Positions 1 through 64,000 of a stretch of DNA of 64,000 bases are shown one piece after another. Numbering within the stretch: position 1 is the stretch's first letter; every line of letters begins with the position of its first letter. The position numbers and the translations under genes were made by a program. The stretch is taken from assembly GCF_014078525.1 (NCBI RefSeq), contig NZ_MU078696.1:1-64000 (forward strand). Reading direction: 5' to 3'. Below the pieces are notes generated by a model. The model saw only the letters and a list, made by a program, of their open reading frames with translations, was not told the origin of the DNA and did not search any database. Origin of the DNA: Nitrosopumilus sp. b3. GTDB lineage: Archaea > Thermoproteota > Nitrososphaeria > Nitrososphaerales > Nitrosopumilaceae.

Positions 1-1641
1 AGTATACCAACATTTAACGAAGACCTAAACAGTAATGGTGATTGGTTTGATGATGACACTGACGGTGACGGAATTCCAACATATCTAGATAATGATGATG
101 ACGCAGATGGATTTGTAGGTGGAATTGGATTAGGTTTTGATTGTAATGATGTAGATGCAAGCATCAATCCTGATGCAAATGAAATTTGGGGAGATGATAT
201 AGATAACAACTGTGATGACGATGTTGATGAATCCTATGCAGTAAATGACTCCTATGATGTAGATGGAGATTCTGGAATATCTATACCTGCGCCTGGCGTA
301 TTAGATAATGATCAATATGATATATCGATGACCGTATCTATAATTGAAACATCAATACCATCTCCAGGTTTACTAGTTAATAGTGATGGAAGCTTTGTGT
401 TTACTCCATCCGATTTATTCTTTGGAACTGTTTCATTTACTTATGTTATATTAGATGAAGATGGGGTTACTCAGAGTAATGAATCAACTGTAACTTTGAC
501 ACAATCATTTTGTGGTAATGATGTTAGTCTCTATAATGTCATAGAAGGAACAAACGGTAATGACAAACTAAAAGGAACTGACGGAAATGATTTGATCTTG
601 GGATTGGATGGCAATGACAAAATTAATGCAAAGAAAGGTGATGACTGTATCTATGGTGGAGATGGCAAAGACAATATTAATGGTCATGACGGAATGGATG
701 AAATTCATGGAGGATCAGGAGATGACAAAATTAGAGGACATGCTGGTGATGATATAATATTTGGAGATGCTGGAAATGATAACCTTACTGGAAATAATGG
801 ATTAGATGAAATTCATGGTGGAGATGGAAATGACAAGATTACTGGAAACAATCATGATGACAGATTATTTGGAGATGCTGGAAATGATAAAATTGGAGGA
901 GGAAATGGTGATGACTTTATTGATGGTGGAGATAATTATGATTATTGTAAGGGTAACAAAGGTGATAATACTATAATTAATTGTGAAAAAGGTGATTCAA
1001 ATACTGAGACTGGAGATCAAAAACAATTAACTGGTATAATTAGAGATTTTAAGAAAAACCATGATGATATGGAGCAAGGATGTAGTGGTGGACTTTGTTC
1101 ATCAGTTGAACCTGGAATAGTAAAATCTGTTTTAGGCGGTGATGGGAAACCTGAATTTAATCAGGATACAATATCTACAAATGGACAAGCAAACTTTGTT
1201 CAATGGTATAATGATGTAAACGGTGTTAACAAAAGTGATGATATCACTTTAACTTTGGATAACACAATAACATCAGATCCTTCTGTATATACTTTTGAAT
1301 CTGGACCAGGGTTTTTCCCAATTGATGGAAAATTATTTGGAAATCAAGGATTATCTCATAACTATCACTTCACTATAGAATTCCATTCTACAATTGAATT
1401 TGAAAATGATCAAATGTTCAAATTTACTGGTGATGACGATGTTTGGGTATTCATTGATGATAAACTAGTGATAGATTTAGGTGGAGTACATCCAAAATCT
1501 ACAGCTGAAATTACTTCTACACAATTGATAAATGATTATGGATTACAAACTGGAGAAACTTATGATATTGATATCTTCTTTGCAGAAAGACAAACAGTCC
1601 AATCTAATTTCAGAATCGACACGTCAATGGGAATGAGTTAA
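1..1641 (+). CDS. Large calcium-binding surface protein, 5'-truncated by window edge
   Basis: The frame is open from the first base, so this is the C-terminal 546 residues of a longer protein. The first ATG (328) lies inside a domain and is not the true start. Residues 13-38 are Asp-rich thrombospondin-type-3-like repeats. Residues 46-77 match the MopE-type metal-binding motif (paired Cys48/Cys71 with many Asp/Asn). Residues 79-168 look like a cadherin/Big_9-type beta domain (APGVLDND). Residues about 181-315 hold 15 consecutive RTX nonapeptides of the form GGxGxDxIx. The last 200 residues contain a fibro-slime/PA14-like motif (FTGDDDVWVFIDD, then LGGVH). The family pattern implies an exported, Ca2+-folded adhesin or matrix protein. 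The signal peptide would lie outside the window. The stop overlaps the convergent glycyl-tRNA synthetase stop by 4 bases. Confidence 0.85.
   Translation, partial: SIPTFNEDLNSNGDWFDDDTDGDGIPTYLDNDDDADGFVGGIGLGFDCNDVDASINPDANEIWGDDIDNNCDDDVDESYAVNDSYDVDGDSGISIPAPGVLDNDQYDISMTVSIIETSIPSPGLLVNSDGSFVFTPSDLFFGTVSFTYVILDEDGVTQSNESTVTLTQSFCGNDVSLYNVIEGTNGNDKLKGTDGNDLILGLDGNDKINAKKGDDCIYGGDGKDNINGHDGMDEIHGGSGDDKIRGHAGDDIIFGDAGNDNLTGNNGLDEIHGGDGNDKITGNNHDDRLFGDAGNDKIGGGNGDDFIDGGDNYDYCKGNKGDNTIINCEKGDSNTETGDQKQLTGIIRDFKKNHDDMEQGCSGGLCSSVEPGIVKSVLGGDGKPEFNQDTISTNGQANFVQWYNDVNGVNKSDDITLTLDNTITSDPSVYTFESGPGFFPIDGKLFGNQGLSHNYHFTIEFHSTIEFENDQMFKFTGDDDVWVFIDDKLVIDLGGVHPKSTAEITSTQLINDYGLQTGETYDIDIFFAERQTVQSNFRIDTSMGMS
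543..950 (+). repeat. RTX nonapeptide repeat array (15 units)
   Basis: This coding repeat sits inside the surface protein. About fifteen consecutive 27-base units encode GGxGxDxIx-like nonapeptides, for example GGDGNDKIT and GDAGNDKIG. In RTX proteins such units form a Ca2+-loaded parallel beta-roll. The units diverge at DNA level, so this is an old protein repeat and not a recent minisatellite. Confidence 0.85.
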
Positions 1642-3107
1642 GGAAAACTAGTATCAGAAATAATAATTGATTCTAATTCTGAGATTTTCACTCTAGACTG
1701 TTCCATAGAGTCTCGCTTTCTAATAGTTACAGTTTCATCTTCTATTGTTTGATGATCAATAGTTACGGCAAATGGAGCTCCAATCTCATCTAGTCTTCTG
1801 TACCGTCTTCCTATAGCTCCTGAATGATCTAAAAATGCATCACATTTTCGCTTGATTTTAAGATAAATCTCATCTGTTTTCTCTTTGAGTCCATCCTTTT
1901 TGACTAGGGACAATACTCCAACATGCACAGGAGATAGATATGGCTTGAGAGATAACACTACTCTTTCATGCTCCTTGTCGTCTTTTAGACTGTGCTCTAA
2001 AATGGTGTAAAGACTTCTATCAATTCCCATTGAAATCTCAAAGACATGAGGCAAGACTTTCTCATCATTATCCATTACCTCAAATTTCTCTTTACTCATT
2101 TTAGCATGACTTGACAAATCATAGTCTGATCTATAATTACATGCAACAAGCTCGAGCCATCCAATTGTAGTTTCTACTTCAAAATCAAATGCAACTTCAG
2201 CATAGAATGCTTTTTCTTTGTCTCCAAGTTTTCTGAATCTACTTTTTGTAACATCAATACCTGTTTTCTCATAAAATTCCATCAACATGCCCAAGTAATA
2301 TGCGACAAATTTGTTTGGAATAACACCAGAGTCTACTGCTTCTTTGCATGTCATAGAGACTGGATCTGCATCTGTTTGAACTCGAATTACTGTATTTTCA
2401 ATTTCTGAAAAATTTTCCACTTCTTGTAATTTAGATGGATTACAAAATACTTCAATTTCTGCCTGATAAAATTCTCTTAAGCGTAACAGACTCTGCCTTG
2501 GAGCGATCTCATTTCTAAAACTCTTTCCAACTTGAGCAATTCCCAAAGGTAATTTCCCTCTCATTGTTTTAAAAAGTCGTGGAAAATCTATAAAAATAGA
2601 CTGACATGTTTCTGGTCTAAGGTATGCTTCTTCTTCTTGAGGACCAATACCAACTCTAAACATCATGTTAAATTTCCTAGTCTTATCAAAATCCCCTTTG
2701 CATTTTGGACATTTTATGTTATTTTGAATAATGGCATTATCAAATTCCTCCAAATCAGCACTCTCAGGAATTTCAATTTGTGAAATCTCTGCAATTGTTC
2801 TATCTGCTCTAAATGTTGAATTACACTTTGTACATTGGATAATTGGATCCGCAAAATTTCCTAAATGTCCTGATGCCTCAAAGACTGATTTTGACATTAT
2901 CTGAGAACCATCAATCTCAAGCATTCCATCACGTCTGATTAACTCACGCCTCCATAATTCTAGAAATTTATTTTTTAATCCAACACCAGAAGGCCCATAC
3001 TCCCAAAATCCAGCTTGTGCATCTGAATATACTTCACAGCTAGGAAAGTAAAACCCACGCTCAAGGGCTAGTTTCATTACTTCTTCATAGTTCATTGTAA
3101 AATCCAC
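1638..3107 (-). CDS. glyS: Glycyl-tRNA synthetase (archaeal/eukaryotic type)
   Basis: Class II aminoacyl-tRNA synthetase that charges tRNA-Gly in the cytoplasm. Visible features are the N-terminal GFYFPS motif near residue 18, CxxC pairs at 92/95 and 133/136 that could bind zinc, motif 2 around FRNEIAPRQ (197-205), and a C-terminal anticodon-binding domain with IGRRYRRLDEIGAPF. The 489 residues are on the short side for the family. The longest reading starts with GTG at 3107; an ATG four codons later (3095) gives MNYEEV and is an equally good start. It follows the endonuclease IV gene in the same direction by about 20-30 bases, so the two are probably co-transcribed. Its end overlaps the surface-protein stop by 4 bases. 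Confidence 0.95.
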   Translation of the reverse strand: MDFTMNYEEVMKLALERGFYFPSCEVYSDAQAGFWEYGPSGVGLKNKFLELWRRELIRRDGMLEIDGSQIMSKSVFEASGHLGNFADPIIQCTKCNSTFRADRTIAEISQIEIPESADLEEFDNAIIQNNIKCPKCKGDFDKTRKFNMMFRVGIGPQEEEAYLRPETCQSIFIDFPRLFKTMRGKLPLGIAQVGKSFRNEIAPRQSLLRLREFYQAEIEVFCNPSKLQEVENFSEIENTVIRVQTDADPVSMTCKEAVDSGVIPNKFVAYYLGMLMEFYEKTGIDVTKSRFRKLGDKEKAFYAEVAFDFEVETTIGWLELVACNYRSDYDLSSHAKMSKEKFEVMDNDEKVLPHVFEISMGIDRSLYTILEHSLKDDKEHERVVLSLKPYLSPVHVGVLSLVKKDGLKEKTDEIYLKIKRKCDAFLDHSGAIGRRYRRLDEIGAPFAVTIDHQTIEDETVTIRKRDSMEQSRVKISELESIIISDTSFP

Positions 3108-3126
3108 TCATCCATGAAATAAATTT

Positions 3127-3966
3127 CTACGCAAACCCCTTTGCCACTCTGATATTCTCAAAGTCATCTCTTTCATCATCAATTGGTGTTTCTAAAATTA
3201 TTGGAATTTTTTTCTTGTTTGCAAACTTTACAATGGCTGAAATTCCCTTTTCTCCAATTCCCCCCAACCCTAAGTGATAGTGTCTGTCCAGATTACATCC
3301 AAGGTCACCTTTAGCATCATTTAGGTGCAAGATTTTCAAATGCTCTAGCCCAACAAATTTATCAAATTCAGAAAATACTTTTTTTACTTTCTCCTCTGTT
3401 CTCAAGTCATACCCTGAAACAAATGCATGACAAGAATCAAAACAAACACCAAATTTCTTTGCAGGTTTTAACTGCTTGAATATTTCACCAAGCTGCTTAA
3501 AGTCAGAACCAACAGAATTTTTTTGACCTGCAGTATTCTCCAATAAAATCATTACATCATTTTTTGTCTTTCCAGCTCTTGTTAGTCCTTCAACGAGCCT
3601 TTTAATTCCAGCCTCATCACCTGTTCCCAAATGACTACCTAGATGTGTAACAAGATATGGAATTCCTAATTCTGCACATCTCTCAACTTCATTAATCAAA
3701 GTTTTAATTGATTTTTCAAATCCATCATCTTTTGGGGATGCAAGATTTGGCAGATATGGCATATGTGCACATGTTGCAAATCTATCAATCTTACTTGCCT
3801 TTAGTTTTGATTTAAAATTTGCAATATCTTCCTTGGATAGCTCTTTTGCATTCCATCCTCTTGGATTTCTAGTAAATATCTGAAAAGCAGTACATTCTCT
3901 TTCAACTGCATTATCAACTGCTTTGTCAATTGAACCAGAAATTGAGACATGACAGCCGATCTGCAT
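3127..3966 (-). CDS. nfo: Endonuclease IV (AP endonuclease)
   Basis: Apurinic/apyrimidinic endonuclease of base excision repair, a TIM-barrel enzyme with three zinc ions. At 279 residues it has the normal family length. The expected metal ligands are all visible: His68 (CAHMPY), His108 (VTHLGSHLG), Glu143 (LENTAG), Asp177 and His180 (CFDSCHAF), His214 (LHLND), the Asp227/His229 pair (LDRHYHLG), and Glu259 (ILETP). It starts with ATG. A TATA-like box about 27 bases upstream suggests a leaderless transcript that continues into glyS. It is divergent from priL. Confidence 0.96.
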   Translation of the reverse strand: MQIGCHVSISGSIDKAVDNAVERECTAFQIFTRNPRGWNAKELSKEDIANFKSKLKASKIDRFATCAHMPYLPNLASPKDDGFEKSIKTLINEVERCAELGIPYLVTHLGSHLGTGDEAGIKRLVEGLTRAGKTKNDVMILLENTAGQKNSVGSDFKQLGEIFKQLKPAKKFGVCFDSCHAFVSGYDLRTEEKVKKVFSEFDKFVGLEHLKILHLNDAKGDLGCNLDRHYHLGLGGIGEKGISAIVKFANKKKIPIILETPIDDERDDFENIRVAKGFA

Positions 3967-3987
3967 ATTCCATCAATTTCTTAAAAC

Positions 3988-3997
3988 ATAATTTAAA
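3988..3997 (-). promoter_or_regulatory. TATA box for nfo
   Basis: Read on the minus strand, the bases give TTTAAATTAT. The centre is about 27 bases upstream of the nfo ATG, which fits an archaeal promoter driving a leaderless mRNA. Position and composition only; no mapped start. Confidence 0.5.
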
Positions 3998-4015
3998 CCA
4001 GCATTAAAAACCAGA

Positions 4016-4025
4016 TTTTTAAGTA
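4016..4025 (+). promoter_or_regulatory. TATA-like box for the priL-priS operon
   Basis: TTTTTAAGTA is centred about 25 bases before the priL ATG (4045), as expected for a leaderless archaeal transcript. It faces away from the nfo promoter within a 78-base divergent region. Confidence 0.45.
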
Positions 4026-4044
4026 AATTAAGTGAATCACTATC

Positions 4045-5070
4045 ATGATTGCATTAGGACAGGATGAAATTGCAAAATATCCATTTTTGGCAGATGCTGG
4101 TCAATATCTCAAAGATCAAGGATTCTCACTAGAACAATTTGGAACAGATCCTGATCTAAAACAACTAATCCAGAAAGCCTATGATAGAATACTAGTAGCA
4201 GCTGATGGGAAAATCTACAAATCTGATTTAATTGGTGATCATGTGTCAAAAGAAGCAGCACTTCCAAGGGAAGTATTCTCATTTCTTTTAGCAATAGTGT
4301 TGCTAAAACTATGTGGGATGCATACTCTGATCAAGAGATTTGCACTAGCAGAGGCTAGACGTGCAGAAAAGTATCTGGAACGAGATCTATCAAACATTTC
4401 AGATGAGTCCAAAAAAGAATTAGCAATTAGAGTAATTGATGATCTCTTTTCAGTTCAGATTGAAAAACAGGATGATTACTTTGTAATTCCGGTATCTGAT
4501 TATCTAAAACACTCCATAAATTTTCATGAAAGAGAATGGAAGTTAATTAACAGGCATGTTGAAAATGGACTAGTATTTTTAACTCCCCATGAAACAGTTA
4601 GACTGATAAGAAAAGAATTGGGTACGTACATCAATTCTAAAATAATTAATGCAAAAACTCCTACAATGATTCCTGGTTTTGAGGACTCAGTTAACAAACT
4701 TTCAATGCTATCAAAAAAATTTGCAACTTTTACAGTGACTACCGGAGAGTATCCACCGTGCATCAAACATGCAATTGATGTGCTTGAAAAGGGTGAAAAC
4801 CTACCCCATTCTGGGCGATTTATGTTGGCAACTTTTCTTCTCTCAAAGGGTCAAACAGTTCAACAAATAGCACCGCTTTTCAAAAATGCTCCTGATTACA
4901 ATCCTCGTGTGACTCTTTACCAACTTAATCATCTAGCTGGAACTTCTGGAAGTGGAACCCAATATTCTTGTCCCTCATGTGAGAAACTAAAAACACAAAG
5001 TCTCTGTTTTGCAACATCTGAATGCGATAATATTATCAACCCTTTACAATTTGGAAAGAAGAGAAAATAA
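4045..5070 (+). CDS. priL: DNA primase large subunit PriL
   Basis: Large (regulatory) subunit of the archaeal/eukaryotic heterodimeric primase that makes primers for replication. It is 341 residues long with a helical N-terminal half. The C-terminal half carries the Cys residues expected for the primase 4Fe-4S cluster: Cys239 (YPPC), Cys309 and Cys312 (CPSC), Cys321 and Cys327. The HSGRF segment (residues 255-259) just after Cys239 is typical of this domain. The stop overlaps the priS start by one base (TAATG), so the two subunits are translationally coupled. Confidence 0.93.
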   Translation: MIALGQDEIAKYPFLADAGQYLKDQGFSLEQFGTDPDLKQLIQKAYDRILVAADGKIYKSDLIGDHVSKEAALPREVFSFLLAIVLLKLCGMHTLIKRFALAEARRAEKYLERDLSNISDESKKELAIRVIDDLFSVQIEKQDDYFVIPVSDYLKHSINFHEREWKLINRHVENGLVFLTPHETVRLIRKELGTYINSKIINAKTPTMIPGFEDSVNKLSMLSKKFATFTVTTGEYPPCIKHAIDVLEKGENLPHSGRFMLATFLLSKGQTVQQIAPLFKNAPDYNPRVTLYQLNHLAGTSGSGTQYSCPSCEKLKTQSLCFATSECDNIINPLQFGKKRK

Positions 5071-6191
5071 TGCAAGATACTGATATAAAATTTCTAGAAG
5101 ATTCGTTCAAAAAATATTATTTTGAGCACTTTGATCTAATTCATGTACCAGAGCGAACATCTGAAAGAGAATTCGGTTTCCAGAAATTCAATTCAGGAAT
5201 GACTAGACATATCCAAATCAAGGACGATAAGGAATTGCATTTATTATTTATGCAAAATGTTCCCTCTGATGTTTATTGCTCAAATGCTTACTATTCGTTT
5301 CCTAATTTACCAATGAATGAAAAAGACTGGAAAGAGGCAGATCTCATTTTTGATATTGATGCAAAAGATCTCAATTTAACATGTCGAGCAAATCATACAG
5401 TTTCAATATGTTATGAATGCAATGAAATCTCAAAGGATTCAAATCAATGCAGAAAATGTAATTCAACAAAATTAGAAAAAAAATCATTGCCATGTAAAAA
5501 TTGTATTGATCAATCAAAAATACAAGTAGAAAGATTATCTGAAATTCTAACTAATGATTTTGCAATAGATAAAGAAAATATTCATGTATATTTTTCAGGA
5601 AACGAAGGATTTCATGTTTATGTGTATAATTCACAATTCCAAGAAATTGGTTCAAGAGAGAGATCTGAATTGACAGATTATATCTCACTACGTGGAGCCA
5701 TCCCTGAAACATTTGGAATGAGGAAATTCAAACAAGATCGTGCAGCTTTTCCTGATTTTAATGAAAAAGGATGGAAGGGAAGGTTCTCAAAATATGTATT
5801 TGGTTCAAAATCAAAACGCTCAAAAATAATTACAGAACTTCTTGCAAATGGTTATTCTTCCTTCCAAAAAACTTTAGATGATGTATCCAAAAACATTGGA
5901 GTAAAAATTGATCCAAACGTAACTATGGATATACATAGAATCTTTAGATTGCCAGGATCCATTAACAGCAAGAGTGGTCTTACAAAAATTCTTTGTACAG
6001 ATTTAACAAAATTTGATCCTTATTCTGAAGCATCTTTTCTTAGTGATGAGACGATAGAAGTTTTAGCAAATTCCCCCATAGAGTTTAAGCTAAAAAACAA
6101 AAAATTTGGACCATACAATAATGAAAAAGTAACAGTTCCAACATTTGTAGCAGTCTATATGATTTGCAAAAAACTAGCAAAAACTGCTTAA
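5070..6191 (+). CDS. priS: DNA primase small (catalytic) subunit PriS
   Basis: Catalytic subunit of the archaeal primase, which polymerises the primer. The metal-binding DxD is at Asp95 and Asp97 (IFDIDAKDL), preceded by the YYSFPNLP segment. A Cys cluster between residues 105 and 145 (CYEC, CRKC, CKNC) matches the zinc-binding region. The C-terminal part has the conserved HRIFRLPGSI stretch, including the His of the nucleotide site. At 373 residues it has normal length. It starts at the ATG that shares one base with the priL stop, and together they form the replication primase dimer. Confidence 0.95.
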   Translation: MQDTDIKFLEDSFKKYYFEHFDLIHVPERTSEREFGFQKFNSGMTRHIQIKDDKELHLLFMQNVPSDVYCSNAYYSFPNLPMNEKDWKEADLIFDIDAKDLNLTCRANHTVSICYECNEISKDSNQCRKCNSTKLEKKSLPCKNCIDQSKIQVERLSEILTNDFAIDKENIHVYFSGNEGFHVYVYNSQFQEIGSRERSELTDYISLRGAIPETFGMRKFKQDRAAFPDFNEKGWKGRFSKYVFGSKSKRSKIITELLANGYSSFQKTLDDVSKNIGVKIDPNVTMDIHRIFRLPGSINSKSGLTKILCTDLTKFDPYSEASFLSDETIEVLANSPIEFKLKNKKFGPYNNEKVTVPTFVAVYMICKKLAKTA

Positions 6192-6238
6192 TTTTACTAA
6201 TAAGACATTAATTTACCAAATCTTAACAAAATTTAACT

Positions 6239-9094
6239 TTGTATAGCGCCTCTACTGATAAGCAAGCTCCGCCTCCTGATGCGGGAAAATTCATCAGATT
6301 AGGAATTGTAGCCATTATTGGAATTGTAATTTTTGCCATGGTTGGAAATCAGGCAGTAATTTTATCGATGAATTTTACAGAATTTGGCGATCAGTTCACG
6401 AAACCTCTGTATTATACACTAGTCTCTACAATTATTCTATCTGCGATTGCTCTAGTACGTGTAAATATTTCTGGAAGATCGTCAATTTTCTGGTATATTA
6501 TTAGAACAGCAATTGGATTTATTGGAAGTGGTGGACAGCAACCAATCTCAAATAATATATCAAGTTTCAAAGAATACAAACTCTCCACTCCACAATTTGT
6601 AATTTGGCAAATAACCAAAATTTTGCTTTTTGGAGCATTCTTTGCAAATATCATGTTTGGATTTGCAGCAGTATCATTTATCGACGGTAATTATTTGGGA
6701 ATTGAAAATCTACCAAAGTTATTCTCTTTACCATTTGTAACTCCTGAAAATAATCCAAACTTTGCAGCTGAAAATGTTGTTCCAATGATCCCAGCTTTAG
6801 TAATTTTGATTCCACCACTACTTGCAGCAATTGGATTACGTCTAGTTTTGTATGTAGGAATTCATAGAATAATCGATGTAATTACTTCATTTTTACAAGA
6901 CTCTAATGATGGAAAGCCAAGATATCTAAATTATGTTTCTACAATTGAAGGAATAATTGGAATTGGAATAATATGGGCAGGATTTAATCTCTTCTTTACT
7001 GATCAAATTGATTATAATACACGATATGTAATTGGTGGAACACTTCTCATAGGCTTTGCACTAATTGCATTTTCAGTAGTTGATAGAATTAGAGCACGTG
7101 TTCTAACTCATATGTTTAAGAGAGATGTTTACATTAGAATTCTAACTATTATTGCAATTGCAATAATTGTTGCAGGAGTTGTATCTGTAAACAATAGTAT
7201 AGCTGATGCAAAAAAGATAGAATTTTTGGGTCCATATACAGCTCAACAAATAGGAGTAAATCGATATCTTGGAGAATTAAATAACATTCAAGAAAATACT
7301 CATGATGTTAAACTAACATCTGTTTCTGCAAATAATATCAAAAATTATGTAAATCAACACAGTGACGTCCTTGATGTCATTCGAGTTTGGGATTGGGAAG
7401 CAGCTTTTGCCAAATTAAAGCCTGAGATTGGTCTTATTCCATATGTAGATTTTGAAGACAATGATATTCTAAGATTTAACAATACACTTTATTGGACTGC
7501 CTCAATGAAACCAATTCTACCAACATCAGTTAGTCTTGAAAATAGATGGTATAACGAGCATCTAGTTTACACTCACGTTCCTAATGGATTCTTAACTCTT
7601 GAAGCAACTGATGGTCAAATTGTTGATAGTGGTGAATTTTTCAAACAAAGAGAGATTTACTATGGAGAAGGTGGATTATTTGAGCAAACTTGGTCTGGAT
7701 ATCCAAATTCAAGAGGTTCTACTAGTGCTGAATTAGGAGGAGTATCTTATTCTGGTTTAGGTGGATTAGATGTTTCACCACCTCTAAGTTGGATATTTGA
7801 ACCAAACTTTTTACTTTCTTTTCCTGCTGAATCAGTTCACATTATGAGATACAAAGATGTGCACGATAGAATGGAAATATTATATCCTTACTTCCTATAT
7901 GATTTATTTGGAAAAGAACTAGATTCACTTCCTGTCACTGATGGAGCAAACTCTTACTGGTTAATTCCATTAATTATTGGATTTGATACCAATGATGTTC
8001 CATGGTCTGTTGGTAATCCATACTTACGATTAGTTGGATATGCACTAGTAGACACTTACAATGGTGATATCCAATTACTAAAGACTGGAGATGATTTCTT
8101 TTCAGATATGTTTGCCAGTCAATATTCTGATCAGTTCAAACCAATGCCTACTTGGCTAGAAGAACAAATCAGATATCCAGTAGAATTATTTAATTGGAAA
8201 ACAGAGATGTATAATATTTACCATGTAACAAATGTTGAGACATTTATTCAAGCTAATGAATTCTATGAAATACCTCGTGGACTAGATACTTATTATGTTG
8301 AGGCAAAACCTCCAGGATTTGTACAAACTGAATTCTTGGGATTACTTTCATTGGAATTAAGAGGTTCTCAAGGAAGAAATCTTGCAGGATATATGGTAGT
8401 TGAAAATGATCTAACTAATCTAGGAAATTTACAATTCTATGAAGTTCCATTAAACTCTACAACCAAATTGATTGGTCCTACTGCAGTTAGAGAGGCACTT
8501 GATAGAGATCCAGAATTTGCTCAGCTAAAGACACTCTTGAGAAATCCAAGAATTGGTGATAATATTTTATATCGTGTAGGTGATCATGATATCTACTTTA
8601 TTCCAGTATATACTGCAGGAGCTGGTGGTGTAGTTGCACAATTAGGTACAATTGCAGCAGTAGGTGCAGCATTTAATGGAGAATACTTTGTTGGATTGGG
8701 TGAAACTCAGGAAAAAGCCTTTGAAGCTTATCTCAAAAAAGTTTCTGGAGTAGCACCAACTGTAACTACAGCAGATGACAATTATGTTGAATTAGTTAGA
8801 GATGATAGGATTGAAATAATAAAATCGGTATTTGAAGAAAGTAACATTACTGTATCTGAACCAACATCAATCCAGATACCATTATCATTTAACGAAGGTG
8901 AGATCTTCTTCTTTACTGAAAGTGATCGTAAAAATACTGAAGAATTCCTCAATGAATTCATTGATGATTTTGTTAAACCACGTAGTGATAGAGTATTCAT
9001 GTGGCAAGAAGAAAATAATCTCAACATTGGAACAATATTTGTCAAGGATGGAATATCTGAGATACATTATGTCTCAATTGAGGTTGGCAACTAA
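6239..9094 (+). CDS. UPF0182 family membrane protein
   Basis: 951-residue protein of the UPF0182 family (Pfam UPF0182), whose function is not known. About seven hydrophobic segments fill the first 320 residues. The rest is a large soluble region, probably outside the cell, with typical motifs such as RWYNEHLVYTH, PLSWIFEP, LPYPFLYD-like stretches and GPTAVREALD. No ATG fits the N terminus, so TTG at 6239 is the likely start; an AT-rich box lies about 28 bases upstream. The family is best known from actinobacteria and cyanobacteria. The gene follows priS by 47 bases, and a TTG-initiated amidotransferase gene starts directly after its stop. Confidence 0.85.
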   Translation: MYSASTDKQAPPPDAGKFIRLGIVAIIGIVIFAMVGNQAVILSMNFTEFGDQFTKPLYYTLVSTIILSAIALVRVNISGRSSIFWYIIRTAIGFIGSGGQQPISNNISSFKEYKLSTPQFVIWQITKILLFGAFFANIMFGFAAVSFIDGNYLGIENLPKLFSLPFVTPENNPNFAAENVVPMIPALVILIPPLLAAIGLRLVLYVGIHRIIDVITSFLQDSNDGKPRYLNYVSTIEGIIGIGIIWAGFNLFFTDQIDYNTRYVIGGTLLIGFALIAFSVVDRIRARVLTHMFKRDVYIRILTIIAIAIIVAGVVSVNNSIADAKKIEFLGPYTAQQIGVNRYLGELNNIQENTHDVKLTSVSANNIKNYVNQHSDVLDVIRVWDWEAAFAKLKPEIGLIPYVDFEDNDILRFNNTLYWTASMKPILPTSVSLENRWYNEHLVYTHVPNGFLTLEATDGQIVDSGEFFKQREIYYGEGGLFEQTWSGYPNSRGSTSAELGGVSYSGLGGLDVSPPLSWIFEPNFLLSFPAESVHIMRYKDVHDRMEILYPYFLYDLFGKELDSLPVTDGANSYWLIPLIIGFDTNDVPWSVGNPYLRLVGYALVDTYNGDIQLLKTGDDFFSDMFASQYSDQFKPMPTWLEEQIRYPVELFNWKTEMYNIYHVTNVETFIQANEFYEIPRGLDTYYVEAKPPGFVQTEFLGLLSLELRGSQGRNLAGYMVVENDLTNLGNLQFYEVPLNSTTKLIGPTAVREALDRDPEFAQLKTLLRNPRIGDNILYRVGDHDIYFIPVYTAGAGGVVAQLGTIAAVGAAFNGEYFVGLGETQEKAFEAYLKKVSGVAPTVTTADDNYVELVRDDRIEIIKSVFEESNITVSEPTSIQIPLSFNEGEIFFFTESDRKNTEEFLNEFIDDFVKPRSDRVFMWQEENNLNIGTIFVKDGISEIHYVSIEVGN

Positions 9095-9637
9095 TTGCTC
9101 TTAGTTGTTGATAATGGTTCAATTTATACAAAAAATTTAACTGAATTTCTAACTCAAAAAAATATTTCATTTAAAAAACAAACTCCTCACCTTCTAAATC
9201 TTCAATCTCTTTCGAATTATGACGGTTTTATCCTATCTGGAAGAAGAAAAAATGAAAAAAAAATAAACGAAATAAATTCCAAAATTATTAATTTTTCTAT
9301 TAAAAACGATATCAAATTACTTGGAATATGCTATGGTGCAGAAATTTTGGCCCTTACATTAGGTGGAACAATTCGAAAAACTAAATCACTTCAAAAAGGA
9401 AATGAATTAATCAGTATATCAAAAGAGAATTTAGTTTGTAATGGTTCCCTTAATGTTTTTGAGAGTCATGGATTTGAGATATCACGACTACCTACTATTT
9501 TAATTCCTCTTGCAGAATCAAATAATTGTAAATATGAAATTATTCAATATGATAAAAAACCAATTTTTGGAACCCAATTTCATCCCGAAATGACAAATGA
9601 CGGTAATGATTTAATTGAAAAATTCTGTTTTCTTTGA
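9095..9637 (+). CDS. Class I glutamine amidotransferase, GMP synthase subunit A-like
   Basis: Glutaminase domain of 180 residues. The nucleophile is Cys79 in the elbow LGICYGAE, and the His/Glu of the triad are His163 and Glu165 in GTQFHPEMT. In archaea the GMP synthase glutaminase is a separate protein of about this size, so a role in converting XMP to GMP is plausible. The synthetase subunit is not in this window, and another class I amidotransferase role cannot be excluded. Translation seems to start at TTG immediately after the UPF0182 stop, implying co-transcription. Codon use is AT-rich and Lys/Asn-heavy like its neighbours. Confidence 0.72.
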   Translation: MLLVVDNGSIYTKNLTEFLTQKNISFKKQTPHLLNLQSLSNYDGFILSGRRKNEKKINEINSKIINFSIKNDIKLLGICYGAEILALTLGGTIRKTKSLQKGNELISISKENLVCNGSLNVFESHGFEISRLPTILIPLAESNNCKYEIIQYDKKPIFGTQFHPEMTNDGNDLIEKFCFL

Positions 9638-9671
9638 TTGATTTTAATAACTCTTAAAATTTCTTTAATTT

Positions 9672-10634
9672 ATGGACCAAGAAGATCATGAATTACTTTT
9701 ACCTCTAGTTGAAGAAGAAAATATTTGCCTTCCATTACCAATTAACGTCGTATCAAAATATTGGAATGTAGAATTACCGATGGAAGAAGCTATTGAGGCT
9801 GCCAAAAAATATTCGGGATTTAATGGTAGTATAATCATTGAAGGAATAGAATTAGCTGAAAGAAATGGTCTAGCATGTAAGATAATAAATTCATCCTTAT
9901 CAGAACTAAAAAAAATAATTGATACTGGAATACCTCCAATTGTCATTCTGCCAGGGATTCCAGAAATTACTCAACATGCCTCCATCATTACTGGTTATGA
10001 TGATGAAGAAAAAACCATTCTGCATTATATTCAGAAAGGTAATTTTGAAGGAGAACAACAGGAAGGGGCAATACCAGAAGACATTTTTGACAAGGAATGG
10101 TCGGAAGATGGAAGATTATTGATATTGATAGCACCAATTGATATTTTATCTTCATTAAAACTAGAAAATGACTCTACTGATAAATCAAATCGGCTATGTC
10201 TCATTTCTGAACGACAAAATATTCTAAAAAATTCTTCTGATGCAATTAAATCATTAAAACAATCATTAGAAATTTCTCCAGAAAATTCTACTGCTTTACA
10301 ACAATTAGGATCTTTAATGAATCAACAAAGTTCCCCTGATTGTGTAAAATTTTATGAAAAATGTTTGGAATTAAATAAAAGATCATATTTGACTTGCAAC
10401 GGTCTTGGAAATTATTATCTTAAAACAAATCAATTTGAAAAAGCAGAAAAATATTATACAAAAGCTATTGAAATCAATCCAAAAAGATCTGCTAAAATTT
10501 ATAAAAATAGAGCATATCTTAGAGAAAAACAAAACAAAAATCCTGAAGCAAAAGAAGATCTTAAAAATTATTTAAAATATAATCCAAAGGCTTCTGATAG
10601 AGGAATAATTGAGCAGGCAATTAGAGAGATATAA
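9672..10634 (+). CDS. C39-like peptidase domain fused to TPR repeats
   Basis: 320-residue protein. The N-terminal ~150 residues resemble peptidase family C39-like domains: Cys19 (ENICLPLP) and His102 (TQHASIITGYD, followed by Asp110) fit the catalytic Cys, His and Asp. The usual CGPA around the Cys is changed to CLPL, so activity is uncertain. From about residue 180 to the end come three or more TPR-like helix pairs (SLEISPENSTALQQLG, AIEINPKRSAKIYKNRA). There is no signal peptide, so it is probably cytoplasmic. The stop codon directly abuts the 3' end of the convergent tRNA-Gly gene. The biological role is unknown. Confidence 0.65.
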   Translation: MDQEDHELLLPLVEEENICLPLPINVVSKYWNVELPMEEAIEAAKKYSGFNGSIIIEGIELAERNGLACKIINSSLSELKKIIDTGIPPIVILPGIPEITQHASIITGYDDEEKTILHYIQKGNFEGEQQEGAIPEDIFDKEWSEDGRLLILIAPIDILSSLKLENDSTDKSNRLCLISERQNILKNSSDAIKSLKQSLEISPENSTALQQLGSLMNQQSSPDCVKFYEKCLELNKRSYLTCNGLGNYYLKTNQFEKAEKYYTKAIEINPKRSAKIYKNRAYLREKQNKNPEAKEDLKNYLKYNPKASDRGIIEQAIREI

Positions 10635-10708
10635 TGCGGAGTGCGGGATTTGAACCCGCGGCCTTCAGCTTGGGAAGCTGACGTCATACCAGACTAAACT
10701 AACTCCGC
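10635..10708 (-). tRNA. tRNA-Gly (anticodon CCC)
   Basis: On the minus strand a complete cloverleaf can be drawn. The acceptor stem is GCGGAGT/ACTCCGC with discriminator A. The anticodon stem is TCAGC/GCTGA around loop TTCCCAA, and the T arm is GCGGG-TTCAAAT-CCCGC. The anticodon CCC reads GGG. No intron and no encoded CCA. The 3' end touches the stop codon of the convergent C39/TPR gene. Confidence 0.95.
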
Positions 10709-10731
10709 TTAAAAACAATTAATTGATTATG

Positions 10732-10740
10732 ATTAAATAT
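10732..10740 (+). promoter_or_regulatory. TATA-like box for the zinc-ribbon miniprotein
   Basis: ATTAAATAT is centred about 25 bases upstream of the ATG at 10761. This spacing fits a leaderless transcript and supports the small gene being real. Confidence 0.4.
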
Positions 10741-10760
10741 CTTAATTTCAAAACTAATAC

Positions 10761-10934
10761 ATGGATGCAAAATGTCCTGAATGTGAAAAAGTTGCAATCT
10801 TAGACGATGATATTGCCCATGTAAGATGCCCTCATTGCAACTTTGAAACAGATTACGATTCCTATCTTGAAATCATGAAAGATCAAGCAATCAATATGGC
10901 ATCAGACTATATTCCGGATCGACCTGGAATGTAA
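10761..10934 (+). CDS. Zinc-ribbon miniprotein (57 aa)
   Basis: A 57-residue protein with two CxxC knuckles: Cys5/Cys8 (CPEC) and Cys23/Cys26 (CPHC). They are followed by an acidic helix ending in IPDRPGM. This is the layout of small archaeal zinc ribbons that resemble the N-terminal ribbon of TFIIB or RNA polymerase subunits, but no specific function can be assigned. It starts at an ATG with a TATA-like box at the right distance. Its stop codon directly abuts the stop of the next, convergent zinc-ribbon gene. Confidence 0.75.
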   Translation: MDAKCPECEKVAILDDDIAHVRCPHCNFETDYDSYLEIMKDQAINMASDYIPDRPGM

Positions 10935-11066
10935 TTACCAATAATTCCCTTTATCAGAACAATCTAAATGTGCCCCACAATTAGGACAAAACATATGACA
11001 TGCTTGCATGTCGACCATTATTTTATCACACCTTGGGCATTTAATTTCCTCAGCCATACTCATCAT
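10935..11066 (-). CDS. Zinc-finger miniprotein (about 43 aa)
   Basis: Small reading frame with Cys10/Cys13 (CPRC) and Cys27/Cys30 (CPNC), enough for one zinc ribbon, plus extra Cys at 23 and 36. Three in-frame ATG codons (11066, 11063, 11057) are possible starts; the third gives MAEEIKCPRC. It is convergent with the preceding zinc-ribbon gene with zero bases between the stops, and divergent from S6e. Function unknown; a nucleic-acid or protein-binding role is inference from the fold only. Confidence 0.65.
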   Translation of the reverse strand: MMSMAEEIKCPRCDKIMVDMQACHMFCPNCGAHLDCSDKGNYW

Positions 11067-11131
11067 AGTCAATCTTGATTTAAAAATAATGTCCAAAGGT
11101 TAATTAGTCGTTCAACTTTTTTTTGAAATAA

Positions 11132-11533
11132 TTGCCAAACTTTAAACTTACAATTTCAGATATTAAAGGAAAATCTGTTTCAAAGGAACTCAAAGACAGT
11201 GATGCTAATCCTTTGTTAGGATTACAGCTTGGAAATGAAACTGATGCATCCATTGTTGGATTATCTGGTAAATTAAAACTCACTGGAGGAAGTGATAAAT
11301 CTGGAGTTCCTATGAGAAATGACGTTCATGGTTCTGCAAGAAAAAAAATTCTACTTTCTAAAGGGGTAGGGCTACAAGATGCAGAGACCGGACAAAGAAA
11401 AAGAAAATTAATGCGTGGAAATACTGTATCTGAAGAAATCTACCAAGTAAATTGTAAATTTAATGGAGAATTACCCGTTGAAGCTCCAGCAGAAGAAACT
11501 ACAGAAGAAAAAGCTGAAGAAAAAAAAGAATAA
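11132..11533 (+). CDS. rps6e: Ribosomal protein S6e
   Basis: Small-subunit ribosomal protein shared by archaea and eukaryotes. The 133-residue sequence has the family hallmarks FKLTISD near the start, the GSDKSGVPMR motif at about 55-64, and the basic RKRKLMRGNTVSEE segment. It ends in an acidic Ala/Glu/Lys tail. The start is TTG (11132), since no ATG or GTG fits before the conserved N terminus. aIF2 gamma follows 31 bases downstream in the same direction, with its own TATA-like ACATATA about 25 bases before its ATG. The S6e-aIF2 gamma pairing is common in archaea. Confidence 0.95.
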   Translation: MPNFKLTISDIKGKSVSKELKDSDANPLLGLQLGNETDASIVGLSGKLKLTGGSDKSGVPMRNDVHGSARKKILLSKGVGLQDAETGQRKRKLMRGNTVSEEIYQVNCKFNGELPVEAPAEETTEEKAEEKKE

Positions 11534-11564
11534 CTTAACATATACCGATTCTACATTTTGAGTC

Positions 11565-12827
11565 ATGCATTGGAGAGAAACACTTCCTGATTGGTACATC
11601 AAAAAATATGGTTATCAACCATGTGTTAACATTGGGACTGCAGGTCATGTAGATCATGGAAAAACTACTCTTATTCAAGCATTAACTGGCTCTTGGACAA
11701 GTGTTCACAGTCAAGAATTAAAACGAGGAATTACAATTCGTGTAGGTTATTCTGATGCAGCATTTTACAAATGTAAAAGCTGTGAGGAGCCTTTAGGTTT
11801 CTCTACAACTCCAAAATGTAATAATTGTGGAAAAGAAAGTGAATTATCTAGAGTTGTAAGTTTTGTAGATAGTCCCGGACACGAAAGTTTGATGGCAAAT
11901 ATGCTTTCAGGATCTGCATTGATGGATGGAGCTTTGTTGTTAGTTGCTGCAAATGAAAAAGTTCCAAAACCACAAACAAAAGAGCATCTTTTAGCCCTTC
12001 AAACTCTTGGTATACAACAAATAGTAATAGTTCAAAATAAAGTTGATTTACTTCCTTACAAGGAAGTGATGGCAAACTATCAAGATATTACAAAATTCGT
12101 TAAAGGAACTTTTGCTGCAAAATCACCAATAATTCCTATTTCTGCTCAATCTGGATTGAACATTGATGCATTAATTGGCTCAATAGAATCAACAATCAAA
12201 ACTCCAGAAAGAGATGAAAAGAAAGATACTGTAATGCATGTTTTACGTTCTTTTGATGTAAATAAACCTGGAATAAAATTAAAAGATATCAAAGGTGGTG
12301 TAATTGGTGGTAGTTTAACACAAGGTGTTTTTAAAATTGGAGATGAAATTGAGATAAAGCCTGGAATCATGAATGAGAAAAAAAAGTCATACGAACCCTT
12401 ACTAACAGAAATAACATCTTTAGGAACTGCTGCAGGAATAGTTGAATCAGTGAAACCTGGTGGACTTGTTGCTATTGGGACAAAATTAGATCCTTCCATG
12501 ACTAGAAGTGATTCTTTTATTGGTTCAGTTATTGGAAAACCAGGAACTCTTCCAGAAAATTCTACAGATCTAAAACTTGAAGTGAATCTATTTGATGTTG
12601 CAGTAGGAATAACTGAAGATATTAAAGTCAAACCAATTCAATCTGGCGAATTACTTAGACTTAATATTGGAACTGCACCAATTTTAGGTAAAGTAACTAA
12701 GATAAAATCAAAAAATATTGAGGTTGAACTTAGACGACCAGCATGCATCTTTAAAGATGGAAATGTTGCAATAAGTAGAAGAATTGATGAAAGATGGAGA
12801 TTAATTGGTGCAGGAATAATTGGTTGA
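11565..12827 (+). CDS. eif2g: Translation initiation factor aIF2 subunit gamma
   Basis: GTPase core subunit of aIF2, which carries initiator Met-tRNA to the ribosome. The 420 residues contain G1 GHVDHGKTT (27-35), a zinc knuckle inserted in the G domain (Cys70, 73, 85, 88), G3 DSPGH (102-106) and G4 NKVD (158-161), followed by two beta-barrel domains ending in a basic segment. The alpha subunit is encoded further on at 16.0-16.8 kb on the other strand; the beta subunit is not in this window. The last 8 bases overlap the PIN-domain gene, so the two are probably translated together. Confidence 0.97.
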   Translation: MHWRETLPDWYIKKYGYQPCVNIGTAGHVDHGKTTLIQALTGSWTSVHSQELKRGITIRVGYSDAAFYKCKSCEEPLGFSTTPKCNNCGKESELSRVVSFVDSPGHESLMANMLSGSALMDGALLLVAANEKVPKPQTKEHLLALQTLGIQQIVIVQNKVDLLPYKEVMANYQDITKFVKGTFAAKSPIIPISAQSGLNIDALIGSIESTIKTPERDEKKDTVMHVLRSFDVNKPGIKLKDIKGGVIGGSLTQGVFKIGDEIEIKPGIMNEKKKSYEPLLTEITSLGTAAGIVESVKPGGLVAIGTKLDPSMTRSDSFIGSVIGKPGTLPENSTDLKLEVNLFDVAVGITEDIKVKPIQSGELLRLNIGTAPILGKVTKIKSKNIEVELRRPACIFKDGNVAISRRIDERWRLIGAGIIG

Positions 12828-13188
12828 AGTTATCTGTGATACAAACTTTTTAATCCATTTAGCAACAAAACGTGTTAAAAATATTGATAACCTTGATGTT
12901 GAAATAGGTTTAATTTCATTTGTTGTTCCTGATGTTGTAATTACAGAATTGGAAAAACTTGAAAAAATACCTGAAAAAAAACAAGAAATTTCTATGACTA
13001 TGAATTTTATAAAAAATTTAAAAAAAATCCCTATTTCTGGAAATTTCGCTGATCAGGTATTAGTAGAATATGTAAAAAATCATAACTCTATAATTGGAAC
13101 AATGGATAAAGTATTAAAAAAACAAATCAAACAAGCTGGAGGTTCCATAGTTTCTCTATCAAATGATAAAATTATCTTAGAATCTTAG
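12820..13188 (+). CDS. PIN-domain protein, FCF1/UTP23-like
   Basis: 122-residue PIN nuclease fold. The acidic residues expected for metal binding are present: Asp7 (CDTNFL), Glu43 (ITELEKL), Asp78 (FADQVL) and Asp96 (TMDKVLK). The spacing is like the archaeal relatives of the rRNA-processing nucleases Fcf1/Utp23, and unlike a mobile VapC toxin; no antitoxin gene lies next to it. The only fitting start is TTG at 12820, which lies within the last codons of aIF2 gamma. The coupling with aIF2 gamma suggests a translation- or ribosome-related role, which is inference. Confidence 0.85.
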   Translation: MVEVICDTNFLIHLATKRVKNIDNLDVEIGLISFVVPDVVITELEKLEKIPEKKQEISMTMNFIKNLKKIPISGNFADQVLVEYVKNHNSIIGTMDKVLKKQIKQAGGSIVSLSNDKIILES

Positions 13189-13229
13189 AAAAATTTAACT
13201 TGAAGAAATAACTATAATTGATGATTTAA

Positions 13230-13676
13230 ATGATTTTAGAAAGTCCAGCTTTTGAAAATGGTAGCACAATTCCAAGAAAATTTGGATATAAAAATGGGAA
13301 TTCAAGCCCTCCATTGATAATTCGTGAAGTTCCTGAGGAAACTAAATCCCTAGTTTTGATAATGGATGATCCAGATGCAATGGGTGCAGTTGGCAAAGTT
13401 TGGGTCCATTGGGTTTTATGGAATATTTCTCCAAACACTCAAGAAATACCTGAAAATTCTATTCCAAAAAACTCAATTGAGGGAAAAACAGATTTTGATG
13501 AAATTGGTTATGGTGGACCTGCACCACCAGATAAGGAACATCACTATATTTTCAAACTTTATGCGTTGGACACAGAACTAAATTTAGAAAAAAATTCCAC
13601 AAAAACAGAACTTGAAGAATCCATGAAAAATCATATTCTTATGGAAGCAAAATTAGAAGGAAAATATGCCCCATAA
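13230..13676 (+). CDS. PEBP family protein (YbhB/YbcL type)
   Basis: 148-residue phosphatidylethanolamine-binding-protein fold of the Raf-kinase-inhibitor-like YbhB/YbcL group. Conserved ligand-site motifs are visible: DDPDA (about 46-50), the VHWVLWNI strand, and GYGGPAPPD followed by EHHYIFKLYAL. The family binds small anionic ligands; the cellular role in archaea is unknown. It starts at ATG. It stands alone between the PIN gene and aglB, with AT-rich gaps of 41 and 71 bases. Confidence 0.9.
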   Translation: MILESPAFENGSTIPRKFGYKNGNSSPPLIIREVPEETKSLVLIMDDPDAMGAVGKVWVHWVLWNISPNTQEIPENSIPKNSIEGKTDFDEIGYGGPAPPDKEHHYIFKLYALDTELNLEKNSTKTELEESMKNHILMEAKLEGKYAP

Positions 13677-13747
13677 TTTACTTAATTTTTGAAAAAATCT
13701 TTAATTTTTTAAAAAGAGTAATAAACACACATCTATGATTCAAAATA
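13677..13747. other. AT-rich gap between the PEBP gene and aglB
   Basis: 71 bases of mostly A and T. A weak self-complementary stretch (TTTTTGAAAAAATC and TTTAATTTTTTAAAAAG) could form a hairpin before a T run, so termination for the PEBP transcript is possible. No further gene is seen. The aglB TTG follows at 13748. Confidence 0.3.
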
Positions 13748-15883
13748 TTGAATTCACAGACTAAATTATTTTCAATAGGAAGTTTTGATTTTAAATTAAA
13801 CTATCTTTTAATTATTGCAATATTATCCATTTCTTTCTCAATGTCTTTTTTGATTAGATCACAGCCTGCTAACTTTGGATGGGAATTAAATGAATTTGAT
13901 CCTTTTTTTAATTATAGAGCAACACAATATCTTGTTGACAATGGAATTGACTCTTATTTTGAATGGAATGATGATTTAAGTTGGTATCCTCATGGAAGAA
14001 ATGTTTCTCAGAGCTCTCAAGTAATGTTGCATCTTACAGCTGCGACAACATATTGGATTTTTGGTGGTGGAGGAAGTCTTTATGATTTTACTATTTTATT
14101 CCCTGTAATTTTTGGTTCTTTAACAGTTATTGTAATTTTTGCCTTAGTTAGAGTAATAGGAGGTACAACAGCTGGATTATTTGCAGCATTACTTTTCTCA
14201 GTTTCTTTACCAATTATAGTTCGTGGTCAAATTGGTTGGTTTAAGTCAGAACCATTAGGATTGTTTTTTAGTGTTTTAGCTGTATACCTTTTTTTAAGTG
14301 CCATAAAATCACAAAATTATAAAATTTCTATTCCAAAAATGATTGCTTCGGGAATTTTTATTATTTTTGGTTTATCTGCATGGGGAGGTAATCAATTTTT
14401 CATTTTGCCTTTAGGGATTTTCTTTTTAACATTACCATTTTTACGGGCTGATCATAAATTTTTAATTTTAATAATACCTATTTTTACAATAACATCAATT
14501 CTCACATCATTAGCATTTGAACGATTAGGAATTCACTTTATTATGGGACTGGGAGGATTGTCATTAATTGTTCCAACAATTTTCTTAGTAGCATGTATTG
14601 CTATACAACATAAAAGTAGTAAGAACAATAAACGACGAAATGGCTTGCTATTTCTTATAGCCATTCTCATTATTGGTTCAAGTGTTCTAATCCTAAATGC
14701 TGATTCAGAATTTATTCCTCTACCTAGTCATAGATATCTAAATGCAATAAACCCATTTTTAACCACAACTGATCCCCTTGTTGATTCCGTCGCTGAGCAT
14801 GCAACAACTACTATTGCACAATCTTTTCTATTCCATTCAATATTGATGCTATTTGCTGGACTAGGAATTTGGATTTTACTTAAAAATTCCAATAGACCTA
14901 ACTTGATAAAAAATGACATGATTTCTTTTGCGTTAATCCTAGGATTAATTGGAGTTTATGTTAGTTCTGCATTTGTAAGACTGGAAGTATTTGCATCATT
15001 ATCCATAATCATTTTATCTTCTATAGGGCTGTCAGTATTATCAAGAGAATTCTTTACGAATAAAATAGAAATTAAAAAATCTAAAAATCTTATTCTAAAA
15101 TCTTCTTTTATTTTCGGGATAGTTTTACTACTTACGGTACCATTGATTTTTCCTATCAACGGAAATGTTTTTTCTACTACTAATAATCCACCAACAATTC
15201 TTAATGGAGGAACCACGTATAAAGTCAGTACTACTGATTGGATTGATGCTATGGATTGGATCAAAAATAACACTGAAAAGGATGCAGTCATTGCTACTTG
15301 GTGGGATTATGGATACTGGATTCAAACAAAAGCTGAACGAGCCTCTCTTGCAGATAATTCCACTTTAATTGATCATATAATTAAAAAAATAGCATCTGCT
15401 TTTCTAAGTCCACCTGATGATGCAAGAAATATCTTACTTGAAATGGAATCTGATTATGTAGTTATTTTTGTGACTGGAAAAAGATTAGATATTGATAATG
15501 GCGATCAACCACTTTATGTTCTTGGTGGTGGTGCCGATGAATCAAAAAAACAGTGGTTCATGAGAATAGCAAATGAACCACTAGCTAAATATCTTCATTC
15601 TGATGGAATTAGTGGAACAGATTATTTTTGGAATGAAACATTATTGGGTAAAATGATTCCATTTACTCTTTTAGGTTATGTAAATATGGGAACTAATCAA
15701 CAATCTCAGACATATCAACCAGGATTCACTGGAATATATACAAAAGATATCAAATTTAGTGAAGATGAAAATGAACCACTAAGATTAGTCTATTACTCAC
15801 CAAGTTTTGATATTGAAAAAGGTGGAACAGTTATTGGGGTATTTGTTTATGAAATTAACAAAGATTATGTTGCATTAAATTAG
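13748..15883 (+). CDS. aglB: Oligosaccharyltransferase AglB (STT3 family)
   Basis: Membrane enzyme that moves a lipid-linked glycan onto Asn residues of exported proteins such as the S-layer. The 711 residues start with a long multi-span region (about 13 hydrophobic segments to residue 475). An EFDPFFNYRAT segment near residue 45 supplies the acidic catalytic motif. The outer domain has the signature WWDYGYW at 518-524 followed by LADNST. The fitting start is TTG at 13748; the nearby ATG at 13735 is in another frame and closes at once. The glycan genes at 56-64 kb and the DUF354 gene could make its donor, which is inference. Confidence 0.96.
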   Translation: MNSQTKLFSIGSFDFKLNYLLIIAILSISFSMSFLIRSQPANFGWELNEFDPFFNYRATQYLVDNGIDSYFEWNDDLSWYPHGRNVSQSSQVMLHLTAATTYWIFGGGGSLYDFTILFPVIFGSLTVIVIFALVRVIGGTTAGLFAALLFSVSLPIIVRGQIGWFKSEPLGLFFSVLAVYLFLSAIKSQNYKISIPKMIASGIFIIFGLSAWGGNQFFILPLGIFFLTLPFLRADHKFLILIIPIFTITSILTSLAFERLGIHFIMGLGGLSLIVPTIFLVACIAIQHKSSKNNKRRNGLLFLIAILIIGSSVLILNADSEFIPLPSHRYLNAINPFLTTTDPLVDSVAEHATTTIAQSFLFHSILMLFAGLGIWILLKNSNRPNLIKNDMISFALILGLIGVYVSSAFVRLEVFASLSIIILSSIGLSVLSREFFTNKIEIKKSKNLILKSSFIFGIVLLLTVPLIFPINGNVFSTTNNPPTILNGGTTYKVSTTDWIDAMDWIKNNTEKDAVIATWWDYGYWIQTKAERASLADNSTLIDHIIKKIASAFLSPPDDARNILLEMESDYVVIFVTGKRLDIDNGDQPLYVLGGGADESKKQWFMRIANEPLAKYLHSDGISGTDYFWNETLLGKMIPFTLLGYVNMGTNQQSQTYQPGFTGIYTKDIKFSEDENEPLRLVYYSPSFDIEKGGTVIGVFVYEINKDYVALN

Positions 15884-15888
15884 TTTTT

Positions 15889-16044
15889 TTAATTATATCT
15901 CTCGGCTAATCTATATCTCATATATTTATCATCAGGTGAAAATTTAGCTGGATGTGCAGATATTGTTTTTTCATTACATTTAATACATTTTTCTTTTAAA
16001 GTATACTGATTACATTTAATACATTTTCTTAATTGAAATTTCAT
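15889..16044 (-). CDS. nop10: H/ACA RNP protein Nop10
   Basis: 51-residue protein MKFQLRKCIKC..., with two CxxC knuckles (Cys8/Cys11 and Cys20/Cys23). After them come the typical HPAKFSPDDKY segment and the YRLAERYN C terminus. Nop10 binds the Cbf5 pseudouridine synthase in H/ACA ribonucleoproteins. The start codon lies one base after the stop of aIF2 alpha, so both are in one transcript. This aIF2 alpha-nop10 pairing is conserved in many archaea. It converges with aglB across a 5-base T-rich gap. Confidence 0.95.
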   Translation of the reverse strand: MKFQLRKCIKCNQYTLKEKCIKCNEKTISAHPAKFSPDDKYMRYRLAERYN

Positions 16045-16045
16045 T

Positions 16046-16843
16046 TTAATTTTCTCTTGTTTTCTTTGATTCTTCTCTAGTAAATTTGAATGAGCCTTTC
16101 TTTTTTTCTATGTTAGTTTGAATTTCTTCAATTATTGGTTTTAGGGATTTTTCCGCAGATTTGAAATTCTCTGAAGTAATTGATAATCGATATTTTGGTG
16201 CACCCAAATAAGTAATATCTATTGTTGGATCTTTTTTCAAAACAGCTAGTAATTCTTTTTTAATTATTTCTACTCCATCTGATTTGTTACTTGTAATCTC
16301 CATAATTCCTCTAATTTCCACTGATGGTAGTTTAATTTTAGAACATATCTCTCCAATTACCGTTGCAGTTTTTTTTGCCAGTTTAAGATCTTTGACAGAT
16401 TCTATACCATTTCTTGCAATCTCTATGAATGCATCATATACAGAATCAAATTTTGAATAAATATTATCTTCCAATTTTTCAATTTCTTCATCTGAAAGTT
16501 TTGCCTTTTCCTGAACATTTTGTAATAGCGTTTTACCTTTTTCAAATTTTTTAACTTCTTTTAGTTTTTGTTTTTTCTGATCCTTTGATACTTGTTTTAA
16601 TGATAGATCTATATCCCCTCTTTTAGAATTAACTTTTTTTACTAGTAGTACTTTTTTCTCCCCGTCTTTGACAAACCTGCTAACTGATCTTATCCAACCC
16701 GGTGCAATCTCTGAAATATGCAAAAATCCTTGGATATCATCATATTCATCAAGGGTTACATATGCCCCATGATCCATTACTTTGGTAACTGTAGCAAGTA
16801 TTATCTCTCCCTGTTCAGGCATTTCTTGGATTTCAGTAGACAT
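16046..16843 (-). CDS. eif2a: Translation initiation factor aIF2 subunit alpha
   Basis: 265-residue alpha subunit of aIF2. Residues about 10-90 form an S1 RNA-binding domain (GEIILATVTKVMDHGAYV, then GFLHISEIAPGWIRS). A helical middle domain follows, and then the C-terminal alpha-beta domain that contacts aIF2 gamma (ITYLGAPKYRLSI). It starts at ATG and is followed after one base by nop10. The tail is rich in Lys and Ser. Confidence 0.97.
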   Translation of the reverse strand: MSTEIQEMPEQGEIILATVTKVMDHGAYVTLDEYDDIQGFLHISEIAPGWIRSVSRFVKDGEKKVLLVKKVNSKRGDIDLSLKQVSKDQKKQKLKEVKKFEKGKTLLQNVQEKAKLSDEEIEKLEDNIYSKFDSVYDAFIEIARNGIESVKDLKLAKKTATVIGEICSKIKLPSVEIRGIMEITSNKSDGVEIIKKELLAVLKKDPTIDITYLGAPKYRLSITSENFKSAEKSLKPIIEEIQTNIEKKKGSFKFTREESKKTREN

Positions 16844-16883
16844 TTCTTCTAAAACTCCTCAATGCGTAAATTAATGTTGCTGG

Positions 16884-17417
16884 CTAGAAATCAATACCTT
16901 TCTTTGCCTTTATGCCCTTCTGAAATGGATGTTTTATCTCTCTCATCTCCGTAACCAAATCCGCAATTTCAATGATTTCATCTTTAGCATAATTGCCAGT
17001 TAATACCAAATCTACGCCTCTTGGTTTTGATTTTATAATGTTTAAAACATCATCAACTGAAATCAAATTAAGATTAACTGCATAATTTATCTCATCTAAA
17101 ATAACTATGTCGTAATTTCCTGACTGAATTTTTTCATTACTAATTCTTATTGCCTCTTTTGCAATTTGTTGATGATCTTCTTTTGGACTTTTATCATCAA
17201 TTATGCCGACAAATCCTTTCCCAATTGCAACCATCTCAAATTCTGGTTCAAGTTTTTTAGATGAATCCATTTCACCATAGTGCCATGAACCTTTGATAAA
17301 TTGAATCATACAAGTTTTCTTTTTGTATCCTGTTGCACGTAATGCAATTCCTAAGGCTGCAGTTGTTTTACCTTTACCTTTTCCAGTATAAACAATGGTT
17401 AATCCATCTTCTTCCAT
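16884..17417 (-). CDS. cobO: Cob(I)yrinic acid a,c-diamide adenosyltransferase (CobO type)
   Basis: 177-residue P-loop ATP:corrinoid adenosyltransferase that attaches the 5'-deoxyadenosyl group to reduced corrinoid. The Walker A is GKGKGKTT at residues 12-19. MIQFIKGSWHYGE and the VILDEINYAVNL segment (Walker-B-like) match the CobO/BtuR family. It starts at ATG, with a TATA-like box about 26 bases upstream on the minus strand. It is divergent from cobB, placing it at the edge of the cobalamin cluster. Confidence 0.93.
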   Translation of the reverse strand: MEEDGLTIVYTGKGKGKTTAALGIALRATGYKKKTCMIQFIKGSWHYGEMDSSKKLEPEFEMVAIGKGFVGIIDDKSPKEDHQQIAKEAIRISNEKIQSGNYDIVILDEINYAVNLNLISVDDVLNIIKSKPRGVDLVLTGNYAKDEIIEIADLVTEMREIKHPFQKGIKAKKGIDF

Positions 17418-17497
17418 AAACTACATCTGATGATTCTTACTAAAAACATTGAGGATTATCAAAAATCTATCAATTTAAATAAAAATTGGTTGTAGTA

Positions 17498-18859
17498 ATG
17501 CAATTGAGAATCCCTAGAATTGTTGTTGCAGGTGCTACAAGTGGGGTAGGAAAGACATCAATTACTTGCTCAATCATCTATGGTTTACAAAAAAAAAGTT
17601 TTACTGTTCAACCATTTAAGGTTGGACCTGATTATATCGATCCAGGTTATCTTTCAAGTATTTCTAACCGTGAAACATACAACTTGGATGCTTGGTTAAT
17701 GGGTGAAAATCAACTTTTGAATAGCTTTCTTTCAAACTCAAAATCTAATATTTCCGTTATAGAAGGTGTCATGGGATATTATGATGGATTTAGCGGTAAT
17801 TCAAACTATGCAAGCACTCATCATGTAGCATCTTTAACAAAATCCCCTGTCATATTGGTTTTAGATGCAAGCAAAACTTCCCGTTCCATTGCTGCTACTG
17901 CACTTGGATTTTTGAAATTTCATAAAAATTCTCGTATATCTGGGATTATTCTTAACAAAATAGGCAGTAAAAAACATGAACTTTTGTGTAGAAGTGCTCT
18001 AGAAAAAACTAAAATCCCAATAATTGGTGTAATTCCAAAAAATCCTTTATTGCAAATCCCATCTCGACATCTTGGATTAATTTCAACATTAGAGAGTAAA
18101 ATTCTCAAACAACAAATTCAAAAAACATCTAAAATTATTTTAAAAAACATTGATATAAATCAAATAATAAAAATTACAAAAAATTCATCTGATCTAAATA
18201 AAAAATCTAAACTAACACACAAAAAAGCAAAAACTACTATCGCTGTTGCTCTTGACACTTCATTTAATTTCTACTATCAAGATAATTTAGAAGCATTACG
18301 TCGTGAAGGTGCAAAAATAAAATTCTTTAGTCCTGTTAAAGATAAAAAAATCCCAAAATGTGATGGTCTTTACATTGGTGGTGGTTTTCCTGAAGTTCTA
18401 GGTAATTCTCTTGAAAAAAACCAAATCATGAAAAAATCAATAAAAAAATTATCTGAAGACAGTCTTCCTATTTATGCTGAATGTGGTGGATTAATGTATT
18501 TGACAAAATCCATATTATCTGAAAATAAAAAATACAAAATGATTGGCCTATTTGATGCTGAAACCAAAATGACAAAGAAAATGACACTAAATTATACAAA
18601 AGGTAAGATTATTTCAAAAAATTCAATATCTGAAAAACTCCATAATTTTCAAGGACATGAATTTCACTACTCTCATTTAGATTCTGTTTCATCTGACTCA
18701 AAATATGCTTATTCTTTAGAAATAGGTGAAGGAATTAAAAATCATCAGGATGGATTAATTCAAGATAATACTTTAGCATCCTATGGTCATCTCTATTTTG
18801 ATAGCTCAAATTATGCAGAAATTTTTGTTAAAAACTGTATAAAATATTCAAAGCGATGA
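17498..18859 (+). CDS. cobB: Cobyrinic acid a,c-diamide synthase
   Basis: Amidates the a and c side chains of the corrin ring using glutamine and ATP. The N-terminal half is a dethiobiotin-synthetase-like ATPase with the P-loop ATSGVGKTS, then KVGPDYIDPGY and EGVMGYYDG. The C-terminal half is a class-I-like glutaminase with the nucleophile elbow AECGGLMYL and the GHEFHYS segment. ATG at 17498 is chosen; a longer reading from TTG at 17486 would sit almost on the AT-rich box at 17474-17483. The 3' end overlaps the convergent cobH gene by 12 bases. Confidence 0.95.
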   Translation: MQLRIPRIVVAGATSGVGKTSITCSIIYGLQKKSFTVQPFKVGPDYIDPGYLSSISNRETYNLDAWLMGENQLLNSFLSNSKSNISVIEGVMGYYDGFSGNSNYASTHHVASLTKSPVILVLDASKTSRSIAATALGFLKFHKNSRISGIILNKIGSKKHELLCRSALEKTKIPIIGVIPKNPLLQIPSRHLGLISTLESKILKQQIQKTSKIILKNIDINQIIKITKNSSDLNKKSKLTHKKAKTTIAVALDTSFNFYYQDNLEALRREGAKIKFFSPVKDKKIPKCDGLYIGGGFPEVLGNSLEKNQIMKKSIKKLSEDSLPIYAECGGLMYLTKSILSENKKYKMIGLFDAETKMTKKMTLNYTKGKIISKNSISEKLHNFQGHEFHYSHLDSVSSDSKYAYSLEIGEGIKNHQDGLIQDNTLASYGHLYFDSSNYAEIFVKNCIKYSKR

Positions 18860-19489
18860 TTCCGCTCTAATAAGTTTGAAAATAGCATTAATTGTGGCAG
18901 ATACTGACGAACTTCCTCCTTTTCTACCCATATTTGTGATAAATGGAACTTCTTCCAACTTTGCTAGTTCTGCTTTTGATTCAGCAGCACAGATAAATCC
19001 TACTGGAATTCCAATAATTAAAGCAGGTTTTACTATGCCTTCTTTGACCATTTGAATTACTTCTAAAAGTGCTGTAGGAGCATTTCCTATCGCAACAACT
19101 CCTCCATCAATATCTGATATTGCTTCTCTCATTGATACTTGTGAGCGAGTTTTACCTTCTTTTTTTGCTAATTCCATAATTTCTGGTTTTGAAATATTGC
19201 AAACTATGTTATTTCCAAAATCTTTAGGATTTTGTTTATTCATTCCTCCAATTACTCCATTTACATCAACTACTATACTACAGCCATTTTTTAAAGCATT
19301 CATTCCACTTTGAATTGCATCTTTGTGAAAAATCAACTTATTTTTATCTGCAAAATCAAAATCAGCTGTTGAATGAATAATTCTTCTCACAATAGGCCAT
19401 TCTTTTTCATTGAATTCATGAGGGCCTATCTCATCTTCAATCATTTGCATACTTGCATCTTCAATTGATTGGCCTTTCTTAGTTTGCAT
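18848..19489 (-). CDS. cobH: Precorrin-8X/cobalt-precorrin-8 methylmutase
   Basis: Moves the C11 methyl group to C12 to give hydrogenobyrinate or cobyrinate. The conserved IIHSTADFDFA segment supplies the catalytic His. GGVVAIGNAPTAL and the VGFICAAESK segment are also characteristic. ATG at 19489 (213 residues) is chosen over TTG two codons upstream because GAGGT lies five bases before it. The start lies 11 bases inside the end of cbiX, so translation is coupled. The 3' end overlaps cobB by 12 bases. Confidence 0.95.
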   Translation of the reverse strand: MQTKKGQSIEDASMQMIEDEIGPHEFNEKEWPIVRRIIHSTADFDFADKNKLIFHKDAIQSGMNALKNGCSIVVDVNGVIGGMNKQNPKDFGNNIVCNISKPEIMELAKKEGKTRSQVSMREAISDIDGGVVAIGNAPTALLEVIQMVKEGIVKPALIIGIPVGFICAAESKAELAKLEEVPFITNMGRKGGSSSVSATINAIFKLIRAESSL

Positions 19490-20231
19490 CTTCAACCTCT
19501 TTTGCTCTCTCTAATATCAAATCTATCATTTTTTGATCTGTTCCTATATGTTTTGTAATGTATGCCTTCTTTATTGTAGATTTTTCAAGTGCTGGAATCA
19601 AATCATTATTAATATCAGTTTTAACATGTGCACCTTCATGAAGAAAATAAAAAACAATTATCAACACTTTGGGATTGTCTTTTTCACATTTTTTGATTCC
19701 TTCAAAAATATCAGGCTGTTCTATTTCCAGCCAACACCTGCTAACATTCCTGTAGGAATCTGTCAATTCATTTACAATGTAATCTAATGATCTCTGTGCA
19801 TTAGGATCTTTACTACCGTGCCCAATTATCATTACATCCACTTCCTTATTTGGAAGTATAACTTCATTTTCTTGCAGAGTTGTAGATATTCTGTTTTCAA
19901 CAACATCTACCAAAGTTTTATGCATGCTCATTTGTTTTGTGACTAGAAATTTTACTTTGGTGTCTTTTTGAAATTTCATTACATCAGTTACCGCATTTTT
20001 TACTTTTTTACCAGGATACAAAAAGTATGGAACTATAGTTAAGGAATCTATATCTTGTTTTAGACATTTAGGAATTCTATCTTCAATGTATGGAGGCTCT
20101 ACCTCAAGAAAACAAAAATCAGTAAAAACATAGTCACCTTTAGCCTTGATTCCTTTACAAATTACTTCTAATTCTTCAGAAGCTTCTCTTTCTCTACTTC
20201 CTCTATCAATCAATAATAACCCTTTTTTCAA
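19479..20231 (-). CDS. cbiX: Sirohydrochlorin cobaltochelatase CbiX, two-domain form
   Basis: Inserts Co2+ into sirohydrochlorin, the first committed step of the early-cobalt B12 route. The 250 residues hold two repeats of the chelatase fold. The second repeat has the usual IGHGSKD (about residue 138). The first reads LLIDRGSRE where family members usually have HGSR, so its His is replaced by Arg. A second active-site His region is visible in the second repeat (FYFLHEGAHVKTD). The start is TTG, overlapping the cbiG stop, and the end overlaps cobH: a tight operon. Confidence 0.9.
   Translation of the reverse strand: MKKGLLLIDRGSREREASEELEVICKGIKAKGDYVFTDFCFLEVEPPYIEDRIPKCLKQDIDSLTIVPYFLYPGKKVKNAVTDVMKFQKDTKVKFLVTKQMSMHKTLVDVVENRISTTLQENEVILPNKEVDVMIIGHGSKDPNAQRSLDYIVNELTDSYRNVSRCWLEIEQPDIFEGIKKCEKDNPKVLIIVFYFLHEGAHVKTDINNDLIPALEKSTIKKAYITKHIGTDQKMIDLILERAKEVEDAN
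19495..19499 (-). promoter_or_regulatory. Shine-Dalgarno site deciding the cobH start
   Basis: On the minus strand GAGGT lies five bases before the ATG at 19489, inside the end of cbiX. It favours this ATG over the TTG two codons upstream. Confidence 0.5.
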
Positions 20232-21280
20232 TTCATAATCCTCGCTATTGCTATTGTCAAATTTGGTGGGAATTTCTGTTTTTCTACAATTAATTCTCCT
20301 CCAGAAACCTTGATTGCAGCAGCTTCAGAAACACTTGCAGTTCCCTCAAATGCTTTTACTGTTTCAGAAGGGTTTGGTGCAGAAATCTCTGCCAAGTTTT
20401 CTCTATCTACATATTCTACTGGAATTCCCATTTCTTTACCAAGATCAATTAATCCTTGTACATCTTGTGGTTTTTTTATTGATACTAATTTTGCAATAGA
20501 TTTTGAACTAAGTTTGAATTTTTCCAAACAAGTTTCAATTCCTTCTCTAATAGTTTCTTTTGTAGTATCCCAATGTAATCCGATTCCGATTACTAAACTT
20601 GGAGGACGATAAACCACAGATTCTTTTATTATATCATCATCTATTATTTTGTCAGAAATTATCAAACATGCTTTTGAATTTGATTTTTTTAAATCTTCAA
20701 TATTTTCATAAATTACAACATTCTTTGGTAATTTTTTATACCAATCTTTATTCCCTGTATCTTGAAGAACACCTATGGACTCTTCATTTACCATATGTGC
20801 ACTAATTTTTGTTACAGTAGAATCATCATCAATTTTCCAACCAAATTCTTTTCCAACCAAATCAACAGATATTGTTTTGTTTACATCTGCTGCAGTGGTA
20901 ATTACTGATATTGCCCCAAGTTTTTCTGCAATTTCTTCTGTAAGTTCATTAGCACCTCCAATATGTCCAGATAAAACACTAATAACAAAATTCATTTTAT
21001 CATCAATTACAATTACAGCAGGATCCGTTTTTTTATCTTTCAAATGTGGTGCAATTAATCTAATGACTGCACCTAATGAAAAAAGACAAATTAATGCATT
21101 ATTCCTCTTGAAAAGTTCAACAATTTTCTCAGATGTAGGCTCAGAATACCATATTATTTCATTATTCTCATTTGATAGTTTTGATGGTGCAAAAATTTTC
21201 CAGTGTGGAAATAACTCCTTTAGATTTTCACCAATTTTTACTCCATTTTTAGTAATAGCAAGTACCGAAGTTTTTTCCAT
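20228..21280 (-). CDS. cbiG: Cobalt-precorrin 5A hydrolase CbiG
   Basis: Opens the delta-lactone of cobalt-precorrin-5A and releases acetaldehyde. Visible family blocks are the N-terminal LFSLGAVIRLIAPHLKDKKTDPAV, the VSVLSGHIGGAN-type segment (ISVLSGHIGGAN), the ITTAADV block, and the C-terminal GIGLHWDTTKE domain. ATG at 21280 is preferred to a TTG two codons earlier. It lies 31 bases after cbiD and overlaps the start of cbiX. Confidence 0.94.
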   Translation of the reverse strand: MEKTSVLAITKNGVKIGENLKELFPHWKIFAPSKLSNENNEIIWYSEPTSEKIVELFKRNNALICLFSLGAVIRLIAPHLKDKKTDPAVIVIDDKMNFVISVLSGHIGGANELTEEIAEKLGAISVITTAADVNKTISVDLVGKEFGWKIDDDSTVTKISAHMVNEESIGVLQDTGNKDWYKKLPKNVVIYENIEDLKKSNSKACLIISDKIIDDDIIKESVVYRPPSLVIGIGLHWDTTKETIREGIETCLEKFKLSSKSIAKLVSIKKPQDVQGLIDLGKEMGIPVEYVDRENLAEISAPNPSETVKAFEGTASVSEAAAIKVSGGELIVEKQKFPPNLTIAIARIMN

Positions 21281-21311
21281 ATTCAAAATCTTCCAGCTTT
21301 AATAAAATACC

Positions 21312-22415
21312 TTACTCTTCAGATTTTCTAGCTAAAATATTCCCATTAAAATCAAAAAGTATTACTTCAATTGGAACCTTTCCTTCTGAATGCTTTCTCA
21401 TATGTTTATGCGTCTCACCACAAATTAAATCAAAAAAACCTTCTATCTTATTTTCTAGAATTATCTCCGAGACATGTCTTGCTGTATTAGCTTTTTTGAT
21501 TTTTTGAATAACATTTTCATTTGCGTTACACCTTTTTGCTAATTCAGATAGAAAACTCATATCGACTTTTGATCCTTTCACATGCGTTTGTTTTACCCCT
21601 GCCGCCATTTTTGCAAGTTTTCCGATAAAGCCAACTACATATGCTTTTTTGATATTTTTTTTACTGCATTGCTGAATAGTATATCCCGAAAAATCCCCCA
21701 TCTGAACAAAACAATGCTCAGGTAAATCTACTATCTTTTTTGCAAAATCTTCACTTCTACCCCCAGTTGTAAGTACAACAGTATCATTCCCCATTGCAAT
21801 TGCAACATCTAGATTTTGCCTAATTGATGCTGCATAAGATGCAGTTGAAAATGGAATTACTATACCACTAGTTCCTAAAATTGAAATTCCGTTAATTATT
21901 CCTAATCTAGGATTATCTGTTTTAGGTCCTAACTCTTTACCTTTAGGAACCGAAATTACAACTCTAATTCCATTTTTCAAAAGAATTTCTTTCCCAGTTT
22001 CTCTTAAATTTTCTGTAATCATTTTTTTCGGAACAGGATTTATTGCAGGTTTATTAATTTCTAAACCTAATCCTGGTTTGGTTACAATTCCTACTCCTTC
22101 TCCACCATCAATTTCAATTTCGTTTATTTTGTTAGTTATTGATAATTCAACAATTATCTCTGCCCCATGGGTTACATCCGGATCATCCCCACCATTTTTA
22201 ATCACAGAGCATTTTGCATTATTCATTTCATATTCACAGGAATGCACAGGAATCTGAATGAAAGATCGTTTTGGTAATAGAATATCGACATTTTCTATTT
22301 CCTTTTGATTTATTATTGCCAATAATGCTGCTTTAGCTGCTGCAGTTGCTGAACTTCCAGTAGTATACCCTGTCTTTAGTTTTACCCTTTCTTCTTCCAC
22401 ATATGTTAATTTCAT
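21312..22415 (-). CDS. cbiD: Cobalt-precorrin-5B C1-methyltransferase CbiD
   Basis: Methylates C1 of the corrin precursor in the early-cobalt route. The 367 residues start with the signature LKTGYTTGSSATAAAKAAL. They continue with the KNGGDDPDVTHGAEI block, GVGIVTKPGL and the TTGGRSE segment, all typical of CbiD. It starts at ATG. It is the first gene of the minus-strand operon cbiD-cbiG-cbiX-cobH and is divergent from the SDR gene at 22495. Confidence 0.95.
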   Translation of the reverse strand: MKLTYVEEERVKLKTGYTTGSSATAAAKAALLAIINQKEIENVDILLPKRSFIQIPVHSCEYEMNNAKCSVIKNGGDDPDVTHGAEIIVELSITNKINEIEIDGGEGVGIVTKPGLGLEINKPAINPVPKKMITENLRETGKEILLKNGIRVVISVPKGKELGPKTDNPRLGIINGISILGTSGIVIPFSTASYAASIRQNLDVAIAMGNDTVVLTTGGRSEDFAKKIVDLPEHCFVQMGDFSGYTIQQCSKKNIKKAYVVGFIGKLAKMAAGVKQTHVKGSKVDMSFLSELAKRCNANENVIQKIKKANTARHVSEIILENKIEGFFDLICGETHKHMRKHSEGKVPIEVILFDFNGNILARKSEE

Positions 22416-22494
22416 TTTATGGTATTAACTCTTATTTCAAAATTTTTGAGAATCAACTAAATAGATTTAAAATTAAATCAAACTTGGTTCAATT

Positions 22495-23364
22495 ATGGTT
22501 AATTATCAGAAGATTGTTGTAACTGGAGCAAGTGGATTCATTGCAAAAAATCTTAGAAAACATCTATCTGCAAATAACATCGAATTAATCTCAATATCCA
22601 GAAATGATTTCAAAAATTTCAAATGTGAATCTAAAATTATCTCAAACTATTATAATGAAAAAAATTTACTTAAAAAAATTAAAAATTCAGATGCATTAAT
22701 CCATCTTGTAGGAATAGGTAAACAATCTGTTAACACTGATTATCATATAGTGAATACTGGATTAACAAACCATATGGTTAACTTGAGTAAAAAAGCTAAG
22801 ATTAAAAAAATTGTTTATTTGAGTGGATTAGGCGTTTCTTCAAATACCTCATTAGGTTATTTTATTTCCAAGTATAATGCTGAACAACAAATCATTAATT
22901 CTGGATTAAATTTCACCATCTTTAGACCATCATATATTATTGGAAAAGATGATTATTTTACAAAATATCTAAAAAAACAAGTTAAAAAAGGTGAAATCAA
23001 AATTCCAGGCTCTGGAAAGTATTCAATTCAACCAATTCATATCAATGATGTTGTAAAAATTATTTTCAAATCATTTTCTGAAGAAAAATTTAAGAATAAA
23101 ATTATTGATCTTGTAGGTTCTGAGACTATTACTTTTGAAAAATATGTAAAATTATTTTCTAAAGGAACTAACACGAATATTAAAAAAATTAATTTGGAAA
23201 ATTCATATCATGATGCAATTACTAATCCAAAATCCGATTTTGGAATTGATGATCTCAATATTCTAATTGGTAATTTCCAAGGTAATTATACCAAATTAAA
23301 AAAACTAACTGGTATGAAATTTGAATCTGTGATAAAACTATTAGAGTCCGGCAGATTGCTTTAA
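22495..23364 (+). CDS. NAD-dependent epimerase/dehydratase (atypical SDR)
   Basis: 289-residue Rossmann protein with the nucleotide motif GASGFIAK (residues 11-18), a VYLSGLG strand and a YFISK match to the YxxxK catalytic pair. The RPSYIIG segment and the general shape resemble NDUFA9/complex-I-type and sugar-epimerase-like atypical SDRs. Substrate unknown. It starts at ATG. An AT-rich box (TTTAAAATTA) lies about 25 bases upstream. The last 24 bases overlap the convergent metK gene. Confidence 0.8.
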
Positions 23365-24507
23365 TACTGCAGCCTTGTCTGTTTTTTCCCAACTAAATTC
23401 AGGCTCGTTTCTTCCAAAATGACCGTATGACGCAGTTTTTTTATAAATTGGTCTTTTCAAATCTAATTGAGAAATAATGCCTGAAGGCTTCATATCAAAA
23501 TTCTTTCTAACCAAGTCTTCGATTTGATTTTCTGGAATTTTGTTTGTTCCAAATGTATTTACGTAAAGTGACACTGGTTCTGCAACCCCAATTGCATATG
23601 CTAATTGGACCTCGCACCTATCGGCTAGTTCTGCTGCTACAAGATTCTTGGCTATATATCTACACATGTAACATGCTGATCTATCAACTTTGGAGGGATC
23701 CTTTCCTGAAAAAGCTCCACCTCCATGTCTTCCAAATCCTCCATAAGTATCAACAATAATTTTTCTTCCAGTTAAACCTGCATCACCATGCGGACCACCA
23801 ATTACAAATTTACCAGTTGGATTGATGTGAATTTTTATTTCATCATTCCAAAGATTTCCTAAAACCGGCTTGATTACTTTATCTATTATTTCATTTGTTA
23901 TTTGTTCTTGAGAAATTTCTGGTGCATGTTGTGTTGAAACTACGACAGTTTCAATTTTTACTGGTTTGTTGTCTTCATATCTGACAGAAACTTGGGTTTT
24001 CCCATCAGGTCTTGCCCAAGGAAGTACATGATTTTTTCTAACTTCAGATAATTTCTGTGCAAGTTTCTGTGATAGTAGAATTGGCATTGGCATAAGCTCT
24101 GCTGTTTCATTTGTTGCATAGCCAAACATTAATCCTTGATCCCCCGCACCCTGCTCTTTTTCTTCAGTAGCTGTAACCCCCTGACTGATATCTGGGCTTT
24201 GAGAATGCAAACGTAGTGTTATCTCACAAGTTTCTGTATCAAACATCAAATCTTTGTTATCATATCCGATATCTCTAATTGTTTTTCTAACTAATTCTTC
24301 TTGAGATTTTTTATCAAAATTTGCTTTAGATGTTACCTCGCCTGCAACTGCTACAAAGTCTGTAGTTACCATTGTTTCAACAGCTACTCTTGAATCTGGA
24401 TCTTGTTTGAGGAATTCATCTAAGAATGCATCTGAGATATTATCACATATTTTATCAGGATGTCCTTCTGTTACTGATTCAGATGTGAATAGAAAGCTGT
24501 TAGTCAT
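23341..24507 (-). CDS. metK: S-adenosylmethionine synthetase, bacterial/eukaryotic type
   Basis: Makes SAM from methionine and ATP. The 388 residues have the classical MetK motifs: [13 protein letters not shown] at the N terminus (His16), GAGDQG at 120-125, [21 protein letters not shown], and the [16 protein letters not shown] loop. This is the canonical MetK family and not the divergent family used by many archaea. It starts at ATG. It is followed upstream by the Sm-like gene in the same direction, 17 bases apart. SAM would feed the cobalamin methyltransferases and both radical SAM enzymes here. Confidence 0.97.
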
Positions 24508-24524
24508 TAAATCGCCCCTGTTAA

Positions 24525-24770
24525 CTAGAGTTCATTTTCTAGTTTGATAAATAAGACGTTATTGCCTCTTACGATAACTCTTCCATAATTTGCAATTGTT
24601 TTACCATCATGAAGCTCTTCAGCATCAGTCATAATCAAATTCATGTATGAATCAACATTGTCCATTTTTCCTTTATACTCTACTTCGTTTTTTAGTCTCA
24701 CTGTAACTTTCTTCTTTGTACTTTTTTGAAGAGTTGTTAGAGGTCTTTTTGCACTATTTGTTTGGGACAC
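24525..24770 (-). CDS. Sm-like archaeal protein (SmAP/LSm)
   Basis: 81-residue Sm-fold RNA-binding protein, expected to form a ring. Sm1 is seen in [26 protein letters not shown] and Sm2 in [13 protein letters not shown], with the conserved Asp-x-Tyr-Met-Asn and Arg-Gly-Asn. The start appears to be GTG. It lies just upstream of metK in the same direction. Archaeal SmAPs bind U-rich RNA; the partners here are unknown. Confidence 0.93.
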
Positions 24771-24878
24771 TAATTGTTCACTTGTTTTGAAACTTTTTTC
24801 TCTTGAATAAAAGCCTTACCTCGTTTGTAAAAATTGAAATTCCTTAAATTTTTTCTTCTTTTTCTAATAATTATACAA

Positions 24879-25538
24879 ATGATCCCTACTGGTTTACAAA
24901 AATTAGATGAATTCTTGTCTGGGGGAATTCCTGATGGCGTGATTGTTGATATTTTTGGTGGGAATGGAACTGGAAAAACTCAACTTCTTTTACAATTATG
25001 TATGAATTCAATTAAAAGTGGTGGAAATGTTTTGTATTTGGATACAACTGGTGGATTTAGACCTGAAAGAATTTTAGAAATTCAAAAACACTTTGGAATC
25101 GAATTTGATTATCTTGAAAAAATCACTGTATCTAGAATTAGAAATACTTCAGAACAAATTAAATCAATTAACAATTTTGGAAAAAATCATTTCTCATTAA
25201 TAGTAATTGATAATATTACTGATTTATTTTCATATGAATACAAAAACGATGAAACCATATTTGAAAAAAATTCATTATTTATGAAATATTTGAATCAGTT
25301 GTCAAAATTTGCAATTACCAACAAAATTCCAATTATAATTACTAATATGATTAGAATCCTTGAAGATAAAGAAGTAGAAAATATGAAAAGTGCAATTGAT
25401 CCTTTTACACATATCAAAATACATCTATCTAAAAACTCATCAAAATTTCAAGGCCAAATTTATTGGGCATTTGATAAACAATCTTTTTCTTACACAATCA
25501 ATAAAATGGGTTTATCACATAATTCTGAAGATATTTAA
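24879..25538 (+). CDS. radB: RadB-like RecA-family ATPase
   Basis: 219-residue RecA/RadA core without the N-terminal DNA-binding domain, the layout of archaeal RadB, a recombination mediator. The protein opens with IPTGLQKLDEFLSGGIPDG. The Walker A is GGNGTGKTQ, and a Walker-B-like LIVIDNIT strand follows at about residue 125. ATG at 24879 is chosen; upstream codons would add a Phe/Leu-rich stretch that does not belong to the family. A KaiC-like ATPase is the alternative. It sits in front of a helicase and convergent RPA, supporting a DNA-repair role. Confidence 0.8.
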   Translation: MIPTGLQKLDEFLSGGIPDGVIVDIFGGNGTGKTQLLLQLCMNSIKSGGNVLYLDTTGGFRPERILEIQKHFGIEFDYLEKITVSRIRNTSEQIKSINNFGKNHFSLIVIDNITDLFSYEYKNDETIFEKNSLFMKYLNQLSKFAITNKIPIIITNMIRILEDKEVENMKSAIDPFTHIKIHLSKNSSKFQGQIYWAFDKQSFSYTINKMGLSHNSEDI

Positions 25539-25561
25539 CGGTCAATCATAATATTTTATCA

Positions 25562-25681
25562 ATGGCAGGAATTTTTGATTCAATTCCAATAATCACTGTT
25601 GTATTATTTACACTTGGATTGATTGGTGTTATTGTTTATGCGAGATCACAAAGAAACACAACAGACGAATCAGATTCTTGA
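25562..25681 (+). CDS. Single-span membrane miniprotein (39 aa)
   Basis: Short frame starting at ATG 25562, 23 bases after radB: MAGIFDSIPIITVVLF then GLIGVIVYARS, and a polar acidic tail ending ESDS. Residues 8-27 form one clear transmembrane helix followed by Arg, so the tail is probably cytoplasmic. The last 44 bases overlap the start of the helicase gene in another frame. No family is recognised. The sharp hydrophobic-to-polar pattern and the ATG make it a plausible real gene, but this is not proven. Confidence 0.55.
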   Translation: MAGIFDSIPIITVVLFTLGLIGVIVYARSQRNTTDESDS

Positions 25682-28379
25682 ATCTTTATTTAAAAAATTT
25701 GGATTTTCTAAACTAACTGAAATTCAGAAAAAAGCGTCACCATTTATTTTACAAAAAAAAGATTGTTTAGTAATAGCTCCAACGGGTTCAGGAAAAACAG
25801 AGTGTTCTGTGATTCCCATTTTTTCAATTATGAAAAAATCTAAAAAACAGGGAAAAATCAAAGCTCTCTACATAACTCCTCTACGTGCATTAAACCGTGA
25901 TGTATTTAGAAGAATCACAAAATACGCCCAACAAAATGAATTATCAATTGAAATCAGACATGGAGATACAACTCAAAAAGATAGGAAAAAAATTAATGAA
26001 AATCCTCCAGATATTCTAATTACAACCCCTGAAACTCTAGTTATACTTTTGACACAAATTAAAATGCTTAATGCATTATCTGATTTAGAATGGATAATAA
26101 TTGATGAAGTTCATGAATTACTCTCTAGTGAAAGAGGTTCTCAACTCTCATTAAGTATTGAAAGATTAGAATTCAATTCCAAATTTCCACTCACCAAAAT
26201 AGGATTGTCTGCTACAGTAGGAAATTTTGAAGAGGCAGGAAAATTCGTTGTTGGGACTAAAAGAAAATGTGAGATAATCAGAGATACATCAGTAAGAAAA
26301 TATGATGTAGAAATAAAATTTGTGCAAGGCACAATTTCTGATGTTGCTGAAAAAATAATCGATTATGTTTTAGAATTAAAATTAGATTCTCCTGTACTTC
26401 TATTTACTAATACGAGAGGAGAAGCAGAATTTCTAGCCTCAATTTTGAAAGATAAATCATCCATTCCTATTGAATTACATCATGGTTCCCTCTCAAAGGA
26501 AGTAAGGGAAGAAACTGAATCATCTTTACGTGATGGAAGACGAGGTATTGTTGTATGCACCTCATCATTGGAATTAGGCTTAGATATTGGCTCTATTGAA
26601 TTAGTAATTCATTATGGTTCACCTAGACAAGTATCAAAATTTGTACAAAGAATAGGAAGAAGTAGACATAATCGTGATGCATCAGCTAAGGGGTTAATTA
26701 TAACAAATAATCCTGATGATGAATTTGAAGCTCAAGCAATACTTGATCGTATTCAGGAGGGCTCAATTGAAGAACAAAAAATTCATGATGGTTCTTTAGA
26801 TGTCTTGGCGCATCATTTGGTTGGATTTGCAATGCAAAGTGGTGAAATTTCAGTTGAGCAAGCTTTTGATTTGGTTACTAAAGCATACCCGTTTAGGAAT
26901 TTACAAGTCAAAGATCTTGTAGATGTCCTAGATTTACTGGATTCTAATTACCTAATATTCTTTGATAGAACAAAAATGACTTTTTGGAAGAAAGGCCGTT
27001 CATTCAAATATTATTTTGAGAATCTTTCAACAATTCCAGATATTCTGAAATTCAAAGTTTTTGATAGTGTAGGTAAAAAAATTATTGGTTCACTAGATCA
27101 AAGATTTGTAGGCGATTTTGGGGATTCTGGAAATATTTTTGTACTAAAAGGTTCACAATGGCGAATATTAAATGTCGATGAAAAATCTTTCACTGTAAAT
27201 GTTGAGCCATTTAGAGGAGGTGGAATTACTGTCCCTTATTGGGAGGGTGAAAGTATTCCCATTGACTATAAAACTGCAAGAAAAGTAGGAAACTTTCGTA
27301 GTAGAGTAAAGCATGGTTCACTAATTTTGAACAATAAACTAATTGAAAAATTAAATTTTGATATAATACCTGATGAAAAAAATATCATAATTGAATCAAA
27401 TAGATCTCAAGGTTCAATTGTAATTCATTCGTGTTTTGGAACTAAAATTAATTCTACAATTTCCACATTACTTTCTTCATTTCTTTCATCACTACTAGGT
27501 TCAGTAGTTGATTCACGTTCTGATGGTTATAGAATTGTTTTATCTTCTAGATCACGTATTTCAGAAAAACTTTTCACTGAAGTCATTAAAGATAACTATG
27601 ATCTACATTCAATTATTAGTGCTTCACTAACAGGAACCCATAATGTAAATTGGAGAACATGGTGTGTTGCTAAAAAATTTGGAATTGTTGGGCGTGGAGC
27701 TATTTACGAAAGAAAATCAGCTAGGTTTTTGTATGAACGATACTCCAAAACTGCACTTGTACGTGAAGCACTTCGTGAATTATTTCATGACAAATATGAT
27801 CTTAAAAATTCTGATAGCATATTGAAAAAAATCCGTGAGGATCAAATCCATATAAAATGGTTGGAAGTAGATCAATTTTCAAAATTAGCAGAACCTATTT
27901 TAGATCATACGACAAAATATTACTCATCTCCTGCCAATCTTGATAAAGGAATTCTTGATCTTGTCAAAGCTCGACTTCAGAAAACAAAACATCGTCTAAT
28001 TTGTGCTAGATGTGGCAAATGGGAACGATTAGTTGAAACTCACGAAGTTAAAAATATCTTAATCTGCCCTTATTGTAAGGGAAGACAAATTACTGCTACC
28101 TATCATTCTGATTATGATCTCCCAAAAATTATCAGAAAGAAACATGAAGGAAAAAAGCTATCAGCTGATGAAAAACACAAGTTTGATCGTGCCTGGAAAG
28201 TATCATCCTTGGTGGAGAATTTTGGTAAAACAGCCATCATTGTAATGTCTGGATATGGTGTTGGTGCTGACACTGCAGCACGAATTTTACGAAACATGGT
28301 TGATGAAGAACATCTATTAAAACAAATCTATGAGGCAGAAAGACAATATGTTGTAACCAGAGGATTTTGGGATTCTTAA
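25638..28379 (+). CDS. Lhr-type ATP-dependent helicase
   Basis: 913-residue superfamily 2 helicase. Motif I is APTGSGKTE (about 47-55), and motif II is IIDEVHEL with the Lhr-like RGSQLSLSIERL following. Motif VI is QRIGRSRH. The region after the helicase core resembles the Lhr C-terminal domains, and near the end is a zinc ribbon (CARCGKWERL, CPYCKGRQ). Lhr proteins remodel branched DNA and DNA:RNA hybrids in repair. ATG at 25638 is chosen over a TTG five codons upstream. The start lies inside the miniprotein gene. The stop shares TTAA with the convergent RPA gene. Confidence 0.9.
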   Translation: MRDHKETQQTNQILESLFKKFGFSKLTEIQKKASPFILQKKDCLVIAPTGSGKTECSVIPIFSIMKKSKKQGKIKALYITPLRALNRDVFRRITKYAQQNELSIEIRHGDTTQKDRKKINENPPDILITTPETLVILLTQIKMLNALSDLEWIIIDEVHELLSSERGSQLSLSIERLEFNSKFPLTKIGLSATVGNFEEAGKFVVGTKRKCEIIRDTSVRKYDVEIKFVQGTISDVAEKIIDYVLELKLDSPVLLFTNTRGEAEFLASILKDKSSIPIELHHGSLSKEVREETESSLRDGRRGIVVCTSSLELGLDIGSIELVIHYGSPRQVSKFVQRIGRSRHNRDASAKGLIITNNPDDEFEAQAILDRIQEGSIEEQKIHDGSLDVLAHHLVGFAMQSGEISVEQAFDLVTKAYPFRNLQVKDLVDVLDLLDSNYLIFFDRTKMTFWKKGRSFKYYFENLSTIPDILKFKVFDSVGKKIIGSLDQRFVGDFGDSGNIFVLKGSQWRILNVDEKSFTVNVEPFRGGGITVPYWEGESIPIDYKTARKVGNFRSRVKHGSLILNNKLIEKLNFDIIPDEKNIIIESNRSQGSIVIHSCFGTKINSTISTLLSSFLSSLLGSVVDSRSDGYRIVLSSRSRISEKLFTEVIKDNYDLHSIISASLTGTHNVNWRTWCVAKKFGIVGRGAIYERKSARFLYERYSKTALVREALRELFHDKYDLKNSDSILKKIREDQIHIKWLEVDQFSKLAEPILDHTTKYYSSPANLDKGILDLVKARLQKTKHRLICARCGKWERLVETHEVKNILICPYCKGRQITATYHSDYDLPKIIRKKHEGKKLSADEKHKFDRAWKVSSLVENFGKTAIIVMSGYGVGADTAARILRNMVDEEHLLKQIYEAERQYVVTRGFWDS

Positions 28380-29773
28380 TTTTTCTTAGTAATTTTAGAA
28401 AATGCAGAAATAAACAATTCAATTCTACCTTCTAATCCTGCCTTTGCATTTAATCCCGTTATTGAAACAATTTCACCTAATTCACATTTGTCGATTAGTC
28501 TTGCTTGATTTCTCCATCCTTTAACCCAAATTTGACCTGTATCATCTTCTACAAACATTTCTGAAAGTGATATTGATTCGCCAGATTTTGTTTGTACTTC
28601 ACGTCTTTCAGGAACTTTTAAGATAATTGCTTCAATACAATAACTTCCATCTACTTTGACATCATTGATTTTTGTTCTAATTTGAGATAATGATGGAATA
28701 GATTCATCATTATCTATTTTTCTTACAAATGAATTATCATCAAGTGTAATTGAATTTCCATATACTTTTGATGGCATGCACTCAATTACATCACCTTCCA
28801 CACAAATACTGGTTGAATTTGAAAAATCACTAATATTGTACAGGTTCTTCTTGTTATCTACTGCTAAAATCATATTATTTCCTTTCTCTGTTGGTGATAT
28901 AGAAAGAACTCTTGCAATAACAGGTTCTGCTTCTTTCCCTCCTTCAATTTCAATAATTGTTGCATCATTTCCATGAATTTCTAATCCTTGATTTCCAGAT
29001 TTGACTCTGACTCCTAGCAATCTAACTTTTGCAGATTGTGATATCATGTTAGGAATAGATGATTCATCTTTACCCCATAGTACTACTCTGATTCCATTTC
29101 CGTCTTTATCTTTGAGTCTCATTCTAAGTGCTTTTCCAGGCATACCTCGAGAGTTAGTAAATTCCATTCCACTAATAACACCATCAATCATTCCTGAAAT
29201 TACAAGATCTTTTTGACCCTCTTGTAACCCGCTAATATCTTTTGTAATAGTATCGATAGTTGGAATTTCACTTTGTCTATCTGCAGTTTCAATATTTGAA
29301 CCAGATCCAATGTTTATTGTTGGTGAACCATCAAGATCTGATTTTACATATGCTTTAATGATTTTAATTAAATCTCCGGGTTTTAGATTTTCTATTCCTG
29401 GTAAATTTGCTTTTTCATCCCATAATTTTACACTAGCAGTAGAGTTTTCATCGTATACTGTCATTGTTCTAAGATAAAATGGCGAACCATCTTTTCTTGA
29501 AAACTGTTTTGCTGGTGAAAGATTCAAAACTCTAGTTTCTAAAGAAATTTCTTTTGCCCCTGCATAAAGATCTTTTAAACCCATTTCAACTTTTAGTGGC
29601 TCAGATAATGTAACACCATAATCAGAAGCAATCAAAAACATTGCGCCTTGATCTGTAAGATATCCGGCACCAATTTTTTCTTTTTTAATTTTAATTTGTT
29701 CCTCTATGTCTTCTTTTGTTAGTTCAGGTTTCTGCTCAAGTAATTTATTCATCAAATTTTCTATCTCTGACAA
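28376..29773 (-). CDS. rpa: Replication protein A-like single-stranded-DNA-binding protein
   Basis: 465-residue protein with a helical N terminus (MNKLLEQKPELTKEDIEEQIK) followed by several OB-folds. Repeated patterns are visible around residues 75-160, 180-280 and 285-345, and at the C terminus (VEDDTGQIWVKGWRNQA). This is the multi-OB layout of euryarchaeal RPA. The start is TTG at 29773, with a TATA-like TTATTAATA about 27 bases upstream that supports it; ATG at codon 8 is the alternative. It protects ssDNA in replication and repair, consistent with neighbouring radB and lhr. The stop overlaps the helicase stop by 4 bases. Confidence 0.85.
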   Translation of the reverse strand: MSEIENLMNKLLEQKPELTKEDIEEQIKIKKEKIGAGYLTDQGAMFLIASDYGVTLSEPLKVEMGLKDLYAGAKEISLETRVLNLSPAKQFSRKDGSPFYLRTMTVYDENSTASVKLWDEKANLPGIENLKPGDLIKIIKAYVKSDLDGSPTINIGSGSNIETADRQSEIPTIDTITKDISGLQEGQKDLVISGMIDGVISGMEFTNSRGMPGKALRMRLKDKDGNGIRVVLWGKDESSIPNMISQSAKVRLLGVRVKSGNQGLEIHGNDATIIEIEGGKEAEPVIARVLSISPTEKGNNMILAVDNKKNLYNISDFSNSTSICVEGDVIECMPSKVYGNSITLDDNSFVRKIDNDESIPSLSQIRTKINDVKVDGSYCIEAIILKVPERREVQTKSGESISLSEMFVEDDTGQIWVKGWRNQARLIDKCELGEIVSITGLNAKAGLEGRIELFISAFSKITKKN

Positions 29774-29907
29774 TTCATTTTCTGTAAACTGGATGTATTA
29801 ATAAAAATTTCATTAGTTTCTAATTTTTTTAGATGAGAAGAATGATCGCTTTTAACTTCTTTTTTTAATGATGAAATTCTAAAAAACTTCTTTTAATCAA
29901 AATTCTT

Positions 29908-29951
29908 CATGATTTTTCTTAGATAATTCAGTTTTCTTAAGAAAGATCATG
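29908..29951. promoter_or_regulatory. Inverted repeat upstream of the ABC exporter genes
   Basis: Arms CATGATTTTTCTTA (29908-29921) and TAAGAAAGATCATG (29938-29951) pair at 12 of 14 positions across a 16-base spacer. The right arm ends about 15 bases before an AT-rich box (AAATTAATA) that sits about 26 bases ahead of the ABC ATP-binding gene. This location fits an operator next to the promoter; a transcript hairpin is the alternative. Apart from promoters, nothing else is seen in the 222-base gap. Confidence 0.4.
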
Positions 29952-29995
29952 ATTAATCTCATTAACTAAATTAATAGGAAGATCGCAGTTTTGCT

Positions 29996-30934
29996 ATGTC
30001 TTGCATTGATGTAAAGCATTTGTCTAAATCATATGGTTCAATTGATGCTGTGCATGATCTTGAATTATCTGTAAAATCAGGGCAAGTATTTGGATTTTTA
30101 GGTCCTAACGGTGCTGGAAAATCCACTACGATCAAACTTCTTACCACTCTAATTCCCCCTTCAAGTGGAACTCTATCAATTTTAGGTATTGATGCTGTAG
30201 CTTATCCCCTTAAAATTCGTCATAAAATAGGAGTTGTTTTACAGCAACCAAGCTATGAGCCTACACTATCCGTTGAAAAATCTCTTGATAAATATGGCAT
30301 GATGTGGAATGTTCCAAAAACTGAGTGCAAAAAAAGAATGGAGCAACTATTGAAAGACTTTGATCTTGTTGAAATTCGTAAAAAAAGAAATGAGGATCTT
30401 TCTATAGGTCAAAGAAGAAGAGTACAAGTTGCACGAGAATTCATGCATGATATGGAATTATTGTTTTTAGATGAACCTACTGTTGGGTTAGATCCTAGTG
30501 CAAGAAGAAAATTGTTAGATTATTTAAAAAATAAAGTTAAAACAGGATTAACAATTTTTTATACTACCCATATTTTATCTGAGGCAGAATACCTTTGTGA
30601 CCAAATCGCTATTATTGATAAAGGTAAGATTGTAACCGTAGATTCTCCTGATGCCTTAAAAAATAGATTTGGAAAGGAAAAAACCATTAAAATTCATTTG
30701 TTAGAAAAACAATCAGACATCCCTTCTCTTTTATCTAAAATCTCAGATTGTAAAATTGATTTTGAAACTGGAACCAATATTGTTATTCGCTCAGAACAAT
30801 CAGAATTAGTCCTACTGCAAGTTTTGAAAATACTTAATGAAAATAAAATTGAGATAGAAGATCTATCTGCAGTACCAACAAATCTTGAAGAGATCTTTTT
30901 AAACATGGTGAGAGAAAATGCATCCGATAATTAG
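29996..30934 (+). CDS. ABC exporter ATP-binding protein (DrrA-like)
   Basis: 312-residue ATPase of the ABC-2 type export family. The Walker A is GPNGAGKST (about 36-44), the signature is LSIGQRRRVQVARE, and Walker B is LLFLDEPTVGLDP, with the switch His in YTTHILSEAE. A C-terminal extension resembles the DrrA-type tail (DLSAVPTNLEEIFLNMV). It starts at ATG. The 3' end overlaps the permease gene by 17 bases. It drives export of an unknown substrate such as a lipid or drug. Confidence 0.93.
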   Translation: MSCIDVKHLSKSYGSIDAVHDLELSVKSGQVFGFLGPNGAGKSTTIKLLTTLIPPSSGTLSILGIDAVAYPLKIRHKIGVVLQQPSYEPTLSVEKSLDKYGMMWNVPKTECKKRMEQLLKDFDLVEIRKKRNEDLSIGQRRRVQVAREFMHDMELLFLDEPTVGLDPSARRKLLDYLKNKVKTGLTIFYTTHILSEAEYLCDQIAIIDKGKIVTVDSPDALKNRFGKEKTIKIHLLEKQSDIPSLLSKISDCKIDFETGTNIVIRSEQSELVLLQVLKILNENKIEIEDLSAVPTNLEEIFLNMVRENASDN

Positions 30935-31679
30935 ATTAGTTAATAGAAATCTAACAATTTCTCTTAATCCTGGATTTTTAATTTGGCAGGTTATTTTCCC
31001 GTTAATCTATATTTTTGTAGCAGGATTTGCTTATGCACCATTAATCAGCGCAGTTCCGTTTGGAAACAAAGATCTTGACTATCCTGCATTTTTAGCTTCA
31101 GGAATGATTGGATTTAATATTATGAATAGTACACTAATTTCTGGTATCATAATTTGGAATGATAGAAAACATGGAATGTTTGAGCAAATTATGTCCGGCC
31201 CATTTACTAGAAGTCATTATATTCTTAGCAATATTTGTACAATAGGAATTATTGGATTAGTTAGTGCATCATTAATAGCAGTAGTTGGATATCCTGTATT
31301 TTTTGAATCCGTAGAATTTTCTCTAGTAACAATCCCAATAATCGTTTTTGGAGCAATTACAGGCTCAGTACTTTTTGGTTCGTTAGCCTCAATTATTTCT
31401 ACTAGATTACGATCAAGTGAAGGATTTAATGTAATAATTAACACTGTTTTTCTTTTCTTTGCCTTTGTTAGTACAGCATTTTATCCAGCAGGTGGTGCCC
31501 CTGAACCATTACGAACAGCATTTTATCTAAACCCATTAACGTATCTTGTTGATGTAATCAGAGCAGGAATATTTGGGACTGTTACTGAATTTGTAATAAT
31601 TGAAATGATAGTTCTTGTTGCGATTGCTTCAGTATTATTTGTAATTGCATCTAGACTCTTAACTAAATTAGATTTTTAG
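30918..31679 (+). CDS. ABC-2 type exporter permease
   Basis: 253-residue membrane protein with six hydrophobic segments and the ABC-2 pattern. The N-terminal LVNRNLTISLNPGFLIWQVIFPLIY precedes the first span. The cytoplasmic loop IIWNDRKHGMFEQIMSGPFTR and the YLNPLTYLVDVIRAGIFG segment are typical of daunorubicin-type and nodulation-type permeases. It starts at an ATG inside the end of the ATPase gene. The pair is expected to form a dimeric exporter; the substrate is not evident. Confidence 0.92.
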   Translation: MHPIIRLVNRNLTISLNPGFLIWQVIFPLIYIFVAGFAYAPLISAVPFGNKDLDYPAFLASGMIGFNIMNSTLISGIIIWNDRKHGMFEQIMSGPFTRSHYILSNICTIGIIGLVSASLIAVVGYPVFFESVEFSLVTIPIIVFGAITGSVLFGSLASIISTRLRSSEGFNVIINTVFLFFAFVSTAFYPAGGAPEPLRTAFYLNPLTYLVDVIRAGIFGTVTEFVIIEMIVLVAIASVLFVIASRLLTKLDF

Positions 31680-31687
31680 AATTTAAA

Positions 31688-32425
31688 TTATTTTTTAAAT
31701 TGTTCATACATTTCATTAATTTTTTTAATCATATCTAAATTTTCATAGTCTATTAAATTTAGATTGGGGATTACACAGTGCCCTCCAATGATCCCCGGAT
31801 ACATTTTAGGTCTATTACCTAAATTTTGATGAATTTCATCTGCAAATTTCCACATCTCATCAAAATCAACACCTTCTTTTTCACAAATCATTTTTGTTAT
31901 TTGTGCATAATTGATCAACCATCCATAGTATGTTGTATCCACCAAAATCTTTGCTAATTCTGCAGTTTTTGTTGTAGACATCCAATCAATTTTTTCAAAT
32001 CTATTTACTAAATCGTTTTTAATTTTAGGATCTATATTTTTTTCATCTGAAGAAACAAATTTTGTATATTTTTTAATATCGTCTAAAAATCTTCGATGTA
32101 CCCCACGAACTGGTGAATATAAAACTAAGACTTGAGATTTCTTCTGAATGATTTTTGTGGTTCCAGGTTTCACAGTTGAATGTACTAGAACAGCTTTAAT
32201 TCCATCAATCTTATTGATCCAATTTACTGTAATATCTACAAATTCTGGTAATTCTCCTGGCAAGCAAATATGAAGATATTCAGGATTTTCAATTTGTTTA
32301 CTATCTGAATAATTCTTACATTTTGAAATATCTAAATCAATACCTACACTATCAAAATTTTTTTCTTCTAGAAGGTGAAATAATGTTTCTCCTACTTCAC
32401 CCATTCCTAAAATTATGTCAGTCAT
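31688..32425 (-). CDS. Truncated NDP-sugar dehydrogenase-like protein
   Basis: 245 residues from ATG at 32425 (a TTG start at 32440 would add five). It has a Rossmann start LGMGEVGE and a middle region like UDP-N-acetyl-mannosamine/UDP-glucose dehydrogenases: STVKPGTT, then YSPVRGVH and TTKTAELAKILVDTTYYG, and IIGGHCVIP with the Cys of the canonical GGHCIP motif. The Asn normally seen in the KxxxN helix is absent. The protein stops there: the C-terminal NDP-sugar-binding domain of the usual ~430-residue enzyme is missing. It may be a specialised dehydrogenase or a non-catalytic relative. Confidence 0.6.
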   Translation of the reverse strand: MTDIILGMGEVGETLFHLLEEKNFDSVGIDLDISKCKNYSDSKQIENPEYLHICLPGELPEFVDITVNWINKIDGIKAVLVHSTVKPGTTKIIQKKSQVLVLYSPVRGVHRRFLDDIKKYTKFVSSDEKNIDPKIKNDLVNRFEKIDWMSTTKTAELAKILVDTTYYGWLINYAQITKMICEKEGVDFDEMWKFADEIHQNLGNRPKMYPGIIGGHCVIPNLNLIDYENLDMIKKINEMYEQFKK

Positions 32426-32492
32426 TAAGCCTAATTCCAAAAAAACTATCTGTGATATATTCTTGTTACGAAATCATATTTTACAAAAAAAG

Positions 32493-32565
32493 TAGCCCGG
32501 CCCAGACTCGAACTGGGGTCAAAGGCTTCAAAGGCCTCTATGCTTGACCGCTACACTACCGGGCT
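32493..32565 (-). tRNA. tRNA-Gln (anticodon UUG)
   Basis: On the minus strand the acceptor stem is AGCCCGG/CCGGGCT with discriminator A. The anticodon stem GAGGC/GCCTT (one G-U pair) encloses loop CTTTGAA, giving anticodon TTG, which reads CAA. The T arm is CCCAG-TTCGAGT-CTGGG. No intron. This is a likely substrate of the GatD/GatE amidotransferase also encoded in this window, because archaea usually make Gln-tRNA from Glu-tRNA. Confidence 0.94.
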
Positions 32566-32634
32566 GCTAAATCGAGCACTCTCATTCCCTTAATGAACTT
32601 TTTATCTGAATTTGAGACTTAAAATTGACTCAAA

Positions 32635-33663
32635 TTATTGATTGATAATTTTAATTAGTTTTTCAATGGGATTTTCCATTTGCTCAACTATTTTTTTTGC
32701 TCTTTTTTGATTTTTACTGTGAGATGATTGAAAAATATTGTTAATATATCTAGAAATTTTAATTGGATTTGTTTCTCTTTTAATCAAATATTTCTTCACC
32801 AAAAAATCTTCGATTATATTTGGAACTGCATTATATGATATTGTTGGAATTCCCATTAATGCTGATTCAGCTGTCATGGTTCCCCCTGAACCTATAAAAA
32901 TATCCGTATTTTTTAGGAGGTGTTTTCCATCAAATGTCATTTTTACAACTTTAGCCTTTTTACCAATTACATTTTGAATATTTTTTATTTGTTTTGTATA
33001 TCTGCCCAAAATTACAACATTCTCATTGTTATGCTCATTTACAATTCGTTTGATAATTGGAATTATTTTACTTGATTTTGAAGCATATGATGCTTCTTCT
33101 TCTTCTATTCTAATCAAAATATTTTTCCTATTATTTTTCTTAAATGGTAATGATTTTTTTTGATTAATTTTTCTTTTGATAGTTACAAATGCATCTATAG
33201 CATTGTATGGAATTATATTTTTTTTGTCAATTCCATATTTTGAAAATTCATTTTTTGGTATTACATTCGGAATCAATAATTTTTGAATTAATGGTAATGT
33301 TAATCGCATTACAGCAGAAGCTTGTGGTGAATCACAAAATGCTATGTGCCTAATTCCCAATCCAAATGAAATTCTGGCAGCTTCCGGAGAACAAAAACTA
33401 ATTGCCATTTCTGGCGAAAATTTCTCAATTATTTTGGATAGTTTCTCCATTCTGATAATACTGGCTTGAAGCTTGCTTTTTTTATCCCCCCCACCATGTT
33501 TTCCAACAAAAATTAGGTCAAAATCACGTATTTTTGCTAATTTTGAGACTTCATTATAGTCTCTTGATGTACACAAAATTTTATGTTTTTTTCCTAATTT
33601 TTCAATTATTGGTTCAGAAAACAATAATTGTTTAGGAGTTAGAATATCTATCCATATTTTCAA
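32635..33663 (-). CDS. DUF354 family GT-B-like protein
   Basis: 342 residues matching the archaeal/bacterial DUF354 family, which has a GT-B glycosyltransferase/epimerase-like fold. Visible marks are the start KIWIDILTPKQLLF, the FCSPEAARISFGLGI segment, CDSPQASAV, and a C-terminal GSGGTMTAESALMGIP loop of the kind that binds a sugar nucleotide. It starts at TTG, as its conserved N terminus demands. Family members sit in surface-polysaccharide regions. The exact reaction is unknown. Confidence 0.85.
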   Translation of the reverse strand: MKIWIDILTPKQLLFSEPIIEKLGKKHKILCTSRDYNEVSKLAKIRDFDLIFVGKHGGGDKKSKLQASIIRMEKLSKIIEKFSPEMAISFCSPEAARISFGLGIRHIAFCDSPQASAVMRLTLPLIQKLLIPNVIPKNEFSKYGIDKKNIIPYNAIDAFVTIKRKINQKKSLPFKKNNRKNILIRIEEEEASYASKSSKIIPIIKRIVNEHNNENVVILGRYTKQIKNIQNVIGKKAKVVKMTFDGKHLLKNTDIFIGSGGTMTAESALMGIPTISYNAVPNIIEDFLVKKYLIKRETNPIKISRYINNIFQSSHSKNQKRAKKIVEQMENPIEKLIKIINQ

Positions 33664-33725
33664 GTTATTTTCATAATTCTAGTTAGTTCAATAAGTTTTT
33701 CTTAGTCCATTATTAGTGTAAATGT

Positions 33726-34865
33726 ATGGGGGGAGCAAAAGTTGTAGTTTATGGTCTCAGTACGGAAGGTTATGCAATTGCATCACAAATGGCAATCAAA
33801 GGTGCAGATGTTTACATAATAGATGAATCCACTCCATCAGCAATTTCTCTCAAAGCAGAAATAGCTAAAACATACCCTAACGTATCTTCTCTAAAAGAAG
33901 ATGAACCTCTTTTGGCCATGGAGCCAATTGATGTAGCCATTTCTAAAGCTCAATATCTTTTCTTTACACCAAGAATTAGAAAAACTGGACAAGATATCAA
34001 AACTGAAATCCATTCAAAATTCAAGGATGCAGTTACTTCACTAAAGAAAAACAGCTCCGTTGTTTTTACACTTCCAACAGGATTTGGTGGTAATAATGAA
34101 AATATCTCATTACTTGAACATGTTACCGGTCTTGAGGCTGGAAAACATATTTCTTACTTTTATTATCCGTTAGAAGATCTAAACCAACAACCAAAAATCA
34201 TTGGTTCATTTAATGGAAAGAAAGATCCTATACTTCATGATTTACTTACTCTAGGCAAAAAAGAGAAAAAATTTGTGGCTATTTCATCTTCAGAACATTT
34301 TCATGCTATCAATATCCTATCTAGATTTTCTAGTTTGTGTAGTGTTTTGGAAGTTTGTAAATATGCTCAAGACGATGTAACTAAAAATGATCTTTCTTCA
34401 GATGATTTTCAGGAGATATTCCTTGATAATATGGTCAGCGGTCTTTTTGATCTGAAATCCTTGGGTTCTTCATTTGAAGGTGCAAATTCCCTGATGTATC
34501 TAATTAATGGAAGTGTAAAGGGTATTGATGGCTATATCAAACGATTAATTGATGAAATCAGGTCTACATTAAAGAAAAATGATCTCAAAGCAAGCAGAAC
34601 AAAAATTGCATTGTCATGGACTCTTGATCAACATGCAATGCGCGGTGATAAAATCGAAATGCTTCAAAATTTGACATCTAGACTGCGTGATTATATTGGT
34701 GATGTTGAAGCCTATGAAGATCCTAATTTTGATTTATTTCATAGTGATAAAACCACAATTGTTGTAGCTTGCTCAAAAAATGATTATGATATTATTGAAA
34801 AAACCAAACAAGGCTCTGAATTAATAATTGTCAAAGCTAATCCCTTATGCGAAACAATTCAATAA
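33726..34865 (+). CDS. NAD(P)-binding dehydrogenase-like protein, unassigned
   Basis: 379 residues. The N terminus (VVVYGLSTEGYAIASQMAIKGADVYIID) is a Rossmann strand-loop-helix, although the glycine pattern GLSTEG departs from GxGxxG. A region near 240-270 (VSGLFDLKSLGSSFEGANSLMYLINGSVKGIDGYIKRLIDEIRS) looks like the helical bundle of NDP-sugar or 6-phosphogluconate dehydrogenases, but catalytic residues are not recognisable. It starts at ATG and lies upstream of grpE-dnaK-dnaJ on the same strand, with 26 bases between. I do not recognise a specific function. Confidence 0.55.
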   Translation: MGGAKVVVYGLSTEGYAIASQMAIKGADVYIIDESTPSAISLKAEIAKTYPNVSSLKEDEPLLAMEPIDVAISKAQYLFFTPRIRKTGQDIKTEIHSKFKDAVTSLKKNSSVVFTLPTGFGGNNENISLLEHVTGLEAGKHISYFYYPLEDLNQQPKIIGSFNGKKDPILHDLLTLGKKEKKFVAISSSEHFHAINILSRFSSLCSVLEVCKYAQDDVTKNDLSSDDFQEIFLDNMVSGLFDLKSLGSSFEGANSLMYLINGSVKGIDGYIKRLIDEIRSTLKKNDLKASRTKIALSWTLDQHAMRGDKIEMLQNLTSRLRDYIGDVEAYEDPNFDLFHSDKTTIVVACSKNDYDIIEKTKQGSELIIVKANPLCETIQ

Positions 34866-34891
34866 TAGTATAAATTAGCTAAAAAATTATT

Positions 34892-35458
34892 TTGTTTGAA
34901 TTGTCAAGTGAAAATAATTCTGATGAAATACCAATAAACGTAATATCTGAAAAACAATCAGATTCTGAAAATTCATCAGAAGAATCAAATACAAAAACTG
35001 TTGAAGAACTAACAAAATTACTAGATGAAGAAAAAACAAAAGTATCTGAATATGAAGAAAAATTAAAACACATATTGGCAGACTTTCAAAATCAAAACAA
35101 AAAAATACAATCTGATATAGAAAAAGGTGTTAATACAAAAGTGGATGAATTCATACTGGATTTTCTAAAAATATATGATGATTTTATTCGCGCAAAGGAA
35201 GTGTTGTCTGACAATAAAATAAATTCCGATGGATTAGAGTCCATTTTAAAAAACATGGATTCACTATTAAAAAAATATCATGTAATTCCTATTGAATCTC
35301 TAGGAGAAATTTTTAATCCAAATTACCATGAAGCAATTTCTATTATTACTGATCCTGACTTGGATGATAATACAATTACAAAGGAGATCAGGAAAGGATA
35401 TATTTCTCATGAGAGAGTTATAAGACCGACACTAGTAGAAATTTCAAAAAAAGGATGA
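34892..35458 (+). CDS. grpE: GrpE nucleotide exchange factor
   Basis: 188-residue co-chaperone that makes DnaK release ADP. An acidic, Ser-rich N-terminal tail leads into a long coiled-coil (EELTKLLDEEKTKVSEYEEKLKHILADFQNQNKK). The C-terminal beta domain contains the family motif ESLGEIFNPNYHEAI and RKGYISHERVIRPTLVEI. The start is TTG at 34892, with a TATAAATTA box about 19 bases upstream. It ends 6 bases before dnaK, so it is the first gene of a chaperone operon. Confidence 0.95.
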   Translation: MFELSSENNSDEIPINVISEKQSDSENSSEESNTKTVEELTKLLDEEKTKVSEYEEKLKHILADFQNQNKKIQSDIEKGVNTKVDEFILDFLKIYDDFIRAKEVLSDNKINSDGLESILKNMDSLLKKYHVIPIESLGEIFNPNYHEAISIITDPDLDDNTITKEIRKGYISHERVIRPTLVEISKKG

Positions 35459-35464
35459 TAAAAG

Positions 35465-37399
35465 ATGGCAAAAATAATTGGTATTGATTTAGGAACAAGT
35501 AACTCTGCTGCTGCAGTGGTAATGGGTGGAAAACCAACCATCATTCCTGCCGCTGAAGGTTCTACCGTGGGTGGAAAAGCATTTCCATCAGTCGTAGCAT
35601 TTTCTAAAAATGGAGAACGTTTGGTGGGTGAGCCTGCAAGAAGACAAGCAGTTACAAATCCTGATAGTACTATTGTTGCTGCCAAAAGAAAAATGGGAAC
35701 CGATTACACTTTTAAAATTTTAGACAAAGAATACAAGCCTCAACAAATTTCATCATTCATTCTTCAAAAAATCAAAAAAGATGCTGAGGCTTTTATTGGT
35801 GAACCAGTAGAAAAAGCAGTTATCACAGTACCTGCATATTTTGATGATAATCAACGTCAAGCAACTAAAGACGCAGGAACAATTGCTGGTCTTGATGTAG
35901 TCAGAATTATCAACGAACCGACTGCGGCATCTCTCGCATTTGGATTAGATAAAGCAAAAGAAGACATGAAAATTCTCGTTTTTGATTTTGGTGGTGGTAC
36001 ATTAGATGTTACAATTATGGAAATGGGTGGAGGTGTATTTGAAGTAATGAGTACATCCGGTGATACTCAGTTGGGTGGAACAGACATGGATAAAGTTCTC
36101 ATTGATTTCATTGTTGATGAATTCAAAAAGAAAGAAGGTGTGGATTTATCACAAGATACAACTGCAATGACAAGAATAAGAGAAGCTTCTGAAAAAGCAA
36201 AAATTGAGTTATCGACAGTTATGGAGACTGATATCAATTTACCATTTATTGCACATGATCCTTCATCAGGTGCAAAAAATCTTGAATTTAGATTAACAAG
36301 AGCTAAATTAGATGAGTTAATTGGGCCAATCGTTGAACGATGTAAGCCTTCAATATTGAAAGCACTAGAAGATGCAAAACTTTCCAACTCTGATATAAAT
36401 AAAATTGTCATGGTTGGAGGACCAACAAGAATTCCGTTAGTTAAAAAATTTGTAAGTGATATTATTGGTAAAGAAACTGAATCAGGAGTTGATCCAATGG
36501 AAGCTGTAGCAATGGGAGCAGCAATTCAGGCAGGAATTATTGCCGGAGATGTTACTAGTGATATAGTTCTACTTGATGTAACTCCACTAACATTAGGAAT
36601 TGAAACTTTAGGTGGTGTAAGGGAACCACTGATTGAAAGAAATACAACTATTCCAACTTCTAAAAGTAAAGTCTTTACTACAGCAGCTGATAATCAAACT
36701 GCTGTTACAATTCATGTTGTTCAAGGTGAACGTCCAATGGCAACTGATAATGTTTCCTTAGGAAGCTTTAATCTAACTGATTTACCTCCTGCTCCAAGAG
36801 GAATTCCTCAAATCGAAGTAAAATTTGATATTGATGCAAACGGAATTATCAATGTAACTGCTAAAGATCTTGGAACTCAGAAAGAAGCAAAAATTACCAT
36901 TGAATCTACATCGAAATTATCAAAAGAAGAAATTGAAAAATTAAAAGAAGATGCAGAAAAATTCTCTGATGAAGATAAAAAGAAAAAAGAAAAAATTGAT
37001 CTTAGAAATGAGGCAGAAAGTTACATTTACACTACAGAAAAATTAGTCAATCATGATTTAAAAGATAAAATCTCTCAAGAACAAGGAATTAAAATTACTG
37101 ATGCTGTTAAAGAAGTGAAAGAAGTCTTAGATAAAGAACCAAATGAACTAAAACCTAAACTTGAAGTATTGCAAACTTTGGTCAATGAAGTAACTACAGA
37201 ACTATACAAAAATGCTTCACCTCCTCCTGGTGCTGAAGGACAACAAAGTGCTGGTGCTGAAGGACAACAAAGTGCTGGTGCTGAAGGACAACAAAGTGCT
37301 GGTGCTGAAGGACAACAAAGTGCTGGTGCTGAAGGACAACAAAGTGCTGACAATCAAACTAACGAATCATCTTCAAACGATGAAACTAAAACTAACTAA
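35465..37399 (+). CDS. dnaK: Chaperone DnaK (Hsp70)
   Basis: 644-residue Hsp70. The ATPase domain starts [16 protein letters not shown] and has [13 protein letters not shown] and the [10 protein letters not shown] motif. The substrate-binding domain begins near [16 protein letters not shown], and a helical lid follows. The C-terminal tail carries five identical copies of GAEGQQSA. It starts at ATG after GGATG, six bases after grpE. DnaK is not universal in archaea, and a bacterial origin is generally assumed for archaeal copies. It works with GrpE and the DnaJ encoded next. Confidence 0.97.
37229..37348 (+). repeat. Five perfect 24-base tandem repeats in the dnaK tail
   Basis: Five adjacent units of 24 bases, each reading GGTGCTGAAGGACAACAAAG plus TGCT, with no mismatch that I can see. 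Each encodes GAEGQQSA, so copy number can change without breaking the frame. Perfect identity at DNA level implies recent expansion by slippage or recombination. Confidence 0.95.
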
Positions 37400-37447
37400 T
37401 TTTCGAATTCAATCATTTATACGGTAATAATTGTACAGGTATGATTC

Positions 37448-38533
37448 ATGGCAGCAAAACGTGATTATTATGAGGTTTTAGGAGTTTCAAAAACATCTTC
37501 TACAGATGAAATAAAAAAACAATATCGAAAACTAGCTCTAAAATTCCATCCTGATCGTAACAAATCCTCTGACGCCAGCGAACATTTTAAAGAAATTTCT
37601 GAAGCATATGCAGTGCTATCCGATCCAGAAAAGAAACAACTCTATGATCAGCATGGTCATGAAGGTGTAGATGGAAGATATTCCAGTGAAGATATTTTTC
37701 AAGGGGCACGTGGAGATTTCAGTGATATATTTGGTCGCGGTGGAGGCGGATTTGATTCTATTTTTGAATCAATATTCGGTCGCGGTGGAGGTGGATTTAG
37801 TTTTAATCAACAAAGAGGTTCTGATATTCTTTATGAAACTTCAGTAACATTAGAGGATGTTTTACATGGAAAAAAAATGGAAATTGATTTACAAAAACAA
37901 GTCCAATGTGATAATTGTAAAGGAAGTGGATGTAAACCTGGAACTAATAAGAAAACTTGTTCTACATGTAATGGTCAAGGACAAGTTAGACAAACTAGGA
38001 ACATGGGTTTTGCATCTTTCGTAACTGCTGCACCTTGTTCTACATGTAATGGTCAAGGTTCTATTATTGAGACCCCATGCAATGAATGTAATGGTCAAGG
38101 GAAGAGAAAAGGTAATAAAAAAATAACTTTTGAAATTCCACCTGGAATTGATTCAGGAGATTACACAGTTCCCAATGAAGGAAATGAGGTACCAGAAGGA
38201 TCAAATGGTGATTTAATAGTAAGAGTTAGAGTTCAACCTCACTTAAAATTCAAAAGGGACGGAAAAGATATTTTTTATGATCAGGATGTTTCAATGATTG
38301 AAGCTACATTAGGATGTGATATTATCGTTCCAACTTTACATGGAAATGAAAAAATTAAAGTAGATTCTGGTAGTCAACCAAATACTATAATCAAATTAAA
38401 GGGAAAAGGAGTCACGCACATTAATTCTAGAGGTAAGGGAGATCAGTATGTTAGAATTGTTGTAAATATTCCAAAAAAACTCAGTAAGCACCAAAAGAAG
38501 CTTCTAGAGGAATTTGAAAAAGATAGTGACTAG
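37448..38533 (+). CDS. dnaJ: Chaperone DnaJ (Hsp40)
   Basis: 361-residue type I DnaJ. The J domain has HPD in KFHPDRN (about 33-35). A Gly/Phe-rich linker follows ([22 protein letters not shown]). The zinc region has four CxxCxGxG-type repeats ([16 protein letters not shown] twice, CNECNGQG), and the C-terminal domains include [12 protein letters not shown]. It starts at ATG 48 bases after dnaK. It stimulates DnaK ATPase and delivers clients. Confidence 0.96.
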
Positions 38534-38537
38534 ATAA

Positions 38538-39077
38538 ATGAAAATTGCTTTAGATGTTGATGGTGTACTTGCTGATGTAATAGTACCTTGGTTAAATTTT
38601 AGTAATAAAATTAGGCCTAAAATCTCAAAAAATGATATTACAGATTGGGATTTTTGGAAGAAACATCAAATCAATCAATATGATTTCTACACAGAATTAA
38701 GTTCATGCTGGAAAAATTGGAATTCAATACCTCCAACTCAAGAGAGCTTATCTTCCGTTACAAAAAATCTTTTGAAACTTGGCCACGTGGATATTGTTAC
38801 TGCAAGAGAACGTTCAACTGATTCTTTTGTAAAAAATTGGTTAAATCATCATAAAATATTTTTTGACAATTATGTGTCTGTAATAGACGGTCCTATGAAA
38901 GCTGATTTAGATTATGATATTTTTATTGATGATTCACCATTAAATACAAAAAAATTCCTTAAAAATAAAAAAACAGTAATACTGTACTCACAACCTTGGA
39001 ATCAACATATTTCTGATAATAAAATACATAGAATTTCAATTCTTGAAGAAGCTGTAGAAAAAATTAAATCTGTTTAG
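38538..39077 (+). CDS. HAD-family 5'-nucleotidase-like phosphatase
   Basis: 179-residue HAD-superfamily protein. Motif I is DVDGVLADV (Asp6, Asp8), motif II is VTARERSTD, and motif III/IV is the Lys/Asp-rich DYDIFIDDSPLNT. This set resembles 5'(3')-deoxyribonucleotidases and YorS/NT5C-like proteins. It starts at ATG four bases after dnaJ and may ride on the chaperone transcript. Substrate not determinable from sequence. The last 4 bases (TTAG) overlap the convergent miniprotein gene. Confidence 0.75.
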   Translation: MKIALDVDGVLADVIVPWLNFSNKIRPKISKNDITDWDFWKKHQINQYDFYTELSSCWKNWNSIPPTQESLSSVTKNLLKLGHVDIVTARERSTDSFVKNWLNHHKIFFDNYVSVIDGPMKADLDYDIFIDDSPLNTKKFLKNKKTVILYSQPWNQHISDNKIHRISILEEAVEKIKSV

Positions 39078-39238
39078 TCTTTTACAAGTTTTCTAATATT
39101 TACTTGATGCCCATTTCTAATATGAGAAGAATGAGTTGTATTCAATAACTCTTTTACTTTTTCATCATTGTAGAATTTTACATTATATTGTCCTAGAACT
39201 CTTTTACAATTTGAACAATATACTTCATTAAATTCCAT
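39074..39238 (-). CDS. CxxC miniprotein (54 aa)
   Basis: 54-residue frame starting with ATG: MEFNEVYCSNCKRVLGQYN, then a polar Lys/Glu/His-rich tail. Only one CxxC (Cys8/Cys11) is present, so a full zinc site would need dimerisation or His ligands. Its stop overlaps the stop of the convergent HAD gene by exactly 4 bases, a spacing repeated at other gene pairs here, which supports the call. No family recognised. Confidence 0.6.
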   Translation of the reverse strand: MEFNEVYCSNCKRVLGQYNVKFYNDEKVKELLNTTHSSHIRNGHQVNIRKLVKD

Positions 39239-39315
39239 TTTTTCACTTGATTGATTTGAATACTTTTTTCATAGTATAATAAAGAAACTTATTCTAGATT
39301 TCAAAAATTCACATT

Positions 39316-39400
39316 GCGGGAGTCACCCAGCCTGGTCAACGGTGTAAGGTTCAGATCCTTATCTTCTAGGAGTTCGTGGGTTCAAATCCCACTTCCCGCA
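39316..39400 (+). tRNA. tRNA-Leu (anticodon CAG)
   Basis: 85-base tRNA with acceptor stem GCGGGAG/TTCCCGC (one G-U pair) and discriminator A. The anticodon stem TAAGG/CCTTA encloses loop TTCAGAT, so the anticodon is CAG, reading CUG. A long variable arm follows (class II), and the T arm is GTGGG-TTCAAAT-CCCAC. No intron. A TATA-like stretch at about 39271-39280 lies about 40 bases upstream, implying a short 5' leader. Confidence 0.95.
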
Positions 39401-39405
39401 TTTCA

Positions 39406-41313
39406 TCAAATACTCTCTAATTTTTTCTTAATATTTTTTAAAAGAAGATTGTTAACTATTTCACCTGAAACTTTTCCTCTTAATTCCTTCATGACTATAC
39501 CCATCAATGGACCTACTGAACGTTCTTTTTGATTTTTTACAATTTCTTGATTATTTTCAATTATCTCAATGATTATTTCTTCTACTTTTACTTCATCAAT
39601 AGCCTCAATCGATGCATTTTTCAAAGCCTCATCAATAGACTGAGACTTGCCAGACATGATATTTTCATAGATTATCTCAATTGATTCTTTTGCAATTTTT
39701 CCTTCTTCTAATAATTGAAATGATTTTGCAATATTTTCTTCTGATAATAGTTTAGAATTAAGACCATTTCTCTCTAAATTAGTAATTGTTGAACATAAAA
39801 TTGATGCTACAAAAGTGGGATTGACTTTAATTTTTTCAACAATTTTTTCAAATAATTCAATATATCGTGAATCAAAAATCTGCTCAGAAAGCTGAGGATT
39901 CAATTCATATTTTTTTTGTAATTCTAAAAGTGATTCGTCCCATGATTTTGGAATATTTTTACTAGCATTTTCTAATTCTTGATTTGAAACTGAGATTGGT
40001 GGAATGTCTGTCTCAGGATACATTCTTGATGCACCTGGACGTGGTCTTAAGAAAACAGTTTCACCAGTTTGTGTGGCCAATCTTGTCTCTGCAGGAACAC
40101 CTTTCTTTGCCTCTTCTAATCTGTTAATAATTGAATTAATTGCAAAATCTATTTTTGAAGAAGGGGCAGCAATTATCAAAAATGCATCGTTTTGATTTAC
40201 TTTTAAAATATTTTTAACAATCGTGATATCTTTATCTTCAATCCCATAATTTGGTAATTCATCGGAATGAAAAACACCGCCAATGCCATAATACTTTACT
40301 AATTGTCCTATTTCTTTTCCTAATCTGATTCCTTCAAATGGCGTATATCCGAACATTCCTAAAAAATTTTCAATTTTTATTGCTTTGATAATTGAATTTT
40401 CTTTTAATGCTTTTTGAATTATTTTAGATTTACAATCTTTCCAATTTGCAGTGATATCAAAAATATTTTCTTTTTTTGAAATCCCTTTAAACCCCGAATT
40501 CCTCAATTTCTCAGCAATTTTTACTAATCCAAACTGCCTTTTAGCCTCAAATTCTACTACTTTTTCTAATTGATCTAATTGTTGAACTCCTTTTACTTCT
40601 ACAACTGCCCCTCCATCTCTAACTGAAACATTAACATCTTGTCTAATTGATCCTATTCCCCTAGTTACTTTTTTAGTACTTCGTAATAGCCTACCTAAAG
40701 ATAATGCTATTTTTTTAATTTTTTTAGAATCGCCTTTTACAGGATCTAATGCAATCTCTAAAAGAGGAACACCTAGTCTATCTAAACTGTATTCTCTAAT
40801 GTTTCCTTTATCTCCAAGAAGTTTTGCTGCGTCTTCTTCAAGACAAATTGCTTGCACTCCTACTTTATCTCCCTCAACTTCAATATAACCCCCTTGTGAA
40901 ATTAGCATAGTTCGCTGAAAACCAGTAGTGTTTGAACCATCAATTACTGTTTTTCTCATTGGATAAATTTCATTAAAAATTTTTGAATTTAATGATTTTG
41001 CAATTACAAGTGCAAGTTTTTTTGCGTCATTATCTAAGTTATGTGGTGGTTCTTCATCTTGTTCAACTAAACAACTGCTTTCTTTATTTGCATAGTAGAC
41101 TATTGTTTTAGATTTTGACTTTTCAAATAATGCAGCTGGATCATATTCTCCCAATTCACTTTTAACTGCACGCAATTTTCTTTGAAATTTAATAGAATAT
41201 TCTTCTGATTCAATTGGTTTACAATTACAAAATAATTTTTTATTTGTTGCTAGTTGTTGATGAATTTCTAGTCCTACTTTTAATCCAATTTCACTAATAG
41301 ATAATTCTGACAT
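39406..41313 (-). CDS. gatE: Glu-tRNA(Gln) amidotransferase subunit E
   Basis: Kinase-transamidase subunit of the archaeal GatDE enzyme that converts Glu-tRNA-Gln to Gln-tRNA-Gln. ATG at 41313 gives MSELSISEIGLKVGLEIHQQL, the family N terminus; a TTG 12 codons upstream is less likely. Visible blocks are KLFCNCKP, MRKTVIDGSNTTGFQRTM, the RLGVPLLEI segment and RPRPGASRMYPETDIPP, and a C-terminal tail domain of YqeY type. The protein has about 635 residues. It follows gatD by 13 bases in the same direction, forming a two-gene operon. Confidence 0.95.
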   Translation of the reverse strand: MSELSISEIGLKVGLEIHQQLATNKKLFCNCKPIESEEYSIKFQRKLRAVKSELGEYDPAALFEKSKSKTIVYYANKESSCLVEQDEEPPHNLDNDAKKLALVIAKSLNSKIFNEIYPMRKTVIDGSNTTGFQRTMLISQGGYIEVEGDKVGVQAICLEEDAAKLLGDKGNIREYSLDRLGVPLLEIALDPVKGDSKKIKKIALSLGRLLRSTKKVTRGIGSIRQDVNVSVRDGGAVVEVKGVQQLDQLEKVVEFEAKRQFGLVKIAEKLRNSGFKGISKKENIFDITANWKDCKSKIIQKALKENSIIKAIKIENFLGMFGYTPFEGIRLGKEIGQLVKYYGIGGVFHSDELPNYGIEDKDITIVKNILKVNQNDAFLIIAAPSSKIDFAINSIINRLEEAKKGVPAETRLATQTGETVFLRPRPGASRMYPETDIPPISVSNQELENASKNIPKSWDESLLELQKKYELNPQLSEQIFDSRYIELFEKIVEKIKVNPTFVASILCSTITNLERNGLNSKLLSEENIAKSFQLLEEGKIAKESIEIIYENIMSGKSQSIDEALKNASIEAIDEVKVEEIIIEIIENNQEIVKNQKERSVGPLMGIVMKELRGKVSGEIVNNLLLKNIKKKLESI

Positions 41314-41326
41314 ATTTTTCACTCTC

Positions 41327-42616
41327 TCAATTTGATATTTCTGAAGCAATATTTTGAAGCATAATTTTTTTCACTTCTTCCATATTTTGTATATTTCCTA
41401 TTGCCCACATTGCCTTAACTAATGCTACTTCGGGAATCATATTTTCTAATGGAATTATTCCTAAATTAAGCAAATCACGACCACTTTCATATACTGTCAT
41501 TCTAACTCTTCCGTCAATACATTGAGAAGTCATGCCTAGAAAAATTCCTTTTTCATTAGCCTTTTTTACACTTTCATACATTGTTTTTCCAATATGACCT
41601 AGTCCTGTACCTTCAAAAATTATTCCTTTATAACCCATCTCAAAAATTTTTTCCAATAAATCTGGATTGTATCCAGGATGATATTTTACTAATGCAACAT
41701 TAGTGTCTAGATTAATTTTTGGAAGAAACTCTTTTGTTTTAAAAAAATCCTCTTTAATGTTTTTTTGAATTTGATCTTCTGCAATTATGAATGCAGGATC
41801 ATCTCCAATTGTTTCAAACGCTCCTCTTTTACTAGTATGATTTTTTCTTACTCTAGTTCCTATATGACATGCAATTGTTTCATCATTTTCATCGTGATGC
41901 ATTGCAATGTAAACTCCTTTAGTATTACTTGTAGTGATAAATTTTACTGCACCAATTAAATTTAATGCTGCATCTGATGAAGCACGATCTGAAGATCTTT
42001 GAGAACCTACAAGTACAATAGGTATTGAAAATCCTGCTAATGCGAATGAAAGAAATGATGATGTATAGTGCATAGTATCTGTACCATGTGCAATAATTAT
42101 TCCAACATAATCTGATTTTGAATACTCGTTAATTTTCTCAGCAATTTGTAACCATTGTTTAGGTTGTATGTTTTCAGAATACTCTGAAAATATTACTTCT
42201 GCATCAATATTAGCAATTTTAGCAAGCTCTGGAACAGATGCATTAAGTTCTTCAGCTGTTAATACAGGTGTTACTGAACCTGTTCTATAATCAACCTTAC
42301 TTGCTATTGTTCCTCCAGTTGATAACAGTAAAATTTTTGGTAATCCTTCAATTTTTTCAATACTTTCACTTTTTTCAATTATTTTTTCAGTAACTTGATT
42401 TTTTTCAATTTTTTCAATTTCACTAATTTCTAAACCAATATTATAACCATTTTTTAATTTTAAAACAACATGTTTGTCATCACTGTGTTCATATCTTGGC
42501 ATGATTATACCTGAATATGTAATTTCTGCAGTGATCTTTACAGAATCACCTACCACAATATGATTTGCCTTTAAGAATTCTAGTGAATTTCCTGTATACC
42601 CTCTATATTCTGACAT
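41327..42616 (-). CDS. gatD: Glu-tRNA(Gln) amidotransferase subunit D
   Basis: Asparaginase-like subunit of GatDE that releases ammonia from glutamine or asparagine. The 429 residues begin with an SH3-like N-terminal domain (GDSVKITAEITYSG). The catalytic Thr motif LLSTGGTIASK (about residue 95-105), the second motif AHGTDTMHYTS and the EGTGLGHIG block follow. It starts at ATG. The substrate tRNA-Gln is also encoded in this window at 32.5 kb. Confidence 0.96.
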   Translation of the reverse strand: MSEYRGYTGNSLEFLKANHIVVGDSVKITAEITYSGIIMPRYEHSDDKHVVLKLKNGYNIGLEISEIEKIEKNQVTEKIIEKSESIEKIEGLPKILLLSTGGTIASKVDYRTGSVTPVLTAEELNASVPELAKIANIDAEVIFSEYSENIQPKQWLQIAEKINEYSKSDYVGIIIAHGTDTMHYTSSFLSFALAGFSIPIVLVGSQRSSDRASSDAALNLIGAVKFITTSNTKGVYIAMHHDENDETIACHIGTRVRKNHTSKRGAFETIGDDPAFIIAEDQIQKNIKEDFFKTKEFLPKINLDTNVALVKYHPGYNPDLLEKIFEMGYKGIIFEGTGLGHIGKTMYESVKKANEKGIFLGMTSQCIDGRVRMTVYESGRDLLNLGIIPLENMIPEVALVKAMWAIGNIQNMEEVKKIMLQNIASEISN

Positions 42617-42671
42617 TTATGATGACTAGTTTTGTTATTTAATTAAAACTAGCGAAAATAGATTCTTTTCC

Positions 42672-44054
42672 TTAGGAATTAGATACAAAAAACCTGTTCC
42701 AGCAATAGTATAAAGCTCTTTCATATGTATTTGGGATTCTTTTGTACTTAATATGACAACCTATGTCCACTAAACTCCAATGTGCTTTACTTGGACCTTG
42801 TAACAACCATTTCAGCAATCTCAAATCAAGTGACATCAACAAATATTTCTCATTTTCAGCAATTTCATTTTCATTCTTTAAAATCTTAAACCCATCACCA
42901 TTACAAGAAATTGCAACTCCAAATGGTTCTTCTGCTCCATTGTTTTTGGTATTCCAATGTAAAATAATCACAGTCTCTGAACTCCACCCAATAAATTTCC
43001 TTGTTTTTTCAAAGTTTTCATATGCCTTTGGAATTAATTTTAATAATTCTGATATATCTGGAAATGATTCTTTTTCATAATCAAATTTCTTATGTGATAA
43101 AATATTTTTAATGTACTCTTGCTTTTCAAAATCTTCTATTGGTTGATATTCTTTAGATGATTTTTCTTTAATAATATCAAAATATTCATCATGATTTAAA
43201 ATAACTCCTCTATGTTTTTCTTGTACTACTTTATTTTTTAACCATTCAAAAGCATATTCTAATTCTGGTTCACCTCTAAATTTATTAAGATCAATTAGTT
43301 TTCCTGATAAAGTGTATCTACCTGCAAATGGAATATAGAATCGTGGTTCAAATAAATTTATAAATTCTTTTGTGGTTTCTAGCTTCTGTTCTTGTTTTAT
43401 TTTAGATTCTGCAATTTTTTCTTTTTTCTCTAATTCAAAAGTTTGAGGATAAGATGAAGCTTTTACATATCCAACTAATAATAAATCAATTTTTGGATAC
43501 ATCAATTTCACTAATTTTGCTGTGTTTTTTGCAATTTGAAATGGACAATCATTTGTATTTACTATGACTTCTTCTCCATTATCAATTATTGACATTGTAT
43601 CTATTTGTGTAGTGCCAAATTTTGTTTCTTGTAATCCACAACCCATTAATTTTCCACAAACATTTGGATCACAATTATCTGCAGCTAAAATATTTATGAA
43701 TACTTTATTTTTTAATTTTACTCTAAGATTATGTTCAATTTCAATAACTTTGAATCCTAATTTTTGTATAGTGAATTTTAGTGATTTTTCAGGAAAATTA
43801 TGTATTAGTACTGGAATTTTTTTATTTATTTTTTCAAGTGTTTTTACACTACAATGATCTGGATGTATGTGACTGATATAAATAAAATCTACATCTTCAA
43901 ACTTTTCTGGTCTAAATTGATATGGTGGATACATTCCCCACGAACCAAAATATTCTTCACCCACTAACCATGGATCACACAAGATCTTTACATCTCCTTG
44001 AATAGTGTTATCCTCAATTAAAACAGATGCTGAATTTAATGCAGTAATCTTCAT
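42672..44054 (-). CDS. Metallo-beta-lactamase-fold protein, CMAH-like without Rieske domain
   Basis: 460 residues. The N-terminal part has a metallo-beta-lactamase fold with SHIHPDH (HxHxDH) at about residue 80. The preceding LCDPWLVGEEYFGSW recalls the DPWL segment of CMP-Neu5Ac hydroxylase (CMAH) and related polysaccharide-cluster proteins. The N-terminal Rieske 2Fe-2S domain of animal CMAH is missing. The C-terminal half is rich in Lys/Glu and has an SCP2-like alternation but no assignable family. A role in surface sugar modification is inference. It starts at ATG and stands alone between gatD and cdc48. Confidence 0.6.
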   Translation of the reverse strand: MKITALNSASVLIEDNTIQGDVKILCDPWLVGEEYFGSWGMYPPYQFRPEKFEDVDFIYISHIHPDHCSVKTLEKINKKIPVLIHNFPEKSLKFTIQKLGFKVIEIEHNLRVKLKNKVFINILAADNCDPNVCGKLMGCGLQETKFGTTQIDTMSIIDNGEEVIVNTNDCPFQIAKNTAKLVKLMYPKIDLLLVGYVKASSYPQTFELEKKEKIAESKIKQEQKLETTKEFINLFEPRFYIPFAGRYTLSGKLIDLNKFRGEPELEYAFEWLKNKVVQEKHRGVILNHDEYFDIIKEKSSKEYQPIEDFEKQEYIKNILSHKKFDYEKESFPDISELLKLIPKAYENFEKTRKFIGWSSETVIILHWNTKNNGAEEPFGVAISCNGDGFKILKNENEIAENEKYLLMSLDLRLLKWLLQGPSKAHWSLVDIGCHIKYKRIPNTYERALYYCWNRFFVSNS

Positions 44055-44114
44055 TTTATATTATAAATTAGGAAGATATCTCATCTTTGAAAAAGTATCT
44101 ATTTTCTTCTAATA

Positions 44115-46301
44115 CTATCTGTAATATGAGGCAACTAGTTTTTCGCCTAACTTTAGATCTTTTTGTTCTCTGACTTTTTTGACTGCTTCTTCAAAGTGCT
44201 TCATTGTTACTTTGGCATCAATTGTAGTTTTTTCAATATCTTTTGTATCTGGATGTGAATCCAAAAATTCGTGGATTACCAGAGATACTGCTGTATTTGC
44301 AATTGATGCTGTATCTGCACCACTTAGTCCATCAGTTAGATCAGCAATCTTCTCAATGTCTACATGTTGAGGATCACTTGCATCATCAATTATTGGAATT
44401 TTTGCTGCATTAATTTTTAATATGCTCTTTCTACTTTCTTTATCTGGAAGTGGAATTTGAATAATTTTATCAAATCTACCTGGTCTTAATAATGCAGGAT
44501 CTATCATATCTGCCCTATTTGTAGCAGCCAAAACAATAACACCGTGCATGTTTTCCATTCCATCTAATTCTGTAAGTAATTGACTGACAACTCTTTCAGT
44601 AACAGCTGTTTCTCCACCTGCACCTCTGATTGGTGCAATAGAATCTATCTCATCAAAGAAGACAACACATGGGGCAGACTGACGTGCTCTTTTGAAAATC
44701 TCTCTGATTCCTCTTTCTGATTCACCTACCCATTTTGATAAAAGTTCGGGACCTCTAACAGAAACAAAATTTGCTTCACTTTGTGTGGCTACTGCTTTTG
44801 CAAGTAATGTCTTACCTGTTCCACTTGGTCCATGAAGCAAAATTCCTCTTGGCATGTTATGCCCTAATTTATCATAAAGTCCCGGATATTTCATAGGCCA
44901 TTCAACAGCCTCTTGAAGTTCACGTTTAACATCTTCTAATCCTCCAACATCATCCCATTTTACATCCGGATTTTCTATGAAAACTTCTCTCATTCCAGAT
45001 GGCGTTACTTCAATCAAAGCTTTGAGGAAATCATCATTGTTAACGATTAATTTATCTAAAGTTTCAGGTGGAATTTTCTCTTCTTCTAAATTAAGAATAG
45101 GTAGCAATCTTCTCAAGCATTTCATTGCAGCTTCTTTACAGAGATATTCCAAGTCTGCTCCAACATAACCGTGACTGACCGCTGAAATTTTATCAATATT
45201 TACATCATCAGATAGAGGCATGTTTCTACTATGAATTGCAAGAATGTCTTTTCTTCCTTTTTTATCTGGAACTTTAATCTCAATTTCCCTATCAAATCTA
45301 CCTGGTCTTCTAAGTGCAGGATCAATTGCATTTGGTCTGTTTGTTGCAGAAATAACAATTACTTTACCTCTAGCTTCTAGACCATCCATTAATGACAACA
45401 TCTGAGAAACAACTCTTCTTTCAACTTCTCCAGTAACTTCTTCTCTTTTTGGAGCAATGGAATCTATTTCATCCACAAAGATAATTGATGGAGCTTTTTC
45501 TCTTGCCTCTTTGAAAATTTCTCTTAGTCTAGCTTCACTTTCTCCGTAAAACTTACTCATAATTTCAGGACCAGAGATACTGATAAAATGTGCATTACTT
45601 TCATTGGCTACTGCTTTTGCAAGTAATGTCTTACCTGTTCCAGGAGGGCCATACAATAAGACACCTTTTGGTGCTTCTATTCCCAACTTTTCAAAAATCT
45701 CTGGATGTCTTAATGGAAGCTCAATCATCTCTCTGACTTTCTTAATCTCATCTGTTAAACCACCAATGTCTTCATAGGTTACTTGTGGAACTCCACGTAA
45801 TGTTTCTCCTTTTTCTGCAATATGAAAAACAGTTTTTTGAGTCACTAAAACAGCATCTGCTGCGGGAGTAACTCCAATAACTTGAAAAGTTAAACGACCA
45901 CCAAAATATGGTACCATTACATTATCACCTTTAATCAAAGGAACACTTTCTAGGGCATCTGCAAGATATCTTTCATCAATTGGAGGAATTGCTTCTAATG
46001 GAGCAACTACTACTTTTTCTGCAGCAACTGCTTTTATTTTTCTAACAGAAATTGTATCTCCAATGGCAATTCCTGAATTATTTCTTCCAAGCCCATCGAT
46101 TCTAATAATTCCCTTTCCTTCATCAGATGGATACAAAGGAAGGCATTTTGCAACTGTTCTTCTTTTACCTTTAATTTCGATAACATCGCCTGTAGAGGCA
46201 TTTAGAGTATCCATAGAATCATAATCTATTCTGGCTACTCCTCTCCCAACATCTCTGGTATATGCTTCAAGAACTTTGAGAGAAAGACCGCTTTGGCTCA
46301 T
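44115..46301 (-). CDS. cdc48: Cdc48/VCP-type AAA+ ATPase
   Basis: 728-residue double-AAA unfoldase. The N domain (residues 5-95, double-psi barrel, [13 protein letters not shown]) and CDC48 domain 2 precede AAA module D1, with Walker A GPPGTGKT at 218-225 and Walker [16 protein letters not shown]2 has Walker A GPSGTGKT (about 492-499) and Walker [13 protein letters not shown], with an [20 protein letters not shown] sensor region. The C terminus ends SYYR, an HbYX-like tyrosine motif for docking on a proteasome (YYR). It starts at ATG and is divergent from rpl2. Confidence 0.96.
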
Positions 46302-46404
46302 ACAGAAATGCCCTCTGTCTAATTTTTATACCTTTGTGGTAATTTTCTTAACTTACAATAGACATCACAAGCTTAAAATCCTCTTTACGTAGGAAACGAT
46401 CAAC

Positions 46405-47139
46405 ATGGGTAAGAGACCATTAGTTCGAAGACGTGGCCGTGGAGGAATGCAGTTTAGATCTACATCTACTGGTAAAGTAGGCTCCAAAGCAAATTATCCT
46501 CGTTTTCCACTTGCAGAACAACATGAAGGAGAAATTATCGATTTGGTTCACGAACGTGGACGAGAAGCACCATTAGCCAAGATTAGATTTGAAGATGGTT
46601 CAGTTTCTTATGTTCCAGCAATTTTGGGAGCTAAAGTAGGTGAAATTTTACAATTTGGATTAAAATCAGAAATTCAGAAAGGCAATGTAATTAGTGTACA
46701 AAATATCCCTGATGGTACAATTGTCTGTAATATTGAAAAGAATTTTGGAGATGGTGGTGCTATTGTTAAATCTGCAGGTACTAATGCAACTATTTTCTCT
46801 CATGGTGATGAGGGAGTTACTGTTAAACTACCATCTGGAAGATTTACTACTCTAAATCCAAAGAATAGAGCAATGATTGGTACTCTAGCTGGTGGTGGAG
46901 CAAGTGAACGACATTTTATGAGTGCAGGTAACAAATGGCGTAGTTTTAAGGCTAAAGGAAAGAAATATCCAATTGTTAGAGGTGTTGCTCAAGCAGCTTA
47001 TGTTCACCCACATGGTGGTGGTCGTCATCAACACGTCGGACAAAGTTCAACTGTTTCAAGAGATGCTCCTCCTGGTGCAAAGGTAGGAAGTATTGCTGCT
47101 AGAAAAACTGGTAGAGCTAGAATTAAAGAAAGGAAATAG
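46405..47139 (+). CDS. rpl2: Ribosomal protein L2
   Basis: 244-residue large-subunit protein at the peptidyl transferase centre. Visible are the GKRPLVRRRGRGG start, IIDLVHERGREAPLAKIRFEDG, and the conserved C-terminal GVAQAAYVHPHGGGRHQ with the functionally important His, followed by a basic tail. It starts at ATG. It is encoded alone here, outside the usual ribosomal protein cluster. The neighbours are cdc48 (divergent) and acylphosphatase (same strand, 49 bases on). Confidence 0.97.
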   Translation: MGKRPLVRRRGRGGMQFRSTSTGKVGSKANYPRFPLAEQHEGEIIDLVHERGREAPLAKIRFEDGSVSYVPAILGAKVGEILQFGLKSEIQKGNVISVQNIPDGTIVCNIEKNFGDGGAIVKSAGTNATIFSHGDEGVTVKLPSGRFTTLNPKNRAMIGTLAGGGASERHFMSAGNKWRSFKAKGKKYPIVRGVAQAAYVHPHGGGRHQHVGQSSTVSRDAPPGAKVGSIAARKTGRARIKERK

Positions 47140-47188
47140 TTTTTCTTTAACCTAAAATTGATTAATGACTCTTTGAAATCTATCTCTA

Positions 47189-47467
47189 ATGTCAAAACAA
47201 CGAATTAGAATTTTTGTAACAGGTAGAGTACAAGGAGTTTTTTTCCGTCAGACATTAAAAGCAAAAGCAAAACAAAACAATGTTTACGGCTGGGTCAAAA
47301 ATTTGAAGGATGGTCGTGTTGAAGCTGTTTTAGAAGGAGACACAGAAAATGTTACTCGATTAATTGAATGGGCTCATGGTGGACCTGCCAATGCAATTGT
47401 TGAAGATATAGAAATACGAAATGAAAAATTCAGTGGAGAATTTTCAAAATTTGATGTAGCGTATTAG
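47189..47467 (+). CDS. acyP: Acylphosphatase
   Basis: 92-residue enzyme that hydrolyses acyl phosphates. The substrate loop GRVQGVFFR carries the catalytic Arg (Arg20), and NNVYGWVKNLKDGRVEAVLEGD contains the catalytic Asn (Asn38). It has normal family length and starts at ATG. The last 4 bases (TTAG) overlap the stop of the convergent gene at 47464. Confidence 0.96.
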   Translation: MSKQRIRIFVTGRVQGVFFRQTLKAKAKQNNVYGWVKNLKDGRVEAVLEGDTENVTRLIEWAHGGPANAIVEDIEIRNEKFSGEFSKFDVAY

Positions 47468-47796
47468 TGAATTTTTTCAAATGCTTCTTTAATCATATTT
47501 CCAAATTCTAAAATATTTTGTTCTTTTCTAATCTCAATAATCCTTATGGGTTCTTTTCTACTTTTTTGAATTTTAATAATTACTCCTTCCCTTTGAGGTT
47601 CTACATCTGCAAACCATCTAAAAGTAATTGATTTACAAAAAACAACTCTATGCATCCTAATATCTTCAACTACATTTTCTCCTAAAGAGAAACAAAATTC
47701 TCTAATGGAATCAAAAAGAGGTAATACTAAACTAGGAATTTGTCTCTTAAAGTCTTCATAATCTCTTTTATTTCCAAATGAGATTATTCCTTCCAT
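47464..47796 (-). CDS. Small protein of possible DUF5655 type
   Basis: 110 residues. A central stretch (LPLFDSIREFCFSLGENVVEDIRMHRVVFCKSITFRWFADVEPQ) resembles the DUF5655 pattern: helix, then a Lys/Arg-containing strand and an Arg-Phe-x-Asp motif. That assignment rests on recall and is tentative. It starts at ATG, 29 bases downstream of the SRP RNA gene on the same strand. It converges with acylphosphatase with a 4-base overlap. The function is unknown. Confidence 0.55.
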   Translation of the reverse strand: MEGIISFGNKRDYEDFKRQIPSLVLPLFDSIREFCFSLGENVVEDIRMHRVVFCKSITFRWFADVEPQREGVIIKIQKSRKEPIRIIEIRKEQNILEFGNMIKEAFEKIH

Positions 47797-47825
47797 GAAT
47801 CTCCTGTTATGATTGAAATTATAAA

Positions 47826-48141
47826 GGTAGTAGATCTGCTGGTTCCAGTCTAGACGAATAGCCCCATTTCAAGGCATACAAGATCCGCCACGTTGACGAG
47901 GAAGCGTGGATGCTCCACCTTAGGATTGCTCCCTCCCGGACCTCATCCCTTTCGATGGTTCGGTCTTAGAAGTTATCCCTTCGGATATTTCTAGTCCTGC
48001 AACCACCCGCCTCGGCGTGATTTCATTTCCGCACACCAAGCGGGAATTACCCATCTAGAGATTTACCCAACAGTTGCTGATCTCTGCATATAGCCGGTTT
48101 CAGAACAGGGCACGGCTGGCACCCTAATCCTACCTACTACC
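47826..48141 (-). ncRNA. ffs: Signal recognition particle RNA (7S)
   Basis: A 316-base G+C-rich block stands out from AT-rich surroundings. Read on the minus strand it starts GGTAGTAGG and ends TACTACC, the closing helix 1 of archaeal SRP RNA. The SRP54-binding helix 8 is visible as GAGGTCCGGGAGGGAGCAAT: a GNRA-type GGGA loop region and the asymmetric AGCA bulge, closed by a CCTAAGG segment. A second hairpin, ATCCGAAGGGAT, fits helix 6 bound by SRP19. A TATA box lies 24-25 bases before the 5' end. It targets ribosomes making membrane and secreted proteins. Confidence 0.93.
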
Positions 48142-48160
48142 ATTAATTCTAAAAAAAGTA

Positions 48161-48170
48161 TGTTATATTT
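48161..48170 (-). promoter_or_regulatory. TATA box for SRP RNA
   Basis: Minus-strand AAATATAACA is centred about 24-25 bases before the predicted first base of the SRP RNA. The spacing supports 48141 as the 5' end. Confidence 0.55.
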
Positions 48171-48173
48171 GCA

Positions 48174-49088
48174 TTAGGTTTGATTTTCTTTAAGTTTTAA
48201 AACTATATTGCAAACTGAGCATATGTTTCCAGTACATTCAGTCCCACATTTTTTACAAGTCGTTTTTTCTTTTGCATTTGAAGTCTTTACAATTTGAGAA
48301 ACTTTGAGAATTGATCGATACAAATTATTTTTAATTCCACTATGCTGAGTTTCAAGAGAATTTAGAAATTCACGAATTTCTGTTCTAATACCTTCATTCA
48401 TGTGTGGACAAGGTTCTGATTGAAATGGAATGTTGTTTGTAAATGCATAAAACACTATTTCAGATTCATAAATTTCACAAAATGGCTTTATTTTTCTTAA
48501 AGAATTTGAGGATGTATCAGGATCCATCCACCCAATCTTTGTTGTATCACCTGATAGCATGTTTATGACAAATGTTTGTAGTGTATCATCTAGATTGTGA
48601 CCAGTTGCTATCACATCTGCACCTACATCCTTTGCAGCATAATCTATTGCTCTTCTCCTAAATGTCCCACATATTGAACATGATGAAGTTTTTTCATTTT
48701 CTCGTAAATCTAGGGCTTCATCTAATGTCAATTCAAAAAGGTCTTTGTATGGATATACTTTATGCTCTACATTAAGTTCGGAACAAAATTTTTCAACAAT
48801 TTCCAAAGCCTCATTTCTATAACCTGGAATTCCTTCATCAATGGTAATTACTATTATTCTAAACTGATGCGTAGATGCCATTTCATGAATAATTTTTAGT
48901 AATGCTAAGGAATCTTTTCCACCAGAAACAGCAACAGCAACTAATTCATTATATTTAATCATGTTATATTTTGAAATAGTCTTAGCAGTTTTTCTAACAA
49001 TAGAATTTGAGAAACATGGTGAGCATAATTTTTGACCTGAATATTTTCTTGTATAGACAGCTGGATTTTGGCAACTATCACATATCAT
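48174..49088 (-). CDS. tRNA 2-thiolation protein (NcsA/TtuA/CTU1 family)
   Basis: 304-residue PP-loop ATPase that activates tRNA uridine for sulfur insertion. An N-terminal zinc finger (CDSCQNPAVY, CSPC) and a C-terminal one (CKKCGTECTGNICSVC) flank the core, which has VSGGKDSLA and ATGHNLDDTLQTF. Two further Cys, in SSCSICGTFRRRA and SEPCPH, match the conserved pair that carries a Fe-S cluster or sulfur. It starts at ATG and its end lies 32 bases upstream of the SRP RNA 5' end on the same strand. Confidence 0.9.
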   Translation of the reverse strand: MICDSCQNPAVYTRKYSGQKLCSPCFSNSIVRKTAKTISKYNMIKYNELVAVAVSGGKDSLALLKIIHEMASTHQFRIIVITIDEGIPGYRNEALEIVEKFCSELNVEHKVYPYKDLFELTLDEALDLRENEKTSSCSICGTFRRRAIDYAAKDVGADVIATGHNLDDTLQTFVINMLSGDTTKIGWMDPDTSSNSLRKIKPFCEIYESEIVFYAFTNNIPFQSEPCPHMNEGIRTEIREFLNSLETQHSGIKNNLYRSILKVSQIVKTSNAKEKTTCKKCGTECTGNICSVCNIVLKLKENQT

Positions 49089-49131
49089 GAATTTCTTGAG
49101 ATTTTTTCATTAATGATTCTTTAGGTGAATT

Positions 49132-50328
49132 CTATATTGTAAACCAACCAGATTTTAAATATGATAATGCAATATTAAGTCCAAATAGGGTAAACGTGAA
49201 TGCATAAATTCCCCACATGACCACATTAACTGATTTATCCGAGATTTTTTTGTCAATAATTGTATGAATGAATTTCCCTCCATCTAATATTGGTAAAGGG
49301 AGCATATTGATTATTCCTATGAAAAATGAAATCATCCATAACCATAACAAAAACATTGAAACATTTGGATCATTCCATGTGATGAAATTCATTATTGGTT
49401 TGTATGCAAATGTATTGTCCCTCATAATTCCAATTAACCCTCTCTCAGGATCTTCTGGGGAAGGAATAATCTCAACCCCAAATTCTAGTGTTTGACTATC
49501 CCTTAACACACTTACAGTTGCTGTTTCACCCGGATTCAAACTGGGAAAATCAATTGGGCTTAAGATCGGTATTCCATTAATTGATGTAATGATATCATTT
49601 GCAAGTAATCCTGCTTGTTCAGCTCCTGAGTTTTCTATAATTGATAAAATCAAAACTCCGTCTGGTAATTCATAAAACGTACTGAGAAGTGGCTCAGGTA
49701 ATACCATCGCAAAAAATGGGTTTGTCAGTAATATTATTCCTAATACAAATGCAAAAATTACATTTGATGTTGCTCCTGCACCAATTACTCTTAACTTTGA
49801 AATCTTTTTTGCCTTATCAAATTCTTCTTCATCTGGTTCAACAAATCCTGCGAACATTGCGATAAATATTGCAAAGCCTCCTGTCTTGATCTTTATTTTT
49901 TCCAAAGCAGCAACTATCCCATGTGCTCCTTCATGAATTACAAGAACAATTGGAATTGATAGTAAAAAGTATGTAATTGATGATGCGGATGTTAATGTCA
50001 CTCCTGGAATAAGAACAGTTAATTCTGAGAATTCAGACTGTGCAACAAAAAAGTTTGATACATTGTTAAGCAAAAACCAAAATGCAAAACCCATCATAAT
50101 AAAACCTGCAATTACACTTGTGTCTGCAAAAACTCTAATTCCTCTTTTTGTTCGAGTGAGAATTTTATTTAGAACTGAGTCGACCCCTCTGTTTTTGTAT
50201 ACTAAACTGTAAGCCTTTATTTCAAAACCATGTTTTTCTAATTTTAGCCCTTTTGCAATTATGACTATTATGACCCAAGCAATTAAGACATAAATTATCG
50301 AATTCTGTGTAATAAAATCAAGTTCCAA
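49132..50328 (-). CDS. Site-2 protease-like membrane metalloprotease (M50) with PDZ domain
   Basis: About 398 residues. Visible are several hydrophobic spans, the zinc motif HEGAHG (HExxH) near residue 134, and a PDZ domain around residues 225-300 (GAEQAGLLANDIITSINGIPI). A second active-site motif, LPLPILDGGKF, lies in a late span. The best start is TTG at 50328 (MELDFITQ). A longer reading to 50409 would run into the divergent cutA gene. The family cuts transmembrane substrates, often regulators. The short divergent region to cutA probably holds both promoters. Confidence 0.85.
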   Translation of the reverse strand: MELDFITQNSIIYVLIAWVIIVIIAKGLKLEKHGFEIKAYSLVYKNRGVDSVLNKILTRTKRGIRVFADTSVIAGFIMMGFAFWFLLNNVSNFFVAQSEFSELTVLIPGVTLTSASSITYFLLSIPIVLVIHEGAHGIVAALEKIKIKTGGFAIFIAMFAGFVEPDEEEFDKAKKISKLRVIGAGATSNVIFAFVLGIILLTNPFFAMVLPEPLLSTFYELPDGVLILSIIENSGAEQAGLLANDIITSINGIPILSPIDFPSLNPGETATVSVLRDSQTLEFGVEIIPSPEDPERGLIGIMRDNTFAYKPIMNFITWNDPNVSMFLLWLWMISFFIGIINMLPLPILDGGKFIHTIIDKKISDKSVNVVMWGIYAFTFTLFGLNIALSYLKSGWFTI

Positions 50329-50371
50329 ACTAATTGTTAATTTTTTAAGGTACGTACATTTATCGGTTACT

Positions 50372-50683
50372 ATGAAACCTACAATAATCATCTCAACATA
50401 TCCCAACAAAAAATCAGTTTCTAAAATTGCAAATGAACTTGTAAAAAATAAGATTGTAGCATGTGTTAATATTTCAAAAATTTCTTCAATTTATTCTTGG
50501 AATGGAAAAATTGAAAATGCATCAGAATATCTTGCTATTTTTAAAACTATGACAAAAAATAAAAAATTGTTAAAAAAGAAAATTTTGGAATCTCATCCTT
50601 ATGATGTTCCAGAAATAGTTGAAGTTGGAATTACTTCAATTAACAAGTCATATCTTAATTGGTTAATTGATTCTTCAAATTAA
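50372..50683 (+). CDS. cutA: CutA divalent-ion tolerance protein
   Basis: 103-residue CutA1 trimer-forming protein. The IIISTYPNKKSVSKIANELVKNKIVACVNI start and the YSWNGKIENASEYLAIFKT strand are the family hallmarks, with the shared VACVN Cys. The link to metal tolerance comes from E. coli; the function in archaea is unsettled. It starts at ATG. The last 4 bases (TTAA) overlap the pelota stop. Confidence 0.95.
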   Translation: MKPTIIISTYPNKKSVSKIANELVKNKIVACVNISKISSIYSWNGKIENASEYLAIFKTMTKNKKLLKKKILESHPYDVPEIVEVGITSINKSYLNWLIDSSN

Positions 50684-51723
50684 GATTCAATTGCATATCG
50701 CAACAAGGAAACTATTCCTCCTAAACCTGAAACTCTAAGACCAATATCTGTTGATGCATCAACACTGTAAATTTTAACTCCTTTATTTTCTGTATCATTG
50801 AGAAAATCCATAATTTTTTGTTCATCATTATCTTGTATTGCTTTATCTGAGAAAACAAGAGATTCAACAGCGCCCATTTGATTTGCATGAAAAGTTTCAT
50901 CAAATCCCATCGTAAACTTTTTACTTTTTTTATTTGCAAGAACCATTACTTCATCAATAATAGATGAAGCCTTGGCTAAGTTACTATCAGACATTATTTC
51001 CTGCATTGCTTGAGATTTTGTGAATGTGTATATCCCATCTTCACCACCCGAATCAATTCCTTCCACTATCTGAATTTTGAATTTTTGTGATTTTTGAATG
51101 AAATTTGCTAATCTTTTTTTAGTTTCACCTGGTCCAAAAATTATTATGGAATCTTCTTTTTTAACAATAGATGATATTGCTTGTTGCACTTGATCAAAGA
51201 ATTTTTCAATATTAAAATTGGTTTTGTATCGTTTACCTCCAGAACCTGAATAAATATTTGGCATAAATTCTAAATGTGTTCCTCTCAATCTTGCAATTCC
51301 ACAGTCAGAAGTATCTATGGCTACAAGTACAAAAGCTATTTGATTATTGTTTGATTCTAAAAGTTTCTTCTCAATTGGTGACCATTTTTTCTTTGAAATT
51401 GTAATTCCATCATTAATTTTTAGAATAAATGAATGGTGTGATCCATGAGGTACTGATTCATTACTTGATTCATAAATAGTGCCACCAACCCTCAACCTGT
51501 CAAGAACATCATCAAGTGAAATTTTTTCCACTGTTAATGCAATTCTCACTTTGATTCTTTCTCCTTTGTCTGGTCTTGAATAATCTTTATCTTGTTTTAG
51601 TACTCTTGTTGTATCCCCAATAACTCTGTCATCTTTTTTAATAATCCGACGTAAATTCAAAAGATCATCTGAATCTTCTGCTATTACTGAAATTGAATTA
51701 TCATCAATAATTTTTGTAATCAT
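50680..51723 (-). CDS. pelA: Pelota (aDom34) mRNA surveillance protein
   Basis: 347-residue release-factor relative that rescues stalled ribosomes with aABCE1 and aEF1A. The N-terminal Sm-like domain spans residues 1-130, with the DDVLDRLRVGGTIYES segment. The central domain (VEKISLDD.. to IIFGPGETKKRL) resembles eRF1 domain 2 without the GGQ motif. The C-terminal domain includes VMVLANKKSKKFTMGFDE and VDASTDIGLRVSGLGGI. It starts at ATG. It is followed upstream by the unassigned gene at 51756 on the same strand. Confidence 0.95.
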   Translation of the reverse strand: MITKIIDDNSISVIAEDSDDLLNLRRIIKKDDRVIGDTTRVLKQDKDYSRPDKGERIKVRIALTVEKISLDDVLDRLRVGGTIYESSNESVPHGSHHSFILKINDGITISKKKWSPIEKKLLESNNNQIAFVLVAIDTSDCGIARLRGTHLEFMPNIYSGSGGKRYKTNFNIEKFFDQVQQAISSIVKKEDSIIIFGPGETKKRLANFIQKSQKFKIQIVEGIDSGGEDGIYTFTKSQAMQEIMSDSNLAKASSIIDEVMVLANKKSKKFTMGFDETFHANQMGAVESLVFSDKAIQDNDEQKIMDFLNDTENKGVKIYSVDASTDIGLRVSGLGGIVSLLRYAIES

Positions 51724-51755
51724 AATAATGGTTTAATCTACAAAAAGAAAAGAGT

Positions 51756-52172
51756 TTAGCCTGTGACTTCGTTTGTCTTTGTTTCTTCTGTTTTTTTCTT
51801 TAGATAATTTTCAACCCAATCTAAAGTAAGAACACCTGATTCAGCTAGATTTGTAAGAGAGTTTGCAGAAGCTTCACCAGAAACTTTACCATTATTTCGT
51901 CTTAATTGACGCCATTTCAAAGATGTGTTCCCACTTTTTGAATTATATATAATCCCTAGAATATCTCTTGCATTTACAAATGTAATATCTCTTATTTTTT
52001 TCAAAGTTACTTTATCAGCTGCTTCTACGTAAATTGCACCAAGATTATCTTCTCTTTCTGCAAACACCTCTGAATCTTCCAAATAACTCCTTGGGGCGTA
52101 GGATTTACAAGTACTTGAAATGATAAATCTTCTAAAACTTTCCAATGAGGCGGGAGTGTCAATTGCAACCAT
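51756..52172 (-). CDS. Hypothetical protein, 138 aa
   Basis: I do not recognise a family. It starts at ATG with MVAIDTPASLESFRRFIISSTCKSYAPRS, has a mixed alpha/beta composition without signal or membrane segment, and ends in a Lys/Glu/Thr-rich tail. A TATA-like GATAAATGG lies about 26 bases upstream on the minus strand, in the region next to the C/D-box sRNA. It precedes pelota in the same direction by 32 bases, so a translation-linked role is possible but unproven. Codon use matches its neighbours. Confidence 0.7.
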   Translation of the reverse strand: MVAIDTPASLESFRRFIISSTCKSYAPRSYLEDSEVFAEREDNLGAIYVEAADKVTLKKIRDITFVNARDILGIIYNSKSGNTSLKWRQLRRNNGKVSGEASANSLTNLAESGVLTLDWVENYLKKKTEETKTNEVTG

Positions 52173-52246
52173 TTTGAAAGATTGAACTATTCGCCATTTA
52201 TCAAGCTTCTTGAAAGACTCAATAGGAATCTGACTGAATTATGCAT

Positions 52247-52307
52247 GCAGGCAGTGATGAACCTATCCCTTTGATATGATGATGAGGATCTTGAGTTCTG
52301 AGCCTGC
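52247..52307 (+). ncRNA. C/D-box sRNA (guide RNA)
   Basis: A 61-base element with every part of an archaeal C/D sRNA. The terminal stem is GCAGGC (52247-52252) paired with GCCTGC (52302-52307). Box C is GTGATGA (52254-52260), box D' TTGA (52271-52274), box C' ATGATGA (52279-52285) and box D CTGA (52298-52301). The guides are ACCTATCCCT (10 bases) before D' and GGATCTTGAGTT (12 bases) before D, both of typical length. It would direct 2'-O-methylation five bases upstream of each D/D' box, at AGGGAUAGGU and AACUCAAGAUCC in the target. A T run follows at 52313. The target RNA is not identified here. Confidence 0.85.
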
Positions 52308-52342
52308 CTTAGGTTTTTAATGATTAATTTGTGTTAAAAAAT

Positions 52343-52762
52343 ATGAAATCCCTTACAGAATATCTTACATTTGAAGTTAAAACACGAAGAGCATTTGTCA
52401 ATATTACAAATGATGTAAGCAATCTTGTAACAAAAAGTAAAGTCAAGGAAGGACTTTGTCTTGTAAATGCTATGCATATTACTGCAAGTGTTTTCATCAA
52501 TGATAATGAGGGAGGACTGCTTCATGATTATGAGAAATGGTTAGAAGGATTGGCCCCTCACGAACCAACCACTCAATATGAACATAACAAAACTGGTGAA
52601 GATAATGCAGATGCTCATCTTAAAAGACAAGTTATGGGAAGAGAGGTTGTTGTTGCAATAACTAATGGAAAATTAGATTTTGGACCATGGGAAGAAATTT
52701 TCTATGGTGAATTTGATGGTAAACGACCAAAAAGAGTTTTGGTTAAAATTATTGGTGACTAA
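52343..52762 (+). CDS. YjbQ family protein (UPF0047)
   Basis: 139 residues from ATG 52343. The GTG at 52331 is less likely, because the AT-rich box TTTTTAATG lies about 26 bases before the ATG. Family blocks are [37 protein letters not shown] and [16 protein letters not shown], with the conserved His and Asp residues. Some family members have weak thiamine-phosphate-synthase activity; the physiological role is unclear. It lies 36 bases downstream of the C/D sRNA. Its stop directly abuts the stop of the convergent miniprotein. Confidence 0.93.
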
Positions 52763-52927
52763 TCATCCAAAGTCTGCATCACGCTTTTGACTTTGTGATT
52801 CATTCTTTCTTGCAGCGGCTCTGAATTCTTCATCGTGATTTTGAGGTCCATGACCACATTTTACACATGCAATTTTGAATCCATCTTCATTTTTCTCATA
52901 AGTTTCACAGCCACAGAAGCATGCCAT
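52763..52927 (-). CDS. Cys-rich miniprotein (54 aa)
   Basis: 54-residue protein starting MACFCGCETYEKNEDGFKIACVKCGHGPQNH. The Cys arrangement (Cys3, 5, 7 and Cys21, Cys24) plus His suggests one zinc site. The C-terminal half is a charged helix with many Arg, Lys and Asp. It starts at ATG with a TATA-like GATATATC about 26 bases upstream. Its stop abuts the YjbQ stop with no gap. Family not recognised; a nucleic-acid-binding role would be inference. Confidence 0.7.
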   Translation of the reverse strand: MACFCGCETYEKNEDGFKIACVKCGHGPQNHDEEFRAAARKNESQSQKRDADFG

Positions 52928-52976
52928 GAATCAATTTAGTTTTTAAGATGATATATCTTTTGGGATGTAATTTTCG

Positions 52977-53426
52977 TTATGCTGATTTACAACATTCGCC
53001 CATTGGAATTTCATGATCATGTGGACATTTTCTTGGATGATTTAACATTACACAAAGTGCATTTGTAAATTGTTTATTCATGTGATGCTCAATTCCACAT
53101 ACCATTTCCTCATCAATTTCTACTTTTAACGCACTATCCATGAGAACTTCAAGTAATCTACTATTTCTCATCATGCTTGCACCTATTCGCTCACCATCCT
53201 CTGTAAGTTTTACACCTGCTTTGTTGTAATTTACAAGATTTTTAGAATTTAATTTCTTGAGCATTTGAACAACACTTGGTTGTCTGACGTTGAGCATTTT
53301 TGCAATGGTACTGATCTTGACATCTTCCCCTCTTTCTTTTATGTGCCATATTGCCTTTAGATACATCTCTACATGTTCAGCTTCTGCAGTTCCTACAAAG
53401 AGAGTCTCTTCATCAATTTCATCCAT
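52977..53426 (-). CDS. DtxR/MntR-family metal-dependent repressor
   Basis: 149-residue regulator. An N-terminal winged helix-turn-helix (STIAKMLNVRQPSVVQMLKKL) is followed by the DtxR dimerisation domain (RLLEVLMDSALKVEIDEEMVCGIEHHM). Likely metal ligands lie in GIEHHM, in NHPRKCPHDHEIP and in GECC. There is no SH3-like third domain, as in short MntR-type members. It starts at ATG, one base after the trmB stop, so the two regulators are in one operon. Fe or Mn sensing is the family role; the actual metal is not shown here. Confidence 0.92.
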   Translation of the reverse strand: MDEIDEETLFVGTAEAEHVEMYLKAIWHIKERGEDVKISTIAKMLNVRQPSVVQMLKKLNSKNLVNYNKAGVKLTEDGERIGASMMRNSRLLEVLMDSALKVEIDEEMVCGIEHHMNKQFTNALCVMLNHPRKCPHDHEIPMGECCKSA

Positions 53427-53427
53427 A

Positions 53428-54195
53428 CTATACCACCTTTGAATCTTTTAATAAATATTCAAAATATTGACGAGCAAATCCTGCTAATCCTGCATGATCT
53501 GCCCAAATTGCAACAACATCTGAAGTATTAGCACCTCCTATTTCTGGACCTAATAAAATTACAACATATCTTTTATCAGAAATTATGCCTCCTCCAAACA
53601 ATCCTTTCTTTATCTTTACAGTTGAAACTCGTTTGATTGCCTTGATAGATTCTTTGTCCATTTTATCTGATGTGAGTATTGTAATGTCTACTCCCTTATC
53701 ATGAAGTGATCTTAATTTTGGCAATGCTTGTTTTACTAAATCTACTCCAGCTTCAGGTAATGCAATCATTACTTCATTTCTACATGTATCTACCATCTCT
53801 AAAATTTTAGCAGCAATGTTAATTGCACCTGAAAGTACCCAAATATCTGGTCTTTCACTAGTTCCACTTTTTTCATATAGTGGAACTAATTCATTTAGTA
53901 TCACACTTTGATTTTGAGAAAAATCACTTTCTATTTTCTGTTTTGTAGTTTCTAGTCCTGTAGATGGTGATTTTGCAAAATACTTTGTTGGTCTTGAATC
54001 ATCTGATCCTATCCATCCTTTATCCTCTAAAGTTCCTAACACTTCATAAATTTTTGAATATGGTACTCCTGATTTTTGACTAAGGTCTGATGCTGTTAAT
54101 TCCCCAGATTTGAGTAATGCAGAGAATGTTCTAATTTCATAACTGGTGAGTCCAATTTTTTCTAATGCCTTTCTTGTTTTGTCAGATATGCTCAT
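53428..54195 (-). CDS. TrmB-family transcriptional regulator
   Basis: 255-residue regulator. The N-terminal winged helix (TASDLSQKSGVPYSKIYEVLGTLEDKGWI) is the TrmB DNA-binding domain, and the C-terminal part is a PLD-like ligand or dimerisation domain. It starts at ATG. A TATA box (GATTTAAATA, minus strand) lies about 31 bases upstream. It is divergent from the Tes-like radical SAM gene, separated by a region with an inverted repeat, so it may regulate that gene or itself. It is co-transcribed with dtxR. Confidence 0.93.
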   Translation of the reverse strand: MSISDKTRKALEKIGLTSYEIRTFSALLKSGELTASDLSQKSGVPYSKIYEVLGTLEDKGWIGSDDSRPTKYFAKSPSTGLETTKQKIESDFSQNQSVILNELVPLYEKSGTSERPDIWVLSGAINIAAKILEMVDTCRNEVMIALPEAGVDLVKQALPKLRSLHDKGVDITILTSDKMDKESIKAIKRVSTVKIKKGLFGGGIISDKRYVVILLGPEIGGANTSDVVAIWADHAGLAGFARQYFEYLLKDSKVV

Positions 54196-54220
54196 ATGCG
54201 ATCTAGTCGATCAGTTTTGG

Positions 54221-54230
54221 TATTTAAATC
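54221..54230 (-). promoter_or_regulatory. TATA box for trmB-dtxR
   Basis: Minus-strand GATTTAAATA, centred about 31 bases upstream of the trmB ATG, fits a short-leader transcript. An additional dyad, GATCTAGTCGATC, lies between it and the start codon. Confidence 0.5.
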
Positions 54231-54250
54231 AGGTATGCCTAATTACTAAA

Positions 54251-54274
54251 TTCCACACGGGGGTGAGTGTGAAA
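54251..54274. promoter_or_regulatory. Candidate operator in the trmB/tes divergent region
   Basis: TTCCACAC (54251-54258) and GTGTGAAA (54267-54274) are inverted repeats matching at 7 of 8 positions across an 8-base G-rich spacer. The right arm ends 4 bases before the TATA box of the radical SAM gene, where transcription factor B would bind. A repressor bound here would block that promoter. The regulator could be TrmB or DtxR, both encoded next to it. Confidence 0.5.
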
Positions 54275-54278
54275 TGGA

Positions 54279-54287
54279 TTATATAGT
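54279..54287 (+). promoter_or_regulatory. TATA box for the Tes-like radical SAM gene
   Basis: TTATATAGT is centred about 31 bases before the ATG at 54314, implying a leader of about five bases. Confidence 0.55.
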
Positions 54288-54313
54288 ATTTCAGAAGAAT
54301 TTCGATTACAGGT

Positions 54314-55978
54314 ATGGCATTAATTCAGATATCCAATCAATCAACAAAAAATTTAGGTAAAAAATCTACAATTAGATTCACTCAAAGTATCTGTCCAGAC
54401 TGTAATATGATTCTGGATGCTGAAGTATTTGAGAGAGATAACAAAGTCTTCATGTCAAAAGTTTGCCCTACTCACGGTGAATGTGAGGAATTATACTTTG
54501 GTTCTTATGAAATGTACAAAAAATTTAGTACATACTGGATGGATGGAAAAGGTGCTCATTCTCCAAATGTAATGATTGACAAATGTTCATGTCCTAATAA
54601 CTGTGGATTGTGCTCAAACCACCTATCACACAGTGGCCTTGCAAACATGATTGTAACTAATAGATGTGATTTAACATGCTGGTATTGCTTCTTTTATGTA
54701 AAGAAAGGTCTTGAAGGCGCTTACATGTACGAGCCAGATCATACTCAAGTAAGAGCAATGATGAAGACACTAAGATCTGAAAGACCAATTCCAGGAAACT
54801 CTATGCAGATTACTGGTGGTGAACCAATGCTTAGAGAAGATATTGCTGATGTTATTAAAATAATGAAAGAGGAAGGTGTTGACCATATTCAAATGAATAC
54901 AAATGGTATTAGACACGCAATGGATCCAGAAGCAGCACGTGAAGTAAGACTTGCTGGATGTAACAACTTGTATCTTTCCTTTGATGGTGTAACTGCTAGA
55001 ACAAACCCAAAGAACCATTGGGAAATTCCATATGCACTTGATAGTTGCAGAAAGACAGGTACAACTGTAGTATTTGTTCCAACAGTAATCAAATCAATTA
55101 ATGACCATGAATTAGGTGGAATTATCAGGTATGCACAAAAGAACATGGATGTAGTTCATGCTGTAAACTTCCAACCAGTATCACTAACAGGAAGAATGGG
55201 TAAATCTGAACGTGAAAAATATAGAATCACAGTTCCTGATTGTGTTCAAAGAATTGAAGAACAAACAAATGGCGAAGTAACAGTTGATGACTGGTTCCCA
55301 GTCCCAAGTTGTATGCCACTAACAAACGTAATTGAAGCATTCTCAAGCAAACCAAAATATGAATTATCAATACACTTTGCTTGTGGTGCCGGAACTTACA
55401 TTTTTGAGGATGCAGATACAAAGAAGTTTGTTCCATTAACAAAATTTTGTGATATTCAGGGAATGTTAGAACTCTTTGAAGACAAAGCAGAAGAGATTCG
55501 CTCTGGTAAAAACAAATACTTTACAATGCTTGAAGTTGTAAGAAAACTCAAAGGTTTTGTTGATACAAAGAAACAACCAGCCGGATTAGATTTAGCAAAG
55601 ATGTTTGGTAATATTCTCATGAAGAGATCATTTGATTCAGTTGGTTCATGGCACGTCAAGGGATTGTTCCTTGGTATGATGCACTTTCAAGACAAATACA
55701 ATGAAGACCTTGAGAGACTACAAAGATGTGATATTCACTATCTTACTCCAGACCTCCGAATAGTTCCATTTTGTGCATTCAATGTAATTCCAGAATGGTA
55801 TAGAGACAGAATCCAAAAGAAATATTCTATCACTGTAGAAGAATGGGAAGAAAGAGAAGGTGTAAAACTTGAAGATGGTCTTTACAGAGGTCTTATGAGA
55901 CGTGGAGCAGGTGATGAACTTGCTGCTGGCTGTGCAAAAAGTCAAATGTTCCATGATGCAGCACAAGCTACAATGTAG
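54314..55978 (+). CDS. tes: Radical SAM protein, tetraether lipid synthase (Tes)-like
   Basis: 554 residues. The order of motifs follows the MJ0619/Tes family. An N-terminal CPDC with VCPTHGECEELYFG (Cys27, 30, 51, 57) comes first. A second Cys cluster follows, CSCPNNCGLCSNH (Cys91-100), then the radical SAM cluster RCDLTCWYC (Cys118, 122, 125) in CxxxCxxC form and QITGGEPMLREDI. Tes joins lipid tails of two archaeol molecules to make membrane-spanning GDGTs, the lipids of this lineage. Several paralogues exist in related genomes, so a relative with another substrate is possible. It starts at ATG with a clear TATA box and a possible operator. Confidence 0.75.
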   Translation: MALIQISNQSTKNLGKKSTIRFTQSICPDCNMILDAEVFERDNKVFMSKVCPTHGECEELYFGSYEMYKKFSTYWMDGKGAHSPNVMIDKCSCPNNCGLCSNHLSHSGLANMIVTNRCDLTCWYCFFYVKKGLEGAYMYEPDHTQVRAMMKTLRSERPIPGNSMQITGGEPMLREDIADVIKIMKEEGVDHIQMNTNGIRHAMDPEAAREVRLAGCNNLYLSFDGVTARTNPKNHWEIPYALDSCRKTGTTVVFVPTVIKSINDHELGGIIRYAQKNMDVVHAVNFQPVSLTGRMGKSEREKYRITVPDCVQRIEEQTNGEVTVDDWFPVPSCMPLTNVIEAFSSKPKYELSIHFACGAGTYIFEDADTKKFVPLTKFCDIQGMLELFEDKAEEIRSGKNKYFTMLEVVRKLKGFVDTKKQPAGLDLAKMFGNILMKRSFDSVGSWHVKGLFLGMMHFQDKYNEDLERLQRCDIHYLTPDLRIVPFCAFNVIPEWYRDRIQKKYSITVEEWEEREGVKLEDGLYRGLMRRGAGDELAAGCAKSQMFHDAAQATM

Positions 55979-56070
55979 ATGGTGTTTTCTTATCTTGAAA
56001 CATTAATTTCATTAATTTGATTTTATATTGTTGAAAAAAGTTTTTCAATAAAAGAAATAGATTTGTTTTA

Positions 56071-56505
56071 ATGAAAGACGAATTATCTACATCTCAAACT
56101 ATTGTATTAATTGAAGTTTTAAGAATTTTAAGAGATGAAAAAAATATTACTGCTCGAAAAAAAATCTATGAAGCACATATTGATAAAAAATCAAAGATAA
56201 AATCACTAAACAAAGAAACTAGATATTTTATTGAGAAACTAAATGGTGATTTTGATGAGATTGGATTTCTTGTTGAAGAATTTGGTATAAAAGATAAATT
56301 GTTTTCATTATATTCAGACACAATCCGCAGAGTTTGGATAGCTATAGAAAATGATATTCAAAGAGAACAAGATGAAAGAAAAAAGAAAGATCCCGCAAGT
56401 ACTCAATATGGGTATTTTCTAACATGGTTAGCTTCTGAGGCAAAAAAATATAGAGATAAAAACAATTTGGAAGAACCAGGATTCACAGATCTAAGGATAA
56501 TCTGA
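56071..56505 (+). CDS. Small helical protein, possibly DUF4760-like
   Basis: 144 residues, mostly helical and rich in Lys, Glu and Arg. The pattern (a helix with TARKKIYEAH, then FDEIGFLVEEFGIKD and RRVWIAIENDIQREQDER) resembles the DUF4760 family often found with membrane proteins, but the match is from recall. No membrane segment. It starts at ATG 92 bases after the Tes-like gene and 60 bases before the glycosyltransferase. Function unknown. Confidence 0.6.
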   Translation: MKDELSTSQTIVLIEVLRILRDEKNITARKKIYEAHIDKKSKIKSLNKETRYFIEKLNGDFDEIGFLVEEFGIKDKLFSLYSDTIRRVWIAIENDIQREQDERKKKDPASTQYGYFLTWLASEAKKYRDKNNLEEPGFTDLRII

Positions 56506-56565
56506 AAAAAATTGAGTGAAGTTGAATCATAAGACCTTTAATAGAAATAATGATTTCAAATTTCA

Positions 56566-57582
56566 ATGAGAATTTTAATGATTTCACCTACAAGCTCTGG
56601 AATAGGAGGAATATCTCAGCATGTTCAAGGGTTAAAAAAATTCTTGGAAAATAAAGGAAATGAAGTTGAAATAATTTCTTCAGAAAATACTCTTACAATA
56701 CCCATTAAAAAACTTAAAAATCCAAGCTTTATGATTTCATCTTTTTTTAAATCAAAATTTAAAAAAAATTTTGATATCATTCACGCCCAAAATCCTATAT
56801 CTGCTTTAGCAATGAAAAATGTAAAAGGAAAAAAAATCCTTTCATTACAAGGAAATTATTCTGAACAAATTTTATTACTACATGGGAACACTGCCGGAAC
56901 TTTATCTGAAAAGTTAGAAAAAAATGCACTGCAATGGGCTGATGTAATTACTGTTCCTTCCAAAGAAATGTATGAAGAATTCACAAAAAATGGTTACAAA
57001 GTTTATTATGTTCCAAATGCAATTGATATCTCATCATTTCCAAAAGATAAAGATAGAAGATATGAAAAACAACTAATCTATGCTGGAAGATTATCTGAAG
57101 AAAAAGGAATTTTGGACTTGCTACAAATTTCAGAAAAAATCTCTAATGACATACATCTGATTATTATTGGATCTGGTCCTGAAGAATCAAAAATAAAAGA
57201 AAAAATAAAAAATAAATCTAACATTCATTTTCTGGGTTATCAATCAAAAGAAAATACAATAAAATTAATTCGAGGTTCTGACATACTTATCCAGCCTTCT
57301 ATAATGGAAGGTGGAACAAGTTCTACTCTTTTAGAAGCAATGGCATGCAAAATCCCAATTATTGCTACATCCGTTGGTGGAAATAAAGAAACAGTAATTC
57401 ATATGAAAACTGCATATGTTGTTACACCAAATCATCCTGATCAGATCTATGATGCAATAAATGATTTATTAGATAATCCTGAAAAACGAAAAATTCTAAC
57501 AGAAAATGCTTTTGAGATTATTACTAATTATGACTGGGAACATGTTGGACAAAAATACTTAGATGTCTATAATGCTGTCTAG
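56566..57582 (+). CDS. Glycosyltransferase family 4 (GT-B)
   Basis: 338 residues. The N-terminal GT-B domain begins RILMISPTSSGIGGISQHVQGLKKFL, with the Gly-rich loop that binds the acceptor side. The C-terminal domain has YAGRLSEEKGILDLL and the EX7E-like block EGGTSSTLLEAMACKIPIIA, typical of GT4. It starts at ATG. It opens a plus-strand run of glycan genes with the radical SAM enzyme 45 bases downstream. The sugar donor is unknown. Confidence 0.93.
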   Translation: MRILMISPTSSGIGGISQHVQGLKKFLENKGNEVEIISSENTLTIPIKKLKNPSFMISSFFKSKFKKNFDIIHAQNPISALAMKNVKGKKILSLQGNYSEQILLLHGNTAGTLSEKLEKNALQWADVITVPSKEMYEEFTKNGYKVYYVPNAIDISSFPKDKDRRYEKQLIYAGRLSEEKGILDLLQISEKISNDIHLIIIGSGPEESKIKEKIKNKSNIHFLGYQSKENTIKLIRGSDILIQPSIMEGGTSSTLLEAMACKIPIIATSVGGNKETVIHMKTAYVVTPNHPDQIYDAINDLLDNPEKRKILTENAFEIITNYDWEHVGQKYLDVYNAV

Positions 57583-57626
57583 TTTTTTGATTCATATGTT
57601 TTTATATTAAATTTGAAGGTTATAAG

Positions 57627-58967
57627 ATGAAAACAATGAAAGTGAGTCTAATTCGAGCCAGATATCCAAGTGTTTGGGAACCAACAAATTTGATGTATGT
57701 TTCATCTTTCATTAAAGATAGATACCAAGGTAATCTTGAGGTACAAATTCTTGATGGCTTTTTTGATTCTGATGAAAAAATTCTAAATCAAATTTCAGGT
57801 TCTGATTATGTAGGTTTTAGTGGAACAACACCACAAGTTCCACATATTAAAAAATTAAGTAAACTAGTTAAGAAAGAATATCCTTCTATGAAGACAGTTG
57901 CTGGTGGATATGGGCCTTCTTTACAACCATTTCTTTTCCTAAATGATCCTACAATTGATCATTTGATAGTAGGTGAAGGAGAACAATCAATGTTGGATGT
58001 ACTTAATGGTACTGCTACAGAAAAATTAGTTAGTAATCAACCTATAATTGATGTTGATACAATTCCTAATCCTGATAGAGACTCTATTGATTTGAACAGG
58101 TACATTGCAATTGCTGAAAAAGATGAAGGGAGACGAGTAACCTCCATTATGACTGAAAGAGGCTGTGCATTTGGATGTACATTCTGTGCAGAAGGTGAGT
58201 TTGGAACCATATGGAGAAAAGCTGATCTTAGCAATAAAAAACTGGAATATGAAAGAGCTGTTAGATTACGACAAAGAAGTGCAAAATTAGTTGTACAAGA
58301 AATGTTAGAAGTTAGAGATCGATTTAACATTACTTTTTTTAAAATGAACGATGCTGAAACCAATCCTTCCAAACCTCATTTCGTTAAACTGTGTAAGGAA
58401 ATGATCAAACAAGAAGTAAATGTTCCATGGGGATGTAATATGAGATGTGATAAAGTAGATGATGAAATGTGTGAATTAGCAGTTAAAGCTAACTGTGAAG
58501 AGTTTTGGATGGGATTGGAATCTGGTTCTCCTGAAATTCATCGCGATATTAACAAAGGCACAACTGTTGAGATGATCAAAAGAGCATTTGATGTTTCCAA
58601 AAAATATGGAATAAAACGAAGGACTTATGCATTACTTGGAACTCCTTTGGAATCTTATGAAACAATTAAACAAACTGAAGAACTAATTGATTATGTTGAT
58701 CCTGAAATAATTGGATTTTCAATTCTTGCACCATATCCTGGTACGGCATATTGGAAGCCTGAATATGATAAACTAGATTGGTCACAAATTGATGAATTTT
58801 CTAACACCACATGGAGTTCAAGTAATCTTACTAATGAAGAATTACGCACCGAACAAGCACGATTAATTGAAAAATACTCTGATAAACTTGCACCAATAAT
58901 TAGAAAAAAGCAAAAATTAGGAATGGGTGGTTCTCAAACACTAGACTCCATAATGGGTGCAATGTGA
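57627..58967 (+). CDS. B12-binding radical SAM protein
   Basis: 446 residues. The N-terminal ~130 residues are a cobalamin-binding Rossmann-like domain (SDYVGFSGTTPQVPHIKKL, then VAGGYGPS and VGEGEQ) without DxHxxG, as in many class B radical SAM methylases. The radical SAM cluster is RGCAFGCTFC (Cys180, 184, 187). FWMGLESGSPEI and ILAPYPGTAYW follow. It starts at ATG (a second ATG four codons on is possible). It sits between a glycosyltransferase and a PLP aminotransferase, so a sugar C-methylation or rearrangement is plausible. Hopanoid- or lipid-type roles of other members cannot be excluded. Confidence 0.85.
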   Translation: MKTMKVSLIRARYPSVWEPTNLMYVSSFIKDRYQGNLEVQILDGFFDSDEKILNQISGSDYVGFSGTTPQVPHIKKLSKLVKKEYPSMKTVAGGYGPSLQPFLFLNDPTIDHLIVGEGEQSMLDVLNGTATEKLVSNQPIIDVDTIPNPDRDSIDLNRYIAIAEKDEGRRVTSIMTERGCAFGCTFCAEGEFGTIWRKADLSNKKLEYERAVRLRQRSAKLVVQEMLEVRDRFNITFFKMNDAETNPSKPHFVKLCKEMIKQEVNVPWGCNMRCDKVDDEMCELAVKANCEEFWMGLESGSPEIHRDINKGTTVEMIKRAFDVSKKYGIKRRTYALLGTPLESYETIKQTEELIDYVDPEIIGFSILAPYPGTAYWKPEYDKLDWSQIDEFSNTTWSSSNLTNEELRTEQARLIEKYSDKLAPIIRKKQKLGMGGSQTLDSIMGAM

Positions 58968-58994
58968 TTATTATCTAATTTGAAGGATTAAAAA

Positions 58995-60152
58995 ATGATT
59001 GATCGTTTTGGCCAAGAAGAAATTGCCTCTGTAATTCAATCCATAAAAAATGCATCTCTTTTATCAGGATATACAAATAAGTTCTTAGGAGGAGAAACAC
59101 TACAAAAATTTGAAAAAGACTTTGCGCGATTCCATAACTGCAAATATGGAATTTCAGTAAATTCTGGAACTAGTGCATTATTTGTATCACAACTTGCAGC
59201 AGGAGTAAAAAATAACACCAAAGTTGCTGTCCCATCAATTACGTTTACTTCTACCATATCTCAAGTTGTTGCTTGTGGTGGAATACCTGTTTTTACAGAT
59301 ATAGATTCTGAATCCTATTGTATGGATTTTGATTTTAAAAAGAAAGTAAAGTTTGCAATTCCAGTACATTTGCTAGGACATCCGTGTAAATTTGAAATGA
59401 TAAAAAAAATGAAAGAAACTGGAATTTTTGTAATTGAAGATTGTGCACAAGCAATGGGTGCAAAATACAAAAATAAATCAGTTGGAAGTATGGGGGATTG
59501 TGGGATTTTTAGTTTTCAAGAAACAAAACATATCACTACACTGGGTGAAGGTGGAATTATTGTGACAAATAATGAAGAATTTGCAGAAAAATGTAGGCGT
59601 ATTAGAAATCACGGTGAATATTATAAAGATGATGATGATATAGGATTTAATTTTCGATTGACTGATACTCAAACAGCATTTGGTCTTGTTCAGCTAAAAC
59701 GGTTACCATCTATCTTGAAAAGTTTCCGCAAAAATGCTAATTATATAATAAAAAATCTTCCTGAAGTTATCATTCCCCCTATGATTCCCAAGAACATAGA
59801 TCATTCATTTTTGATTTTAGGTTGTAAATATGATAAAAAAAAATCTATAGTTTCAAGGGAAAAATTTCTAGAAAAACTAACAAAAAACAGAAAAAAATTC
59901 CTAAAAAATGAACAAGTATCTGATATCAAAGGCTTGAATTTTAGACCTGGAAAAATAATTAGCTCTGGCTACAAAACAACTCAATATGATGTCCCTCTTT
60001 ATAGAAAATATCGACCAAAGAAAAAATTACAAAATGCTGAAGATTTTATCCAAAACAGCTTTTTCTTAGATATTCATAGATGGAGAACAAAGAGTGAAAT
60101 TGATGAAGAATTAAAAATTTTACATAGAACCAGCAAACAACTTAGTAGTTAA
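58995..60152 (+). CDS. DegT/DnrJ/EryC1-family PLP aminotransferase
   Basis: 385-residue PLP enzyme that transfers an amino group to a keto-sugar nucleotide. Key residues are Asp149 (VIEDCAQAMG) and the PLP Lys178 in SFQETKHITTLGEGG, near the KHxTTGEGG form of perosamine- and ArnB-type enzymes. The middle region binds the nucleotide sugar. It starts at ATG with GAAGGATT nearby as a possible ribosome site. It lies 27 bases after the radical SAM gene. The product would be an amino sugar for the surface glycan. Confidence 0.93.
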   Translation: MIDRFGQEEIASVIQSIKNASLLSGYTNKFLGGETLQKFEKDFARFHNCKYGISVNSGTSALFVSQLAAGVKNNTKVAVPSITFTSTISQVVACGGIPVFTDIDSESYCMDFDFKKKVKFAIPVHLLGHPCKFEMIKKMKETGIFVIEDCAQAMGAKYKNKSVGSMGDCGIFSFQETKHITTLGEGGIIVTNNEEFAEKCRRIRNHGEYYKDDDDIGFNFRLTDTQTAFGLVQLKRLPSILKSFRKNANYIIKNLPEVIIPPMIPKNIDHSFLILGCKYDKKKSIVSREKFLEKLTKNRKKFLKNEQVSDIKGLNFRPGKIISSGYKTTQYDVPLYRKYRPKKKLQNAEDFIQNSFFLDIHRWRTKSEIDEELKILHRTSKQLSS

Positions 60153-60185
60153 TTTATTAAAATGATGTTATTTTCATAATGTGAT

Positions 60186-61184
60186 ATGTCTATTTTAACT
60201 AAAAGATCCATTCTTGTAACGGGGGGAACTGGTTCAATTGGTACTGCACTAGTCAAAAAAGCAATTCATGATAAAGCAAAACTAATTCGAGTTTTTAGTA
60301 ACGATGAAAATGGTTTATATGAAATGGAATCTGAATATGGAACTCAAAACATTGAATATGTTATAGGTGATATCCAAAACGAAGAAAGAGTATCGGAACT
60401 TGTAAAAGGGATTGATATTGTTTTTCATGCGGCTGCTCTAAAACATGTAGACAGATGTGAATTAAATCCACTAGAAACAATCAACGTCAATATTATAGGA
60501 ACAAAAAATATTGCAAAGGCTGCACAAAAAGAAAATGTAAAGAGGATGATTTTAATCAGTACTGATAAAGCTGTTAATCCAATTGGTGTTATGGGTGCAA
60601 CAAAGTTATTAGGTGAAAAATTAATCTCTGCTGAAGCATCCCGTAAATCAAAAACTATATTTGCATCAGTAAGATTTGGAAATGTCTTTCAAACTAGAGG
60701 TTCAATTTTACCTAGAATTGAACAACAAATCAAAAATGGCGGTCCAATCACTCTTACTGACAAAAATATGAAGCGATTTTTCATGACAAAAGATGAAGCA
60801 GTAAAATTAATCATTCATGCTACTAATCTTGCAAAAGGTGGAGAAACTTTTATTCTTAAAATGCCATTATTACGTTTGGAAGATCTTTTTGAAGTCATGA
60901 AAGAAATTTTAGCACCAAAATATGGTTATGATCCAAAAAAAATAAAAACCAAACTTACAGGAACAAGGCCTGGAGAAAAACTAACAGAATATTTATTGAC
61001 AAATTTTGAAATGAGCCAAGCCTTAGAAACTAAAGAATTTTTCATTTTACCATCATCCTTTAATTATTCCACAAAAATAACTTACCCAAATTCCAAAAAA
61101 CCAAAAAATCTTTTAAATTATTTTGAAAATATAAAACCTCTTACAAAAAAAGAAATTAAATCAATACTCAACCAAATTTATTAA
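60186..61184 (+). CDS. NDP-sugar 4,6-dehydratase, CapD/PseB type
   Basis: 332 residues. The Rossmann motif is GGTGSIG (13-19), and the active-site set is STDKA (125-129) with MGATK (136-140). The usual Tyr is replaced by Met136, while Asp127, Lys128 and Lys140 remain, as in the UDP-GlcNAc inverting 4,6-dehydratases PseB/FlaA1. The YVIGDIQN and FGNVFQTRGSI segments agree. It starts at ATG 33 bases after the aminotransferase gene. It could supply the 4-keto sugar that the aminotransferase then aminates. Confidence 0.93.
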   Translation: MSILTKRSILVTGGTGSIGTALVKKAIHDKAKLIRVFSNDENGLYEMESEYGTQNIEYVIGDIQNEERVSELVKGIDIVFHAAALKHVDRCELNPLETINVNIIGTKNIAKAAQKENVKRMILISTDKAVNPIGVMGATKLLGEKLISAEASRKSKTIFASVRFGNVFQTRGSILPRIEQQIKNGGPITLTDKNMKRFFMTKDEAVKLIIHATNLAKGGETFILKMPLLRLEDLFEVMKEILAPKYGYDPKKIKTKLTGTRPGEKLTEYLLTNFEMSQALETKEFFILPSSFNYSTKITYPNSKKPKNLLNYFENIKPLTKKEIKSILNQIY

Positions 61185-61190
61185 TTTACA

Positions 61191-62762
61191 TCATGAATTA
61201 TTTTTTAAAAATTTATCATAATTTATTTTGAAAATTTTTGTAGAATATTGAGAATTAGAAGAATCAAACTCTTTTTCAAGATAGGGATATTTTTCATCAT
61301 TTATAAAAACATCATATAATCTGGACTCTTTATCATTTTCAACTATAATATGGGTAAGATTATTTTTATTTGAAGCAATAAAATCATCAATTTCTTGATG
61401 ATTTGGCATGGTTATAACTGAAATTTGTTGGGGAACACTAAATCTAATTGATTTTTTATCCACTCTGTCTAAATCATAAAATTTTTTGAATTCATTAAAT
61501 TCTTTAGGATAATTTAGAGGCTCCAAATATTGACTATTGTTATAATCATTAATTGTTTTTGGTGATTCTGAGATTTTTTGTGCAATTATCAAGTATTCAT
61601 CATTTTGATTATTGTCAATTTTTAATGCTGAATATACACATGATGAAATTACAACAAAGATAATTATCACAGTAAAAGCAATTTTTTTATTAAATCTTTT
61701 ACCTATTTTTTCTATTGTTAGCATTGACAAAATTACAAAAATGGGATATAAGAAGAAAAAATATCTTCCATCTTGAATAGAAATTGCATATGCATAAAAT
61801 GCAGGCATTGACATCAAAACTAAACCTGCAAAAATTGTCTTTATTTTATAATTCCAATTCTTAAACATCAAAATAAATCCTAATGGTAAGAAGGGCAGAA
61901 AAATCGGAATTAAATTCCAACCAAGATATTTTGGAAAATTCACCAATCCATTAACAATAAAGTTTATTCCTGTAATATCTGTGGATTTTTTAGGATCTAC
62001 AATATGCGTTTCTATGCTGTTAATAGCTCGTCCAAATGCCATGTCGCTATCATATATTTCAAATTGAATTAAAGCCATAGGTAAAAAAATCACAGAAAAA
62101 ATTAATCCTGATATTGTGATATCTGTTATTTTTCTCTTGATATTATCACTTCTAAAAATAATCATGATCAAAAATACCATTAAAACAAAAATACCCTCAG
62201 ATCTTACAATCGTACCGAACCCAATAATCAAAAATGAGATATATGTGATTTTTTTATTTTCATTAAAATATAAAAGAAAACTAATTACAATCAAAAAAAT
62301 GTATAATGAATCACTAATACCAAATAAGGAATTTTGAATTAAATGAGGTTCAAATCCTATAATTAATGCACCAATTAAACAATGGGATTTGTTAAAAAAT
62401 TTTTTACATAGAAAATATGTTGGTAAAACCGTCAATGAGGAAATAGAAATTGATAAAATCTTTTGTAAATTCATATAATCTATAACATTTTGCAATTCGA
62501 AACTCGAAAAGAATGCAGAAAGAAAAATTCCCCATCCTGGATTAGCTAATGAATAATTCACGGGTAATTGATTATTGATTTTAATATCTAAAGCATAAAA
62601 AAAATAATTCAATGCATCATTAGTAAGTGGTATTTCAAAATTCATAAAGTAAATTCTTATGATAAAAGAACTTAGGACAATAGCGGTTAATATCACTAAT
62701 ATTTTTTTTCTTGAAATTGTTTCTTCAAATTGTGTATTCTGAGTCTTAACATTTTTTGTCAT
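61191..62762 (-). CDS. Membrane glycosyltransferase, PMT/ArnT-like (GT39/83)
   Basis: 523 residues with about a dozen hydrophobic spans and a soluble C-terminal part. An early loop, EIPLTNDALNYFFYA, has the Asp expected for the lipid-sugar site of GT-C enzymes, and the ALANPGWGIFL-like ANPGWGIFLS stretch is typical of PMT_2. ATG at 62762 is chosen because GAGGT lies seven bases upstream; a TTG at 62783 is the alternative. It is convergent with the dehydratase by 6 bases and follows the flippase on the same strand. The donor would be a lipid-linked sugar. Confidence 0.8.
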   Translation of the reverse strand: MTKNVKTQNTQFEETISRKKILVILTAIVLSSFIIRIYFMNFEIPLTNDALNYFFYALDIKINNQLPVNYSLANPGWGIFLSAFFSSFELQNVIDYMNLQKILSISISSLTVLPTYFLCKKFFNKSHCLIGALIIGFEPHLIQNSLFGISDSLYIFLIVISFLLYFNENKKITYISFLIIGFGTIVRSEGIFVLMVFLIMIIFRSDNIKRKITDITISGLIFSVIFLPMALIQFEIYDSDMAFGRAINSIETHIVDPKKSTDITGINFIVNGLVNFPKYLGWNLIPIFLPFLPLGFILMFKNWNYKIKTIFAGLVLMSMPAFYAYAISIQDGRYFFFLYPIFVILSMLTIEKIGKRFNKKIAFTVIIIFVVISSCVYSALKIDNNQNDEYLIIAQKISESPKTINDYNNSQYLEPLNYPKEFNEFKKFYDLDRVDKKSIRFSVPQQISVITMPNHQEIDDFIASNKNNLTHIIVENDKESRLYDVFINDEKYPYLEKEFDSSNSQYSTKIFKINYDKFLKNNS

Positions 62763-62769
62763 TATTTTT

Positions 62770-62774
62770 ACCTC
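62770..62774 (-). promoter_or_regulatory. Shine-Dalgarno site deciding the start of the membrane glycosyltransferase
   Basis: On the minus strand GAGGT lies seven bases before ATG at 62762. It favours this ATG over the upstream TTG at 62783, and contrasts with the leaderless starts seen elsewhere in the window. Confidence 0.55.
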
Positions 62775-62801
62775 ATTTTTCAATAAACATGATCAGACTC
62801 T

Positions 62802-63962
62802 TCATTTGATGCTTACCACGAACATCTTGTTTGATAAAATATAAAATATCGCTTGCATGGTTTCTGCTAATACTAATGAAATAGCAATTCCAATGGCCCC
62901 TAGGGATTCCCCAAGTAAAATTATAGTTGGAATTTGAATTCCAAGAAATATTACTGATGCAATAATTACAAATTTACTTTTTTCCATTCCTAGAAATTTT
63001 GATATGAACATTAAACTTATGGTTCTTGGAATGATCGCTATTATCATAATTTGAATTATTCCAATAGTTTCGATATATTGTGGAAACAACCAATTTATCA
63101 GATTTGGTCCTATGAATATTCCAGTTATTGCAATAAATATGGAAAAAACTATGATAATTTTTTTAATTTTGTCATTATTTTGTCCACTAGAATCTCTAGG
63201 TAACGTATATTGCATTATAATATTTGGCAATAATGTTGCAATAACTAAAAATTGCATTCCTAAATGATAATTTCCTAGTAAACTTAAACCAAACAATGGT
63301 CCAATAATCAATTTATCAGTATGTCCACTAAGTGCTTTTACCAGATCAGTCCCATAACTGTTCAACATAAATCCTAGTCTTGGTTTTATTACTGAAAACT
63401 GAATTCCTTTCAGTTTGATTTCCTTGTATATTACAGGAATAAAAATTAGAAAAGATAATGCATAACCTAGAATAACTCCCGTATTTTGATAAAATTGAAA
63501 CAATGAAAGAATCAATGCCACCATGAGGATTTTTTGTGAAATCAAAAAAATTGCATATTTTTTAAATTGTTTTAAACCCATTAATGTGGCTGTACCTAAA
63601 TTGAATACAACATACAATAAAACATATGCTGATAATGCTGGATTATTTAATCCAAAGAAAATTGCAATTGCAGCAACAGAGCTTCCAATTATTGTAGCAA
63701 TAAAAGTTGCAGGGATAATATTGATATTTTTTGCAGTGTATACAATAGTAGTATATCCTGAACCTATGGATGCAACTGTTGAAGCAATTCCTGCAATTGC
63801 AAGTAAATAGCTTAGTTCACCATAACCTTCTGTTCCAATTAAAGCTGCTAAATAGAACCAAAATAAGCCTGAAATTCCACTACTTACAATGTTTGCAATT
63901 CCTATCGAAGTTAAATCTTTTAATCCACCAAAATTTTTAATTTTACTAAAAAATCTACTCAT
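62802..63962 (-). CDS. Wzx-type polysaccharide flippase (MATE/MVF superfamily)
   Basis: 386 residues with about twelve hydrophobic segments spread over the length. The N-terminal SIGIANIVSSGISGLFWFYLAALIGTEGYGELSYLL is the typical opening of the polysaccharide-export flippases. It starts at ATG (63962). It lies upstream of the membrane glycosyltransferase in the same direction. It would flip lipid-linked glycan across the membrane for the cell surface. The region beyond it runs to the window edge without another gene. Confidence 0.88.
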   Translation of the reverse strand: MSRFFSKIKNFGGLKDLTSIGIANIVSSGISGLFWFYLAALIGTEGYGELSYLLAIAGIASTVASIGSGYTTIVYTAKNINIIPATFIATIIGSSVAAIAIFFGLNNPALSAYVLLYVVFNLGTATLMGLKQFKKYAIFLISQKILMVALILSLFQFYQNTGVILGYALSFLIFIPVIYKEIKLKGIQFSVIKPRLGFMLNSYGTDLVKALSGHTDKLIIGPLFGLSLLGNYHLGMQFLVIATLLPNIIMQYTLPRDSSGQNNDKIKKIIIVFSIFIAITGIFIGPNLINWLFPQYIETIGIIQIMIIAIIPRTISLMFISKFLGMEKSKFVIIASVIFLGIQIPTIILLGESLGAIGIAISLVLAETMQAIFYILSNKMFVVSIK

Positions 63963-64000
63963 AATGTTTTTCCTTAATCATAATTATTATTTTTTAAATT

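Follow-up and report, generated by a model that had tools for sequence, protein, structure and literature searches.

Nitrosopumilus comprises marine ammonia-oxidising archaea, and the group to which the carriers described here belong is among the ocean's most abundant microbes. The window analysed (the first 64,000 nucleotides of contig NZ_MU078696.1 of Nitrosopumilus sp. b3) holds a gene for a B12-binding radical SAM enzyme, here called rSAM1, amid genes for surface sugars, and raises the question of what such an enzyme does there. The S-layer of Nitrosopumilus maritimus displays 17 glycan densities per subunit, the chemistry of which is not derivable from the map (PMC11153153), and the N-glycan of Nitrososphaera viennensis includes sugars whose composition is unusual (PMC12153357). 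In the open-access literature searched, no paper was found to describe a B12-radical SAM enzyme taking part in the synthesis of surface glycans by archaea. For an unusual coat sugar, the cassette described below supplies named genes, few carriers and a reaction that can be tested; in three Nitrosopumilus genomes its product is very probably an unusual amino sugar of the cell coat, and its radical SAM enzyme, judged from sequence, matches no named enzyme family.

Gene order and limits of the cassette

Four genes form one run on the + strand (56566-61184): a GT4 glycosyltransferase, GT4a (56566-57582; PF00534, 131 bits, E 4e-38); rSAM1 (57627-58967; 446 aa); a PseC-like PLP aminotransferase of the DegT/DnrJ/EryC1/StrS family, here DegT (58995-60152; PF01041, 251 bits); and a UDP-GlcNAc 4,6-dehydratase of the PseB/CapE/FnlA group, PseB1 (60186-61184; PF02719, 317 bits). 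The gaps between them measure 44, 27 and 33 bp, and the block recurs intact at the same locus in two other species, within an island that otherwise varies; short gaps and recurrence together argue that the arrangement is not due to chance. Upstream lie the tetraether lipid synthase gene Tes (54314-55978, + strand; NF045702, 692.5 bits, cut-off 450) and, between Tes and the cassette, a small hypothetical protein (56071-56505, + strand) that has no Pfam or NCBIfam match and is present in all three carriers (67-75% identity).

Oriented against this run are a GT-C-like integral membrane protein (61191-62783, - strand), with PMT_2/STT3 matches only below threshold (NF047440 45.9 bits and PMT_2 24.5 bits, both sub-cut-off), and a Wzx-like polysaccharide flippase (62802-63962, - strand; PF13440, 24.4 bits, cut-off 23). 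Positions, strands and families of all six genes were as the preliminary description had given them when checked by open reading frames and profiles. It had also grouped the two - strand genes with the + strand run in one locus and ended the glycan region at 63962; both points are corrected here. Identities of the GT-C-like and Wzx-like proteins are 34 and 39% in ECS24A2 against 82 and 72% in BD31, which on sequence places the two genes in the wider island, outside the conserved cassette, and the glycan region continues for about 43 kb further.

Dehydratase and aminotransferase

PseB1 carries Met where short-chain dehydrogenases have the Tyr of YxxxK, as in CapE (3vvb); its active-site segment is STDKAVNPIGVMGATK, compared with STDKAAYPINAMGISK in CapE, and thus shows the MxxxK of the CapE/FnlA group. 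Its best PDB relatives are 6bwc, CapE 3vvb and PseB 2gn4, and neither of the NCBIfam models PseB (257.9 bits, cut-off 407.75) and FnlA (227.6 bits, cut-off 730) reaches its cut-off. In DegT the residue expected to hold PLP is a lysine (FQETKHITTLGEGG), which marks the enzyme as an aminotransferase rather than a ColD-type dehydratase, and DegT scores 190.8 bits against the PseC model TIGR03588 (cut-off 423.5).

The adjoining of a 4,6-dehydratase and a DegT aminotransferase recalls the PseB/PseC (CapE/FnlA) pathway, and PseB and PseC are the best NCBIfam models for the two cassette proteins. The cassette differs from that pathway in its sub-equivalog scores, in Met for Tyr and in the extra radical SAM gene; it contains neither PseH nor PseG. 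The suggestion that dehydratase and aminotransferase together point to an amino-deoxy sugar agrees with all of the evidence.

Domains and relatives of rSAM1

rSAM1 consists of a B12-binding domain (residues 8-124; PF02310, 61 bits, cut-off 32.1) and a radical SAM domain (residues 178-354; PF04055, 64.7 bits, cut-off 29.5). The cluster motif is CX3CX2C (CAFGCTFC), with Cys 180, 184 and 187 invariant across 24 relatives. An AlphaFold2 model (pLDDT 82.6) and Foldseek confirm the B12-binding plus radical SAM fold. This is the architecture of the cobalamin-binding radical SAM superfamily, and rSAM1 probably uses cobalamin.

None of the 24 NCBIfam models that matched rSAM1 with E up to 1e-3 reached its cut-off, the best being BchE (125.1 bits, cut-off 481.35), so that the reaction is not readable from homology. 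The closest PDB match is AprD4 (6fd2; phmmer 3e-16, profile 6e-54, fold TM 0.71-0.74), followed by the B12-radical methylases TsrM, MgmA and TokK; OxsB is also among the best fold matches. TsrM, TokK, CysS and MgmA have the B12 plus radical SAM architecture in common with rSAM1 (fold E 1e-19 to 1e-14) but are only 14-20% identical to it and act on tryptophan, pantetheine-linked antibiotic precursors and protein glutamine. In the tree rSAM1 stands on a long stem (1.79) and joins weakly with the enzyme of genome G110 (92/84), possibly as a long-branch artefact, and a nearer known clade was rejected on these grounds. A viral, plasmid or phage origin was likewise rejected on match searches, which gave no close relative among viral contigs and only 22-27% matches in plasmids and phages, the plasmid ones being BchE and other radical SAM proteins.

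Distribution among Nitrosopumilus genomes

The survey covered 95 Nitrosopumilus genomes, of which 32 near-complete ones were used for gene context. rSAM1 orthologues (92-93% identity) occur in 3 of the 95, the carriers besides the focal Nitrosopumilus sp. being ECS24A2 and BD31 (Nitrosopumilus salaria), and DegT is found in the identical set at the identical locus. As proposed beforehand, co-occurrence was checked: the sole rSAM1 orthologues found lie in the same cassette in these two other genomes. With three carriers and one locus, linkage alone could explain the co-occurrence of rSAM1 and DegT.

The outer genes of the cassette are more widespread. GT4a is 80-83% identical in ECS24A2 and BD31, and its homologues follow Tes in other genomes without the radical SAM gene (52-58% where PseB1 accompanies); PseB1 homologues (65-77%) are present in six other Nitrosopumilaceae genomes. 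In G114 and in G162, the latter of another genus, GT4a and PseB1 homologues adjoin directly without rSAM1 and DegT, so that the latter two genes behave as one add-on, by this comparison apparently a modular one, to a GT4-dehydratase module. Estimates of dN/dS are lowest in the cassette for rSAM1 (about 0.05; others about 0.10-0.14).

B12-radical SAM genes detected in the 32 near-complete genomes are all in glycan context, seven of the eight in the island between Tes and mtnA, which makes lipid, tRNA and phosphonate roles unlikely. The preliminary description had named two observations that would speak against it, orthologues lying mainly away from glycan loci, or a lipid or tRNA substrate already established for them, and neither was encountered.

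Proposed pathway and alternative reactions

In the proposed pathway PseB1, as a PseB/CapE-type dehydratase, would convert UDP-GlcNAc to a 4-keto-6-deoxy-HexNAc nucleotide; DegT would aminate C4; rSAM1, with SAM, a 4Fe-4S cluster and probably cobalamin, would alter the carbon skeleton of the sugar, most likely by C-methylation; and GT4a would move the modified sugar onto the growing lipid-linked glycan. The classes of the enzymes, the linkage of their genes and their restriction to a glycan island are observed, whereas we infer the order of substrates, the binding of cobalamin and the methylation. That rSAM1 acts on a glycan sugar is highly likely. For the narrower assignment, a cobalamin-dependent C-methylase acting on UDP-4-amino-4,6-dideoxy-HexNAc before transfer by GT4a, we see about an even chance, and the best explanation overall, synthesis and transfer of one unusual amino-deoxy surface sugar by the four genes, is held with similarly balanced confidence; the cassette contains no 4-amino N-acetyltransferase, which counts against it.

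Methylation finds a parallel in gentamicin synthesis, where the B12-radical SAM C-methylase GenD1 and the PLP aminotransferase GenS2 both act on an amino sugar (PMC5461906). GenD1 and GenK are class B radical SAM methylases of amino sugars; their system, likened here by description, pairs a B12-radical SAM enzyme and a PLP aminotransferase that share a sugar substrate, as the cassette would, but acts on an aminoglycoside in actinomycetes. Methylation is the most frequent reaction in the cobalamin subclass of radical SAM enzymes (PMC11659888). Of the earlier proposal that the radical SAM enzyme yields a C-methylated or rearranged sugar, action on a sugar fits the evidence; the kind of change is still conjecture, the nearest solved fold being that of a diol dehydratase, which makes deoxygenation a rival to C-methylation.

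In that rival reading rSAM1 would use radical chemistry, as AprD4 does, to remove water from a vicinal diol on the sugar and give a further deoxygenated amino sugar without transfer of a cobalamin methyl group. AprD4, solved with paromamine in 6fd2, is the top match by phmmer, profile and fold, is of similar length and acts on an amino sugar. The cluster motifs differ, however (CX3CX3C, GCPYPCRFYC, in AprD4; CX3CX2C, GCAFGCTFC, in rSAM1), and membership of the AprD4 family was rejected for this reason. Furthermore, the AprD4 model NF033070 gives rSAM1 71 bits (cut-off 500), the A1 profile barely covers the N-terminal region of AprD4 whereas rSAM1 clears the Pfam cut-off for B12 binding, and the cassette contains no reductase like AprD3, the NADPH-dependent partner of AprD4, its sole SDR being the PF02719 dehydratase (another SDR lies elsewhere in the island, at 94109). 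We regard dehydration as unlikely. Other cobalamin-radical chemistry on the same sugar, such as ring contraction as by OxsB, oxidative cyclisation as by BchE, or epimerisation, appears improbable to the same degree: BchE is the best NCBIfam model and OxsB a leading fold match, yet the scores fall far under the cut-offs and no particular feature of rSAM1 indicates these reactions.

A role in modifying membrane lipids, for example as a GDGT ring or methylation enzyme, is very improbable. It would suit the position of rSAM1 three genes from Tes, the scores of the lipid B12-radical SAM models HpnJ and ladderane (91-95 bits) and a distant relative (30%) that adjoins a Tes-like gene in G064. Against it, rSAM1 is conserved together with GT4, DegT and dehydratase, the slot next to Tes elsewhere holds glycan genes or AglB, and Tes is found in 30 of the 32 near-complete genomes (up to 100% identity) but rSAM1 in 3 of 95, and an enzyme for a core lipid such as crenarchaeol was therefore rejected. 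Methylation of a phosphonate in the manner of Fom3 or PhpK, brought to mind by a phosphonate module in the island and a PhpK score of 87 bits, was rejected as the least probable reading, since that score is below the cut-off (600), the complete island of ECS24A2 lacks the module, and only a 32-33% PEP-mutase-superfamily paralogue, no true PepM, was found in ECS24A2 and BD31 (assemblies 85-87% complete).

Cobalamin synthesis and AglB

The cobalamin-synthesis genes and AglB mentioned in the preliminary description are both in the window. The former (16884-22415), which would supply the cofactor, comprise CobA (16884-17417; above its NCBIfam cut-off), CobB/CbiA (17486-18859; CobB above its NCBIfam cut-off) and CbiC, CbiX-like, CbiG and CbiD (18848-22415; CbiD above its NCBIfam cut-off, the rest below). 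The AglB/STT3 oligosaccharyltransferase (13748-15883, + strand; PF02516, 103 bits) contains WWDYG; a second candidate, 44115-46301, was rejected as a CDC48 ATPase. AglB homologues (53-63% identity) directly follow Tes in G147, G165, G135, G235, G123 and G126. AglB is a candidate end user, through which the island product could plausibly be attached to the S-layer.

The surrounding glycan island

The cassette is the first module of a hypervariable glycan island of about 50 kb, bordered on the left by the core gene Tes and on the right by mtnA (contig position 106829), and gene content at this site varies from genome to genome. The island contains glycosyltransferases, RmlA/RmlB, NeuB, GMD, Wzx, sulfatases and phosphonate genes, and thus shows the linked glycosyltransferases, sugar-nucleotide enzymes, flippase and strain variability of a surface-glycan cluster, as the first reading of the locus held and all of the evidence allows. 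The flippase, sulfatases and phosphonate genes would suit a separate surface polysaccharide. Confinement of B12-radical SAM enzymes to one variable island suggests a part in coat diversification, possibly directed against viruses.

The phosphonate module (C4:100082-103770) consists of PEP mutase, phosphonopyruvate decarboxylase halves, Fe-ADH and an NTP transferase. Glycosyltransferases, arylsulfatases and phosphonate genes also stand together in the phosphonate/exopolysaccharide neighbourhood of Nitrosopumilus maritimus (PMC9381506); here, by comparison, the module occupies the end of the island next to mtnA, and it is not constant, as the ECS24A2 island shows. The focal genome (G000) has both true PepM and the PEP-mutase-superfamily paralogue. 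A second radical SAM gene of the same island, rSAM2, falls in a clade separate from that of rSAM1, on which a recent duplication of the two was rejected.

Organization of the cassette and the glycan island

The genome of Nitrosopumilus sp. b3 comprises 1.79 Mb in 9 contigs, and the window covers the initial 64 kb of contig C4, which is 536 kb long. The six ORFs of the preliminary description were confirmed in position, and their classes were confirmed by profile matches: on the forward strand a cassette (56566-61184) of a GT4 glycosyltransferase (GT4a), a B12-binding radical SAM enzyme (rSAM1; 57627-58967, 446 aa), a DegT aminotransferase, and a 4,6-dehydratase, separated by gaps of 44, 27, and 33 bp; on the reverse strand, facing it, a GT-C-like gene (61191-62783) and a Wzx-like gene (62802-63962). 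Directly 5' of the cassette lie the gene for tetraether lipid synthase (Tes; 54314-55978; 692 bits, cut-off 450) and that for a 144-aa hypothetical protein. AglB is encoded at 13748-15883.

When the contig was read past the window, the cassette region proved to open a run of glycan genes that spans ~50 kb and ends at mtnA (contig position 106829). This Tes-mtnA interval (window 55979 to contig 106828) encodes glycosyltransferases, RmlA/RmlB, an FdtA-like cupin, two NeuB-type synthases, GMD, a second dehydratase, a second B12-radical SAM enzyme (rSAM2), sulfatases, and a phosphonate module; it also includes a DUF4910/DUF2172 aminopeptidase-like protein with a winged helix (C4:76838-78268). Comparison with the post-Tes interval of 20 other genomes of Nitrosopumilus and relatives gave sizes of ~4 kb to >50 kb where both ends were in hand and very different gene content, and the interval is therefore a glycan island with a fixed position and hypervariable content. 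In 6 of these 20 genomes, the first gene after Tes encodes an AglB homologue that has WWDYG. The island may feed N-glycans via AglB, a flippase-exported polysaccharide, or both. In N. maritimus, each S-layer subunit displays 17 densities of N-linked glycans (PMC11153153); for N. piranensis, no N-glycosylation was detected (PMC12153357).

Distribution and conservation

Orthologues of rSAM1 (92-93% identity) were found in just three of 95 Nitrosopumilus genomes (one genome per species), namely the window genome, Nitrosopumilus sp. ECS24A2, and Candidatus Nitrosopumilus salaria BD31; the DegT gene is confined to the same three. These carriers are few, all at one locus, and two of their assemblies are incomplete. 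The next best rSAM1 match within the genus was 29% identical, and the top match among 300 genomes sampled across the order 36%. Gene order is the same in all carriers (Tes, hypothetical, GT4, rSAM1, DegT, dehydratase); identity is 80-83% for GT4, 82-84% for DegT, and 76-82% for the dehydratase. The GT-C-like and Wzx-like proteins are 82% and 72% identical in BD31 but just 34% and 39% in ECS24A2, so that the conserved, co-inherited unit consists of the four cassette genes. Pairwise dN/dS, approximate because dS is 0.75-1.04, was ~0.05 for rSAM1 and ~0.10-0.14 for the other three cassette genes. Purifying selection acts on all four and constrains rSAM1 most.

Dehydratase homologues (65-77%) occur in six more Nitrosopumilaceae genomes. 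The GT4a homologue directly adjoins the dehydratase, with no gene between, in genome G114 and in G162, from another genus; the two are separated by an opposite-strand sugar epimerase-like gene in G225, G220, and G320, and by a different DegT (31%) and one further gene in G331. This arrangement suggests that rSAM1 and DegT are a two-gene addition onto an older GT4-dehydratase module; alternatively, both may have been lost in the other genomes.

Putative reaction of rSAM1

The cassette dehydratase belongs to the PseB/CapE/FnlA group and has MGATK, with the same Met as CapE, whereas the second dehydratase of the island has YGATK. PseB and CapE convert UDP-GlcNAc to a 5-inverted 4-keto-6-deoxy-HexNAc nucleotide. 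In the DegT enzyme the expected PLP position is still occupied by a lysine, and C4 amination would therefore be the natural next step; the position aminated is one that we infer.

Both rSAM1 domains (B12-binding and radical SAM) scored above the Pfam cut-offs; no NCBIfam model passed (best BchE 125, HpnJ 95, ladderane 91, PhpK 87, AprD4 71 bits). The three orthologues share a ~16-residue insertion (residues ~190-211) directly after CX3CX2C, absent from all 21 other relatives in the alignment; it is a low-confidence part of the AlphaFold2 model (mean pLDDT 82.6, pTM 0.85) and possibly a substrate lid. In a tree with 35 relatives the trio sits on a long stem.

For rSAM1, whose substrate, use of cobalamin, and place in the order of steps we infer, the best single candidate reaction is C-methylation, at about even odds, because methylation is what the cobalamin subclass most often catalyzes (PMC11659888) and because the amino sugar modified by GenD1 is also handled by an aminotransferase working alongside it (PMC5461906). 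Most of the remaining probability falls to AprD4-like deoxygenation or another radical rearrangement. AprD4 with paromamine was the top solved structure matching the model (TM 0.71-0.74), followed by TsrM, MgmA, OxsB, and TokK; the cluster motif of AprD4 is CX3CX3C, that of rSAM1 CX3CX2C.

The phosphonate module (C4:100082-103770; NTP transferase, split phosphonopyruvate decarboxylase, PEP mutase, and Fe-ADH, none reaching an equivalog cut-off; two sulfatases alongside) is also present in the islands of G090, G135, G156, and G339, and together with the sulfatases suggests a phosphonate-decorated glycan. A role of rSAM1 in this pathway is unlikely, because a true PEP mutase was not found in the ECS24A2 and BD31 assemblies (85-87% complete). 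A core-lipid role is likewise improbable, given the distribution of rSAM1 against that of the neighboring Tes.

Other B12-radical SAM genes

When 32 near-complete Nitrosopumilus genomes were searched with PF02310, the matches comprised three families seen in most of them (~148, ~840, and ~290 aa), whose members in the window genome have no radical SAM cysteine motif, and eight long genes for B12-radical SAM proteins, spread over five genomes (window genome, two; G111, three, one below the cut-off; G090, G114, and G153, one each). Seven sit between Tes and mtnA and the eighth (G153) on a contig of glycan genes; this confinement holds for detectable genes, as PF02310 may miss divergent B12 domains. 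The three in the G111 island, the highest number seen, are of different kinds.

rSAM2 (C4:92442-94088, 548 aa) adjoins a DUF115/MptE-like gene and forms a separate clade in the tree, unrelated to rSAM1; the pair also occurs in glycan loci of G090, G114, G300, G153, G043, and G225 (rSAM2 64-74%). The weak tree neighbor of the rSAM1 trio (92/84; long-branch warning) is an enzyme of G110. Its gene, a distant B12-radical SAM gene on contig C39, shares its locus with genes for RmlC, an aldo-keto reductase, DegT, and a sugar C-methyltransferase domain. This is an independent example, within the same order of archaea, of a B12-radical SAM enzyme encoded in a deoxy-sugar locus.
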